Shown piece by piece: positions 1 to 64,000 of a DNA stretch of 64,000 bases. The notes under the pieces are model-generated. The model saw nothing but the letters and a program-made list of their open reading frames with translations, made no database searches and was not told the origin of the DNA. Made by a program: the position numbers and the translations under genes. Source of the stretch: Botryotinia globosa (taxonomy: Eukaryota > Ascomycota > Leotiomycetes > Helotiales > Sclerotiniaceae); assembly GCA_014898425.1 (NCBI GenBank), contig RCSZ01000008.1, positions 507,501 through 571,500 of the forward strand. Direction: 5' to 3'. The first letter of the stretch is position 1, and every line of letters begins with the position of its first letter.

Positions 1-3000
1 TCCTTCTCCTCATTCTCAGCTCTCATCTTCAAAATCTTCGCCAAAGCAAACTCCATCCTCCTCTTCTTCTCCAACTCCACCCTCTCCAGCTCCCTCTCCA
101 ACTCCTCCTCCTCCTCGTCCTCCACTTCCTGCCTCGCCCTCTCATCCGCCTCAAAAATCTCTCGAAACATCCTCCTCTCCTCCACCCGTGGATTTCTCAT
201 GCCAGTCGTCGTCATGGCATGCGGATCATTCTCCGGACCCAACAGCAGCGCCCCAGGACTAATATCCTCCTCGGCCTGCAGCTGCCTTCGCTGCCCCGCC
301 TGGAACGGATTCTGCACACCCGCCGGCTCATACAAATACTGTCTATCCCCCCTGCACCAGCCCTCCAACATCTCCAACGCCGTCAACGCAACCGCCTCAT
401 CCGAACTAGCCGCCAATCTCTCCAATCTGACAATCTCCCCCTCAGCAAGCTGTCCCCGCCACCAGCGATCATCGGCATCTTCAAATCCCTGCACATGGTG
501 CGCGCGGGCCGGGAAAAGGGTGTGGATTTTCCGCCCCCGCGTGTGGTGATCGATGACGAAATTATATCCAATGAGACGCATCTTGATGGTGGGCGACACA
601 TCGCACAGCTGGTGGCCGCGCAGCATGTGCGCGATGCCCGCGGACCGCGTGCGGAGACCGTGGTCCCAGTCCCAGGCCGAGCCCATGGTGCTGTCGAGGG
701 CGTCTTCGAGCGCGGGCCCGTTGTATTCGTTCATGTCGGGGACGGGGCCGGGGTAGGGCATGCGCTTGGGATTGAGGCCGGCGCCCGAGGGCGCCTGTTC
801 GAGCCAGGGGGTAGAGGGGGCGCGGAAGGCGCGGTGGAAGGGCCGCCCGAGGAAGTTGGATGTGTTGGGGGCGAGGGCTTCGATTTCTTCGACCGTCGTG
901 CCTTGCAGAAGATGCGAGTGTTGATCCTGACCGCGCTTGGTAAACTTTACAGCCCCCGGGAGAGCGCAAAGGGGAGGATGACGAACCGGTCTCAGATAGC
1001 CGATGCCAGGTTTCAGATTCCGAATCCTGTCCTCCTGGCGCTTTTGCTCTTCGACGCGTTTCTTTTCTTCCTCGAGGATTTTCGTCTCCTCGCTTGCCGC
1101 TTCTCCTCCCACACCCTGCCATCCCGGTGGCTCCCAGACGGCTTCTTCGCGCGGTCCCAAGTCCTCAAACTGGGGTGTGGAGCCTGCGCTTCGTATGCTC
1201 GGGGCTCGCTCGCTGCCGATATCCATGCTGCTCTTTTTTCTGTTCTTTTCCGTCTTCTCAAATATGGCTTGATCTCTCTTCTCTATCTCGGCCTTGGCCT
1301 CTGCCTCCGCTGCAACTCTCTGCCGCTCCCCCTCCCAGTATTTCGCCGTGATCGCGGCAGCCTTGGCCGCTTCGCGTTCATAGTGAGACAAAGGAAGGGA
1401 AACCGATTCGGTGCTAGAATGAGTAGTTGCAGAAGAAGGAGAAGAAGAAGGGACTTGGAATCCGGTGTGCGGCTTAGGAGTAGGTTTCGGCTCTGGGATA
1501 TTAGCATCTGGTTCCGCAACATCCGGTTTCTCAGAAGAAACATCAGACGCGGGGGGATGTACCTCGATAGCCACCCCAGCATCCGGACGCATGGGAAAAG
1601 AATCCGGAGAGACTGATTTTCTGCTCGATGGTTTTGCTGAAGAAGGGTGGGGAAGACTGACCTTTGTAGAAGAAGGCGCATCTGAAAATCCGACATCGAC
1701 GCCGAATTGTGTGAGGTCCACTGGTATCGGGACCTCGGCTTCTGGTTTCTTCTCTCCAGGACGCTCATCCGGTTTCTCAGGAGGATTCGGATTCGGATTG
1801 AAAGGATCGAAACGACCGGATTTCGAAGACGGAGATGATGTGGGTGATGGTGAAGATATGACACCTTCTCCATCATCATCATCATCTTCATCATCGACAC
1901 GAATAGATGTAACGACATACTCGCTCGGAGCCTGCGTATACCAATGATTGAAAACTCCGTTTTGCAACCACCTACCTTTTCGATTCTGATAGTACAGAGC
2001 CGGACCGTCGAGTTTCAAAACCCGCAGGAAATCCACCAAGCCACACCAGTCCTCTCCAAAAACAGGTCGATACATAACCCCACCGGGTTCATACCTACCT
2101 CTCCCCGTAATCCTCTGATCTCTCTCTCCCCTCTCCCACTTCTCCTCCTTCACTCTGGAGAGCAACTCCCCAAAGGTCCACGGATCAGGACTCCTCGCGT
2201 ACGCCACCAACCCCACCAAAACCCTCACCCAATTCCCCACCACCTCCGCATCCAACGATCCCGCATGTCCCCGAAACTCAATCGTATCGGGCTCACAGCT
2301 ATCGCGCGGCCTCGTCTCCGTCCCCATGCGATCAAAGTTCCACGCGGTTTTATGTCCCACGAACGAATGGGTGCCTGCAGCCCCCTCGCTCGCCACACAC
2401 GTCCAAAAAGCATCTCTGCTTTCGCACGCGAGCAGCGTCGCGACAGTCTCGAGCACGCGCGGGGATCTCCTATGATCCTGCTGATACTTCCATTGGAAAT
2501 ACGTGTTTCCGCGGAACGAAACACAGTGATCGTTGCGGGAATCGATGCGATGCTCCGGATGGATGGAATCGAATTGGGGCTCGAAAGCCTGGATCATGGC
2601 GCCCAGACGACGGAGGTGCGGGAGAGTGAATCCCTGCGTGCCGTAGCCGATGTGGACGTGGAGACCGCACGATTCGTTGACGGTGACGAGGTAATTCCTG
2701 CGCATGATTTTGCAGAAATCGGCGACGTCGCGCAGCGCATCTTCCGAGTGGTAGTATGCGGGCGTGCGGACTTCGATGGGGTAGTAGGTGTACGCTTGCC
2801 AGTCGGCGTAGGCTTTCTTGTGGCGACGCTGAGGGGGTTTGGGAGGCGTGATGGAGCCGTCTCCGGTGACTTCCCACATGGCGAAATTGGAATGGGCTTT
2901 TCCGGGTTCGGTGGGGAGACCGATGGAGGCGAGACTGCGTTTGATGTGTGCGTAGATGGACCATTCGTTGGCCCAGTCTTCTTTTCCGACGGGGATGTGG

Positions 3001-3179
3001 AAGTAGGCTGGTGCGTTATCTGCGGGGGTGGAGGGGAAGTAGACGGTTCGTGGATCCGAGGGGTTGGGGTTTGCGATGGAGGGTTTAGCGAGAACCGCGA
3101 TGAGGAATTCGAATTCGATTCCGAAGGAGGGGGTGTCGGGTGACACCGGGGTCTTCTCGGGAACGTGTACGATATTCAT
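1..3179 (-). CDS. Amidoligase-family protein, 3' end beyond the window
   Basis: The minus frame is open from the ATG at 3179 to the left edge, giving at least 1059 residues without an intron. Residues about 19-330 match the putative amidoligase family (Amidoligase_2, ATP-grasp/glutamine-synthetase-like fold thought to form amide bonds). Visible signatures are FGIEFEF (19-25), WEVTGDGSI (102-110), PIEVRTP (134-140), NESCGLHVHIGYG (about 165-177) and IEFRGHAGSLD further on. After about residue 440 comes a long acidic, proline/serine-rich low-complexity stretch, then Lys/Glu-rich coiled coil, a second ordered-looking stretch (encoded near 540-900), and another Glu/Arg-rich coiled coil at the left edge. 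The family is known in bacteria and fungi, but the substrate in fungi is not known to me. The start is the first ATG before the conserved motif. The family call is firm; the role is unknown. Confidence 0.85.
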   Translation of the reverse strand, partial: MNIVHVPEKTPVSPDTPSFGIEFEFLIAVLAKPSIANPNPSDPRTVYFPSTPADNAPAYFHIPVGKEDWANEWSIYAHIKRSLASIGLPTEPGKAHSNFAMWEVTGDGSITPPKPPQRRHKKAYADWQAYTYYPIEVRTPAYYHSEDALRDVADFCKIMRRNYLVTVNESCGLHVHIGYGTQGFTLPHLRRLGAMIQAFEPQFDSIHPEHRIDSRNDHCVSFRGNTYFQWKYQQDHRRSPRVLETVATLLACESRDAFWTCVASEGAAGTHSFVGHKTAWNFDRMGTETRPRDSCEPDTIEFRGHAGSLDAEVVGNWVRVLVGLVAYARSPDPWTFGELLSRVKEEKWERGERDQRITGRGRYEPGGVMYRPVFGEDWCGLVDFLRVLKLDGPALYYQNRKGRWLQNGVFNHWYTQAPSEYVVTSIRVDDEDDDDDGEGVISSPSPTSSPSSKSGRFDPFNPNPNPPEKPDERPGEKKPEAEVPIPVDLTQFGVDVGFSDAPSSTKVSLPHPSSAKPSSRKSVSPDSFPMRPDAGVAIEVHPPASDVSSEKPDVAEPDANIPEPKPTPKPHTGFQVPSSSPSSATTHSSTESVSLPLSHYEREAAKAAAITAKYWEGERQRVAAEAEAKAEIEKRDQAIFEKTEKNRKKSSMDIGSERAPSIRSAGSTPQFEDLGPREEAVWEPPGWQGVGGEAASEETKILEEEKKRVEEQKRQEDRIRNLKPGIGYLRPVRHPPLCALPGAVKFTKRGQDQHSHLLQGTTVEEIEALAPNTSNFLGRPFHRAFRAPSTPWLEQAPSGAGLNPKRMPYPGPVPDMNEYNGPALEDALDSTMGSAWDWDHGLRTRSAGIAHMLRGHQLCDVSPTIKMRLIGYNFVIDHHTRGRKIHTLFPARAHHVQGFEDADDRWWRGQLAEGEIVRLERLAASSDEAVALTALEMLEGWCRGDRQYLYEPAGVQNPFQAGQRRQLQAEEDISPGALLLGPENDPHAMTTTGMRNPRVEERRMFREIFEADERARQEVEDEEEEELERELERVELEKKRRMEFALAKILKMRAENEEK

Positions 3180-4932
3180 TTTGGCTTGGTTTATATCTCT
3201 CTCAATGTGTATGTGTTGTAATGATCAATCTGTCGATCGGTATATCTATATGTGATGTGAGTAGATGAACTAGAATGTGAACTTACTAGTACGAATTGTA
3301 AAATGTAGAATAGACCAGCTACTTGTAATTTCAGTTATAGCGTTGAGGGATTCAGTTCAATCGATAGAAAGTTATAATAGAATGCTTGCGTGAAGTTTTC
3401 TTGAATTCTTGAGTGAAGGAGGGGGGACAGTAAGAGTTTAAGTACTCGAATGAAGATGATGAAGACAATAGGTTTGTGAGGAGCGGATAAAGATATGGAT
3501 GAGGGATAAAAGAGAGAGGAAACAAGATGAAAGATCAATAGGCATTCATTATTGATAGACAAAGGTATTACCAGGAACAAGAGATCTATCACTCACTAGA
3601 GGAAGATGAAGAACTTTCTCTTGTCAATGGACAAAGACATCAACACAAAGAATCAACCCTACATATCACTCCCTCTTCAAAGAACAAAAAACACGCAAAG
3701 AACAAGAAACCCGAGGAGAGAAACCCCCACGGCAATCACTAACCCTCATACTTCATCTTTCATCCCATCATCAAACACCTCAACTATTTCAACCCCCTCA
3801 ATCTCTTCAACGACTCCCCAAGACAACCCCACATATAATTCTTTCCACCCCAAGATTCCCCCTTCCCGAAATCCAACTTCCGCTCCATGCTCAACACCTC
3901 AATCTCTACCATCCAAAATCTAACAACTCAACCCCCCTCCCCCCCCCCCCCCCCCCCCCCAAAAATCTCCTAACATTAAACAACTCCCCACAAACGATTC
4001 TCTCCTTTCAAATCCTCTCCTTCCCCTATCCCTATCCCCATCTCAACCATGAAATCTTCTAGCGATTTCAATCCCACCCCCACCCCCCCTTCATCTCAAT
4101 CTCTCTACCCACTCTACAAAACCCCCCTTACCCCTTTCGTTTCCAATTCTCTTCTTCTCTCAATCTAGATCCCTAGCATCGAAGAAAACAAAAACAAAAT
4201 TCTCTGATAACCAAAAACTCCCCCCCAAACAACCCTCTTTTCAATCCTCAATCTCTCATGCCCTCACTCAATGACTCAACAACTTCGCCTCCCCCACTCC
4301 CGTATGTACTTGTAGAATACAACGACTCTCTGTAGGAAGACAGTAGAATCGATGAGAACAAAGAGATCAATGGAAAGTATATTTCAAGATTTTACCCAGA
4401 TTTTGTTGAACACACTTGTCTACCATCATCATCACAATCCTAGACTTCATAGAATAAACAAAACATAGCCTCACTCAAGCCAAAAAGGTAATCAAAATTT
4501 TCTGACACGCACAATCGCATTATTGTATATACCATGCTATGCTGCGCCAGTATATGAATATGGTATGTATTGAAGTCGAGCTCAATCAGCTACCATTCTC
4601 CCATCTCATCTCAATCATTAATCATCCCCCCTTGACCGTTATTAAAATATCTGCTATAATAAAACTAGCAGCTCAGCCACTTCTTACATGCCTTCAAAGA
4701 CATTTAATGGATATCAATCGATGTAGAAACGTGAAAACCACGAGCCATAAACACCAATGCTAATCAGAAAAAGAGAAGACCACAAAAACACGCGCTAAAA
4801 ACAAAAACAATGGGGTGGAAGCGTAAAAATTATACACATCATCATCGGATGATTCAAAAAAGAACTCATGCTCTTTGTAAAGATACAAAGATCAATGTAA
4901 TTATTCCCAAATCCATCGTCCGAACTTCCTTT
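3180..4932. other. Gene-free stretch, strongly G-poor on the plus strand
   Basis: No convincing coding exon was found. From about 3600 to 4320 the plus strand is almost only A, C and T, with CCCC-rich blocks and very few G. It lies upstream of the minus-strand amidoligase gene and so probably holds its promoter and 5' leader. Short frames here are low-complexity Pro/Ser/Thr/Asn readings without domains. Confidence 0.6.
3939..3960. repeat. Homopolymer of 22 C
   Basis: An uninterrupted run of 22 C follows CCCCCCT, so the minus strand has a 22-G run. It sits in the G-poor tract upstream of the amidoligase gene. The exact length is prone to sequencing error. Confidence 0.95.
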
Positions 4933-5649
4933 TTAAAGCATCAAACCAAAGACAGCAGCAACACCTGCCGCGAAAATACCGGTACCATATTCACGACCAA
5001 TGTTCAAAGCTGAAGCGGCGGCAGAAGAGGTGGCGGCGGCGGAAGCGCTGGTAGTGGACGCAGTGGAAGTACCAGTGGCGGTTGCGGAGGCAGTCGAACT
5101 TGCGGAAGTGGTGGCAGGAGCGGTGTAGTTATCGGGGTCCAATTTACCGCAGTTCTTTGCTTCGGTCTCCCTGCAAAGCTTTTGCGCGGCGGCATCGTTC
5201 TCACCTGCGGCAATGCAGTTGGCGAAGATGGTTTCGCAGATGTAGGTTGGCAAGGTTTGTCTGTAGTATTGAAGACCTGGAGTGGATCCGTTGGAGGAAC
5301 ATGTGCAGGTGAAGTTCAAGGAATTCTAACGAGAATGTGAAGTCAGTATGTGTGAATTATTCAAGTGAGCATCGAGCAAGGAATCTTGTAATGATGAATG
5401 TTACTTACAGTGTCACAGATATTGGCATCGACTGCACCACTACATAAAGTGCCACAAGTGTTGATCTCGGCGGTACACCATTGAGCTGTAATTTTTTCAT
5501 CAGTACACGTTGATTTTGAATGTCATAGATGCAAGAGCGAACTCACATCTTGTAGGGGCATCGATAGTGTTTGGATCAATGGTATCGTTGGAAGATTGAG
5601 CTGCAACGAGAGCAACGATGCTAAGACCGACAATTGACTTGAGATACAT
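4933..5649 (-). CDS. GPI-anchored surface protein, DUF7707-like
   Basis: Three exons: 5547-5649, 5409-5485 and 4933-5325, with introns GTGAGT...CAG and GTAAGT...TAG; phases agree and give about 190 aa. The N-terminus MYLKSIVGLSIVALVAAQ is a signal peptide. The next about 100 residues carry regularly spaced cysteines (WCTAEINTCGTLC, ANICDT, FTCTCSSN, YICETIFANC, KLCRE, NCGKL), the pattern of the fungal DUF7707 family. A Ser/Ala/Thr-rich linker and a C-terminal hydrophobic tail ending GVAAVFGLML follow, typical of a GPI-addition signal. I infer a cell-wall or plasma-membrane protein; no enzymatic function is known to me. The stop is TAA at 4933-4935. Confidence 0.82.
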
Positions 5650-6318
5650 CTTGATGGAGGTGGTGGGCTTTTGTTGAGAGGGAACAAAGTTGATTATTAA
5701 GTATTCGTGGAAAGGTTGACGATTGAGAGATTGAAGTTATTCGGAGAAGTTTTTATTTTGACGATTGAGAGAGAATATGGATTGTTGAGATTTATTAGAA
5801 AAAGATGGAGGAGGAGGAGGAGGAGGAGGAAGGGAAGAAGAACTGGAGATGGGGAAGGGGATGGAGATGGAATTTATTTATTAATTAATCAATTAATTAG
5901 GGAAGGTGGTTGGGGTGCAATATTTGAATTTATCGTGGTGAAAAGGTATTGGCACTGGTAGGAAGGAGAAAGAGAAAGAGAAAGGGAAAGAGGTGAAAGT
6001 GAATAAATAAAAACGCACTAGGTAGTAAGTAGTAATAATAATGATAATTATAATATTGGCACTGGGTAAATACCAATGGGCAATGGGCAATGAGCAATGG
6101 GCAAAATTCAAAAGGTAAAAAGAGACGAAAGAGGTTAGCATGGGAGAATACTAGGGATGAAATAGGTGCAAAGCGGGAAAGCCATGATCGAATTGGGTTA
6201 GACGATGGGTCACCTGGTAGAATGAATTAATGAGGTAGACTAGATGACTAACCTAACTGAGATAAGGTTAGCTCGTCAATCTATTCGGATTCCCTCCACG
6301 TCCATCCCTACTCGTGGA

Positions 6319-6371
6319 TTGAATTGAATTGAATTGAATTGTATTGAATTGTATTGAATTGTATTGCATTG
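6319..6371. repeat. TTGAA/TTGTA pentanucleotide tandem repeat
   Basis: Successive TTGAA units pass into alternating TTGTA/TTGAA units over about 50 bp, an imperfect microsatellite in the gene-poor tract. Confidence 0.9.
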
Positions 6372-6567
6372 ATTCTCTACCAACTACATAGTACCAAGGA
6401 TACCTTTCTACCAGCTATGTTGCCAAGCTTATCTACTAGGGACGGTCACACGTTCTTGACCACCTTTGAACCAATCAACCAATCAACCACCCGGGTATCT
6501 CTTCTCTCTTCTCTCTTCTAGTATTGATTAAAGTGGACCGATGTGAACATGGACAACATAAGTCCAT

Positions 6568-6571
<4 letters not shown>

Positions 6572-6603
<32 letters not shown>
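6572..6603. repeat. CTACTTT heptanucleotide tandem repeat
   Basis: Four copies of CTACTTT in tandem, in the gene-poor tract. Confidence 0.9.
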
Positions 6604-6604
<1 letters not shown>

Positions 6605-7050
6605 TAACAAGTCATTTTTCCTTTCATTCTTATCGGAAATGAATAATCGCCCGCCCTAAGAAGCGTTTTGTCTTATTCCTTCCTCTATTGAAGTCGTGCG
6701 TGCGTGCGTGCGCGTTTGATTTTGATGAATGTGAAATGGTAAGAGAGTGAGTGATCCTTCAGCTTGATGACGCTTCGCTCCGATGATCAGATCTGATAGA
6801 ATCTGTACTCTGTACTCTGTACGATGGATGTATTCAGTATTTTGTGTACATCTACTATCCAGCATCCGTTGTAATTGGCGTATTAAGAGCAATTCGTACA
6901 TTTTCACTGAAAGCATCCGGGAAGCTGCTCACGGCAATTGTGGCTACTCGAAGCTAATACAAATTTGGTTAGATGGTAAATATCCACTTCTTCGCCACGG
7001 TTACTCCGACCCCGACTCCATTGGATACACCTTTTCTCTCTCTGTTTACA

Positions 7051-7125
7051 TCCGACATCCGACTTCCGACTTCCGACTTCCGACTTCCGACTTCCGACAT
7101 CTCACATCTCACATCTCACATCTCT
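7051..7125. repeat. Double heptamer microsatellite TTCCGAC then ATCTCAC
   Basis: About five TTCCGAC-type units are followed directly by about four ATCTCAC units, with a mixed unit (CATCCGAC) at the left. The second unit could have arisen from the first by slippage and substitution. Confidence 0.9.
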
Positions 7126-10100
7126 TCAAGGCACAACAGTGACAACACAAAGTCAAAGTCACAAAGCGTCCAAATAAATCCACAAAAGGATGAAATGTCA
7201 TTAAATTCGTCCCTTCCGTATTTTATCATCAATGAATTTGAATTCTTTCCATGTTTTTACACTCTGTACTGTATCAAATACATGATATAATTCCGTTGGT
7301 CCTCTTCTGTCTCCTCTCTATTTTAAGCTACCGGTATCCTAGTACCCATACCCATCGATACATGATGCATCGTCGCTTCTACCTCGTATGAACTCCTTCC
7401 CTTGGAAGCTCCTGCTGCTCCACTCAAGCTTCAATTCTTCACCAAGATCATGCTTCCCTTCATTTCTAGCCAATATGTACCCGTTTCGCCTTTTCCTTAC
7501 TCTGTCAACTGAACGCTCCCCAAATCTACATCGATCGTCAAACAATCTGCATAACAATATCATTCATCTCAAACCTTCCAAGCGAACCTAAGAATCTTCT
7601 TTCAAGTTCACGGACTACGATTTTCGTTTCCTTCGCATCAACAAGCTCGTCCCAATTGACTAAAGAGCTAGCTCAACGGACTATTTCCGTTTAGCTGGAT
7701 ACCATCTTATTAGTGTCGTCGGGCTCTTCCTCAAGACTTATTACAGTCACAGACTCACCACTGACCACTTTACTGTGTCTCCATGTCAGAAAAAATAATG
7801 CTACATAACGATTGAAAATTAGCAACACTTGGACTTTTTTCTTCGGGACCGGTAGCTCCGGATGTTCGGCGTAATCTTCGTTCATTCGTCAACGGTGAGT
7901 CAAAAATGTTGAACCTCTCGATAGAGACGAGCCAGTGCCAAGACCCACATGTGATCTACGAACTCATGATTAGGAGGTTTTTGAAATGGAAATTGCTTTT
8001 GGCGATGAGGAAAGCTCTTGGGCATCATTTCAATCTCGAATGTGTTTTGGAATTGGAGACTTTGTTCCTCTCATTCATCTTGACTTTCCTTCGATGATAC
8101 TGCGGGCTCGTGTGGACCTGAGTACGAGATATTAATTTGAGTGAACTCAATTTCTAGCGAGGCCTCTTTCTTAGACAAGTTCATGTATCAAGGGGTAGGA
8201 GGTAGTCTCCTGAATTTCGAAAACTTATCCCATCGACTGACTTAGGGTCACGTATGAATGAGATGAGAGCACCACATTGAGAAGTTTCGCCTGAAATGAC
8301 TCAAGCACAGGTAGGTCATTGTCCCTCTATCATCCGAAAATCTAACAGCCAAGGCCAATCAATAATGAAGTCTCCTGAGCAATTGGTCCAAATGCCTAGG
8401 TTTATATACTCAGATCGCTTTGCTTCCACTCCTATCTGTCGCTTTCTCCTATCAGGTCATATTTTCGGTACACCTCCTGTATTCGCAGTTTTTTTTCACA
8501 AAGTTACCCCCATACCATTCGAATTACAACACCACACCCTCTTGACTCCTTTTCCAAAAAGAATAAAAAATTCCCAGCAAGGTGTCATTCAAAGATGTTT
8601 ATTCAAAGATTTCTGGAACAACTTTGTCTTCGGCTAAATCATCCTATCCGACCTGCTGAATAGATTTGTCTTTGTGGTATTGTTCCCAACTTTGTTATTC
8701 ACCACTACACTAACTTTGATTTCAATGTTTCTTGCAAGGTTTGTCAAAGTTCAGTCTATCTTGCTTTCTGGAGATGGCGGGCGCATCATTGGGCGTGGAG
8801 GTGGACAGCAAAGAAAATCGGAGACGCAGAGGGAAGGGAAATACTGGAAGAGTGATTTAGGACTGCACGATGCGATGAGTTGATTGCTGGGAAGGATGCG
8901 CGATCGTTTGTTTGGTTTTACTCGAATCGACATCCAAAGGAAACTTGATGGAGACCGATGATGTGTAGTTCATCTCCTTGATGTGATTTTTGTGGACGAG
9001 TGATTCAGTCTGCATCTCAACGTCTATTGCTTTTGCGTTCGAAGTGTCTAATCTTTGATTGTCAATCATGGTCGATCATCCTTGATTTATCGAGAGTTCT
9101 TGAGATGGTCGATTGTGGTATTCATTGAGTTTGTCATGATTTAATCATTCAAAGTCGACATTTCACATCCGCCTCGCAATCCGCATCACAACCCTCTTTG
9201 TCCACCGCGATATAATGATCTTTGAATGGCGCGAACGAGTCGCCAGACCCAGATATTATATTATCGGTTACATTGGGAACCCCAGTTTCAAAAGACCTTT
9301 AATCTAAAGTCATCATATCCTTCATTGCCAATGAAGTCTATCATCTTGCTATCAGGTGGGCTAATGTCGCGATTACTTCGTGATCTACAATGTTCCTCGA
9401 AGGTGACGCGTTGGGAATTTCTCTAGGTATACGACAGCAACCTACCTATTTCCTTTCTGTCATTATGTGACCAGTGGAAAATTATCAGATCGATTTTTTT
9501 TCGGTAATCCTGCACATCGTATATCTTCTTTTGTTAATCACAAATTCTCTATTTATTAGGAAAATAATGCGATGTTTTTAGTCAGGATATGGAAATACTG
9601 GTCGGATAAGAACTGCGGCCAATGTCATGAAAAGAACTCTACCACGTGTGCCATAATTCACAAGTTTATGCATCATTGAGCCGCCGCTGTCTAGAACTAG
9701 GTGAGGTTTCCCACACACTAACATTCTTTCCCCAGATTTGCATAACTGAAGCATGATTATATCAACACATGCCGTGTGTGTACTAACCTTTGTGTTCTTA
9801 ATATATGAAAAATCATGTTGTCTAGAAGATTATGGACAAGGGTGAGGATGGCAAGAGGGAAGGGCGAAGCGAAAGAGAGAGACCAAGCGCAAAGCTCTGA
9901 TCATAGTTGAACTGCCAAACTCCAAGTAGGTATGCGCACTAACTAAATTCATTTACAAGTTAACCACTTCGAATAATTTGACATTTCGACAGTTTCCCAA
10001 TGACGATACTGCGGAGAAAACTTGTCATTACTTTCATATTGCAGCACTTGCTATCTAGAGTATGATTAGCAGGAGGTGGAAGGAAGTAGACCAATATAGG

Positions 10101-10700
10101 AAAGGGAGAGAAAGGTTTTGGTGAAGGAGGTTATGATGCTTTTCATCAACCATTTGGAAGAAAATAATTTCCCCGAGGTTGATGAAATTTCGAAGTATGG
10201 ACACCCCTATATTTCCCATGCTGTCATCAAATTAACGAACGTAACAACTTTTGATTGTTCGTGCGGTTTGGCAGTCTTTTCTTCTGGTTCATGGAAGAGA
10301 GTCGCTTCTGACAGGGGGGAAGGGGGGGGGGGGTAAATAACCCATGATTTTCAAACGCTCAACCGCAGCTCGGAAGCTGACTTCCGTTGTCAATATCAAT
10401 CGCCAATGAAGGTGTAGAAATCAAAGCTTAATCTATCAATCCATGTTCATCATAGTTTTGCAGCGATAACACACGGACTGACTTTACGATTTCTTTGGTA
10501 CTCGTATCGAAACTCTACTTCATACCTAGACAACAATATTTCTTACCCTCATGAGCTTCCTCATACATGTATTTCGGTGCCAATATAATTAGTCACTAGT
10601 TCAATTGATAGGATCTTAATATCATCAACGAGTATCGCTATAAAGGTGATATAAACATTCTTTCTTCAACGATCTTATCTTCACTTCCAAACCAAAAAAC

Positions 10701-12573
10701 ATGATTCGGACCTCCGATCTCATCATTGAGCGGACCCCGCCATTACCACAGACGAACGATAATGAGACGGCGAAAGATGGGAAAGAAATGGATTATTCTC
10801 AAGAATCCACTTCAATCAATTACACCATTGAAGAAGAAAAGAACCAGAGATTTTTTACGATAAAAGAGAATAGGATCATGAAGTCTTGTTGGAATGTGAT
10901 CACTTATACGCCGAAGAGATGTCGATATGATGTTGACAACCCGCCGAAATTCAGTTTGTGGATGAATTTGCTTTTTGCCTTTGTGAGTTTTACTTCTCGA
11001 CTTCTCAATGGAAGTTTATCGTCTTGTAATCTTGCTAATACATTTTTCATAGGCTTGTACTTTCACGGTGGCAAATCTTTACTACAGTCACCCTATTCTC
11101 AATATCCTAGCAGCCGAATTCAATGTCACCAATGAACGTGCATCAATCATTCCTACGGTAATGCAAGCGGGTTATGCATCTGGACTGTTGCTTCTATGTC
11201 CTCTGGGAGACATCTTTAAGAGACGTGCATTCGTATTATCATTGGTTTTTTTTACTGCGACCATGGTACGTCTACTTGCAATTACTTTTGTCAATTATCT
11301 TCACGATGAGGAATTCTCACTGTGCTCTTATGCTGAGGTTAATCATGATAGTGGCTTGGTTTATGTCTCACAAACTCGTTTTCTGTGTTTGTTGGAATAT
11401 CTTTCATCACAGCACTTGGTACGGTAACTCCACAACTTATGCTTCCTTTAGTAGGAGATTTAGCACCGCCAAATCGTAGAGCAACTTGTTTGGCTATCGT
11501 TTCTTCTGGTCTCCTACTTGGTTTGTTGATCGCTCGTTTACTTTCGGGTATTCTGACACAATATACGACTTGGCGAACCATCTACGTAGGACCAGCCCTC
11601 CCCACATCGCTTATTGTATTCGCTAACAACTTCTCAGTGGTTTTCCTTTGGTGTCCAATATCTCATCTTCATCCTTCTCTACCTTTTCATGCCGGATTAC
11701 CCAAGCACCAACCCCGGATCTTTCAACTATTTCTCCCACCTCCTCAGTATCCTCCGCTTACTCTTCAAACACCCCCTCCTAGTCCAAGCATCTCTCATCG
11801 GCTTCTGCACCTCCACAATCTTCACCTCCTACTGGACAACCCTCACATTCCTCCTCTCCTCCCCTCCCTACTCCTTCTCCCCCGTCCCTATCGGCCTCTT
11901 CGCCCTAATCGGCATCGCCACCTTCATCATCGGCCCCATCTACTCCCGTCTCATCATTGATAAATTCATCCCGCTCTTCAGCGTCATCCTCGGTCTCCTC
12001 TACTGTCTCACCGGCGTCGTCATCGGCACATATATCGGAGAATTCACCATCGCGGGTCCAATTCTCCAAGCTGTTTTCATGGATCTCGGAATCCAGACGG
12101 CGCAGATTGCGAATCGTAGCGCGATTTATGGGATTGATCCGAAAGCGAGAAATAGAGTTAACACGGCGTATATGGTGATGGTTTTTCTGGGGCAGTTGAC
12201 GGGGACGGCGGTGGGAAATCGGTTGTATGCGAGGGGGGGGTGGATAGTGAGTGGGAGTGCGGGGGTGGGGTTTGTGGGGCTGGGACTGGGAGTTTGTTTT
12301 TTGAGGGGGCCGTGGGAAAAGGGGTGGGTGGGGTGGAGGGGAGGGTGGGGGGTTAGGAGGAGGGATTTGGAGATTGGCGGAGAGGTGAAGAGAGGAGTTG
12401 GACAGGGGGGAGAAAAAGATGGAGATGGGGGCGTTTTGGAGATGGCGATTGCTGAAAGAAATGGAGAAGTTGAAGCTACATCCTCCCGTGCTGGTTCTAT
12501 ACGGAAACCCAAGATTGAAGATTTTGAGAATGAGAGAAAAGAAAGGAAAGGAAACAGGAAAAATCAGATGTAA
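10701..12573 (+). CDS. MFS transporter
   Basis: Four exons: 10701-10982, 11053-11265, 11352-11585 and 11638-12573, all phase 0, giving 554 aa. A polar cytosolic N-terminus (about 85 aa) precedes twelve hydrophobic segments of the major facilitator superfamily. The helix 2-3 loop has the GDxxxRR-type motif (PLGDIFKRR), and the second quarter reads TPQLMLPLVGDLAPPNRRA and GLLLGLLIARLLSG, as in bacterial NepI/YnfM-like drug or sugar efflux carriers and their fungal relatives. The C-terminus is a long charged cytosolic tail. Substrate unknown; export of small molecules is the likely role (inference). The coding strand is extremely C-rich at 11700-11970 and extremely G-rich after about 12060. Confidence 0.9.
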
Positions 12574-13389
12574 GCCCAATAACCTTATCTTGATTGCGAA
12601 AATCGAATATCAAAATCCTCGCGCTCTCCAGATCCCAAAGTCCTGAGACTGTATGTTGTGTATCTTTTTATTCGATTGTATTATATTAATCTCGAGGCGA
12701 ATTGATGGAAATGGAGGAGTAGAATATTTGAGATTTGAGATTTGAGATTTGAGATTCGATGATGGGGGTGAGGATGTGTATGTGTATTTGTAATATTGAA
12801 ATAGAAGAGATATTATATATTTACAAGCTTTTTTCGGTTCTTCAGAGCAAAAAATAATAATGAGCTTGCTAACGCTCTCCATAGTTATTTTTCACGTTTC
12901 TCCGAACCTATATTTATATTTATATTATATAGCTTTTAGAAATCTAAAAATAAATAAGATTAATATTTTTATATTTTCTATTAAAATGTGTTTAGCCCCG
13001 AAGGGCTGAAAAAAGCTTGTAGAATAAAGATATAGAATGGGAGATATAAAATGAAGATAAAAAATGAGAAATAAGAAGTGAGAGATGGGGAAATGTTTTT
13101 ATAATTTGGGAATTGGATAGTTAGATGGGTGGGTGGAGGTGGAGGTGGTAGAGGTGGTGGGTTGGTAGAGTAGGATAGATTGCAGGTCCTGCTTACACAA
13201 TCAGTGTGTGGAATCCATCCGAGTGGATGCCTAATCTCGTCATCACTTCTTTCCACATGGGATTCCTACCAGAAAATCTGGGTAGCGATGAGATGAAATT
13301 AGATTGGGTACCGATTGATATCCTCTCCTCTTCACTAATCAATCTCTCCTTCAATTAACATCCCTACGTTTCCGAATCTGGCGCTAGAG
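12574..13389. other. Intergenic, AT-rich, nothing recognised
   Basis: Holds a short GATTTGA repeat near 12725-12756 and an AT-rich tract at 12900-12990. No coding exon or RNA gene recognised. Confidence 0.5.
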
Positions 13390-13752
13390 TATTCCATCTG
13401 CTGAATCAGAGTCCCACGACATGGAATACTCTACTCCCTATCATTTTCGACGCCTTGAATTCTCTGTACCCAAAGTCCGATGAGATCAATCCCATGTACA
13501 GTCTGGCTTGGAAATCGAAAGACACGACGAGAAACCATGTTTTCAGTACTGTGGAGTTGCAAGAGATGTTGGAAAAGTATCCTGCGATTAAATTGCTGGA
13601 GTTTTTGAGTCGTTGCCGTTGATGAAGTGGTCGGATATGGAGGGGAGAAGGCGTTGGGGGCGAGTGTGCATTTGGAGGGGGTGAGTGGGATTGAGGGGGC
13701 GTGGATGAGAAAATGGGTTGGGGTGGATTTGGAGTTTGTGTTGAGTGGTTGA
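13390..13752 (+). pseudogene. Possible remnant of an unknown gene
   Basis: A plus frame without ATG reads as ordinary protein from about 13390 (VFHLLNQSPTTWNTLLPIIF, then a helical part ending KLLEFLSRCR) and stops at about 13622. The next frame continues plausibly (VAVDEVVGYGGEKALG ... VGVDLEFVLSG) to a stop near 13752. This looks like one gene with a one-base frameshift and no 5' end. I do not recognise the family. Chance reading frames remain possible. Confidence 0.25.
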
Positions 13753-14050
13753 GTGAGGGTGGGTGATGTGGTTTAGAGTGGGAGACTGGAGAGGCATTGA
13801 AACGGGAGCTTGTGATGTGATGGGTGAGAAAAAGGTATAGGGTATTTAATAAAGTGATCAAGTTTATGAGCATTCTTGTTTCAACCATCGGCAGAATTTA
13901 TTTCGAGTTTCTTAATTTTGCCATTACATGATATACACCTTCATAAGTGCAAAGAATATATCTCATCATCAATATCATAAATCCCATCATTATTCATGAA
14001 AAACTATTACATCAACCCCGCAGTTCATTTCCAACACAACCACCACCCCC

Positions 14051-15246
14051 CTACTTAAACAACGCCACCGACTTTCTACTATACCCCACAGTAGTAGGCC
14101 ACGCGCTATAATCAGCCGTAAACAAAATCGCATCATTGCAATCACTTCCCAAACTGGTATTATTCAACCAGGCCGGTTCCCAATAATGCACACCTCTCCC
14201 AAGTCCATACGGAACATTTCTCACCACACTAATCACATCTTCCGTCCACTCCAACTGTCCAGCCACCGTGTACGGAATCCCCGGCTCGCTACTCTCAGGA
14301 ATCGGATTAAATTGGCCATCGCAAATCGCCGGATAATCCGTCTCAGCCACGTGAACAGGTTTGCGATAGGTTTCCGCAACCCAATGCAGCGTCGTGCGGA
14401 GATTGGCGAGCGTGGCGGCCGTGCCATAGAAAGGATAGAAGGAGAAGCCAAATACGTCCCATGCGGAGAGCGGCACGTCGTTCGCGGTTAGCGCGTCGAA
14501 CCAGCGTTGTTGCAGCGTTACGTTCCAGCCATCGTCGATGTGGATCATGATTTGCGGTTTGTGCACACCGGCTGCGAGCGCGTCGTCGACGCCTGCGCGT
14601 GCGAATTTCCAGAGCGTGGCGAAGGAGGAGAAATTCTTGTGCAGTGCGCTGGTGGGCTGGATGTCGACGTCGACGTAGCCGACGGGCCATAACATGCCGT
14701 GGCGGATTTCGTTTCCTAGGGCTACGATATCGAGTTTGATACCGGCGTTTTTGAAGGATACTAATGTATCTTTTACGTATCTTCGCAGGGTCTTGGCAAG
14801 AGGTTTTAACTCTGTGGGCCACGCTGCAGGAGGAGGTTGTTTTCCTGGATCGGCCCAGGAATCGGAAAAGTGGAAGTCGAGATAGATCTTGTATCCTTGT
14901 TTTTGCATGCGTTTGGCGAGATCGAGATTGTATGCTAGACCGTAGGTGCCATCTACGGGGTCAACCCATTGACGAAGTCGCACGGTGTTCATACCGCCGT
15001 CGCCGAGAATGGCTTCGGCGGAACGGGTGGCGTTGCGTTTGAGAGTATCTTTGAAGATGGAGCCGCCTTGTTCCAGCATGGGGAGAGAGGATAAATCATG
15101 TCCTTTGAAGAAATATGAAGAATCTCTGTAGTATGCGTTAGTGTTTGGTGAGGGAGGAATCGAAATTAATGTTCTTACCTTGAATGGTTCTCTGGTCTTG
15201 CCAATGCTATGGGCAAGACTGTAATTAAAAGACCCCAGAATTTCAT
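14051..15246 (-). CDS. GH53 arabinogalactan endo-beta-1,4-galactanase
   Basis: Two exons: 15180-15246 plus one base (donor after 15179) and 14051-15125, encoding 380 aa. The first ATG gives a signal peptide (MKFWGLLITVLPIALA), so the protein should be secreted; the longer unspliced frame lacks one. The rest is a full-length glycoside hydrolase family 53 domain: GHDLSSLPMLEQ, NTVRLRQWVDP, LDFHFSDSWADPGKQ, then the acid/base glutamate in ALGNEI (E162) and the nucleophile in HVAETDYP (E284). Family members cut beta-1,4-galactan side chains of pectin, fitting a plant-degrading lifestyle. Both catalytic residues are present and no break is seen. Confidence 0.94.
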
Positions 15247-16749
15247 GATTTCTGTTGTACGTATTCCACACAATTAGAAATAAGATACTTCTCAAAAGAA
15301 AATGTACCTCACAAGAATCCACGAACCCAACTCAATTTATACAAAAACCCAATTCCCATCCGGGCTAGCCCATTTCCCCAACACACACCACATCTGCAAC
15401 ACACGTCCGGCAACCCCACAAACACGGCACAGCGCCGACACGCTACCCCAATGCTCACTCCCTGTTCTCCGCGATCTGAAATCTCGGGGAACGGATCTGA
15501 TTTTCCACCATACAGAAGTCTGGTGTGAAAAAAATACGGAGTACGACGTGCTCATTTATCCCATTCTCCACGTGGTCCGAAATCTAGATGGTGATGTGGG
15601 GTATATTCCATCGGCGTTTAATCTGCGAGGATGCTGCACCCCTCATTTGGAATCTAGCGGGCCAATCAGGAGATGGGATGAAATGAGTGGGGATGTCTTT
15701 CCGGGGAAGCGAGGGGTGCTCCGATGCAGGCGCGGAGGTGGAGGATACTTGGGGCTTGGATTGGGGCTGGGACCGAGGAGTTAATATGCTGGTCACGCGG
15801 TACGGTGAAGAAATACTAGGCAAATGAAATAAAATGTATGATGGTATTATTGTTCGGAGATTGTGCAAAAGAAGTTGCATGCTGATTTGGGGTGGCGGTC
15901 AGGAAATTGGCGAGGCGAGGACCAAGTTTTCGGGATTGGAAAATTGCCTCGTGGTGTGGTTGGTAGTGGAATAAGCGTATTCTGCACACCCACTCTTGGT
16001 AATCTCCATCACTATCAGGGAAATCGCTGAAGATTTGGTTCAATGGCCTTCTCAATCAGGGGATTTTACCCAAGAATTTCGAGCCGCGGTTTGTTTTGAA
16101 TCATAAAGCGGCGGCAGATGTGCTTCTTGGGTGTTGAAACTTGTTGGGGCGCTGAATCGGAATATACGGTTGGCGATGGAGGAAAATTCGGGAGGTGAGT
16201 TTCTACTCAGATTCATGTTAACTTTAAGTTTGATTTTGGTGCTCATCGGCGTGTCTTTAGGGCAGCAAGGGTATGCTGAAAATTTGCAGAAGAAGAGTGA
16301 TACTAATAAGTAGCCAGTCAGTATCCGCAAATTCCCAAACTATCCTATCCTAGATATTAGGATAGGAGGGCTCGATGTAGAGTAGCAGGGAGGCTCACAA
16401 AAGTAAAATCTAGGTTGGGAGTAGGATGAAGAGTCCATATCCGGGTCGGGAAGAAGAAGGAATGGCCGAACAACACATACCACCTCGCAGAAAACTTCTA
16501 AACAAGTAATAATTTAGAATATGGAAGTGTATGACACAAGTTGGAGCGAAGTTATCGACAGGTTACCCGAAACATACTACTACCCACGCAACAATTTTCG
16601 AAGAAAGAAGTTTCAGGGAAATAGGATCATGGATAATACAACAGTAATGTGAGATACTTACGTAAAGAATGCAAAGCATCTTTGGAATCTTCAACCAAGA
16701 AAAGAAGAAAGTAAACAAGAGAAGATAGTGAGCTAGATGTCACTGCTTT
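15247..16749. other. Intergenic, no gene recognised
   Basis: Contains the start-side flank of the galactanase gene, probably its promoter, and a perfect hairpin at 16343-16367. Frames such as 15302-15784 plus have no domain and overlap frames of equal quality on the other strand. Confidence 0.5.
16343..16367. repeat. Perfect 10-bp inverted repeat, 5-nt loop
   Basis: TCCTATCCTA, loop GATAT, then TAGGATAGGA. It is isolated from any called gene and could be a binding site or chance. Confidence 0.85.
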
Positions 16750-17591
16750 TCCCCTATGTTGATACAAGTATAGGATTGCTCCCCAGGCATGATTTCCCAA
16801 GCCCCAGATCGGGTACGTCGAGTTTTTATCTACGAACTTCGATAAGCTTCTGGTTCTATCCTCGTCAACGAAGAGAACGCGTTGAATGTTAAGCTATTCG
16901 AGTACTAAGTGGAATCACGCGTGGCGGCTTGCAATGGTATGCAAGCCGTGTCTCCTGGAAGCAGACGTGTTCCGTCCGAGAGAGTGAAAAGCTAAAGAAC
17001 TTTCCTGCGGACTGAAATAGAGTCTGATGGGTGGAGGCGCGAGGATTCTTTCAAGAAGCTGTCGAGCAGAGGTAACGAATCAAGGTTCTCTTCAATGGCC
17101 GAAGCCATCTCCACCAGCTCGTTTCTGGGCGGTCCAACATATTCTGGATGTTCGAAAAGATCTTCCAATGCATATACTATACTGAGGGCTGGCTGGTGAA
17201 CGGCCGCGAACCAAATTCTCATAATTACTTGCATTATCTTTTGTGCCGACCACTCGTTCTTTAGTGAATTTACAACGACGAAGAATTTGATGCTGTCGAC
17301 TGGCTTGGGCCCTAAGTGTTTCTCATTGCTTCGAGCTCGTCTCAGGCGGTCTTCCACGACGGGCATTAAATGATCAACCAAAGTTTTTGATGCCTGGCGA
17401 TTCCTCATCAGGACTGGAGCTACCAGCGGAGCCAAAAAAGGAGAAGGATATCCAAATCCAGCTAGATGGCTATGATAATGGTAATGATCACTTTCTATAC
17501 CTCGAGTGCACGGGTTAACATTTGACGTTAAGTTACGGAGACCTAGAAGTAACAGACAGAAACGATGCAAAAAATAAATCTGGCGGATCAT
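16750..17591 (-). pseudogene. Cytochrome P450 pseudogene
   Basis: The minus strand encodes a recognisable C-terminal half of a P450 close to the fungal ent-kaurene-oxidase-like group: FGYPSPFLAPLVAP, an I-helix-like region (IWFAAVHQPALSIVYALEDL), and the K-helix ExxR in LDSFLKESSRLHP, then VRRKVL. A stop (TAG, about 16989) interrupts it just there; beyond it LSDGTRLLPGDTACIPLQAATRDS continues, with more stops and a frame change. The heme loop is still visible near 16760-16815 as YPIWGLGNHAWGAILY, where the essential cysteine is replaced (HAW). The N-terminal half is missing. It is clearly a pseudogene, lying 66 bp downstream of the decayed SDR on the same strand. Confidence 0.82.
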
Positions 17592-17657
17592 TTCAATGAG
17601 ATGTATTAAAAAGTTCCCCTCACCTGACTTCCTGTCCCTTTACTTGAAAGCCAACCC

Positions 17658-18783
17658 TCAGTTGACCTTTTCCCCATCTTCTGCCTGCTTTGCCTCTTCC
17701 ACAAACCACTTCCCACCTCTCTCTATACCCTCAAGAATACTCACCTTTGGATTATAACGAAGAACTCTCTTTGCTTTTATCGCCGTTTAAGGTGCGAATG
17801 ATCGTTGTCAGACGGACCGATTCCCTAGTAACGCTCGGCTGCCGGTTGCCGAAACTTCGTATCCAAATAATATACTCCTCAACGACTGCCATAAGCAGTG
17901 CAAGCCATTTAGGAATGATCCTGATATCTTCGTCCTTGATAGGAAATCCAATCGCCGCAGAGATACGTCTCTGAAACTCCCAAAACAAGATTCGCTCATC
18001 GTTGGTAACATCAAATGTTTGTCCATCAACACGAAGTTCGAGCGGTGGTACTGGTTTTCCAAAAGCGCGCAAAAGAGCTTGAGCTGCTAGAATATGTGCT
18101 TCAGCTAAGTTCCCGACATAGATGAAGTCGTGTTCATTTTTGCCGGCACCGATCTGAAATTTCCATTTTCCTTGTCGGCAGACATCGACGATCTTGCCCA
18201 TACATATCGCATCTCGCTCACCGAAAGCGGTGGTAGGACTTAAAGATACAGTCAGCATTGAGGAGTCGCCATATTTTCGGTTGGCGGCAACAATATCGGC
18301 TTCAGCGACCGCTTTGGTAAGAGTGTAAACACGCTTTTGTGCTGGATATTGGAGGACTGGAAGATCCTCATCGGCATCAATCAGATCGCTAATGTTGTCA
18401 TGAATGACCGATGATGTAGAGGTATTCACAAATGCCTGAACCGTTCCTACTTTGAAAGCTGCGGAGATCAAGTTTTGGGCGCCGTTGACATTGACTTCTT
18501 GGAATACCGAAGGCTGAAGCACCATGGAGTCTGGACATGCAACATGAAAGATAGTACGTGGCTGTGCCTGAAGCATCACTCACTCAACACCAGAAAGACT
18601 AGTTATATCGCAGGTATGATAGGTCACATTGGGGACTCGATTTCTGGTGGTATTGATGTCCAAAACATGGATCTCGCAAGTCGGTTCGAATTCAAGAATA
18701 TAATTAACGAGGTGAAAACCGATAAACCCACATCCATCTGTGGTTAGCACAGGGCTCAAAGAAGGATTGCTGGTGGTTGTCAT
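17658..18783 (-). pseudogene. 3beta-HSD / sterol-4-carboxylate 3-dehydrogenase-like SDR, pseudogene
   Basis: The minus strand reads as an almost complete extended short-chain dehydrogenase of the ERG26/3beta-HSD type. The Rossmann start is DGCGFIGFHLVNYILE (first glycine of the usual TGGCGFIG changed to D). FHVACPDS, STSSVIHDN and the catalytic YxxxK in YTLTKAVAEADIV follow. Two lesions are seen: an in-frame TGA at 18580-18582 and a one-base frameshift near 17774-17783, after which the conserved end (KAKRVLRYNPKVSILEGIE) continues in another frame to TGA at 17658-17660. Intact relatives act on steroid or triterpenoid intermediates. With the neighbouring P450 remnant it suggests a dead biosynthetic cluster. 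Confidence 0.86.
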
Positions 18784-19379
18784 CGTACATTGAAGTTTTC
18801 AAGCTTGATGTGAGTAGAAACGGATGGGAATAGCAGGAGGTTGACTCTATGCTTGTTGGCATTTCTCAAGGTTTTGACCTGCCTATGTTTTGGAAGGAGG
18901 TTGGTGTGATGTTGGAAAGAGTTTGGTGTGGAATCACAAGTTTTAAATCCCTGCTCCACACCAACCAATGTAGGAGCAGCACTCTAGTACTTCTGGAGTG
19001 AGAAAGATTGCAGATTTTGGTGACGGTGGCCTGTGCCACAGACGGGCATGTTTTTTCTGACCCGAAGAGCCCGCCATGTCAGCGCAGCTTAGCACGCCGC
19101 TCTGCTGCGGCGGGGTTGCATGGTACTAATAATATTCATCGGCATACGAACATACGGTATTTTTCTTCTCGGTAAGTCATTATTCGTTATTGCTGTTCTT
19201 ACAAATTCCACTCAAAAAAGATTAGATGAACCTGGTGGGAAGATGAAACGACATGAAGAACCTTTACCATCCAGTTAGGACTTATACCAATACATGACTT
19301 CCATGGGACAAATTTTTCACGAGAAAGAGGAGTCCGGCATGTATATCTTGATCAGTGTAATAATTGAACTACAAGGATC
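18784..19379. other. Intergenic, nothing recognised
   Basis: No feature recognised. It may include the lost 5' part of the downstream rhodopsin-like gene: a frame at 19294-19500 plus holds a hydrophobic stretch that could be a decayed membrane helix. Confidence 0.4.
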
Positions 19380-20406
19380 TCTAAATTTCTGGTTGGTGTA
19401 TGTCATACACACTTCGGTCGACATGTTTGGGATATTTCTGCATTCTGGATACTCAAGATTCGCAATACACAGGTTTGTTTCTAGTTCTAACAACTTATAA
19501 CTGACTGTAATGATCAAGAGTGCAGATGTTCTTTTCAAACGATATCACTTATCCATTTAAGCTATTCTTTGCCAAACCTTCCTTGCTGCTATATTTTCGT
19601 ATATTCAACGTCAAACCTGCCTTTAGAATCATCGCTTATGCCGGGATTTGCTTCCAAGCCCGGTTTTATGCTGCAATGATCAGTGTTACTATCGGGCCCC
19701 TTTCCAAGTGCAATGGACCTAATTTGAGCAGACTTAAACCCTGCTTCAACTGCAGTCACCCCCTTGTGATGTTAATCTCACTCGTACACTTTGTCACAGA
19801 TATTCATGTTCTTGTGTTGCCATTTCCTCCCATTTTCCGACTCCAGTTACGCTTTAAACACGAGCTTGATTTCGCTGCCGTCTTTGCAGGTGGCATCGCG
19901 TGAGTGCCTCTTTTTACATCGCCTAACTCTGCTAGTGCTCACACTAACCGAACATCAGAGCTTGCGCGGCAAGCTTAGCACGTGTAATAGAATATTCTCT
20001 TCAATACAATAATCCGGATACACTATGGAATCAAGCAATCAATGCCGAATTCACGTAAGCTATACCTCCACAAATACACATTGTCCGTTCTTTCATAATG
20101 ATACTGATTCTTTACAGAATCGTCGAAATGAATATAGGAATCATTGTTGCTTGCGTTTCCTGTTTTCCCACCTTTTTCGTGCACGCCAGAATCCAACTAT
20201 CTTCACTTTCCCAGTTGCTCCGGGGCCAGCTACATTCCACAGACTCTCGGTCTTTCTCAGATGACCACAGCCGTAAGACGAACGATACAACAGCAAACCA
20301 AACGAAAACAGCGGTTGGAAGTGGCGTCCATAAACTGGGAATGAAGAGTAGCCATTATATTGAATCGGAAAGCAACATATCAGCATATCAACATAAAAAT
20401 GGATGA
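19380..20406 (+). pseudogene. Rhodopsin-like 7TM integral membrane protein, 5'-truncated
   Basis: Four exon-like blocks join in frame: about 19380-19472, 19526-19899, 19959-20054 and 20118-20406, with good GT-AG borders. The product resembles the large fungal rhodopsin-domain/PTH11-like membrane family: GRHVWDISAF, KLFFAKPSLLLYFRIF, HFVTDIHVLVLPFPPIFRLQ, LARVIEYSLQYNNPDTLWNQ and IVEMNIGIIVACVSC, then a polar tail. The helices and intron positions expected for the C-terminal two thirds are present. No in-frame ATG or first helices precede the first block, where a TGA closes the frame at about 19363-19380. It is either a relic or a gene with an upstream exon I missed. Confidence 0.62.
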
Positions 20407-21488
20407 GAAGTGGTACTTGCACTTTGCTACACACACCTTCTGTTGAGTGCTGAGCCGAGGTCACTTCCTGGGATGGTTTTCATAGATTTAATTTCTCTGT
20501 GATTAAATAATTACCTTATTGAGTACCGTCGCTTATTATTTTTGAAAATCTATATCGGTAGTGTAGATACTTCTTATAAAGTAACTTTTGGAATAGGTCG
20601 CGAGGTCGCGGCTTCGCCTTCATAGCCTCGTCTGGACCTCGTGAAAATGTTGATTAACATGTTGATTTACATGTGGTTGTTTTTTGTCGTGATTTGAGAC
20701 ATATTGTTGGACTTCTTGTGGCATCATTGAGTTCTTCAGGATGATTGATCGTTCTGATACATTGTTGGATGTCATCTGATGCTGCTCTGGTAAATTACGC
20801 TTTTGAATTGAGGATTTATATTTCGTTTTATGAATGATAAGCTTCATATTGAGACGAAATGATTTTCGTCATGTAATCAATTTTGGAATCTGGTGTGTTT
20901 AAGCCCAAATTTCTTGCTATAGCTAGGTAGTGAGTTCTTCTTGTCTTGAACAGGGCTTTAGATGATTTAAAAATTGCACATAAATCAAAGCGAGTGTTTT
21001 CTTTGGCAGTCCAAGTGAGGTAATGCTTGAAACCATCGTCGAATCGCTCAGCGATAAGTTTTTCGTAGATTCAAATTCAAAATTTGTGAAAAATTGTCAA
21101 TTCGAATCCTCCAACTATGGAAACCAGGGTCAGATCTGATTGCGAGTATCCAGGATGTCTACACCTGTATCAATACAACTATCGTGTTATTGGTCCAGGC
21201 CAAGCAGTTTCAGAAGAAAATTGCACATAAGCAAAAATTCGTGCTGATTATCAATCTGGGTCTATTAATCGATGAAACAGGTCGGCTCACCTGGTCTCGA
21301 AATTATTTCGTGTATAAGTACTGAATCGCGTCCAACTAATTGGCGAATCTCACAACAATCGTTACAACCGAGAACCATTTAGATCACAAGGATACTATCG
21401 GATTAAACTGGAGAGAGCGACAACGAGCCAGATTTCTGTCTCAGAGTAAACGATCTATTTCAATAAAATACCTCAAAGTTAATACATA
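20407..21488. other. Intergenic, nothing firm
   Basis: A 75-codon minus frame with ATG (20620-20847) is polar and His/Gln-rich with no known motif; not called. The right part probably holds the promoter and leader of the gene at 21489. Confidence 0.45.
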
Positions 21489-23126
21489 ATGTCTCAAGAT
21501 CAAGGACAATCTGCTTCTAGAAAGAAACATTCCACAGGGCGAGAATGGTCGGCTCACGATACAGCCACCATCGAAAGTATGGTGATTGAGCATCCCCATG
21601 AAGATTGGGAGAAACTCCGAGAATTACACGAGGGAGGAAAATACAAACTCTCACAAAGTTATAGTCCAATATTTGTTCAGAAGGAAGTGACGGCTAGATG
21701 GGGGAAAATCGCCGAAAGGACGGAATTCAGTCCAGAACAATGGATGATCTTGTGTAGAGAACGAGATTCCAAAGATCAGACCCATCGCAGCTACAGTAGG
21801 ATTCGGTTGAATTGTTTTCCAGAATACACGAAGAAAACTCTAGAATTAAAGTATCGAAAGTTAAGTGATGAGGATATAAAATATTACCTAAACGAATCTG
21901 CGGCTAATCAGGCGAAGATTGTTCGAACAGAACCGCCAGGGGGGTATGCTTTGAATATGAATCCAGAAGATAATGCCAAATATGTCTATACCACTTGGCT
22001 TGAAGGCAAGGAGAGGCAAGTGATGAATGATGATCAGTATCTCCACAAATACTTCCTGAAATATGGCTTCAAAAATCTCACCATAAACGGCATAAGTCAA
22101 TTCGTCAGGAAAATGAAGAGAAACCACAAACCAGTGCTTAGCTCTATCCCTGCTGTTCCCACCATGAAAGGTATTTGGTGGAATAGAGAGAATCTCAGTT
22201 ATCTGAGACGTATTGCGGAAGAAGAACTGCAGAGTGTTTTTCACGGAGATTGGAAAAGTGTACTTAAATATCGCTTTGAAGGCTTAGGGCTAAATCAGAC
22301 CATGCTCTCACAGAATTATAATGCTCTACGCTCTGGTAAGGCCGCGGTGGAGATTGACGTGCGGATAAATTCTGCAAATCTCAATCGTGAGAAACAAAAT
22401 AAAGTCTTTAAAATTGTGTGGGACAGTGCAAATGATGATTTTGCCCTAGCATACTACTTGTATCGTAATGGAGAGGAATCTCGCAGTACTATGAGGGCAC
22501 ACGAGGAAGTATTCCTGAAACAACATGATTTTAAAGATACTTTAAAGGACGTATACAACCGTGGCAGCGAACTTAACAAAAGAGGATCAAAGCCAAGCGG
22601 CGAAAAGATAGACCTAAGAGCTGGACGACCGGGAGAATACTTGATAGATTTGGAAGATTGGGAATTTCACGAATGGCTTTGTGATACCTCGGATCAAAAT
22701 CCAGGTGAAATCACAGACCTGATGAAGTATCATATGCCGCGATGTGTGAATGAACCAGCTGAAATATACAGTTTACGGCGACATCTTTGGGATACGACGG
22801 GACGTGAAGATATAGAATGTCCATTGAAATTCACTAGAAAATCTACTCCTAAGATAAGCACAAGCACAAGCAAAAGCACAAGCACAAGCACAAGCACTAC
22901 TCGAACACAGAGTAGTAGGGCAAAACTACCCAGTAGTCGAGAACCATCACAACGAACCAATGTTCACGATAATCGAGACCTTTATGAAGTCACTCCTCCG
23001 CCACCTCGAAAATCATCCCACACAAAGCAATCTGCAGAAAGATATGCATCAGGAGGATCGACAAGCGTAAACAAACCAGAACCAGAGCAGCAAAATCGTT
23101 CTCCGTCTAAATTCCGCGAGACCTAA
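21489..23126 (+). CDS. Uncharacterised protein with tryptophan-bearing SANT/Myb-like repeats (tentative)
   Basis: An intronless frame of 545 codons. I do not recognise the family. The N-terminus has repeated segments with spaced tryptophans and basic helices that recall SANT/Myb modules: GREWSAHDTATIESMV (residues about 17-32), EVTARWGKIAERTEFSPEQW (about 67-86), and GIWWNRENLSYLRRIAEEE in the middle. The last 100 residues are disordered: a hexanucleotide repeat (AGCACA, 22856-22898) encodes an S-T-S-T tract, followed by Ser/Pro/Arg-rich sequence. A nuclear or DNA-binding role is a guess. The stop TAA at 23124-23126 is followed by 65 open in-frame codons of the same composition, so it may be a new nonsense mutation or a readthrough site. 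Confidence 0.6.
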   Translation: MSQDQGQSASRKKHSTGREWSAHDTATIESMVIEHPHEDWEKLRELHEGGKYKLSQSYSPIFVQKEVTARWGKIAERTEFSPEQWMILCRERDSKDQTHRSYSRIRLNCFPEYTKKTLELKYRKLSDEDIKYYLNESAANQAKIVRTEPPGGYALNMNPEDNAKYVYTTWLEGKERQVMNDDQYLHKYFLKYGFKNLTINGISQFVRKMKRNHKPVLSSIPAVPTMKGIWWNRENLSYLRRIAEEELQSVFHGDWKSVLKYRFEGLGLNQTMLSQNYNALRSGKAAVEIDVRINSANLNREKQNKVFKIVWDSANDDFALAYYLYRNGEESRSTMRAHEEVFLKQHDFKDTLKDVYNRGSELNKRGSKPSGEKIDLRAGRPGEYLIDLEDWEFHEWLCDTSDQNPGEITDLMKYHMPRCVNEPAEIYSLRRHLWDTTGREDIECPLKFTRKSTPKISTSTSKSTSTSTSTTRTQSSRAKLPSSREPSQRTNVHDNRDLYEVTPPPPRKSSHTKQSAERYASGGSTSVNKPEPEQQNRSPSKFRET

Positions 23127-23324
23127 TCAAGGGGAACTGCATCTCTTGCACCTCGACCAAGTCCTCCTCGGGCCTCGGATAGCACTGCTAGTAACTCAGC
23201 GGTGAAACGATCTGCTACATCGACTGAAAGGAAAGATGGTATTAAACGGACGAGAGAGGGAACTGATCCACGAACAAAGGTGGTAATAGATAGAAGCCAA
23301 GATACACTCGTCCCGAAATCATAA
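23127..23324 (+). other. In-frame 65-codon extension after the stop of the preceding ORF
   Basis: Directly after TAA the same frame stays open to TAA at 23322-23324. The product is Ser/Pro/Thr/Arg/Lys-rich (LAPRPSPPRAS, KRTREGTDPRTK) like the upstream tail. It is either readthrough sequence or the tail of a recently shortened gene. Confidence 0.6.
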
Positions 23325-23828
23325 GACACTATGTCATTCTAGATTTCAAATTGATGTATCAAGAAACAACATTAAATATCATCATATAAGGCGTATCGAG
23401 CCGCAATCTATATTATCCTCCGCTATCACTATTCCACACATTTTCATTTACATATAGTGATCAAATGCTAGTTCAAGAAGGTCACATCTTGAGTTTAAAC
23501 GTTGGAGCAGTCTGGACTGCCCGCCCTGTATATGAGAAAAAACGAATTGTATTTGCTGGTTACTAATCTGGTACTCCTTCCCATCACATACAGACTTCGC
23601 TCGCGTGATTCAAAAACATTTACATTGTGTGTCTGCATGGCGAAACAAAATCAAGAAGCCAAATGAAAATCAACAGCCAACATCCATCTCCACAACTCCA
23701 TCATCCAAACCGCGATACATGAGAATCCGGGCGCAAGTCAATCTCAGAGTCAAGAGTCTTTCTGATCTGCCAAACCCAAAGATGCTCGACATTTGAGCTA
23801 CGCGCAAGTATAGAGTCTCGCGAATCCC
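23325..23828. other. Intergenic between convergent genes
   Basis: Contains the 3' flanks of the gene at 21489 and of the hydrophobin. Nothing else recognised. Confidence 0.5.
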
Positions 23829-24229
23829 CTATGAATTATCTGGAGAACTGCAAATAATACCTTGGCCCAACTATTCGAGCGATTAGTATCTGCACGCAGC
23901 CAGAAAGGCAGGATAACTCACGAGGGGAAGATCGCAGCACATGTTGATTTTTCCAACAGCTGCGCAGATATGGTTGAAAGATGCTATATCGGTGCATGCA
24001 GCCGGTGCTGTTTGGCCTTGAATTAGTGATTTGCTCCGACTGTGGGAGGAGAGTACATACGAGCTTCGCAGTCTAGATCAGCTATACCAAGGACATCAAC
24101 ATCGCAGCATTGGGGGCTACCGCTGCTGCAGATAGCATCTTGTCGAGATACGAGAGTTGCAGGCATTGCAAAAGCAGATGCGAATAAGGCAGTCATGCTG
24201 ACTATGATGCTGATTCTTGAGAAATACAT
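23829..24229 (-). CDS. Class II hydrophobin
   Basis: Three exons: 24061-24229, 23922-24016 and 23829-23870, with introns of 44 and 51 nt, encode 101 aa. A signal peptide (MYFSRISIIVSMTALFASAFA) precedes the class II hydrophobin pattern: ICSSGSPQCCDVDVLGIADL with DC, then FNHICAAVGKINMCC, DLPL and LGQGIIC near the end. Such proteins are secreted, assemble at air-water or wall surfaces, and coat spores or hyphae. The intron after the final CC block is where class II genes often have one. I count nine cysteines rather than eight; the extra one lies in AACTDIASF between the fourth and fifth canonical cysteines. Short length, signal peptide and spacing make the family call firm. Confidence 0.93.
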
Positions 24230-26421
24230 ATTGAAGAAGGATTTTGTATGATAGATTTGGTCAAAGCAAAGTTATTGTGATGATGATACTGAGAACGAAC
24301 TGATGATGATTGTGAAGAGGAAACTTCTTGCACTTTATAGATTTTTCTGAGCTCGTTCCTGTTAACTCTCCTGGTGGCCAACGTAGGTCAGCCATGTCTT
24401 AGGTCAGATACATGATGTCAGTTCACGAATTTTCTTGATATTTAGCACAAGGTGACGATAACATATAGCATGCTATATCCTATCGTTGGAAGTGATATTG
24501 ATGAGAATAGAAAAAGCAATAACATCCAGGGATATCACATGGTGATCATTCGATAACCCGATTATGTGAAGATGAATATACACTTGGATGGTGATTGCCG
24601 AGGACCAATCCCATGGACTACCATTGGTTCCTGACATATAACATCACCAAGTATGAGCGAGCCACTTCACGGAATGCCGGAATCAGCTTTCCAAGGATAG
24701 CTGGAGAGCCCTGGAGGAGCAGAGAGGGTGGCTTTAGAACCCAAAGATCAGCGACTTGCGCATGATATATTGGTCAACATGGCTCAAGCTGAACAATATC
24801 ATGTGCAGACCAAAATCAAAGGTTTTTTCAAAATTCGAGTGTTAATCAATCAATCATTATCTGTTGTTCGAGTAGGAAAGGATTCTTCCAAAGCCTACGA
24901 TTGATCGGACAGTACAGTTTTAGTTAATTTCAAGCATATCTGTAGCCATAATATCATACATAGGTATGTTTGTTTTCTGAGATTCTCTTTCTTTTTCATA
25001 ATAATTATAGGTTAATGTGCACCGTGCACATGAGTTCGTTCAGCTCGAAGACGGGACGGACGGGACGTAACCGTTGTGGAGAATTCATGATACTACAGCA
25101 GCTAAGCTTCAGGGATCGGCTAGCCCCATATCTCCACGCTTGGCGCGATCATCGTGATATATCGTTGGGATTGAAGTATCAATCGGCCATTTTGTCTTGT
25201 TATACGACGTGCATCCGAGCGACGAATTTCGAGGCAGCTATAGCCTCGTGGGCGATTGAGGAATGATGATGCTTCACGACTTAATCTCGATCCATCTTGC
25301 AATATACTCGTATGAAAATGAGCAAGCTTCATGTATCGGCATAACATATCATCATAACATAACAAGTATCGAAGACCTGGCTAGACGGAGCTTCATATCA
25401 AGGCTATTTTTGGTATGCAGATAGACAACCAGTCTTGTCAGAAGAGAAACCATGCCTGCTGCCAAGCAAGGAAAGATCCGATTTTGAAACTCAACCATGT
25501 CACAAACATGCAATATCATGTTGAATTATAGGAAAGGTCCAGAAATTGCATTTCTTGGTCGGCGTGTGGCAAAGGTCTTGCTCAGGTACAGAATTCTTGA
25601 CAATAAATAGGATTTGTAGGCCATGCTGGTAAAAAAAATATCTTGATAAGTCAACAAATTTCACTGATTTACATTCGCGTGGGAAGGAGATCATTATTGA
25701 ACGAGGACGACATTTTCAAAGACTGGTCGAGAAGGATTTGACGTCGAAGCTAGTCGCACTTTCGCATGCAGTGGGTAACCTTAGCTTACTTTTAAAGTCA
25801 CGCATTTATCACGTGAAAGAACCTTTCTCGACATCCTAGCCACCACATCGGAATTTTTTATCTCCCATTGTAACTCGAACCAAATCGTTGGCCAACTTAG
25901 CAAGCCTTGATAGAATGCATACAAAAGGGAATTGGTAATGCTAATCCCTAGATTGGCAGGCGCTCGATGAACAAGCTTAAACGCTGACAGCCCAACGTCA
26001 CTTCATCCATTCAACATGACAGAAATTGAAGTCAAGACCAGTATCTATTCTCTACCTAACACTATTCATCATCGTTCGACTAGGGAGTCTATTTCTACTC
26101 CCTATAATGAAATTGATGGTGCTTCGCGGGATGAATCATAGAACCGATGACCTTTAATGTTCAAATAGTCGAATATTTATCCGCCGTTCCTCCCGCCTAA
26201 CCAATACTCCAATTCTAAATGTTCAATAGCAGAGGGCTTAATGTGAGAGCCATATCAATTTATAGCATTTCTTCTCATCCAAACAAAAGACAGACTTTAT
26301 TCCCGCTTCTCGTTGTCTAGCTGCAGAATACAGAGGTTGATGATAAGTCAAAACGACATGCCAAAGTTTGTGCAAAACATTGTTTCTGTATGTCCTGAGA
26401 AACAATGAGATTAAAACACAA
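24230..26421. other. Intergenic, 2.2 kb
   Basis: The left part is the hydrophobin upstream region. Short frames (for example 24970-25266 plus) show no domain or coding-like composition. Nothing else recognised. Confidence 0.5.
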
Positions 26422-26931
26422 TTACCCCTCGATGCCGTACAGCTTGTTTCGGAACTCTCCTTCGTACAAATTTTCGTGTACCAGTACCTGCTTCGCCATC
26501 GTATTCTTGTGTTTTTCTTCCTCGATTTCCAATTGCTTATTCTTCTTATCAAAATCACAAAGCTCGCGCTGTAACTTTCCAACCTCCAAGAGTGTCTGTT
26601 CCTTCAGCAAGACTTGCTCCTCTTGTCGTAACGCTGCAATTTGTTGTACATGTTTCTGAATCTTTATTTGAAAGTCTTCGATTTGCTTTTGGTGTGCGCG
26701 AATGGCATATTGAGCTTGCGCAAGTGTGTCTTTGGATTGAGTGGACTGTTGGACGATGGCCTCGAGTACTCTGAAATCGGACTGCACGGTGGTATGTTAG
26801 TCAAATGCGGAAGTTTTTTGCAAACAATGAAGAGGAAGAGTGTAAAGCGTAAAGGGCGGGTTGCATAATGGGGTTGAGCTTACCATTTGTTCGGCATTTC
26901 TGCATGCCACTTCGTTGTTCTTGGGCTTCAT
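26422..26931 (-). CDS. Coiled-coil array, copy A
   Basis: Exons 26884-26931 (16 codons) and 26422-26781, with a phase-0 intron GTAAGC...GTGCAG, give 135 aa. Almost the whole second exon is a heptad-rich helix (QYAIRAHQKQIEDFQIKIQK, then ALRQEEQVLLKEQTLLEVGK), ending in a short Tyr/Gly tail. There is no signal peptide or membrane segment. It is the most downstream copy of the array and intact. Its ALRQEEQVLLKEQ resembles the ELKQEEEVILAIQ of copy D, which supports common origin. Function unknown; oligomerisation through the coiled coil is likely. Confidence 0.68.
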
Positions 26932-27924
26932 GGTTGTAGCTTGGGAGTTGGAGTTTGAACTTGTAATTTGAGGTGCTTAACTTTTAAACTCTCAAAGTAT
27001 TCAGGATCATAAAAGCTTTTGATGTCGGAGGCGCATGGAATGAAGACCGAGGAATGACTCAAGGAGAAGAGGAAGTAAAAAAGTAGGAAAACATTGAGGT
27101 CAAGATCGACGAATGTTCACATGTTGGAGATGTGAGTTGTATACTGGAAGTGATTATTCCTTATTCAAAGTTTTCTTTTCTGAATACTTTTTGGGTCTGG
27201 GTATCTAAAATGGACAACTCAGTAAATGACTTCGCAATGTTATTCCCAGTTATTGACCCACATTTTGTAAAATATCATCTAAGCGAGGGCAGTGAATGAA
27301 GTATGTATAAAGTGAAGATATACTCCCAAACCAATCACCACCAGACTCCACCCGCTCATCCAAAAAAAAATCACAATCACCACCAAAAGATGAATGAGCT
27401 TCCTTAAAAAGGATAAAACAAAAAGGTGGTTGTAACAACACCATCCCCTGATTAAGAGACTCTTGATGATGAAGTCAGGCGCTCAGACTAATGGACGCTG
27501 GCCGAAGAGTGAGAACCATTGGCAGAACACATCGTTAGAAACGCTTTTGTGAAGGCTTTTCGCGTACTTGGAATATATATTATGGTAACATCACGCCGCT
27601 ATACTAATGGATGATGATAGCACGGGAAGGGAGTTACCGTCACTGCATCAATGTGGAAGTAAGAGAATGTTTTAGGCAGTTAAATTTCATTTTTTGTTAT
27701 TATTTGAAATGTATTCCATCGTTAAATTTCATTTCTGCGACCGTTCGCATGTTCAATTTCATCGTTTGTGATGATCAATGTATCTTGTATCCAGCTCGAA
27801 AGCGCCGTCTTTGACCCCGATGTCTGAGGCCTGATGGCGCGGAAATTTTAGTATTGGCTCATGAGGAATGAGGATTTAAGATCAAAAGAATCATAAACAT
27901 CAAAGCATGAGAGCAGCAACTTAC
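26932..27924. other. Spacer between array copies A and B
   Basis: No exon recognised. Short frames such as 27250-27444 minus lack support. Confidence 0.45.
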
Positions 27925-28452
27925 ACAGCAAAGTAAAAGACCTAGCCCAAAGCCAAACCGGTTTACAGTCACTCTCGTTTCTTCCATCTTCCTCTACCTC
28001 CTCCAAATCAGAAAGCAATCCCGCTTTCTCTACTTCAGTCCTCAATTTATTGTTCAACTCCTGCTCAAAATTTTCCATTTGCTTTTGAATATTTTCGAGC
28101 TTTGCCGCCTTTTCCTTGCAATCCGTATTGTATTCCTCAAAATCTCGAATTTTTTCTTCCTAGTCAACATTTTCTTGTCTTAGCTTTCGGATGCGTTCTT
28201 CACAAATACGAATATGCTCATTGTTATCTTGGAGATGGAACCATCGAGAATGAATAGATTTCTCGCTCGTTGTGGCGGATTGTGCTTTGATCTGGATAAA
28301 GGGCTCATCAGTCGCTCTTCACGTTGGTATAGAATTTGGCGTCGTATTGAGATAGGAGTTTTGATGTTTGAATGAACTACCTCTTTGGAAGCACTATCTT
28401 TGTTCTTTCCAGAGTTTCCAGTCATCTCGAAAGCACTTCTTTTTGGTGGCAT
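27925..28452 (-). pseudogene. Coiled-coil array, copy B (one nonsense codon)
   Basis: Exon 1, 28381-28452, has 24 codons starting MPPKRSAFEM, the same exon length as copy D and the motif shared with C and D. A phase-0 intron GTAGTT...TCCAG leads to 28291, where a Glu/Lys-rich coiled coil starts (NEHIRICEERIRKLRQENVD). The TAG at 28160-28162 interrupts it. The frame then continues unbroken with EEKIRDFEEYNTDCKEKAAK and on to a GTAAGT donor at 27919-27924, so a third exon may have followed. A single C-to-T or G-to-T change could have made the stop. I call it a recent pseudogene, or an allele-specific null. Confidence 0.65.
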
Positions 28453-28796
28453 ATTTACAGTCTGTCTGATACTGAGTTTTATGTGGAAGTTGAGTGTGTT
28501 TGAGAAGAAAGGAGATCACGGAGTTCTGAGGAAGATAAATTGTAGAGGAGAAGATCTAGTGAATATCGAGAAAGAGCAAAGAGGACTTGGACAGTAAAGT
28601 CACTTTCTAAATTTGAAGTGTTGATTTCCGCTGAAGTCAAGTCAAGTCTAGATGATAGATGTAACATCCCCCCATTCCCACGCATGACTTCTGGCTCTAC
28701 TGCTTGTTGCAAGATCTGTTGATGAGGTAGTGTTAGCATCAAGTCGTAAAGGCAGGATAAATGATTCGTCGGAAAGCGGATCTATGACTTACACAA

Positions 28797-29416
28797 TCAG
28801 GCATTGCCTCCATTCCCCTGATTTTCCACCTTTATCTTTTTCTGAGATGAAATCTCTGCCTCGTCCTGTCCCTTCTCAATCATCGCATCCAATTCCTTCT
28901 TTCCAGACTTTAAGAGTGTCTTCAAAAACTCCTCTCCCGGGTCTTGGGCCGCCAGAACTAATTTCTCCTTTTCTTTGAGTTCACTGATTTCCACTCTGAA
29001 TTCTTCAAGTCTTTGCTCAACACATTGTAGGTTTCTTTGCCTTCTAACAAGTCTCCCTTCGATTTGTCGGATTTCATCCTCGTCTCTTGCAATCTCAGAT
29101 TTTACGGCCGTGGCGTGCAATTCGAGGAGTGTAGAACTTTCTGTTTTGTTATTGATACATCTTTGACATTCTGTGAGCGCTTGTCTGACCTAAGAATAAA
29201 CGCAGTGTCAATTGTAGAGTCAAAACGATTTGAGTATGACAACGAATAAAGATTAACTTTGCTGGCCTTCAGGAAGGGGTCATCTAGCTCAGTCTTGCAG
29301 ATCATTTCGAGAGCGCTTCTTTTCAAGGAAATTTTGATAGTAGACATACTGCCAAGCTTTGGGGTTGAAGTTGAGGATTTTCGACGTTTTACTATTTGTG
29401 AAGATGAGGAGATCAT
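28797..29416 (-). CDS. Coiled-coil array, copy C
   Basis: Exons 29258-29416 (53 codons) and 28797-29189, joined by a phase-0 intron GTTAAT...CTTAG, give 183 aa. Exon 1 has a Ser/Thr/Lys-rich extension followed by the array motif LKRSALEM. Exon 2 is a long helix (EIARDEDEIRQIEGRLVRRQ, then LEEFRVEISELKEKEKLVLA), ending in a basic/acidic tail. The first ATG is used; an internal ATG at residue 24 would give a form closer in length to copies B and D. Four bases after the stop lies a GTAAGT donor. No domain beyond coiled coil seen. Confidence 0.66.
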
Positions 29417-29756
29417 GGGTGTCAAACAAAATAGTGTGAGAACAGAAGCAGCTGATGAGATTTTTTCTGGAGACTCGATTAAAAGGACAACGCTAATGCA
29501 AATCTTATCTTTGAAAATTGAAGTAAATAAAAATGAGGACTTGTATTATCATTAATAAAACTCTAGCGAAATGAAAGCTTGACTGCAGTATATATCGCTA
29601 TAACAGCCGCAAACTTTCCCTATCCCATTCCCAGACAAATCGTCTTCCGCTTCAAATCTGAAAACCTAGAAGCAGAAAGAAATTAGTCTTGACAACATTT
29701 AAACCCGATACTTCATGCATTTGAAAAAATAGTGACTTACATTGCATATTATAGCT

Positions 29757-30344
29757 CTAAATCTCATTTTTGATCATCATCTTCTTCTCTCCATCACCCA
29801 CAATCTTCTCACTCTGATCTTCCTTGCCCTCCTTCTCTAGCGACAAACTCGCCTTCTCCAACTTCCCTTCCAGAAATTCCGTCATGCCTTCCTGCACAGC
29901 TCTCTGCAACTTCTCTTCACGGACTTCTCCTTGCTTTTGAATTGCCAGAATAACTTCCTCTTCCTGTTTCAACTCCACAATTTCCTGTCTGTTCTTTTCG
30001 ATATCTTCCTTGTACTCTTTATTTGTTTGCTCAAGTTCTCCCACAAATTTCTGAGCATTCTTGATGTATTGTTTCCAAATTCTGATATCCCTTTCATGAC
30101 GTGCGATGATTATACTACTGTGGCGAATCAAGGACCCAAACTCTCCAGTTTCATTATTACTGAAAGAGACTTTGTCTGCATTCTCTTTGAGCATCTCTTT
30201 TATCTAAATAGAGAGTAATTAGAGAGATCTATGGCATATAGATATGGGAAATTTATATTATAGATTACTCACTCTCTTCAGTTGACCACTCTCGGCCTTT
30301 CCAGAGCTTTCCATCATTTCGGGGGCAGTTCTTTTTGGAATCAT
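29757..30344 (-). CDS. Coiled-coil array, copy D
   Basis: Exons 30273-30344 (24 codons) and 29757-30203, joined by a phase-0 intron GTGAGT...TTTAG, give 172 aa. The start MIPKRTAPEM aligns with copies B and C, and exon 1 has the same length as in B. Exon 2 is a long heptad-rich helix (ERDIRIWKQYIKNAQKFVGE, NRQEIVELKQEEEVILAIQK), then an acidic Lys/Glu-rich C-terminus. The product is soluble and strongly charged. A GTAAGT donor follows the TAG stop by 16 bases, as in C and E. It is the clearest intact member and a good query for finding relatives. Confidence 0.7.
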
Positions 30345-30825
30345 GTTGAGAATTGGGAGATAATACCAGGCTGAAACTTTGATACAAGGTGGATTTTTTT
30401 AGATAGCTTGAACACGTTGGGGAGTATCGTCTGCTTGGACGTCGGAGAATTTCAGGATTGTGGATATTGTGAGAAGTAGATGGAGAGAGTGTGACTTTAA
30501 GTGGGTGCAAGCTGAGATACGTAAATGGAGGAAATTTATTTCACTTTCAAGAGCGAAGCTAGAATCTATAAGAGTACTGGTCTGCATTCAAAGAAGTCTA
30601 CCCTAGTTCTTAGTTTTTGGAGGGCCGTGTATAGTCATTAACGTCGACCTCCCCTCTGCAGTGTAATGACCATGATCTCCACCCGCAAAATGAATCACTA
30701 ACCCGCACTTGAAATCCTTGGATCTATTCGTTCTGTATGAAAGAAATAATAATTAGTATCTGATGCTAGAAGCGAAGACAAATAAACCGACAGCCGGAAT
30801 GAAAATGGTTTCACACAACATACCC

Positions 30826-31291
30826 TCACGCGTTTTCTTTAGCCAACTCTTTGTCCGCCAAACTCTCCAAATGCTTTAGTACCATCTCACCAACGGCAAT
30901 AGAACATGACAATTCCATCTCGAGATCCTCTCTAAGGCTTTTGAGCTCCACCATGGTTTGTTTGGCGTGTGTCAACCCTCTACGAAGACTTGGCTCCAGC
31001 CTCTGCCTTTTCTGGTGAGAAGCCCGTTGATACTTTTCAACGGACAATTGGCTTTGCTCTTCGAGATCACGAATGGATATTCTAACCTTACGGAGACTCA
31101 TGGTGACTTTTTCGCTTCTTTCTTGGAAGATTGGCATCATGTGAAATGTTTGGGCCTACAAGGGCGGATTAGTATTATATCATGTAGACGCAGAGGAAGC
31201 GCGCTCGCTGGAAATATCAGCGCCTGCATTTACTCACAAAATTTAATGCACTGAGTTCTACAGCTAGGTCTGCGGCAGTCATTCCCTCCAT
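30826..31291 (-). CDS. Coiled-coil array, copy E
   Basis: Exons 31238-31291 (18 codons, MEGMTAADLAVELSALNF) and 30826-31155, joined by a phase-0 intron GTGAGT...TGTAG, give 127 aa. Exon 2 is helical and basic (KVRISIRDLEEQSQLSVEKY, KQTMVELKSLREDLEMELS) and ends KELAKENA. The KRSA motif of B-D is absent, so kinship rests on gene structure, strand and composition. A GTATGT donor-like site sits two bases after the stop. Function unknown. Confidence 0.6.
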
Positions 31292-31574
31292 GTTTGCTAA
31301 ATGAAGTTCGAAGATGGGATTTTGGGTGGAGAATTCGAGAGGTTTAAAGATATCAAAATCTTGATGTGAGTACCTAGGCAGGTATTTTAAGATATTTTCC
31401 AAGTAAAAGATTACTTAGCGAAAGGTCACAAGTCCAATATTCACTGAAAGCAATATACATTGAAGATTTTCAAAATTATATTGACTTTTGAAAGTTAATG
31501 GCATGCAGAAAATGATTGATATTCACTTCTTTATACCAGAGAGGTACCCTAAAATAGGTACTCTTTGCAGTCTT

Positions 31575-32010
31575 TTATTTCTCCATCAAATCCTCAATTC
31601 GCTTCATACATGCCTTCTCGATGGTAATGCACTCTTTTATCAACTCATTGACTTCCTTTTCACCCTCCTCCCCGGCAGCATTCATTTTATCAAGTGTTCC
31701 CATGATGGAGGTTATAAGGTTTTGATTCTGTCTTCGACATTCTGGAGGAAAAAAGTCGTACATTGCGATTATAGAGCGAACCTTTTCTTCTGACTGACGA
31801 GAATTTGTTCTGGCTTTTGCGATTAAATCGACATGTTCTTGAGTTTTGCTTTTTGCCACTGGTAGGAACCCACTTATTACTTGGTCCTAGGTAGATAACA
31901 TAAATTGGATTTCATATATACAAGGAGAATGATGAGGAGTACCTGAGTTTACTTATGAGAGCGGGTGTTCCAATATTTGCGATCATTTCAGATACCTCAG
32001 GTGATAACAT
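31575..32010 (-). CDS. Coiled-coil array, copy F (splice model uncertain)
   Basis: Exon 1 from the ATG at 32010 (MLSPEVSEMIANIGTPALIS) ends at a CAG|GTACTC donor at 31943. The frame is kept if the acceptor is the AAG before 31872, giving exon 2 at 31575-31872 and 121 aa. The better-looking CTAG acceptor (exon from 31886) would shift the frame, so this copy may be mildly damaged. Exon 2 is helical (KTQEHVDLIAKARTNSRQSE, MGTLDKMNAAGEEGEKEVNE, KACMKRIEDLMEK). It would be the only array member without a phase-0 intron, itself a sign of decay or of a wrong model. Confidence 0.5.
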
Positions 32011-33829
32011 TTTGCCTTTTCTGACTGTGGATCAGAATCTCCGTGGTGTCTTTGCGAAGGTGAAGAAGATGTTGAATGCTGTTCTCGATCTGGTATGTTG
32101 AGGGTATGAGTACTTAACTTGGTTGTTGAGTCAGTTAACGATCTCTGATTATCAGAGAAATTGAGGCATACATAAGGATCTTAAAGCTTTTAGCGCGTCG
32201 CTAGCTATTAATAATCTCAGTCACATGAGTGCACCGACGTTCGGGGGACAGTGAATTATTGCAAGAGATTTAGGGTGAGCTACCAAGCTATGCATATTGG
32301 CCTTTCAGAACCTTGGGAATGAAGGTCGTGTTCTGTTGTCGTAGGTGAGAATATACAAGAAGGACTAATAGAATAACGCATATAATCGCCCAATGACCTA
32401 CGGTTTTTGTGAGTTACGAAACTCATTTTTTTGTAAGCTCCAGAACATATGGAAATCAAGAATTTACTGGGATATGGTTCCAAAGTTCCTCACAATGCAT
32501 TAATGTAACCTCTCCATCACTCCAGAAATTCCGGGAAAAGCCCATAGAATATGTCTATCAACACAATGTGACATTGCCATTCTCCTCACTACCTCTATTC
32601 CACTAGACGAAATCCTCCCAACAATCAGACCCCCAACCCTTCCCAAATCACCACACCCACTCAATCTTCCTCTTCTTGTCTGATCAAACATACATTTTTC
32701 TCAAACATCACTCCTACCTCGAGATCGAAGTATTATTCAAGCTAATCTCCGTCTAACAGCCTAAAATAAGCGAATTCTTGGCGCCTGAAGACTAGCGACT
32801 AAGCAAGATGATAAAGATTTGCTGATGTAGATTTGTCTTCGAGGGGATGCTGAAGCTCTGTTTAAGAACCAAGCACCGATTTCATCGGTTGAATTTCTTG
32901 TGGGAGTCTAAGGTAGGGGACCTCCAGTTTTTTTTATCAGGAAATGATGATTTAAATGAAAAAATTGTTATTTTAGAGAGGTTTATCCTACAGTAAGTCA
33001 AATAGACATAAACTGCTATGCATGAGCTTAAGCGCGATCTTCTATTTATTTTTTCATACTTCCATGGATCTGTCGCGTGGAAAAGGAGCGGCTCTCCATC
33101 TGTGTTCTTTCGTCCGCCACTTTATTCATCATCGCTTTCTCTTGTATTCAAAATTTACCGCTTGCAGTTATTACAGAATCAAACTCTATCCAGAGAAGCT
33201 AGAACTACTTTCTCAAGATTTCTAAAGCCCACTGGCGTACTTCCAGTGATCTATCCGCGTCTGACCTGGACCGGCTCTAGTTTTTTTTTTTTTTTTTTCA
33301 AAAGTCACAACCAAAGATCATGTAAATACATTCCATATACACAGAATGAAGACCTCTAAGGTATGTATGTATTATTATTGCTCCAACAAACAGTAAATAT
33401 TCGCCCAGATGAGTTTCTTCAACCTTTCTGTCACGTGCCAGAAAACTTTGACAGTTCTTTGTTGCATGTCTGCTACAGGCGGTTGGAGCCCATAAGCCCC
33501 CTGTAACTTTCGGGAAATGACCCTAAAGATATTCCTAGGAAATTTTCTTTTCTTTTCTCTCCGATGTCAAATCGAATCCCGCCATTTCCATCTCCGCTGC
33601 CACTTGCCTGCGGTCTGCGATCCCATCTATGTACGCACATGTTCATCACAACTGCACTCTCAGTAAAAAAGCAGTTCCGCACCTAAAATTAGGACATGTC
33701 AAAAGCAAACTGTTTCATACGATGATAACTATCCAGCGCCAGTATCTTATCCTAGCCCAGACTCCCAAGCCATATCTTGTTTCGCAGCCTCAGCAACCTC
33801 GCAGCCTTCCAATTCTTCCCAGAACTTCT
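32011..33829. other. Largest spacer inside the array
   Basis: No coiled-coil exon found on either strand. Frames at 32500-32691 and 33473-33682 (minus) and 33018-33359 (plus) have no recognisable domain. It could hold a deleted copy. Confidence 0.45.
33281..33298. repeat. Homopolymer of 18 T
   Basis: Uninterrupted T run in the spacer between array copies F and G. Confidence 0.9.
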
Positions 33830-34098
33830 TTAGTTCCCATCGCATTGCAACATCACCTCCTCAACAACACTTCGCAAATACTCAAGAGCCAAACTTGCTC
33901 TCGCGATTGCGACTCTTTGGCGCCAACGACGGACTGTTTCTACCCTCCATATTCGACGTTGTGCCTCGCCTCGTTCAAATTCCTCATCCTGTAGTAAGGG
34001 GTCAATAGTTAGTCCTGAATGAGAGAATTGAAAGTACAGGGAAAAGAGCTTACCTCTTCTGCTGATTGAAGGTCTTGCTCATAAATATTGGGATCCAT
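33830..34098 (-). CDS. Coiled-coil array, copy G (short, possibly frameshifted)
   Basis: Exons 34054-34098 (15 codons, MDPNIYEQDLQSAEE) and 33830-33988, joined by a phase-0 intron GTAAGC...CTACAG, give 67 aa, among the shortest in the array. Exon 2 is an Arg/Glu-rich helix (RGEAQRRIWRVETVRRWRQR) followed by LALEYLRSVVEEVML. Past this point another frame continues with helical, acidic sequence (WELKKFWEELEGCEVAEAAK) for about 30 codons, which suggests a one- or two-base indel removed the original C-terminus. The LEYLRSVVEE stretch resembles the LENLRNLVRE end of copy H. Confidence 0.5.
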
Positions 34099-34313
34099 TT
34101 TCCAGATGTGCAATAGATTTGTTGTTTTGTGGTTACTTATGATTCCCGGCTGTAGAAGAACTCGTATTCGTATTCGGATATGTAGATGTTAAGAAAGAAA
34201 GACGGATCTTGTAAGAGAAGCAAACGCTTTAAATGATAAATGAGCGGGTAACGATCGACCGTAGTGTGGGGGCATATGAACCAATTCGCATTCTTCCAAT
34301 CAATAATACCACA

Positions 34314-34623
34314 TCATTCCCCAGCTTCTCTGACGAGATTGCGCAAGTTTTCCAGAGCTCTGATTGCTGATATCAGAGCCAATTCTCTCTCTATCTCGGC
34401 AACTCTTCGAACAATCTCGCGCGCCATTTCTTCAATCTGTCTCATAAGTTCGATTAACGATTCATCGGGGGTTTCGGTTGATGAGTCTTGAAGATCTCTA
34501 ACAGCTTGATTCTTAGAAATATGTATTAGGTCTGGTTGTGATGTGAAGGAAGGTAAGGAAAAGGCTGAAGCTTACAAGTCTTGTAACTTGATCATGTAGC
34601 CTAGTAGTGCTGAGATCCGCCAT
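34314..34623 (-). CDS. Coiled-coil array, copy H
   Basis: Exons 34576-34623 (16 codons, MADLSTTRLHDQVTRL) and 34314-34511, joined by a phase-0 intron GTAAGC...TCTAAG, give 81 aa. Exon 2 is acidic and strongly helical (ESLIELMRQIEEMAREIVRR, VAEIERELALISAIRALENL) and ends LVREAGE. The second exon has no ATG near its start, so the gene is visible only through splicing. Intact; function unknown. Its C-terminal helix resembles that of copy G, suggesting G and H are sister copies. Confidence 0.6.
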
Positions 34624-34914
34624 GTTGGATGGAAACGAATTCTACCAAGCCAAAGACAATCTACGTAAACTTTGGATTGTAGAAGGTGGAAGTTCCTAGG
34701 TATTGTTAAATATGGATAATAAGAGTTCCCGAGTTCGATGAGATTATGTGGCTTTCGAGAGATTGTGGGGTAGAATACCACCTGCATACATAAGTAGGAA
34801 GTTTGACGTCACGTTATGTGCTGGAGAGAGCAGATATACTAGTTATAGTCATATGCCTTCACTTTCCATGACTGAATTTGTTTTCAGAGAAGATATTTAA
34901 AGTTATATTATTTA

Positions 34915-35372
34915 TCACCTATCATAAATTGGAATTTTATTCCTCATAGATGTCTGACAGCGCAAATCGAAGTAAGTATGAGATATCTTACCTTGCAAGC
35001 AAGCCCAAGCAGCTTGATGAAGCAAGTATGCCTTTCTTTCCGCCTCGATTCTCTCTTCATCACTTATTCCCTCTGCACACAAGTACCACGATAAGTAGTA
35101 CTTGTAACAAGCCAGTTGACCACTCGAAAATTTGATCAATCTTCTGCAACTTCTGACCGTATAGTCTTCTTCTTGAGTAGCAACACCAGAGGCCATGATT
35201 TGTTTGATTTGGAGTGTATTCTCTTTGATTTCATCTCCGGTATGGTTGATTCTGATAAGTATCTGGGAGAGATATGGTTAGAATGGCTTGATATCGATCT
35301 GGGAAGAGATTTCAGTGTGCGCCAACTTACGTTCATGATTTCGTATTTCTTCTCCTCGATTCTGGAAGGCAT
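34915..35372 (-). CDS. Array copy I, helical but Cys/Tyr-rich
   Basis: Exons 35331-35372 (14 codons, MPSRIEEKKYEIMN) and 34915-35262, joined by a phase-0 intron GTAAGT...CCCAG, give about 129 aa. The second exon is helical (GDEIKENTLQIKQIMASG, then SDEERIEAERKAYLLHQAAW) but has more Cys, Tyr and Trp than its neighbours (LACYKYYLSWYLC). A GTAAGA donor after CLQ at about 34990 means the last 25 codons may be intronic, with a further exon not found. Gene layout matches the array; sequence kinship is weak. Confidence 0.5.
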
Positions 35373-35790
35373 TTTAGGGTTATTATAGCGGGTTGCGTTA
35401 CTGAGAAGTTGTATCTTGATCTGAGAGGTTTGGTAAAGACTGAGGTAGGATCTTGGACTTGAGCTGAGAAGGTGAAGTATCTGGGCAACTTCGAGACTTG
35501 GAGGAAAATATAGCTCGCTAAATAAAGGATTCCATAGTTTCACTTCAAAGTTACGAGCAAACATACACGAATCTAGGGACTGATATCGATGAAAGACGGG
35601 AAAGTGCTTGATATTTATTGTCATTCTTCAGATGAGAGACTGAATGTCACATCATATGGGAAATCCTTGCTCGGCACCCTCTAGAACACTTTCCCCAAGC
35701 GCAAGCATCATTGTTGTGACCCATAACCCTTTGAATCTATGCGAAATGCTCAAATCAGACTGATAATGACACAAATCTCAGCATAAATCA

Positions 35791-36179
35791 TCAATACTCC
35801 CAAATGCTCTGTTCCTCAGTATCAAGAGTAGTGTACTGCGAGAGAGCCTTTTCTACTTCCTCCAGATGTGCGACACATTTGAGATCCATCTCCTTAACAT
35901 GTTCCACCCGCTTCTCCATATTGCCGAGACCTTTCTTCAATGCTTCCAAAACGGCGACATATTGAAGTCGTTGGCAGCAGGTTCCCGTCATCTCTATTTT
36001 CATTTTGTACCACTTAAGAGTTTCGATATCTTGTTGAATCCGAGCGAGAAATATGGCGAACTCGTTGCGTAATTGGACAAATTTGGAGCGCTGGTTTTTC
36101 TATAGGTATCTTATTAGTATAAAGAAACGAAAAGGTTCATGTTTTAACCTACCATGTTTTGGAGGGCTGTTGGAGGCAT
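35791..36179 (-). CDS. Coiled-coil array, copy J
   Basis: Exons 36153-36179 (9 codons, MPPTALQNM) and 35791-36099, joined by a phase-0 intron GTAGGT...TATAG, give 111 aa. Exon 2 is a continuous helix with a Cys-Cys pair (QLRNEFAIFLARIQQDIETL, TCCQRLQYVAVLEALKKG, GNMEKRVEHVKEMDLKCVAH) and an acidic end EEQSIWEY. The N-terminal MPP is shared with copy B. Intact; function unknown. Confidence 0.6.
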
Positions 36180-36874
36180 TCTTGATGTTGGTATCGAATC
36201 AAAGTTTTTTGTGTAGAACTTTGACGAAGTTGTGAATATCTTCGAGGCAAGGGTTCAAGAGGGTTTATATGTTTTTGGATCTGTGATAAGCGATCTCTTC
36301 ATGGCAGGGAAGCAGACTGAGAAAGATTCACTGCCAAAGATTAGAGCCAATCGTTATAGCAGCTTTTTCTTTTATGAGCAGATTTACAATTCACTGTTTA
36401 TTATCAGAAAACGGAAACATTTGAGACAGCATTGAACACTGAAATCATGCAAAAGAATCCTACTTCACATACATCCTGCATCTAAATCATGCTTCATAAA
36501 GTTCTCTCAGCGCTACATTCAACCTCTTTGTGACTTCATTTCTCTCTGGAATTCTAGCATGAGTATGGTCAATGACAACTTTTTCTTTATTTTCATGGGC
36601 GTCTTGAATCCTAGAAGTTCTTTTCCCTACCTACCTAGGTAGACCTCCCATAAAACCAGACCTAAAACGTAGGTCTGCACTTTGTATCCTGCCCCAATCC
36701 CGTATTCAGTCCTTGTATCATACCCTCTCTATTCTGTGACCGGTGATACCATGTTCAATGACTTGGACAATTAATTATCAGTAATTCTCTTTAAACCCAG
36801 CGCACAGTAATGAGTGGAAGAAACCAGAAGCTCGCCGGTCAAAAATCAAGGTGCCAACCCAGAACTTACTTAGA
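36180..36874. other. Spacer between array copies J and K
   Basis: No exon recognised. Contains a short CTACCTACCTAGGTAG-type partial palindrome near 36628-36645. Confidence 0.45.
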
Positions 36875-37244
36875 TCATGACCCTTTTACCTTCCCTTCCT
36901 TGTTGCTATCATCGTCTGCATCTCTATCTTTATCTCCACTGCCAGGACCAACTAAAGCACAACAATCTTTGTGCTCAGCACCCGCCTCCTGTAGCTTCTT
37001 CGTAATATCCTTCAGTCGCTCTTGAATCCCCTCCAGCTCTGAGATGTGCCTGTCATTCTTTTGCTTATGCTGCCGAAGCTCTTCTTGTGTTGCTCGTATT
37101 TGCTTGTTCAAGTCAAATGCGTTTTGATCGAAGTCCGCGCAGGTTTTTTTCTTCATTGAAATTGTTAGTGGATCTCCATGTGATCGTGAAAGAGACAAGA
37201 TTAAAACTTACGAAGCCATCTTCAAGCTCTAGCGATTTAGACAT
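36875..37244 (-). CDS. Coiled-coil array, copy K
   Basis: Exons 37212-37244 (11 codons, MSKSLELEDGF) and 36875-37150, joined by a phase-0 intron GTAAGT...TGAAG, give 102 aa. An in-frame upstream ATG at 37310 would add 22 residues; the nearer ATG is chosen because array first exons are short. Exon 2 is a textbook heptad helix (FDLNKQIRATQEELRQHKQK, HISELEGIQERLKDITKKLQ), then a Cys-Cys and a Gly/Asp/Lys-rich tail. Intact; function unknown. Confidence 0.62.
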
Positions 37245-37958
37245 TTTTGTGGATCCGTGAAATCGAGACTGATTTTGGTTGTGTAAATATCCCTTGGTTG
37301 GTGTATTCATGTATTAAATTCGAAAGATTTCCGAATTAGCTTTGATGTGGTGAGAAAGTGAAGTGAATAAATATTTATTGAGTGAAGAGTAATATTGTTG
37401 GTCCATGCAAGCCATAGAAAAACAATCATTTTTTGGAGTATTAAGCATAGAAGTATTAATCTGACAATGATATTCACAAAGAATATCAGAGGACAAAGCA
37501 AAGTTTGAGGCCCTTTATATATATCTTGAGCTCCTACTCTTCCATATTTCTGCGGTCTCCTCCCAACAGATTACACTGCCTACGACCAGATGCTTCCATC
37601 TAGACTCCAAAGCCACGAACATATTAGGACATATATATTGCTCCACTGTTGGTATCTTCTTTTCTATAAAGAGACAAGAAGTTAGCATAACCACAATCTA
37701 GACCACTCAGCACCTCATACCTTTTCCGAACAGCAAAGAGCTTAATCTGGTGTACCTGATTTTTGACCCTGGTCCAGTAGTTTCATACAGGGAAATCGTG
37801 TTCTCTGCTGCATCAAAGCTAGTGCATATTAATTCAGGTCCTCATTTGTCGTATCTAGTCTACTCAAGGTTCCACTTTCTGTCGAGACATACAGAGATTA
37901 GTATATGGTCAGAGTAGTATTTAGTATGGAGTGTACCACTTGACTTGAGCTTGGGTCA
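37245..37958. other. Spacer between array copies K and L
   Basis: No exon recognised. Confidence 0.45.
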
Positions 37959-38759
37959 TCAAATCCATAGATATTGGGGAGAACATACGATTCGAGGCTC
38001 ATGTTTGCCGCCAATATTACCACGTGGAGTTTCCGAGCCTAACAACTCCGCCAGAATAATCTTCTTGACTTTTTGAAGCAAATTTTCCTCGTACGATGCA
38101 AGCTTCTCGCCTAATTCACGCTCTTGGCTTTCCATCAAAATTGATTGATATAAAGCTGACTTCTCGTCCAACTCGCGCTCTTGATTCTCAATTTTAGATT
38201 TTTGAGACTTCAAATCTAACCCGATAGATTGAATGCATGTACTAAGTTTTTTTATCGAGAAATCTTCTTGGATTTTCAGCCTGTCCTCTGGTAACTGGAT
38301 ACTCTTTCTTATCTTGCAAGCTTCTGAAGAGATCCTCTGTCTTATATTGCTTCTCGTAGCAGCTTTCGAAAGACTTCAACGTTGCGATGTGAACATCGTA
38401 CGACTTTCGAGCCCCATCATAGCTCTGAATGACCGCCTTTTGATTTTGCTGATTGAGCTCTAAAGCATGGACACGCGAAGCTTGTAATTTCAGGTTGTGT
38501 TACAAACTTGCAATGATATTCTCATGGCCCAAAACCCTATTCTTCAGTGCTTTGTTGAATTGTTCGACATTTTTGATGCGATTGACCAGTGCGGGCTGCA
38601 AGAAAAAGGTTATCAGCTATATTCGCTACCAAAAATGAAAGCAGGTAAGAATCTCAACAAAAGACATAATACCGGTACATATGCCCGATGAATCAAAGTC
38701 ACGGAATTTCTCGGTCTTGCCGTAGCACCAAGAATTGCAGCTCTCTCTAATTCCTGCAT
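37959..38759 (-). pseudogene. Coiled-coil array, copy L (nonsense and frameshift)
   Basis: Exon 1 from the ATG at 38759 (MQELERAAILGATARPRNSV...) ends at a GTACCG donor and is phase 0 to an acceptor TTGCAG at about 38597. Exon 2 begins PALVNRIKNVEQFNKALKNR, meets TAA after HENIIASL (about 38505), continues in frame with helical sequence (RVHALELNQQNQKAVIQSYD), then shifts frame near 38325 and ends as a Lys/Glu coiled coil (KSKIENQERELDEKSALYQS) with the stop at 37959. It was the longest copy (about 270 codons) and is now dead. Its two similar SQERELGEK/NQERELDEK blocks are an internal repeat. Confidence 0.65.
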
Positions 38760-39419
38760 TATAGCGGTAGCGGATCTTAGAAAATTGGAGGTTTGGGTTT
38801 AAAGTGCTGGATGATTTGAGATATGCTCTCATCTGTGTACTTGAAAATGTTGAGAGACAAGTAATCAAATCGATGGATACAAGACTTACGTTTTCTGTAC
38901 AATTAAAGACCTAAGATGTGAGGGTTGAAGCTCAAAGGTCAATGTGAGCGGGAAGGTTTGTTTTTTGTGCGAAACGGAGGATGAATGAGACCAGGAGATG
39001 AAATCATGATGATTGTAAGCGCGATAGAAATTTATCTCAGCTTGAATTGGAAGGATCACATAGATCTCTTGTTTCTAAGTGACGGCTCCTGCCTATCTTA
39101 TTATTATCACATACCAACTGCAGTATCAAAGGGGAAGGAACGAGTGTGTCCGCCATACCACCAAATGACTTCCAATTGTCTTTGCCAAGTGCTCGAAAAT
39201 TCATACTTTGCTCCAGCCAAGATAATCACTAGTTGGTGAAACAAAAGACTCTATACGTATAACCAAAACAAAATCAACATTTTATCTCCAAAAATAAACG
39301 TATTGCCAACTCGTCTTTTCGCTGACCTACCATTCTCGAGCTTTCGTCCCTCTTGTCCATCAAAATCACTCGAGTCATTATCGTCCTCATTTCTCAACTA
39401 TACTCGAAGAAGTCGTGCA
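38760..39419. other. Spacer at the upstream end of the array
   Basis: No exon recognised; the frame at 38985-39239 plus has no domain. Confidence 0.45.
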
Positions 39420-40195
39420 TCAAGGCCTTTGATGTTCACTTCGAGAACAATTTGACCTCATCCAAATTGGATGATCCAATTCTGCCAGAATAGTGCTGTT
39501 AGCCTCCATGCCATGCTTCTTCTTCCCCAATTCAATAATCTTAGCCCTTTCTGCTATCGAGTCTTTTGTAAACGTGAATATTCTGACCCCAGAATTTTTG
39601 TAACCAGTAACTGTTCATCATTAGACGACTGACCAAGCAGGAGCTAGAACATATTCAAGAAAGTACCTTTTTCCGGACCACTGACTGTCCCGTCCTCGGT
39701 CAAGTAATGGAGGAAACCTCCACGTGTCACTAGAACAATATGCTATGCTTCAATCACATAGAGCCATGCCCGAAAAGCAGCGGCTCGTGCTTCGACGGCT
39801 TCATGATTAGGTGCATAGAAGTCTTTCTGGAAGATAACACAGATATTTGGAACCCCTTCTGGTCTCCCTTTAATATAGTACTCTCCAAAAGTAGTAAAAT
39901 CATTACAGAAACCTTCAAATTCCATCTATACTCCATAAAATCGAAACCAATCTTCTCCGCGCCAAAGGTCGATATCTCATCCTTGAACAGTTTGGGAATT
40001 TCTACACCCCTCAATGTATCCAGTGAAAACACTATATCACAAGGTTTTACGCTAAGCTCCCTAGCATCGAGTACTAGAAGAAAAGGAACGGCAAGTGTAC
40101 CGCTAAATTCAAAAAGGGTGATTTCAATGGCACGGCAATGGGGTGATGAAAGGATTAATTGAGTTAAAATTGGATCTGGAATGTGAAATCTGCGC
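39420..40195 (-). pseudogene. Decayed gene of unknown family
   Basis: The minus strand holds protein-like sequence broken by a frameshift and a stop: EFSGTLAVPFLLVLDARELS, GVEIPKLFKDEISTFGAEKI and GFDFMEY in one frame; EFEGFCNDFTTFGEYYIKGR and KDFYAPNHEAVEARAAAFRA in another after about 39925; a TAG at about 39741; then VTRGGFLHYLTEDGTVSGPE, an intron-like GTACTT...ACAG, and VRIFTFTKDSIAERAKIIEL to TGA at 39420. The mixed alpha/beta character differs from the coiled-coil array. I recognise no family and found no first exon. Confidence 0.45.
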
Positions 40196-41393
40196 TGTGA
40201 TGGGGATCAGCATATGAGTGAGGTATGTACGGAGAAGCAAAACAAACCTTGATATTTTGTCTTCAACCTCAGCGTGTCGAACAAGATACAGATTTGGAGG
40301 TATTTTGAGGGTAATGAATTAATCCAGATCATGTTAAAATTGAAGTTGATGCTGTAAGAAGAAGTCAATAATGATAGCCGGGAATAGTATATCATGAACG
40401 AAGAGACCTATCCAGAGCGCATTGTTCACTTCACACCTGCCTGTGATTGACTGCTATTGAACCCTACCTTATGAACTTAAATGGGGCATTTTATTCGTTA
40501 GATAAAAGCTTCATATGAGTGGGGTCTGCTGCCAGCATTCATATCCGCGTATACCTTCGCCCATTTGTGGTAGAACCCGAATTTTCGACAACGTCATGCA
40601 TGATACAGCTTCGCTTGAAGGCTTATCACAAGCATTCGTCCAGAACTTTCCATCCGAAGGTAAATAATCTGGTGATATATCTGAATACATGAAGTTGAAG
40701 CAGTCGGTATGTTCAAGAGAGGTTACAGGCGACGTCGACGTGAAGCAAACGATGGCGGAAGATGTGCACGGACCATTTAACTGCTCTTACCACTCAAGTC
40801 TCTTTTTCCTCATTATGATAATATCTTTGCCCTTGGCGATTAAAGACCATCATTCCATCAATAAGATGGATGATTGTCGACTGCATGTGTATCCCTAGAT
40901 GTTCTCCTTCTAAATACTAGACGAAAATTGGATCTTACATATATACCAAGGCTATCCTAATCGTCTAGTTTCTACACGCGACACGAGATACGAGACGAAA
41001 TGACTAGTATGTATGCGAGGTACACATCTCCTATTCCAGCAAGCACTCCTGTCATACTATCAAAATGGCCGATCAATCCATATCAAAAAGGTTGTTTCCC
41101 ATTCTTTTTATCAATTGATAAAAGTTCTCCTTTCCACAAATCTTACCAATTAGTTGGTCGGTCGTTTCTTTGTGTCCCCTGTCGATATGACGTTATGCAC
41201 ATTAGACAGCATTGGCACCAAGATTTTACAAACATATGAGCCGCGTCGGTGGGTTTGCAGCGCGTATTGAAGCGATAGGTAATATATTGTTGGATAAATT
41301 GAATGTTTCTTACATCTTGTAGCAAGTCCCTCAATATCTACTTTCTTTCCTGACTTTCTCGTTCAATTTACTGGTAAAAGCATCAGGAACACT
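40196..41393. other. Intergenic, nothing recognised
   Basis: Contains the probable promoter of the carrier gene at 41394. No other feature seen. Confidence 0.5.
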
Positions 41394-42837
41394 ATGGGGG
41401 GTTCGGATTCTGCAACCGAAGGAATTCTTCCTGTTTTTCTAGGAGCCCTTCAAGCCTCATTGACAGTTCTTTTGACAATAAGTTATGGAGTTATTGCATC
41501 GAGATTTAATTTGTTGAAGGAGTCTTCCACAAGAGATATCTCGAAAACGGCTGTTAGATTGTTTCTACCAGCGCTTTTAATCACAAATGTTGGAGAGGAA
41601 TTGAAATTGGATACTGCATATAGATATGTACCAGTATTAAGTGAGTTTTGCCCAATTATCTGTGTATCTACAAAGCTAACGATTGTAAAGTATGGGCCCT
41701 GGTATATACTCTATCATCAATGGCATTGGGAATGCTTCTTAAAAGAGCTTTTAAATTTCCCGCTTGGTGTGTACCGGCCAGTAAGCTCTCATTTCCTTCC
41801 CTATCCCTCAAGCGCACACCTCTAACAATACTGCAGTATGCTTCAACAACACTACCGCGCTCCCCCTCCTCTTAATCCAAACTCTTGACACAGCCGGTAT
41901 CCTCACCAATCTAACCATGTCCGAATCCGACACCCCCTCCGCAGCCCTCAGCCGCGCAAAATCCTATTTCCTCGTCTCTTCCATGGTAGGAAACAGTCTT
42001 ACCTTCACCCTTGGTCCTAGACTTCTAGACGACGAAGAAGCTCCCGACAAACCCGACGAAGACTCAAAACCAAGCCATACACACAGTCCCACTGAAAGCG
42101 ACGAGGAATATGCGCATCCCACCAACTCCGCCGGACCAACCGCAGAAGAAGAAGAAGAATACTCAAACGAAAATTCCACTCTTCTTCCACGCAGCGTTGT
42201 CCGAAGCAGAACTACTGCCGCCAAAAAGTCAAAGAAAGAATGGAAGAAAATCCCTCTCAAGATTCGAAACGTAATATCAACTCTCTATAGTTTCATTAAC
42301 GCCCCTCTCCTGGGCGCTCTCATCGGCGCTCTCCTAGGCCTTACTCCCCCTCTCCACCGCATCTTTTTCGACTCCCCCTCATCCGGCGGTATCTTCAAAG
42401 CCTGGCTCACCACCTCCCTCAAAAACATCGGCGAGCTATTCGCCGCCCTCCAACTCGTCGTCGTAGGCGCCAAACTTTCCTCTTCCCTCTTACGCATGAA
42501 GAAAGGTGAATACAGCGGAAAAGTCCCCTCACTTGTCGTTCTCACCATCTGTTTCATCCGCTTCATCTTATGGCCTATCATCAGCATCGGAGTCATCTAT
42601 CTCATTGCTTCCCACACAGGATGGTTGGATAACGATCCCACATTATGGTTCGTATTGATGTTGATGCCAACGGGACCACCGGCTACAAAACTCACAGCGC
42701 TGGCGGATGTGAGTGGTGCGGACGAGGAGGAGAAGATGGCGATTGCGAAGTTTATAACGGTGGCTTATGCCATTAGTCCGTTGATTTGTTTTGCGGTCGT
42801 GGGGAGTCTGAAAGCGTCTTTGGTGGTTAAGGGGTGA
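41394..42837 (+). CDS. Auxin-efflux-carrier (PIN-like) family membrane transporter
   Basis: Exons 41394-41640, 41691-41780 and 41837-42837 (both introns phase 1) encode 445 aa. The protein has the layout of the membrane transport family PF03547: an N-terminal block of five hydrophobic helices (GALQASLTVLLTISYGVIAS; FLPALLITNVGEEL; FNNTTALPLLLIQTL), an acidic cytosolic loop of about 120 residues rich in Glu/Ser, and a C-terminal block of five helices (APLLGALIGALLGLTPPL; ELFAALQLVVVGAKLSSSL; TLWFVLMLMPTGPPATKLTA). The asparagine and proline bends at the helix crossovers are present. Fungal members are organellar (often ER) carriers of unknown substrate. Codons end mostly in C up to about 42600 and in G after 42650. 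Confidence 0.9.
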
Positions 42838-43508
42838 GAAGCGAGGGGGCACAATGGTGGGTGTTTTTCGTGGGGGTAAGATTAGATGGGGAAGTGATAT
42901 GCAATACGAGAAGGAGTTACTCTGGGTACATAGTGGGTATTGCAAGGTATTGGATATACCTTAAGGATTTTTCGATAGACATAGAATTAGATAGAGTAAA
43001 CCAAAAGTCAGTTTACACACCTCCTGATCCCGTGTCCCCTCCCTCCCTCTGAACACTGAGGACACAAGTTCTGATCCTTCACTGTTCCCTCGTAACTTAG
43101 TTGAATGATTGTTTAATAGTTCAAAGCGCGTGCACATAAGATTGGTCCTTGCTATTTTTATGCAAAATCACCATTTGAATTCTTTCCCATTCACATGCCC
43201 AATTCGACATCATTTGTACTCATGCTCAAAGAATCCGCGGACGGAGCTCGAAATTGATATCCATATTCCATCAATCTTCATCTCATCACTTGACTTGAAC
43301 TCAATAATCAAAAGAAAGAATTTTGTTATGCAACATTATATTGAGTACATTGGATACTAAGGTAAAGCATCCAGGTATCTATAGACTATGGATCACTTTT
43401 TAACACAACGCCGAGACTCCTACAATGCACTCGTTCTATACATCGGTACCTGTCTTCAAATCTCTATTCCCTTTCCCCATTTCATCCACTTATCTCCATA
43501 TCACGTGC
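42838..43508. other. Intergenic between convergent genes
   Basis: 3' flanks of the carrier gene and of PUF6. Nothing else recognised. Confidence 0.5.
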
Positions 43509-45713
43509 TTAGATCATGCTCAAGATCAAACTCGAGCCCATATTACCCACCGTCTTCTCCTTTCCAGCCTTTGCCTTCTTTGCAGCCCCCTTTCCATTGG
43601 CCTTCTTGTCCTTCTCCTTTGCCTCAATCTCTTCTCTCTTACTCTTCTGTTCCGCAGTCTCTTCCTTTGCCGCTTTCTCCAACTTCTTCTTGTTCTTAAT
43701 CAAAACTTTCTTAACTTCATCCTTCTTTCCAAAGGATTCGGATTCTAATAATGCAACTACCACGAAAGAACTAGATCCGGTGGCCCATTCGACAATAAAC
43801 TCCTTGATATAGGGATACAGGATATCCGCAAAGTTCAATGCTGGTACGATTGGCACAACGGACTTAGTAGCTGGGTCATAACGACCGCCTGCAATAAGAG
43901 CTTTAATCATCTTTCCACCGAAAGGTGTGCTTGCGATATGGGAAGGAGGCTCTGTACTCATTGCGCCTTCCTCGACAGGAGGTTGAATATATGTTGGGTC
44001 TCCAGATACAGCTTCGGCGAGTGCTTCAAGAGCTGCTGATTTATCACCTTCGGCGCCAAAAAGAACCTCAGTTACGAATTGACAACCGAAAGATGTAGCG
44101 ATGAGTTCTCTAGCTGCAGAGGCGATAGCCTTGAGGAGGTAGGGGGAGAGAGACTTGACTAATTCTTGGCGACGAATTTCTGGATCTTTCTTGGAGGTAG
44201 TAGTTTTGATTGTGTCAACTTCAGCGAGGATTTCGAGATCGGAGTTATGGCTTGCTGGGAATAGAGATTTTGAGCGACCTTGGAAAAGGTAAAGAAGCGT
44301 AGTACGAGCGTTGAGATCGTTGGCGGAGAATGCAATGTTTTCGACTTGCTTCTCTTCGTCTTTGCTAAGCAATTCTGGGAAAATAGACTTCGCAGTCAAG
44401 ACGGTATCATCAATGACTTCGTATGCGGTGAGGATGACGATATGTCCATTTGGATCTCCTGCCATCAATTGTAATGTATCCTTGTACATCTTGAGGATAT
44501 GTTTACGGTCCTTGGCACCTCCATATGCTAAAGCAAGACAAACGACTCTTGCTCCAGACTTAGTGAATGCCAAGTTCTTCATCAAATCGCCTTCCTCATC
44601 TCCCTTCAATAACTCGATAAAGTCGGTGATCTCCTCAGTACCTGGCTTAGCATTGAGGAAGTATTGCAACATAGCATCGTGAAGGAGAGTGAAACCGTTG
44701 GTTTTCTTCTGTAAGAGATGGTTGATCATTTCTTGTAGATATCGCATGATAGGTGCTCGCTTTCCAGGTTCAGCAGCCAAAATTTCTGAGAGCTCTCCAG
44801 TCAAGAATGTAGAAGTATCTCTCTCCATAACGGCGAATTCAGCGCCATACCATTCTCGAAGAATAATAGCTCTCTGTTGCTTGGTAGCGACGCCACGGTA
44901 GATATCATCGAGAATCCATCCAGCTTCAGGGTGCTTGATAAGTCGACGAACGTGTCCATAAAACTCAGGAACAATAAGATCTCTAATTTCATCATCTCCC
45001 TGGACCAACAGTTTTCCGATCAAGAATTTGGCGTATCTACTCTCGGCTAGTTGACGATAAGTTCCCGCAAGCTCCTTTGCGATCAATCGTTTTTGCTCTG
45101 GGTTGGAGTATTTGATTGCGGTTTGGACAACTCTTACACTGTCATGCTTAAGAACAAAGTCCTTGATTCTGCCAGTGATGAGCTCGAAAAGTTCCTCGAC
45201 TAATTGTTTTCTCTCCTCCTTTGGGACGTGCGACTTTCGGCGTAAACGTTCCCAAATCTTCTTCGTGCGTGCCAATTGATCTGCTAATGGTTTTGCGGCC
45301 TTTCTCTCATTTGCCAATTGCTTTTGTTTCGCATGTGCCTCTTTTGATGATTGACCTATAATATGTAAGTATGAAAACCCTTAACCCTTCAACATAATGC
45401 TGGGAGGGTGCTCACTGTTTGCGGCAACAGCCTTAACTCTGTCTGGATGTAAGCCTTCAATGTCTTTCATTTCCGTATCTCCATCCTCGATATCCGCAGA
45501 AGCAGAGTCCAAAGCAGCTCCTCCATCATCAGAGTCCGATTCCTCTTCACTCTCAGATTCGACCTTCTTCACAGGCTTAGATTTTGAGTCCTTTCCCTTT
45601 TTCCCCGAATCGATTTTCGCTTTTTTATTCTCCTTCACATGAACATCTTTCGCAGGTGCCGACTTTCTCTTCATACCTGTCACCATTGTCTTCGATGTTG
45701 TTACTGGAGCCAT
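43509..45713 (-). CDS. PUF6: Pumilio-homology protein PUF6
   Basis: Exons 45416-45713 and 43509-45355 (phase-1 intron GTGAGC...TATAG) encode 714 aa. Residues 1-100 are Lys-rich with an acidic Ser/Asp/Glu block (nuclear/nucleolar type). The rest matches PUF6/PUM3: KKIWERLRRKSHVPKEERKQ, a row of divergent Pumilio repeats (FVLKHDSVRVVQTAIKYSN, ESRYAKFLIGKLLVQGDDE, FTKSGARVVCLALAYGGAKD), and the CPL domain. The C-terminus is basic. Yeast PUF6 is a nucleolar 60S-assembly factor that also represses ASH1 mRNA translation. It is divergent from the RWD gene with 198 bp between start codons and close to ACL4. Confidence 0.94.
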
Positions 45714-45911
45714 TTTGGTACAATTGTTGATTTTATTTCCACGGATGGGCTGCCTCGTGGTTTACTTGGGGAACTTTTTTTTGTCTGATAAAAGATAAAC
45801 TTTTTCAAATCGGCGCTAAGCTAATCTTGGATGGCATTACTTTAACCCACCACCCCACGAAATATATCGAAGGCTTTTGTTTAAAGGGAGATAGTAAAGC
45901 GATTGTACAAG
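45714..45911. promoter_or_regulatory. Shared promoter region of PUF6 and the RWD gene
   Basis: Only 198 bp separate the two divergent start codons, so both promoters and leaders must overlap or lie back to back. No specific element is claimed. Confidence 0.6.
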
Positions 45912-46695
45912 ATGGGAAGAGAAGATCAAATTGAGGAGAGGGAGGTCCTCGACAGTATTTTCCCAGAGGAAATTCATGGTATGTTTGTTCTGGCGATAAT
46001 TTCCAGCGCCGGGTTCCAGATTCTTGTCCTCCCCGCAGCAAACCCTCCTAACACTCTTCACAGATATATCAGAGACGGAATATCGAGTTTCGATTCTACT
46101 CGACGTGACAAACCAAGATGGTGATGAAACAGAACCTCCGACGATGCTTCTACAAGTCAAATACCCAGAAGAATATCCCGAAGAAACACCTATTCTAGAT
46201 TTACTACCAACCCCGAATGCGCCTGTTCATCCATTTTTCAGTGTCGCAAATGATAAACAAATCCTCCTTGATGGACTGGCTGAGACAATTGAGGAGAATA
46301 TGGGAATGGCTATGATATTCACATTAGTCTCTACTTTGAAAGAAAACGCAGAGCAACTCATTGCGCAAAGACAGGAAGCAAAGGAAAAAGAACACGAGCA
46401 GAAATTGTTAGCGGTAGAGGCCGAGGAAAATAAGAAGTTCCATGGAGAGCCGGTTACGAGAGAGTCATTCATGAAGTGGAGAGAGGGGTTCCAAAAGGAG
46501 ATGGAAGAGATCAAGGTCAAGGAAGAAGCAGAGGAAGAAGCGGCAGAGAAAAAGAAGAATAAGGGGAAGGAAGCCGTCATTGCGCTCACTGGAAGACAAC
46601 TTTGGGAGAGAGGTATGGCTGGAAAGGTTGAGGAGGATGAGGACTATGATGATGTACCTATTGAAGGTGTAGATAAGTTGAAGGTTGAAGCATGA
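45912..46695 (+). CDS. RWD-domain protein, GIR2/RWDD1-like
   Basis: Exons 45912-45978 and 46064-46695 (phase-1 intron GTATGT...CACAG) encode 232 aa. The RWD domain fills the first about 120 residues: REDQIEEREVLDSIFPEEIH, YRVSILLDV, LQVKYPEEYPEETPILDL (with the conserved YPxxxP) and GMAMIFTLVSTLKENAEQLI. A Glu/Lys-rich helix with the short motif GEPVTRESFMKWREGF, then GRQLWERG and an acidic end follow, as in GIR2/RWDD1. Yeast GIR2 binds GCN1 and the GTPase RBG2 and tempers GCN2 signalling in translation control. The ATG is chosen because it opens the conserved N-terminus. Confidence 0.92.
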
Positions 46696-47002
46696 TTATA
46701 TGGTTACATATTATTCCCAGGTATGGAGTTGCATTGCTGGCGTTGGTTTGGGGCAATCTACAAAGAGATATTGTCCATAAAAGTAGATATCATACGGAAT
46801 GAAGTGAGAGGAGGATTAAAATATGTCCAAACTCGCCGTTTGTATTGGATACGCAATGATCATTGCCATAAGTCTTCTCATTATCTATCAGTCATCACAT
46901 AACAGCTCATTCACTGCGCTCGCCCTGTACAAACGCCGAGATATACTTCCATATTCCTTTTGAACCAAACACTTTTCGACCCTTATACCCAGAAAATCTA
47001 AT
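46696..47002. other. Short convergent intergenic region
   Basis: 3' flanks of the RWD gene and ACL4; nothing else recognised. Confidence 0.5.
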
Positions 47003-48208
47003 TTATGATTCGGCCATTTCTTCGTCGTCATCACTATCCTCCTCCCAGCCCTCGCCATCGTCTCCAAGTTCAACCTTAGCGTTCGTGACCTCTTCACCCA
47101 ATTCAGCGTTCAAAATCGAAATCAGCTCCTTAGCGTGAGCGCCAAGGCGCTCATCTTCATAATCTTGTTGCTCGAAGAGTCTAAGACAATGGTTTAACCA
47201 CTGTTGACTTGAAATCCAAGAGACCCTCCAACTCTCTCCATCGCCGTTACTCTCTTGTTGTTTGTTCTCCCCGTTCTTTTGTTTCTCTCCCATGATATAC
47301 AATCCCCAACCACCCAAGTACCAAACCTCGACACTAGTATCATCTTCACCGACCAAGCGCTCTAGTACTTCAATGGCCTCTGTATCCATGTCCGCCTCCA
47401 TCAGCAATCTCGCGAGACTGACTTTCGTAGGGAAATCTGGAACGACATCACTCTCGGGAGGTAAATCTTTCCACAAATCTAAACTTCTCTTCAATGCTGC
47501 TTGTGCATCTTCCATTCTAGTTTGTGATATCCTGACGTTTGCCAATGTCTGCCATGGTTCAGGATAATTTGGTGCGACCATTGTAGCTTCTGTGACCAAT
47601 GCCTCGCATTTCTGTTCCGCATCCTCTTCCCATGATAAATCTGTCATATAAACTTCGACGACACCGCAGAGCGCCACAGCCAACTTCCTCCTCTTCTCCT
47701 CCAGAGTAGCGAGCCCCGCCTCATCCAACTTATTCTTTTCTGCCTTCTCCAATAAAGCGCCAATCTGTGCCTTCAAACTAATGGCTCCCTTTTCATACCA
47801 TCCGACGCTATCCTCTCCACCCTCCTCACTCAACTGTGCCAACCATAAAAACTTCTCAGCTCCACCTCCAACTTCCTCACTCACCTCCCCATCCTCATCG
47901 ATTCCAGCTGCTTGCATAAAATATTGTCTCGCCGAATCGACATCTCCCAATTCCACATGAATTTCTCCTAACAGATTTAAGACGGGTAGTGCTTCAATTG
48001 CTTGGACATCCACCAATTCCAAAGCTTTCTTCGCAAAAGGTACAGCACCTTCAATGTCGCCTTCTTGTAGACGATTCGTTGCTTTTAGTATTAAATCCAT
48101 TGGGTTTGCGGGCGGTGACGAAGCTTTTGTAGATTTTGCGGAGGTGCGATTGAGGGCTGCTTTTTCGCTTTTGTTATTTTTCTTGTTTCCTGGTTTTGTC
48201 TTCGCCAT
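47003..48208 (-). CDS. ACL4: RPL4 assembly chaperone ACL4-like TPR protein
   Basis: A single exon of 401 codons. The start is the ATG before AKTKPGNKKNNKSEK; the frame extends further 5' only without ATG. After a Lys/Ser-rich basic leader come tetratricopeptide-like helices (DLILKATNRLQEGDIEGAVP, PVLNLLGEIHVELGDVDSAR, EPWQTLANVRISQTRMEDAQ, LARLLMEADMDTEAIEVLER, VWYLGGWGLYIMGE) and a strongly acidic C-terminus (EEDSDDDEEMAES). This is the layout of ACL4, the dedicated chaperone that captures nascent ribosomal protein L4. Its location beside PUF6 and the GIR2-like gene makes a small ribosome/translation neighbourhood. Confidence 0.9.
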   Translation of the reverse strand: MAKTKPGNKKNNKSEKAALNRTSAKSTKASSPPANPMDLILKATNRLQEGDIEGAVPFAKKALELVDVQAIEALPVLNLLGEIHVELGDVDSARQYFMQAAGIDEDGEVSEEVGGGAEKFLWLAQLSEEGGEDSVGWYEKGAISLKAQIGALLEKAEKNKLDEAGLATLEEKRRKLAVALCGVVEVYMTDLSWEEDAEQKCEALVTEATMVAPNYPEPWQTLANVRISQTRMEDAQAALKRSLDLWKDLPPESDVVPDFPTKVSLARLLMEADMDTEAIEVLERLVGEDDTSVEVWYLGGWGLYIMGEKQKNGENKQQESNGDGESWRVSWISSQQWLNHCLRLFEQQDYEDERLGAHAKELISILNAELGEEVTNAKVELGDDGEGWEEDSDDDEEMAES

Positions 48209-48867
48209 CTGAAAAGTTTTACGACTGTAGAAAAACGGTTGATGGTTGGAAAGGTGATTGCTCGTTGCTGGAAAAAAAGTTTCTGGGGAATGGGCAGAAA
48301 ACAACTTTTTTTCTGACGATAAGCTAGTCGATAACGCTAATTAATCCTCGAATCTGCCCCGCCAAATTCCATCATAGGCACCCAACGTAGTACTGTAGGT
48401 CTTGCATTTTCGGCATTCTAGACAACCTGAAGACTGTAATTCCAGAAGTTTGGATTTCGAATTTGTGCTTGATCTGTTACCATGATTCGGAATCTTCTTG
48501 TCTATAGTTGAGGAAACATAAGACGATATAGAACTATGGTTTCACATGATTCTGTAAGTAGTGTAGAAACCGATGTCTCCTGAGCGGGCTTGACATACCA
48601 CACTACCAGTGATAGCCATACCCTCTAGCTTCGAATATCGCCTGTACTCGTTAGACGTCACAGAATAAACCTGGTGTTATTAAAGTTTTACATTATCATT
48701 ATACCAGCAGCTTTGCGGCATCTGGAATTGATGTACGGCCCTCGCCACAATATTTCTAGGACCAGTTCCCAAGCGATTGTAGGTATACTGGTGCAGTACA
48801 TACAAAAATTTAATCCAAATGCCTATTAATTTCTCCTTTCCAGAAGATTCATACTCATCATTACGCC
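48209..48867. other. Intergenic, nothing recognised
   Basis: ACL4 promoter side and 3' flank of the next minus-strand gene. Confidence 0.5.
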
Positions 48868-49770
48868 CTAGCGAACCTCATCCATCTCTACCTTTGGAGT
48901 CGTGTTGCTTGGCTTCGGAATATTCCCGAGCTCTTCTCCTGTCCCACTTTGACCACGCTTTCTACCTGGCATATGGAACGATGGGAGTGCTTCATCGCTG
49001 AATTTCGAAAAGAACCCCTTCTTTTTGATCTGTTTAGCGGGGTCATTGGCGCCATCATTTAGCCCTACATCTTCGAATCCTTCTTCGGCCGTTGGTGGCT
49101 GTCTATCGAATCGTCTATCACCAATGGCAGATCGCTGCATTCGAGGCAGTCGTGCTGAATCAAGACTTTGTCGTCCAGCGTGTCCATCGATGGGGCTTAT
49201 GGGCGATCTAGCGGAGATGTCCTTGCAGAAATCAGAGACTGGCCTACTTGCATCACGATTGTGGACAAACTAGACTTACAAATGATCTTCTGTATGAATC
49301 AAACGACTCTCTTGAAATTGGGAAAGGATCAATCGCATCATTTGAGGTCGTTCGGGTATTGATTGAGGTTGCAGAAAGATTGCTCTTGCTGCGAGGCCAG
49401 AAACTCTTCTTTTCAGGCGGGGACGGCTTTGAGACTAGTTAGTTATATTGACATGTCGTGGGTTTGCCCATACTGACAGGTAGATACACGCCACTATCAT
49501 TTACAACTATACATTTCTCCCGTTAGCCCGAGTTTTCCCATTGCTTCCGGGCGACCATGGTTGCATCTAAACAAACCTGGAAGGCATCATACCACTCATT
49601 TTATACTCCGGAGGTTCTTCGCTCTTCACCGTTTTGATACTCATCGAAGATGCCCGAGAAGCTTGTGTAGAAACTCGTTCGAAGGAAGGGCGGGGAGATA
49701 CAGTTTGGTCTTGAGATGGCTGCAACCCAGCATCCTGTTTCCTCGCGAATGGATTTCGAATAATCGGCAT
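48868..49770 (-). CDS. Conserved fungal serine-rich protein of unknown function
   Basis: Four exons: 49593-49770, 49474-49506 (33 nt), 49280-49434 and 48868-49221, phases 1, 1 and 0, encode 239 aa. It carries the blocks I associate with a small protein widespread in filamentous ascomycetes: MPIIRNPFARK at the start, EYKMSVVNDSGVYLP across the first junction, SPPEKKSFWPRSK, FPISRESFDSYRRSFDISAR across the third junction, QSLDSARLPR, FEDVGLND, KKKGFFSKFSDE and PGRKRGQSGTGEELG near the end. No catalytic domain or membrane segment; many Ser/Arg sites suit phosphoregulation (inference). The microexon is needed to restore the conserved block. Confidence 0.82.
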
Positions 49771-50190
49771 TTTTAGGTCTTGTATAATGAATAACAGATT
49801 TGAGCAATTACGAGATATAAATCAATTGTCTTTAGAACTCAAACTTGGAAACGAAGTGAGCTGGGGAATTTGAACTATTCGAGGACTGAACTTTAAGACT
49901 CGAGAGTTTAGCATTGGGTTCTTCGTTGCAAGAATTGGTTGATTGGTTGTTTATCTGGAAATGATTTTTCCCTAAGCCACTCGGACGCTCAGTGCTCCGT
50001 TTTCTGGGCTGATCACGAGAGAGGGTCAGTCTCCATTGTTTGTATTGATATCTCGTTGGCTGAACCGAGGTCGATCATTCCAAGGTTTGAAATAATCCCC
50101 TACCTTGTATACCAAAGATTGTGGTAAAGAGCTGGGTTCCATTGTAGATAGATGTGGGAAGTTGGAATTGTTTAAGGTTTATCACAATAC

Positions 50191-50584
50191 TTACGACGGC
50201 ATGATATTGACGATAAGGCGAATAAATCTATCTACTCGGGGTCCTAACCAATCTTTCGGGATGAGCTCTAAAATTGTATGACGTATCGCTAGCTGCCAGC
50301 AACGATGATTCCAAAGGGATTTAGCAAAGTCGATACGAATAGACAATATATGACATGAGACACACTTTTTGCTGCGATTCCCATATCCCCAACAGCTGGA
50401 ATGGCATCCCAAACTCACACGAACAGCAGTAATGATCGTGATTCTTGCCTGCCTTCTCGTACCGATCCATGCAGTAGTCGGGATGTGTTTGATAGCTGAG
50501 TAGTGGACAGCAAAGTTTCTCAAGCAACTTTGTTGAACATGGAACACGTATGGTAAAGGAAGCCAAGGAGCTGAACGAATTCAT
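50191..50584 (-). pseudogene. Possible remnant, Cys-rich then basic helical frame
   Basis: An ATG frame (50584) reads STKLLEKLCCPLLSYQTHPD, then a cluster of cysteines (HDHYCCSCEF), and ends near 50321. A second frame continues with protein-like sequence (NHRCWQLAIRHTILELIPKD, RVDRFIRLIVNIMPS) up to a GTAAGT site at about 50197. This looks like one gene broken by a frameshift, but chance is possible. Family unknown. Confidence 0.25.
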
Positions 50585-51864
50585 AGACTTCCAGCACCAA
50601 GCATTGAGTGTTGTAACTCTTCTGATTTTCTTCCATTCTTGATCTTTTATAGTACCTCGTAGTCAGGAAACATTGATCTGATAATCGCAGCAGATAAATG
50701 TTGCGCTTGTCAGATCAAGGGTCCATAATTTCGAAGCTCCCACTAAAACCAAGGAACCATCCTTCCGATTTTTTTTGATTTTGTCAAAAATCTCTCCTTC
50801 CTCCCACGACGGCACGAATTCCTATTGATTGATCTGTTAAGAATACTTGGCAAATGTTTGACGGGTTCTCAACATGACAAGCAAAGAAACGAAATGGAGG
50901 ATCCCATACGGGCACGAACATCTAACATCGCAAGGGAACAGCTTGTATTTTAAGCTCATTAGCCCTCCAACTTCTCTCCATTTTGCCCGGCCTCCGAATT
51001 GTGTGATGATTACCAACATGGAGATATATTTCAATAGATCATGGCACCACTCCTATTGTGTTACCTGTGTCACTTGACTACAGAAGGAGAATTTGGTCCA
51101 AACCTTTATCTAGAATTGCCTAATGGGCGAATTCTTTCAACGGCGACCTCTGATTGATGAACTTCAGGTCTACTTGCATGATATGCATCTAGTAGAAAGA
51201 AGCAAACAGATATCTCAGCCAACCCGATCTCGCCGTGTTATGCGCGTTCTCAATATGCGTATCCTCCTAAAAATAGTTTTCTTTTTTGTTAGAGATGCTC
51301 GCAGACACTGAGACCTGCAGGCATGGACAAGGTATTGAGAAACTCAAATATGATGGTATTCATGTGTGCGTTCCATTGAACCTCGTATCTGTATATCAAG
51401 TTCCATGATCCATCCTCCTCCCAATCGTGAGAGACTTGTCTCCAAATGTTAGAAAAAGTCTTCTGATGCATCCCTGAGAGCGGAACCAAGGGTTTTCTCT
51501 CTTATCATTCGTCTTCGTGGATATTAGTTCAAAATAAATACTTGGGTTGCTTTCCAGTATTTGGAGTTGTACTGATTTCGAGGGTTCTTCGGAACAATTT
51601 CTACTATTTCAAAGAGGTGTTAAGGTACGCTGCATGATTGTAGTAATTACCACAAATTTCCGAATATTTAAATTGGAAATACCACGTTCATTCGAAGTCC
51701 AAAAGTGTGGTATAACCTGCAGGTTTCCGAAGAGCCAGCACACAAGGAGATTATATGTCAAAAGCTTTCCTGGTGTTCTTCTCCCAAGTGACAGAGTAGA
51801 GAACATTCACTTTCTCAACCGACCGTTCAAAAGCGATTGACTACCTTTCTTTTTTGGAGTAACA

Positions 51865-51918
51865 ACCACAACATCAACCACAACATCCACCACAACATCC
51901 ACCACAACATCAACCACC
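51865..51918. repeat. 12-bp tandem repeat, four copies
   Basis: ACCACAACATC(A/C) is repeated four times and followed by ACCACC. On the minus strand it reads as Cys-Cys-Gly-Gly repeats interrupted by TGA codons. Confidence 0.9.
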
Positions 51919-52546
51919 TGGGCACATGCAAAAATATTTACGTTGATCAACGTTAGACACTCACCTAATAAATCTGAATAATATATTCACTCCCGTTCAC
52001 CAAACATTTATCTTATCGGTCGCAAAATCTTCCAAGCCTCTCCATTTATTACTAACATCAGCCATCCTACGTTCGTGAAAATCAGGAACTTGACGAGAGG
52101 CCCAGCAGCGAGAATGAAGGTATTCTTAAATTTATAATCGAAACCAACTGCATTCAATAATCAAAAGAAGTTCGATACGAGAACCCACTTGAGAGTACCT
52201 CTTGTTACTCTTGTTGGGAATATATTATTTCAAAAGGTTAACGACTCAGCAAGTTTCTTTTTGGACGAGGATTATTCTTGCCTAATCGGAGAACTTCAAT
52301 AAGAAAGTGACTTCCAAATCTGGCGACAGCAAATTCACGGACATACAAAATTTTCTAGGCCGTCTCTTTTCGTTTTCTTCAACTCATACTGCGATATCTA
52401 CCTTCCACACAGACTTTTCAGAGTCTGTAGAAGCTTCCTAGTTGACGGAAGCATTTGCTTGGTATCAAATTGGACAAAAAGATTTCAAAACACTCTTTGA
52501 GATTACTTTGCAGAATTCGAATATACTCAATAAATTCGTGTTCAAC

Positions 52547-53873
52547 ATGGCAATATCATTCTTTGTTTCCTGGCAATTGTGGGAAAAGATGACGTTTGTA
52601 AGTTTTCTAGATCTCCTTTGCCTGCAATTGACCCACTAATACATGTCAGGTTTTGGGATGTGCTATTGTGGCAGTTTTTTGCGCGGGATATATCAAGTTA
52701 TTATGGACAAACAGAATAGTTGCTAGGCAAGAAGTCATTGATGAGGAGAAGCGCATGAAGATTCAAGAATTACGACAAAGCGGACAATTCGTCGAACCCA
52801 TGAAAGGCGTCGAAATCCCATTCGGAGTTCGTGCCATTCAAAGTGGGATTCAAGTGGATGGAATATGGATATCCGGAACCAATACTCCTGTCCCTAGCAT
52901 CAAACTTCAGCGCCATTCATCTTTTGAACTTTCTTCTCCAGATTCAAGCTCCAACGCACACGCATCTCCCGATAGTTATAGTCATCCAACACTTCCCAAA
53001 GCCGGTCAGTCAAACTTCCGATATAGCGAATCTGCACTACTCTCAAGCCACAGAAGTATCAGCGATGATGATACTCTTATTACCGATCCTCGTAGTTCAT
53101 CTCGTCAACGAGCAACCTACAAGCCAACAAAGTCATCGCAATTACGTTTTGGGACAGTCGGAGAACATCAATATGATGAAGAGACACTTGGTCATCTCGT
53201 AGGGAATTCAGAAACCGGCAGAGTTTATACTCATAAACCTCGTGGAGGTCGTCGATCAAATGCTTCGATTTCACTATCACTCTCCGATGCTGCCGCCGCT
53301 GCTGATAATGAACGCTCATCTGGCACTTCTGATGATTCTGATGAGACTTTTTCTCGTGTTAGACATCCACAACCGAACCGACCTTTCAATTATCCTACCC
53401 GAACTCCTTCTCCAGAAGTCTTGACTCCCGCATTTCCATCATTCTCTCACCAACCAACAACCAAAGGCAAGGGTCAATATTCTTCAATTCCTCTTTTCCC
53501 TGAGGATGATGAAATGGATCCGTTTGCATCATCTCATCTACGCAGTATGGACAGAGCACATGGATCTAATCCTCAACCGGTTGAAGATCAACGATATACT
53601 GACAACATCATCGAGTCTAAAGCCCCACTTCTTAAGAGTCGCTCTCCATCTTCGCAATTTATACCTGGAGAACTTCATCAAAATAAGGCAATCAGGAGAG
53701 TCAATTCTGGTTTTGAGATTTTACCTGCAGGCACATTCGGCACTCAACCACCTATGGATATCAAAGGAAAAGGTGTCAACCGTCACGGGAGTTGGAATGT
53801 CAATAACTCTGATTCATTAGCACCACTACACCCAAACAAGCTACAGAAAAAGACAAGATTTTCTGTGGTTTGA
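52547..53873 (+). CDS. Conserved fungal single-pass membrane protein, unknown function
   Basis: Exons 52547-52597 and 52650-53873 (phase-0 intron GTAAGT...GTCAG) encode 424 aa. Residues 1-35 form a membrane anchor spanning the splice junction (MAISFFVSWQLWEKMTFVLG, CAIVAVFCAGYIKLLW). Next come a basic juxtamembrane helix (RQEVIDEEKRMKIQELRQSG) and a short conserved block (IPFGVRAIQSGIQVDGIWIS). The remaining 300 residues are disordered and Ser/Pro/Thr-rich, with the basic end KKTRFSVV. The layout suggests a type III membrane protein with a cytosolic phosphorylated tail. I know no function. Confidence 0.8.
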
Positions 53874-55499
53874 GCAGTGACTGAAAATACGATGGAGTAG
53901 TCAAAAAGTTATGCTGACCGGTTTGACGGGAAGATTTTACGAATGAACGACACATAATGGATTAAATGGACAGGCAGAGTAATTCAAGCATCATTGGCGT
54001 TACATATTACGGGGGTGGTGTTACATTAAATTTGGCTGGTGGGAATTAAAATTGTTTTCAATATTTCATAGCTGAATATTATTGGTGTCTGAAGGGAATG
54101 GGGGAAATCATACATTTGCTTTGTGAGAAGGGAAATTTGGAAAGGAAAATGAATCATATTGCTTAGGTAGTCTAGCTTATTGAGTAACGATGAGATGTAT
54201 GATGATAGATGATAATTACATATTCAGATTTTTTTTTCTTCGTTTGTGTTGGGTTGCATTTGTTCTCTATCGACCTCGAAATGGGAATTTTGGTGCTTTT
54301 GTTTTCTTCAAACCAGTCTCTCTCCATCCCGTATCCGATCATAATCAGGACAGCATGAATACTATTCTATACAGCATAATCAACAATTTCGTATTAGCAC
54401 TCTCAACTTGGACAAATTCTTACCTCGCTAGCACTAGCATCCTCTTCAGTTCTTACGCTCCCCACCTCGGACTATGAACCAAAATGTTTAAGACAATACC
54501 AATGATATTTATTTTATTCTCATTCGGTCTACAGCTGCACTTCTAAAACTTTCTTGTCTGTATGCTGCCACGGCGAGGTGTGGCGCAGATGGATTGTAAG
54601 TAGATGTCGGATCCTCGAATTATGATTCTTGGGCAAGTCTTCGTTATTGGAAAGGGGATAGAGTGTTCTGTCTAGCGGGTAAACTATAAATTAGATTGAG
54701 AAGTTGTGATTGAGAGGATGTTCTTCATGCATGTTTAAAGTAGGAGGGGGGCTCGAGAATTTGGGTGCATGGAGTGCATTTGGAGGGGATTTTTAAGGGG
54801 TCCAATCACTTGAATCGAGAGCTTGTGTTGGAGGGGGTCGGGATGCTATCTTTAGTCAAGAATTCACATCTCCAGGTTGTATTTCCACGGGAAATTCTTA
54901 AAGGGGTGAAGGATACTCGGATATTGGACTGTTTATTGCTATTGCATTTGTGGAAGAAGCTTTCGGAAGTATATCCTCATTACTTTTAGAAACTTTCTTG
55001 TCAGAGACGGTCTTGAAATTCAGAATATTGATTCTATATTATCATCATACAACTGGGGTTCCTAAATGAAGCATGATATTCATTATGTAGATGGCTTGAA
55101 AGTAAGTAATTATACGGGCGGATTAACCTCGAAAGGCACTTGGGTGTGAGGCCAAGGAAAAGCTAACTTGGAAGTTATCAAAGGAGCTTTGAAAAGCTGC
55201 GTTTTTGAGTGACTTGGAGGAAATAGACGGAAGAGATTATAGAATAATACTTATTATTATTGGAATACAGACCAGACCATGCATTGAGGTTGGCCGATGA
55301 CTAATGCAAATATTCAAATCATGTGAAATCGTGATTTTGGCTAATCTTCGGGTGCACGTTAACAACGCGTCCTTTCCTTCCAAGAATTAATCGTCACATT
55401 TCAACAACATAAAAGCATACTCGATACTTTCATTTATTCCGTTCATTCTGGGAATTCACCAAACCACTTTCATTATAGTTCAAACATCTCGTCCATAAA
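53874..55499. other. Intergenic, 1.6 kb
   Basis: 3' flank of the membrane-protein gene and promoter of RAD51. Frames at 54190-54477 and 54765-54989 (plus) have no recognised domain. Confidence 0.45.
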
Positions 55500-56655
55500 A
55501 TGACTTCAGAAGAAATCGAAGCCTCTCAATCTGGGGACGATGGAGGAATCGGAGGTCCTGGTGCACCGACGCCACTCTCTGCCTTGGAAGTAAGCCATTT
55601 CTTCTTCTTCATTTCGCACATTTTCTAATAATAATGTCAGGGCGTTGCGGGTTTAACTAAGAGAGATATTCAAATGATCGTGGATGGTGGTTACAATACT
55701 GTAGAGTCTGTCGCATACACGCCGCGGCGAATTCTAGAACAAATTAAGGGTATCTCTGAGCAGAAGGCCACAAAGATTCTCACCGAAGGTCAGTTATATA
55801 TAATGACTCAAAGTCTCTCGTAGACTTGCTGACATCTTGATAGCATCGAAACTGGTCCCTATGGGTTTCACAACCGCCACCGAAATGCATCAACGAAGAA
55901 GCGAATTGATCTCCATTACGACCGGTTCTAAGCAATTAGATACGCTTCTGGCAGGAGGAGTGGAAACAGGGTCTGTTACCGAGATATTTGGAGAGTTCCG
56001 TACCGGAAAGAGTCAAATTTGCCATACTTTAGCAGTTACCTGTCAATTGCCATTTGATATGGGTGGCGGAGAAGGTAAATGTTTGTATATCGATACGGAA
56101 GGCACATTTCGTCCTGTACGTTTACTTGCGGTAGCCAATCGATACGGCCTATCCGGAGAAGAAGTTCTGGACAATGTTGCATATGCAAGAGCCTACAACT
56201 CCGATCATCAACTGCAACTTCTCAATCAAGCAGCACAAATGATGTGCGAAACTCGATTCTCTCTACTTATCGTTGACAGTGCCACCGCACTTTACCGCAC
56301 AGATTTCACAGGAAGAGGTGAATTATCTTCTCGACAAATGCATCTAGCAAAATTCATGCGCATGCTTCAACGGCTAGCCGATGAATTTGGTATCGCTGTG
56401 GTAATCACAAATCAAGTTGTTGCACAAGTTGATGGAGGACCAAGTGCTATGTTCAATCCAGACCCTAAGAAACCTATCGGAGGTAATATTATTGCACATG
56501 CAAGTACCACTAGATTAAGTCTCAAAAAGGGTCGTGGAGAGACTAGAATTTGCAAGATCTACGATAGTCCTTGTTTACCAGAGAGCGATTGTCTTTTCGC
56601 TATCAATGAAGATGGAATTGGAGATCCAAGTCCAAAAGATCTTGAGAAGGATTAA
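55500..56655 (+). CDS. RAD51: DNA recombinase RAD51
   Basis: Exons 55500-55589, 55641-55788 and 55844-56655 (phases 0 and 1) encode 349 aa, the usual length. An acidic N-terminus leads to the helix-hairpin-helix domain ([32 protein letters not shown]) and then the ATPase core: Walker [10 protein letters not shown] (129-137), [12 protein letters not shown], Walker B LLIVDS (220-225), QVVAQVDGG and [17 protein letters not shown] (DNA-binding loops), ending [19 protein letters not shown]. The Walker A has the RAD51 reading GEFRTGKS, not the DMC1 version. It forms filaments on single-stranded DNA for homologous recombination in the nucleus. Complete and undamaged. Confidence 0.97.
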
Positions 56656-57071
56656 GAGGGGTACTTGATTGGGGTAGATGCATCATGATTTTATGGGGTT
56701 CTAATGGTTATTTGTTTTTCTTTGCTCTTTTGCTGGCATGGAGGCATAGTAGCGGTCATGGGTGACAAATGGAGCTTCTAGGGTGAATTTGGGAGGAACG
56801 GTTCTATCATTTGCATCAATGCAAAACCTTTATGAATAGAAATGTTTGTATTTAGTAATTTAGTAGCACATATCAGTTTCTATAGCTATGGGTGATACCT
56901 ACTTTGATACGAAGTTTGCATTGAGTGATAGCTTACAATGAAATATACATGGTAGCTGGAAAAGCGCGCTAGCGGCCGCTTACCTAAAAAGTGAAGCTCG
57001 CCGCGATCTCTAGAAAGAACCGCGTCAAAACAAAGCATGCGCCAACCTCTTGACACTCACCAAAACTCTTC
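56656..57071. other. Intergenic, RAD51 terminator side and NUP120 promoter side
   Basis: A GCGCGCTAGCGGCCGC-like GC cluster at about 56965-56980 stands out in otherwise AT-rich sequence upstream of the NUP120 start. Nothing else recognised. Confidence 0.45.
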
Positions 57072-60000
57072 ATGAGACCAGCGATTGATGGGGATAAGAT
57101 GGCTGATAAGGGACATTTCTATTCCTATAAGGAGATACGACTAAACCTCGATTCGTCCATTCAAAATTCTACAATTGCGATTCGTTTACCTGCACATGGC
57201 ACTCCAGCCTCAAGAATAGCACAGAAGCGACCTCATATTACAGAATTACCTATTGCAGAGGATGAAAAGTCTTTCAAACAAAAATACTTAGCTACTGCTG
57301 GATCTATTTACCATCGCACACAGGATGTCTTTCCCCGAAGCTATTTATGGAGAGTGTTGGAGGATGGAAAGGTGCTATCAGTTCAAGCGGTCGACGTATC
57401 GAAACAGCAAAATACGACGGATGCACACCTTACTCTGAGATTACAATTCCCAAGTGCTATTAAGCCTGGGTGCATTGCTTTCGCGGATTGCAAGGAACAC
57501 GACTATGTCAGCGCATTTGTTTTGACGGAGACGCACCACCTTTATACTCTGAGACTTTGGCCAGATTTCTTTCGCAATCCTTCGAGCACTGAGAATAATG
57601 TTGGACATTGGTGCAAATCATATATATCTTCGGTATTCAGCTTCAAGAAACCTCATAGGATGGTTGCGCTTAGTCCGAATGAGTTATTGATCTCTAATTT
57701 CGACGGGGGGCTGCTAAAGTTAGATAGAAAATCTGGCGGAGATGGTATGTCAAAGCTGCTTTCTGGAAATGATGTGGCTAACTGACAGGTAAAATAGGTT
57801 CCGAGTGGAAAGAACTACATTATAATCCAGGTGGATGGAGAGATGGGTTGAAGGCCTTGATGCCGTTCCAGGGAAGCAACACTATTCGATACGCAAACAG
57901 CAACATTGAATTCTCCGCAGTTACTTCTATATCTTCACCATCAGTTAGCATTGATGGACAATCATATGCTTTCACGGTATCTTTGGATCACAATCTCCGG
58001 ATTTGGAACTTGACTACCGGACGAATCGCATACGTTGGTGATATTCTCGCCCAGGAAATAGATCCTAAGAACCCTAGAAAATCCGTAATCGATCCTTCAT
58101 ATTCACAATTGGTCAAAGTTTATGGCCACAATAGTGAAAGCGCTCTATGTGTTACATACTCCCCAATAGGCGAAGGACAATTCAAGTTTTGGCATGTCAC
58201 TCCCGCCGCTCAAAGTGGAGATCTCGTCGTATCAGATTCTTTCCCCAACAACGTCTTGGTCCCTCAAGCGCCTACTTTAGACCTTTGGACTATGGCAGAT
58301 TTTTCAGTCATTCCGGATAGAACAAGAAACTCCTTGAGTTTGTGGACTTTGTGGAAAAATAATACAACCTATCGAGTTCAAAAGCTTTACTTTGGAAGTG
58401 GTGGTGAAGAGGAGGTTAAGCAATCGTGGGATGAGGGCTGGGAAGCTATGGTGAGCGAAAGTTTGACTCAAACGCCCATACCTACCGTCTACCCTGGCGA
58501 TGCTTTAGATTCCACCGACAAGTGGTTAGCGTACATACTATATCCTGGTAAATTCACCCATGCAACCATCGAGACTGGATTGGCCATCTACGAAAGAGGT
58601 CTAGGAACATCGAGAGATAAATCGCGGAGATCCGCACCTTTACTTGAACGTTTATGCTCAAGCATTGCAGCTACCGCCACGTTAGGTAGAGCACCAGACG
58701 GAGGTATCGATTTTGAACAATTTCGTCTCGCCACTGATGCACAATGGAGGCGATTCTATCGACTGCTCGTTGAGCTAGACAAACAAAGAGGCGAAGCCTT
58801 ATCTTTAACTATTGACCCTATGGGAGAGATGCCTTGGGTTGTATCAGCAGATGGAATATCAGCAGTCCGAGGTTGTAGCGAGTTGGAACGAGTATGGCAT
58901 AACCCTGAACAAACTATTGCTGGAATGGAGTATGTATCCACTCTTCTCACAGCTGGTTCTCTATTCGGCGAGGCGGTTCCAGACGTTCTTTATCATGGCT
59001 TCCGCTCTGCCTTGTTGGGTCAACTTTATGAGGAGCCGACGCTTCTTCCATCAGCGAGGATGAAGACTTTATATGATAATTGTGATTACTCGAATCAAAT
59101 TGGTGATGAAGAGTATCATCAACTAGTGACAAATTTGGGAGGTACATTCAGGGATGTCAATTCGCACGTGTACGAAGCTCTTCTTGAATCCATGATAACT
59201 TCTATTGGAAAGGACTCAAAGCATCCTTTACCTTTAGCCAACGCGGGTAATCGATTGATTGTTAGAGGAGTTCAAGAGACTATTGAGTTACACAAGAGCA
59301 TTTGTCTTGATCAACTTCTCTTGTTGATACTTATTGAGGTTGAAATTAACCACGGAGAAGAAGGTATTCAATTTGAGACTGGTGCGGTCTTCAATCAACT
59401 TTTAATTCTGCTCAAAAGGCTCGAACTTATTTCGTGGTTGGCTAAAACCCAGATCGATGTACCTCTTCCCACTCGCGAAAGCTCAAAATCATTCGACGAT
59501 TCGACATCCAGTTTATCTAGGAATCCAATACAATACGAGACTGTCACTGTTCTAGAAGGTGTTCATAGACATTTATTCGGATTGGACAAGGCAGTATCGA
59601 TGCCTACAGCCTTGACAGACTTCATTACTGAACTATGCAAACCTGATAGCAAATACGAATCTTCACCTGCTATCATTCAATGTTTCTTATTGAAGCATAA
59701 CCAGTCTGATTTAGCAATGGAGTTTTCACGCTTCACTGACCCTGATTCATTCTCTACATATATTCAAGGAAGAGCATACCTGGCTGCTAATGACCCACGT
59801 ACAGCAGAATTGTACTTTAAGAAGGCTGCGTTTGGGATGGGTAAGCTACAACTCCTGTTAATCATTTTGAGACCTGTCATAACTAACCATGATATCTAGC
59901 ATTTCCATTGTACGGCAAGCACGCAACACACAGTGCAGGCCTCCTAGACGAAACAGAAAAGAATCATCTGAACGCAGGTCTCCCAGAATATTATTCCCAC

Positions 60001-60804
60001 ATTGTTTCTCTATACGACAACGAAAAAATGTACTCCTTCGTTATCGATTTCTCCCGCCTAGCCCTCCAATTTATCAAACCCAACCAACATGATCCTCAAC
60101 TCAGCACCGAAATGCACAGTCGTCTCTTCCACGCTGCTCTCCAAACCTCTCGCTACGAACTCGCTTACTCAGCCCTCTCCCTCTTCACCAATACCGCTCT
60201 TCAAACATCCTCCCTCAGATTGCTCATTACAAAAATGTGTGAATCTTCCCACGCTACTCAACTCATTTCCTTCCCTTTCCTTGGTCTTCAAGATCTCGTC
60301 GATGATATTCTTTCCCAGAAATGCGCAAACATCGTAGAAGTCACAAATGGTGTTCCATACCATAAAATCCTTTATGCGTGGCGAATTCAACGTTCTGACT
60401 TCCGTGGTGCGGCAGCCATCTCGTTGGAAAGACTATATCGCCTCCAAGCTTCGTCAGAAAGTGACAGCAAAATAGGAAGTGGAGAAGTAGGAGAGGAAGG
60501 AGAGACATTGGTTACGAAACAATATGTCGCGGTTATCAATGCGCTGAGTTGTGTGGATCCGAAACATGCGTGGATTTTGTGTGAAGGCGGGAAAGGAAAA
60601 GAGGGAGGAAATGGGGGAAGAGGTGCTGGTAGAGGTCTTTTAAAGGGCGGCAAAGAGGATGCGAATGGGGGTGTTAAGAGGAGAGTGGTTACGTTGGCGG
60701 ATGTTAGGAGAGGATATCAGGAGGAATTGGATCGTGTGGCCGCGATCGAAAACGGGAGATTCAGTCTAGGTGGTGGAGGCGATGGAGACATGATGGAAAT
60801 GTGA
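57072..60804 (+). CDS. NUP120: Nucleoporin NUP120/NUP160 family
   Basis: Exons 57072-57744, 57798-59840 and 59900-60804 (both introns phase 1) encode 1206 aa. The N-terminal about 450 residues read as a beta-propeller (SYLWRVLEDGKVLSVQAVDV, MVALSPNELLISNFDGGLLK, YAFTVSLDHNLRIWNLTTGR, QLVKVYGHNSESALCVTYSP). The rest is alpha-solenoid with conserved stretches such as HNPEQTIAGMEYVSTLLTAG, YIQGRAYLAANDPRTAELYF and FPFLGLQDLVDDILSQKCAN. This is the Nup120/160 scaffold of the nuclear pore Y-complex. A Gly-rich insert (about residues 1130-1160) precedes the conserved end. ATG 57072 is the first in frame; a second Met nine codons later is possible. Sense codons go from C-ending to G-ending near 60400. 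Confidence 0.93.
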
Positions 60805-61660
60805 GACGGAATACGACAAGCGAGGAGGAATGCGAGCGAGGAGATGAGAGAACCGAAATCGCGTGGATAAAATAAATAAGGAGTAATTTAAGCCTGGTGA
60901 CAAACGAGATAAGCAGAGCAAAGCAATGGGGCGTAAATTATCGGATTGGTTTTGATTTTGGTAGGCATTTCTTTGATGGATCATGATGAGATTGATGGCT
61001 TTCAAAGTAGGGTCTTTTTGGTATCTCTTAGGCAAATGTTGCAAGGATAGAAAATTTACATGAAATGATAGAAATTTACCAAGAAGTTGTGAAGCTTTAT
61101 GTTTTTATAGCTCCGAATTTGTATTTTGATGCTGGTGGTGGTGCAAAACTTCTTCGTCGAGGTTATCCATCCTAGAACATGGAAGGCGATGATCACATGT
61201 CAATGGACACATAATTTCACAGTTAAAGAGTCTTGATCTTAAATGTTTTCATTCGTAATACGGAGACGCGATTCTCAATATCCGAGCATTTTCGTCCTTA
61301 CTCCTAAAAGGAAAAGTGACTGTATGCATGTGAGTAAAGAAGAACCCCGCCATATCTATCTATCTATGGAAGCCTACCACCTTGAGACTCGTATTGTACA
61401 TTCATGAAAATGCCCTTCCCATATGAAAATTTTCTTGTCATCAGATAGGTATCTCCTCATGTCTTAATATCTTTACTGGATTGGCTTTTCCCTTCAAATG
61501 ATCAGATCGATTGATCTATCTGTCTTTGCCCATTATGTAAAGCTCATAAAACGCACACGCAAAAAGGAAAAACAAGGAAAAGGAAGAGGAAAGGAAAACG
61601 GGCTGTTGGTATCAACGTAATAAGAAGAAAAGAAATTAGTTGAGGATCGATGAGGGTTAT
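60805..61660. other. Convergent intergenic region
   Basis: 3' flanks of NUP120 and VPS26; nothing else recognised. Confidence 0.5.
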
Positions 61661-62760
61661 TTATTGAGCAGAAAGTCGTTTCTGTGCCGCTGGACTAGGA
61701 GCAGAATGTGCACCAGCAATCTTAGTCTGCTGACCAAGTGCTAAAGCATCTTCTGGTTGTTGACGGTAAAGAACGATTTCGGATTGCTTAAAATAACGTC
61801 GGGCATCTATTCAATTATTAGCTTAGGTGTGAGAAAGAATCAAAAGGGAGAGGAAACTTACCCTCATCGATGAGAACTAAACTCAAATAGTAGCGGGTGG
61901 AGTATTTCTTGTTGACCTCGCGGAAAGTAGGAGTCAAATCAAAGCCGCCTAAGAAAAGTCTAATGGGAATAGTTTCTCCTCTCGATGGTGAACCGTCCAT
62001 GATCTCAAATCGTACCAGAGTTTCACTCTCATTGTATTGGTTGGGAGGTGTTCCAGTAGTTTCGCGTCGAATGATAGACAATTCCATATGTTTGATCTTG
62101 AGACGAACGAGTAAAAAGTAAATGCGGCCAACGATAACATCTTTGAGGTGGTATTTCGATTTCGAGTATTCAAATTCGATATGCAAGCAATCCTCAATAC
62201 CAACATCCATTTTGATAGAACTATTCATCTCCGGAGGAATTCTGTAAGAAAATACCCAGAGGTCTTTTTCGCGGATCACATCTGCCATTCGTCTAGAAAC
62301 GGTGACCTTGATAAAATAACGTAACTTGACATTAATGCCATTGTAAGATTCGTATTGTTTTTCGACATTTTTAAAGTTGAAGTCGTAAGCTTGCGGATGT
62401 TGTAAATCACCAGGAGCAGCAAGCTCTTGTCCCAATGACAGAAATTCGTAGTGGTTGCCTCGATCGTAAAACATCTCTGTCAGGTTTCGTGTTAGTAAGT
62501 TGATGAGGAGATGTAGACCAGATTTGTTCTGAAAGATGGAACTTACCAATCATTCCAATAAACTGCACTTTAATACCTGTGTGCTCTAACCTTTTCCCAT
62601 CCTTAGGTCTGATGGTGACAGCTCCTCTAACTGATTCGCCATCTTTGTAAAGCGGTACCCTTTCCTTGCTACTCTTATTCTTAACCTCTACTGTCTCCCG
62701 ACTATCTCCATCTTCCAGAACGATATCAATATCGACTGGGGCAGAAAATAGGAACGACAT
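61661..62760 (-). CDS. VPS26: Retromer subunit VPS26
   Basis: Exons 62547-62760, 61862-62476 and 61661-61806 (both introns phase 1) encode 324 aa. The arrestin-fold family signature is continuous: MSFLFSAPVDIDIVLEDGDS, GAVTIRPKDGKRLEHTGIKV, YDRGNHYEFLSLGQELAAPG, GINVKLRYFIKVTVSRRMAD, GIEDCLHIEFEYSKSKYHLK, ETTGTPPNQYNESETLVRFE, PIRLFLGGFDLTPT, RYYLSLVLIDE and ARRYFKQSEIVLYRQ. VPS26 works with VPS35 and VPS29 on endosomes to recycle cargo receptors to the Golgi. The start codon is fixed by the conserved N-terminus and lies one base after the stop of an upstream ORF on the same strand, which is unusual. Confidence 0.97.
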
Positions 62761-62761
62761 A

Positions 62762-63421
62762 TTAATAGCCGTTGGAAAGAAGGGCGTTGTATTGATCTTC
62801 GTCAATCTGAGACTGATGAATAGCGCACACTTGTTTGAGCCAATCTTCCTCGAGCTCCCAACGATTTCTGCCTTCTTGTGTCAAGTCTATAACGAACTGG
62901 TCGGTAAGTTTGTCAATATTGGCTTTTCGATAAATACGACCGCTTTCTTGAAAGTCACTATCAAAGCCACGGCAGACCTTGATACCTAGGGAACTGTTTG
63001 TCTTTGCAAGACTAGGTTTGAATTGTCCAATTACAACCCGCTTGTCAGCTGCCAATTGATCTATCTTCAATTTTCGATCGAGCTCATCAACAATGACGCC
63101 GTGGAAATTGGATGTGGCTGTTGCGACCGAATTGTCGGGTTCAGTGCCTGGTACGAATTCGGGGTGGATGGGTGTGAATGGTGCGATGCGATGTTTTTTA
63201 AATTGGTAATTACCAGAGACAGATCGTCCAGAAGTATCTGTCTGCTCTGACAAGTGATATTCGGTGCCGTAAGTTGGAATATCTCTTGTGCGAGGAGTTC
63301 TGGTTGATCTGCCAGAATAGCTCTCATGGAGCAACTCTGGGGGGTTCCTGACAGTTGATTGAGGACCGTGCTTCGGATCTTTGTTCTCCCGAACTCCGTC
63401 AAGCGGATTTCTGTATGCCAT
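62762..63421 (-). CDS. Uncharacterised ORF directly upstream of VPS26
   Basis: An intronless frame of 219 codons from ATG 63421 to TAA 62762-62764. The protein is hydrophilic: a disordered basic N-terminus (MAYRNPLDGVRENKDPKHGP), then ordered-looking segments (VIVDELDRKLKIDQLAADKR, ANIDKLTDQFVIDLTQEGRN, ELEEDWLKQVCAIHQSQIDE) ending NALLSNGY. No family is recognised. Amino-acid usage and length argue for a real gene. Its stop is separated from the VPS26 ATG by a single base (TAATATG), so either the two share a transcript or the VPS26 promoter lies inside this ORF. It is divergent from LSM8 across 206 bp. Confidence 0.68.
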   Translation of the reverse strand: MAYRNPLDGVRENKDPKHGPQSTVRNPPELLHESYSGRSTRTPRTRDIPTYGTEYHLSEQTDTSGRSVSGNYQFKKHRIAPFTPIHPEFVPGTEPDNSVATATSNFHGVIVDELDRKLKIDQLAADKRVVIGQFKPSLAKTNSSLGIKVCRGFDSDFQESGRIYRKANIDKLTDQFVIDLTQEGRNRWELEEDWLKQVCAIHQSQIDEDQYNALLSNGY

Positions 63422-63627
63422 CACTTTTTGGTTATTGAGTTGTAAGTGTGGAATTGTTGAAGTTTCCAAAACAATAACAACCTTTACCAGTCCAAATTGC
63501 AGACACCGCAAACTCCAAATTCACCTTATCAAAAGTGCGCTGATTACATAAGCCATAATTAACCGCACCGACACATCTCGTGATATCAATCTTCACAGCA
63601 GAGTTGCACCTGCAGCTCCAGCTCAAA
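63422..63627. promoter_or_regulatory. Shared promoter region of LSM8 and the ORF upstream of VPS26
   Basis: 206 bp separate the two divergent start codons. No individual element is claimed. Confidence 0.5.
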
Positions 63628-64000
63628 ATGTCACTCTCTAGCTATGTAAACAGTGAGTTTACCCTTTTTTGGCCTTCTTTTCTATCCCTTCTTCTTTGAA
63701 TTGTTCATTCAATCACTCCTATTATACGCGCAAACTATATAAACTAGCAAGACTTACAACCGCATCCTAACAGCTCCTTAGAGAAAGTTCTAATCTTAAC
63801 TGCGGATTCAAGAACACTGGTCGGTACACTTTTGAGTTGTGATCAACAGACTAATTTGGTATTTCTTCCTTTATTCTTTCCCCAATTCTAATTCTCTCTC
63901 TGTCTCCCTATTACTCTTCCCTGTTCTCCCCTAACTTATTATTTCTCTTTACCCCTCCAATCACTAACACAAACCACAGGTCCTGTCCCAAACTATCGAG
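63628..64000 (+). CDS. LSM8: U6 snRNA-associated Sm-like protein LSM8, 3' end beyond the window
   Basis: Exons 63628-63652, 63782-63858 and 63980 to the right edge (introns phase 1 and 0). The first codons MSLSSYVN splice into KKVLILTADSRTLVGTLL, SCDQQTNL and VLSQTIE, the beginning of the LSM8 Sm fold: Sm1 motif with the G-T-L-x-x-x-D-Q-x-T-N-L core. LSM8 defines the nuclear LSM2-8 ring that binds U6 snRNA. The acceptor of exon 2 is the TTAG at 63778-63781, since the nearer CAG would bring a stop. Only 41 codons are inside the window. Confidence 0.93.

What the first reader, a model, noticed from the sequence alone, without database searches (positions are those of the whole stretch)
26422..38759. 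Tandem array of about twelve divergent small coiled-coil genes with one gene plan
Twelve units (A-L) lie on the minus strand over 12.3 kb. Each has a first exon of 9-53 codons, one intron close to the start (phase 0 in all but the uncertain F) and a single helical, mostly heptad-rich second exon. B, C and D share an N-terminal KR(S/T)AxEM motif, and B and D have first exons of exactly 24 codons; A and D share an L-x-QEE-x-V-L core; G and H share L-E-x-L-R-x-x-V-x-E. Sequence is otherwise strongly diverged while gene structure is kept, as expected for a locally duplicated family under fast or diversifying change. I know of no described family like this. Possible roles (self/non-self recognition, effectors, chromatin or cytoskeletal adaptors) are only guesses.
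Basis: partly seen in the sequence, partly recalled or inferred. Interest (0 to 1): 0.82.

Follow-up and report, generated by a model that had tools for sequence, protein, structure and literature searches.

The report
Botrytis-only cluster of small helical genes
In this grey-mould relative about a dozen tiny genes of unknown function stand in a row, and most of that row is found in the same order in other Botrytis species; two sets among them are old duplicates, some copies are decaying, and none clearly belongs to a protein family of known function.

Summary
The window is Botryotinia (Botrytis) globosa. Units A-K have relatives in other Botrytis species, and locus tags follow the window's order on every contig that could show it (six contigs of other species with three or more tags). 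A, D, H and I also occur in B. cinerea, so at least these predate the 16-18 Myr split of the genus. L was found only here. B is broken (frame change, stop); F has lost its old splice donor.

B, C and D are one duplicated family (KR(T/S)AxEM start, long helix); E and F are a second pair with the same 18-codon first exon. A probably belongs with D; G-H is weak; for I, J, K and L kinship is not shown. B, C, D, H, K and F have helical periodicity above shuffles; I is modelled as a compact three-helix bundle. Diversifying selection could not be tested.

Best explanation: an old, vertically inherited tandem cluster of intracellular, non-enzymatic helical binding proteins, some copies dying. No Pfam, PDB or fold match gives a function. 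A sound genus-restricted orphan cluster, not a new kind of system.

The parts
26422..26931 (-). Unit A, 135 aa, 16-codon first exon, phase-0 intron of 102 nt
   Evidence: model; 8 relatives at 65-80% identity
27950..28452 (-). Unit B, broken copy: first exon intact (24 codons, KRSAFEM), second exon with a frame change and an in-frame stop
   Evidence: an intact relative exists in B. narcissicola (P0077)
28797..29347 (-). Unit C, 160 aa, KRSALEM start; deposited as EAF00_006008
29757..30344 (-). Unit D, 172 aa, KRTAPEM start, modelled helix 40-155; deposited as EAF00_006009; B. cinerea relative BCIN_11g01480
30826..31291 (-). Unit E, 127 aa, 18-codon first exon; deposited as EAF00_006010
31575..32010 (-). 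Unit F; relatives have an 18-codon first exon and a phase-0 intron; in the window that donor is no longer GT; deposited as EAF00_006011 (108 aa) with another first exon
33830..34098 (-). Unit G, 67 aa
   Evidence: 5 relatives, 79-88% identity
34314..34623 (-). Unit H, 81 aa, the best conserved; B. cinerea relative BCIN_11g01510; zipper-like helix
34990..35372 (-). Unit I, core of 104 aa; its B. tulipae relative is modelled as a three-helix bundle; a further small exon is possible; deposited as EAF00_006014 (129 aa, running on to about 34915)
35791..36179 (-). Unit J, 111 aa, 9-codon first exon; the tags seen (I 006014, K 006015) leave no number for it in the B. globosa record
   Evidence: relatives in B. 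galanthina, B. hyacinthi, B. paeoniae
36875..37244 (-). Unit K, 102 aa, 11-codon first exon; deposited as EAF00_006015
37962..38759 (-). Unit L, uncertain: my two-exon reading stops after 60 aa; deposited as a 204-aa model with more splices (EAF00_006016); no relative returned from another species

Best explanation
An old, vertically inherited tandem gene cluster of Botrytis that encodes small, probably non-secreted, mostly helical proteins without enzymatic signature. Shown: genes A-K exist in several Botrytis species in one order; B-C-D and E-F arose by duplication; B is broken and F damaged in B. globosa. Inferred: the proteins act as binding or scaffold proteins through their helices. B-C-D would carry a disordered basic N-terminal tail (KR(T/S)AxEM, with a second KR cluster in D) that could serve nuclear import or partner docking, and would dimerise through the long helix; H would self-assemble as a short zipper; I would be a compact bundle. 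Duplicates kept side by side may form mixed oligomers. The nuclear site and the mixed oligomers are guesses.
For: Relatives of each of A-K from 15 other Botrytis/Botryotinia species taken together, and one relative (of D) in Stromatinia cepivora: of the 77 different proteins returned, 68 bear an organism name, 67 of them Botrytis/Botryotinia (7 being B. globosa itself), 9 are unnamed. Locus-tag order agrees with the window on 15 of 15 contigs with two or more units, one being the window's own; six contigs of other species with three or more tags are informative. Seven public models that fuse neighbours (D+C, E+D, F+E, J+I twice, I+H twice) join them in the window's order of transcription. B-D: hhalign 98%, 0 of 200 column shuffles reach the score; C-D: 90%, 0 of 200; E-F: z 7.7, 0 of 200, with equal 18-codon first exons. 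B and D first exons are 75% identical in DNA over 51 nt. D model (12 sequences): residues 5-18 and 154-172 under pLDDT 50, 51-140 at 94-98 by blocks of ten. Model of I's B. tulipae relative: pLDDT 88. No unit's first 35 residues hold a 10-mer as hydrophobic (best 1.47) as the secreted-type ORF at 24 kb (2.38).
Against: hhalign alone gives E-F 4.5% and G-H 6.5%, inside the reversed control (best 22.2 bits); B-C directly reaches only z 2.3, 5 of 200. No shared upstream motif. In one B. cinerea strain protein (P0016) the KRTASxM motif is scrambled, against a strict need for it. The KRxAxEM DNA pattern occurs at seven further places in the genome, one with an ATG four codons before it. D's pTM is 0.38 and no dimer was modelled; two of five models of I scored only 67 and 58. 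I saw no expression evidence for any unit. Hydropathy is not a test of secretion.
Confidence: 0.5

Rival explanations
1. A run of mostly unrelated orphan genes. Only B-C-D(-A) and E-F are duplicates; G to L arose independently, perhaps from formerly non-coding DNA, in a permissive gap between conserved genes, and share look and intron by general fungal gene habits.
For: No pair with a member in G-L passes both tests. Of 66 pairs six exceed z 3 (B-D, E-F, C-D, H-K, A-D, C-K), but two reversed controls do so as well; in hhalign no pair with a member in G-L exceeds the best reversed control. The I relative is modelled as a bundle, not a coil.
Against: Twelve of twelve on one strand, short first exon in all, phase-0 intron in eleven of twelve models and in F's relatives too; that phase 0 makes up about half of fungal introns is recalled, not measured here.
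Confidence: 0.4
2. A self/non-self or genetic-conflict locus (allorecognition, or a drive element with antidote) whose paralogs diversify and die.
For: Mixed pace between units, broken B, damaged F, doubtful L, and two B. cinerea forms of D that differ by stretches that look out of frame (P0009, P0016).
Against: Order is stable across species; G, H, I and K are well kept; no domain of known recognition or toxin proteins above cut-off in the Pfam scans.
Confidence: 0.08
3. Kinetochore or spindle accessory proteins, fast-changing as taxonomically restricted essential coiled-coil proteins often are.
For: The Dad3 model is matched by 5 of 5 H relatives scanned and by H itself, but weakly (best E 0.0054; H 17 bits against a cut-off of 23.1). 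PMC5633384 (title, start of abstract and passages seen) reports that essential restricted genes of yeast and worm often act in chromosome segregation and hold more coiled coils than non-essential ones.
Against: Below cut-off; unrelated coils score better: the H profile matches a trimeric adhesin fragment at E 2.8e-6 and GCN4 variants.
Confidence: 0.05

Closest known systems
Species- or clade-specific small fungal genes; PMC3158057 (passages seen) counts about 2,600 species-specific genes in B. cinerea or S. sclerotiorum, many coding for small proteins without functional domain
   Same: Small, without functional domain, limited to a genus or family as far as searched
   Different: Here about eleven stand together in one kept order, and two sets are demonstrable duplicates
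Taxonomically restricted essential coiled-coil proteins of yeast and worm (PMC5633384; title, start of abstract and passages seen)
   Same: Coiled coil plus disorder (D)
   Different: No role in segregation and no essentiality is shown here
[not shown]
   Same: Arrangement of three helices in the model
DASH complex subunit Dad3 (PF08656) for unit H
   Same: Short helical protein, weak profile match
   Different: 17 bits against a cut-off of 23.1
DUF2203 (PF09969) for unit K
   Same: Helical stretch; one K relative at 24.2 bits, cut-off 24
   Different: The window's K has 18.7 bits; function of DUF2203 unknown

Membership tests
B-C-D family (KRxAxEM, this report) | Shared N-terminal KR(T/S)AxEM in exon 1 and profile similarity over exon 2 | tested here: met
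   motif in B, C, D; hhalign D-B 98%, D-C 90%, C-B 54%; z 10.9, 6.5, 2.3
B-C-D family (KRxAxEM, this report) | Unit A belongs as well | tested here: inconclusive
   A-D 28.6 bits against reversed maximum 22.2, 28.5% probability; z 3.2, 0 of 200; A has no KRxAxEM
E-F pair | Sequence similarity and same intron site | tested here: met
   z 7.7, 0 of 200; 18-codon first exon in E and in F's relatives; hhalign alone 4.5%
One family A-L | All units demonstrably homologous | tested here: inconclusive
   only the pairs above pass; G-H 4 of 200 and 6.5%
One family A-L | Short first exon and phase-0 intron | tested here: met
   11 of 12 models, and F's relatives
Dad3 (PF08656), unit H | Score at or above Pfam's gathering cut-off | tested here: not met
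   17 bits, cut-off 23.1
DUF2203 (PF09969), unit K | Score at or above Pfam's gathering cut-off | tested here: inconclusive
   window's K 18.7; of the 12 other K relatives scanned one reaches 24.2, three are listed at 20.7-22.9, eight are not listed for it at E<=0.001
BAR domain, unit I | Fold match clearly above other helical bundles | tested here: inconclusive
Secreted effector | N-terminal signal peptide | tested here: inconclusive
   only hydropathy was computed; no signal-peptide predictor on hand
Gene family under diversifying selection | dN/dS above 1 | not testable with these tools
   no DNA of relatives could be fetched

The most novel reading that the evidence does not exclude
All twelve units descend from one gene, and the cluster encodes a Botrytis-specific set of mutually binding helical proteins (a combinatorial coiled-coil code) used in recognition or genetic conflict, with copies continually diverging and dying.
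Probability: 0.08. Interest if true: 0.78.

Novelty: new member of a known kind. Interest (0 to 1): 0.42.

Why it matters
Orphan genes are usually studied one by one. Here a compact set of about eleven has kept its order between Botrytis species, some members since before the two clades parted (16-18 Ma in PMC8379374, passages seen), yet it contains provable duplicates, conserved and fast members side by side, and fresh decay. It is a ready test bed for how orphan families are born and lost, and one deletion in the laboratory strain B. cinerea B05.10 would ask what the whole set does. Searches of main texts for B. cinerea gene names from BCIN_11g01460 to 01540 found no paper (supplements were not searched).

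Tried and rejected
Known families: Pfam scans gave nothing above cut-off for the window's units or for the relatives scanned, except one K relative that just reaches DUF2203; scores are printed for the first member only and the others are judged by their best E-value (0.0021 or weaker). PDB sequence searches with the D, I and H profiles gave 20, 0 and 46 rows at E<=1, best 6m6z_A at 0.0014 for D and the adhesin fragment 2wpr_A at 2.8e-6 for H, read as generic coils (the other nine units were not searched there). Foldseek gave no match at E<=0.001 for the I and D models. No RNA family above cut-off and no tRNA in the window.

Paralogs elsewhere in the genome: proteins of ten of twelve units (A, C, D, E, I, J, K themselves; B, F, H by a relative) gave no place outside the cluster below E 0.02, the best being C7 at 0.026 for C. 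G and L were not searched. This is weak: the same searches with D and C did not list each other either, so diverged copies elsewhere are not excluded.

Shared promoter: k-mers of the 400 nt upstream were no commoner than in shuffles. Codon usage against long ORFs was uninformative; antisense frames often scored higher. KRxAxEM pattern: 10 places in the genome against 2 for the backward control; beside B, C and D there are seven, one of which (C7) has an ATG four codons before it inside a longer open frame; I take them for chance (at most 80 residues upstream were shown).

Papers: gene-name searches gave 0, a B. globosa synteny search 0; some searches gave background listings. Seen: PMC6417074 passages and section 14; PMC8379374, PMC10971195 (not used), PMC3158057 passages; PMC5633384 title, start of abstract, passages.

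Count notes: one search leaves out rows of 99% identity or more, which drops the closest H relative (B. byssoidea) besides the window's own; its L row is the window's own annotation. One search used at most four sequences per unit. Contigs with a single tag were left out.
Full report
What was checked. I read the region and modelled each unit. All twelve lie on the minus strand. All modelled introns begin GT and end AG; a CTRAY branch-site motif begins 17-32 nt before the acceptor in ten of twelve (C and F lack one). H needed another acceptor than my first choice, 14 nt further up, which brings its motif to 18 nt; the B. tulipae protein settles it.

Where it is. A search with a C-D profile returned the window's own C and D as EAF00_006008 and EAF00_006009 of Botryotinia globosa, plus relatives. 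Searches with two mixed alignments returned E, F, I, K and L of the same record (EAF00_006010, 006011, 006014, 006015, 006016) and relatives of the other units (assigned). Over the three searches 77 different proteins came back; 68 are named, 67 Botrytis/Botryotinia (16 species with B. globosa) and one Stromatinia cepivora. Both genera lie in Sclerotiniaceae. Word-based searching misses distant relatives, so absence from Sclerotinia is not shown.

One order. Locus tags give the window's order on all 15 contigs with two or more units, one of them the window's own; two-tag contigs cannot disagree, and six contigs of other species have three or more tags (B. narcissicola 7, hyacinthi 6, galanthina 6, byssoidea 6, tulipae 5, aclada 3). 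That tags follow position is an assumption. Seven public models fuse neighbours (P0007 D+C, P0012 E+D, P0021 and P0045 J+I, P0023 F+E, P0032 and P0035 I+H); different pairs are joined in different species while the same units stand alone elsewhere, so I read them as gene-caller merges. Nine other Botrytis genomes were annotated by ab initio prediction with B. cinerea models as evidence (PMC6417074 passages and section 14); if B. globosa was done likewise (assumed), the models are no independent proof of transcription.

Age. A, D, H and I have relatives in B. cinerea (P0062, P0009, P0063, P0033) and K, like A, D and I, in B. calthae (P0049). These two species form clade 1 (PMC6417074 passage), and the two clades parted 16-18 Ma (PMC8379374 passages). 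So at least A, D, H, I and K are older than that; for the other units it is likely but not shown.

Are they one family? Pairwise alignment put C-D first. Profile comparison gave D-B 98%, D-C 90%, C-B 54%, D-A 28.5%; everything else was under 10%, and the best reversed control reached 8.8% at 22.2 bits (B-E stood at 22.7 bits). Column-shuffled means gave B-D z 10.9, E-F 7.7, C-D 6.5, A-D 3.2, each with 0 of 200 shuffles reaching the score, H-K 3.7 and C-K 3.1 with 1 of 200 each, B-C 2.3 with 5 of 200; reversed controls exceeded z 3 twice in 66. I accept B-C-D and E-F, the latter also for its equal 18-codon first exon, call A-D likely, and leave the rest open.

Decay. In B the first exon is 88% identical over 25 residues to the B. 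narcissicola protein, but the second exon matches in two frames and holds a stop. In F the place of the old donor reads AT. L is uncertain. Intact relatives of B and F exist (P0077; P0025, P0026).

What the proteins look like. D: disordered N terminus, short helix 21-35, helix 40-155, disordered end. The B. tulipae relative of I: three helices, pLDDT 88, pTM 0.76, from six sequences, though two of five models scored 67 and 58. H: zipper-like, matching trimeric adhesin stalks (best E 2.8e-6) and GCN4 variants, which I read as generic coils. K matches coiled-coil families weakly; one relative just passes the cut-off of DUF2203. The most hydrophobic 19-residue stretch of any unit averages 1.15 (F), below the customary membrane-helix limit of about 1.6, which is recalled.

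Pace. Median identity of relatives to the window's unit, with the number of relatives: H 91 (7), G 85 (5), E 83 (3), B 83 (1), I 82 (8), F 81 (3), K 79.5 (10), A 72.5 (8), J 69 (3), D 65.5 (12), C 54 (3). No baseline from ordinary genes was available.

Flanks. Of nine ORFs scanned, seven have a Pfam family: amidoligase, GH53, 3-beta-HSD-like, membrane transporter, CPL, TPR and Nup120; two have none.

Verdict. Its kinship claim holds for five units, probably six. The function stays unknown; the most likely role is non-enzymatic binding by helices inside the cell.

Noticed in passing
window 21489-23350, + strand: A 545-aa single-exon ORF without Pfam family ends at a stop, after which the same frame seems to go on with a coding-like stretch (read by eye); possibly a shortened gene.
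   Followed up: no
window about 23880-24240, - strand: A cysteine-rich reading with a signal-like start resembles a small hydrophobin; the resemblance is recalled, not tested.
   Followed up: no
window 38950-40450, - strand: Between L and the transporter gene lie only short stop-free stretches on this strand, the longest 150 codons; it may be a decayed gene.
   Followed up: partly
P0009 and P0016 (B. cinerea): Two B. cinerea forms of D differ by stretches that look frame-shifted, one of them over the KRTASxM motif.
   Followed up: no
window 3-3179, - strand: ORF with an amidoligase domain (PF12224, 70.6 bits) in a GC-richer stretch (0.57 in 1-2000).
   Followed up: no
P0043 (B. elliptica, K relative): Just reaches the Pfam cut-off of DUF2203 (24.2 against 24 bits); probably coil-driven.
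   Followed up: partly
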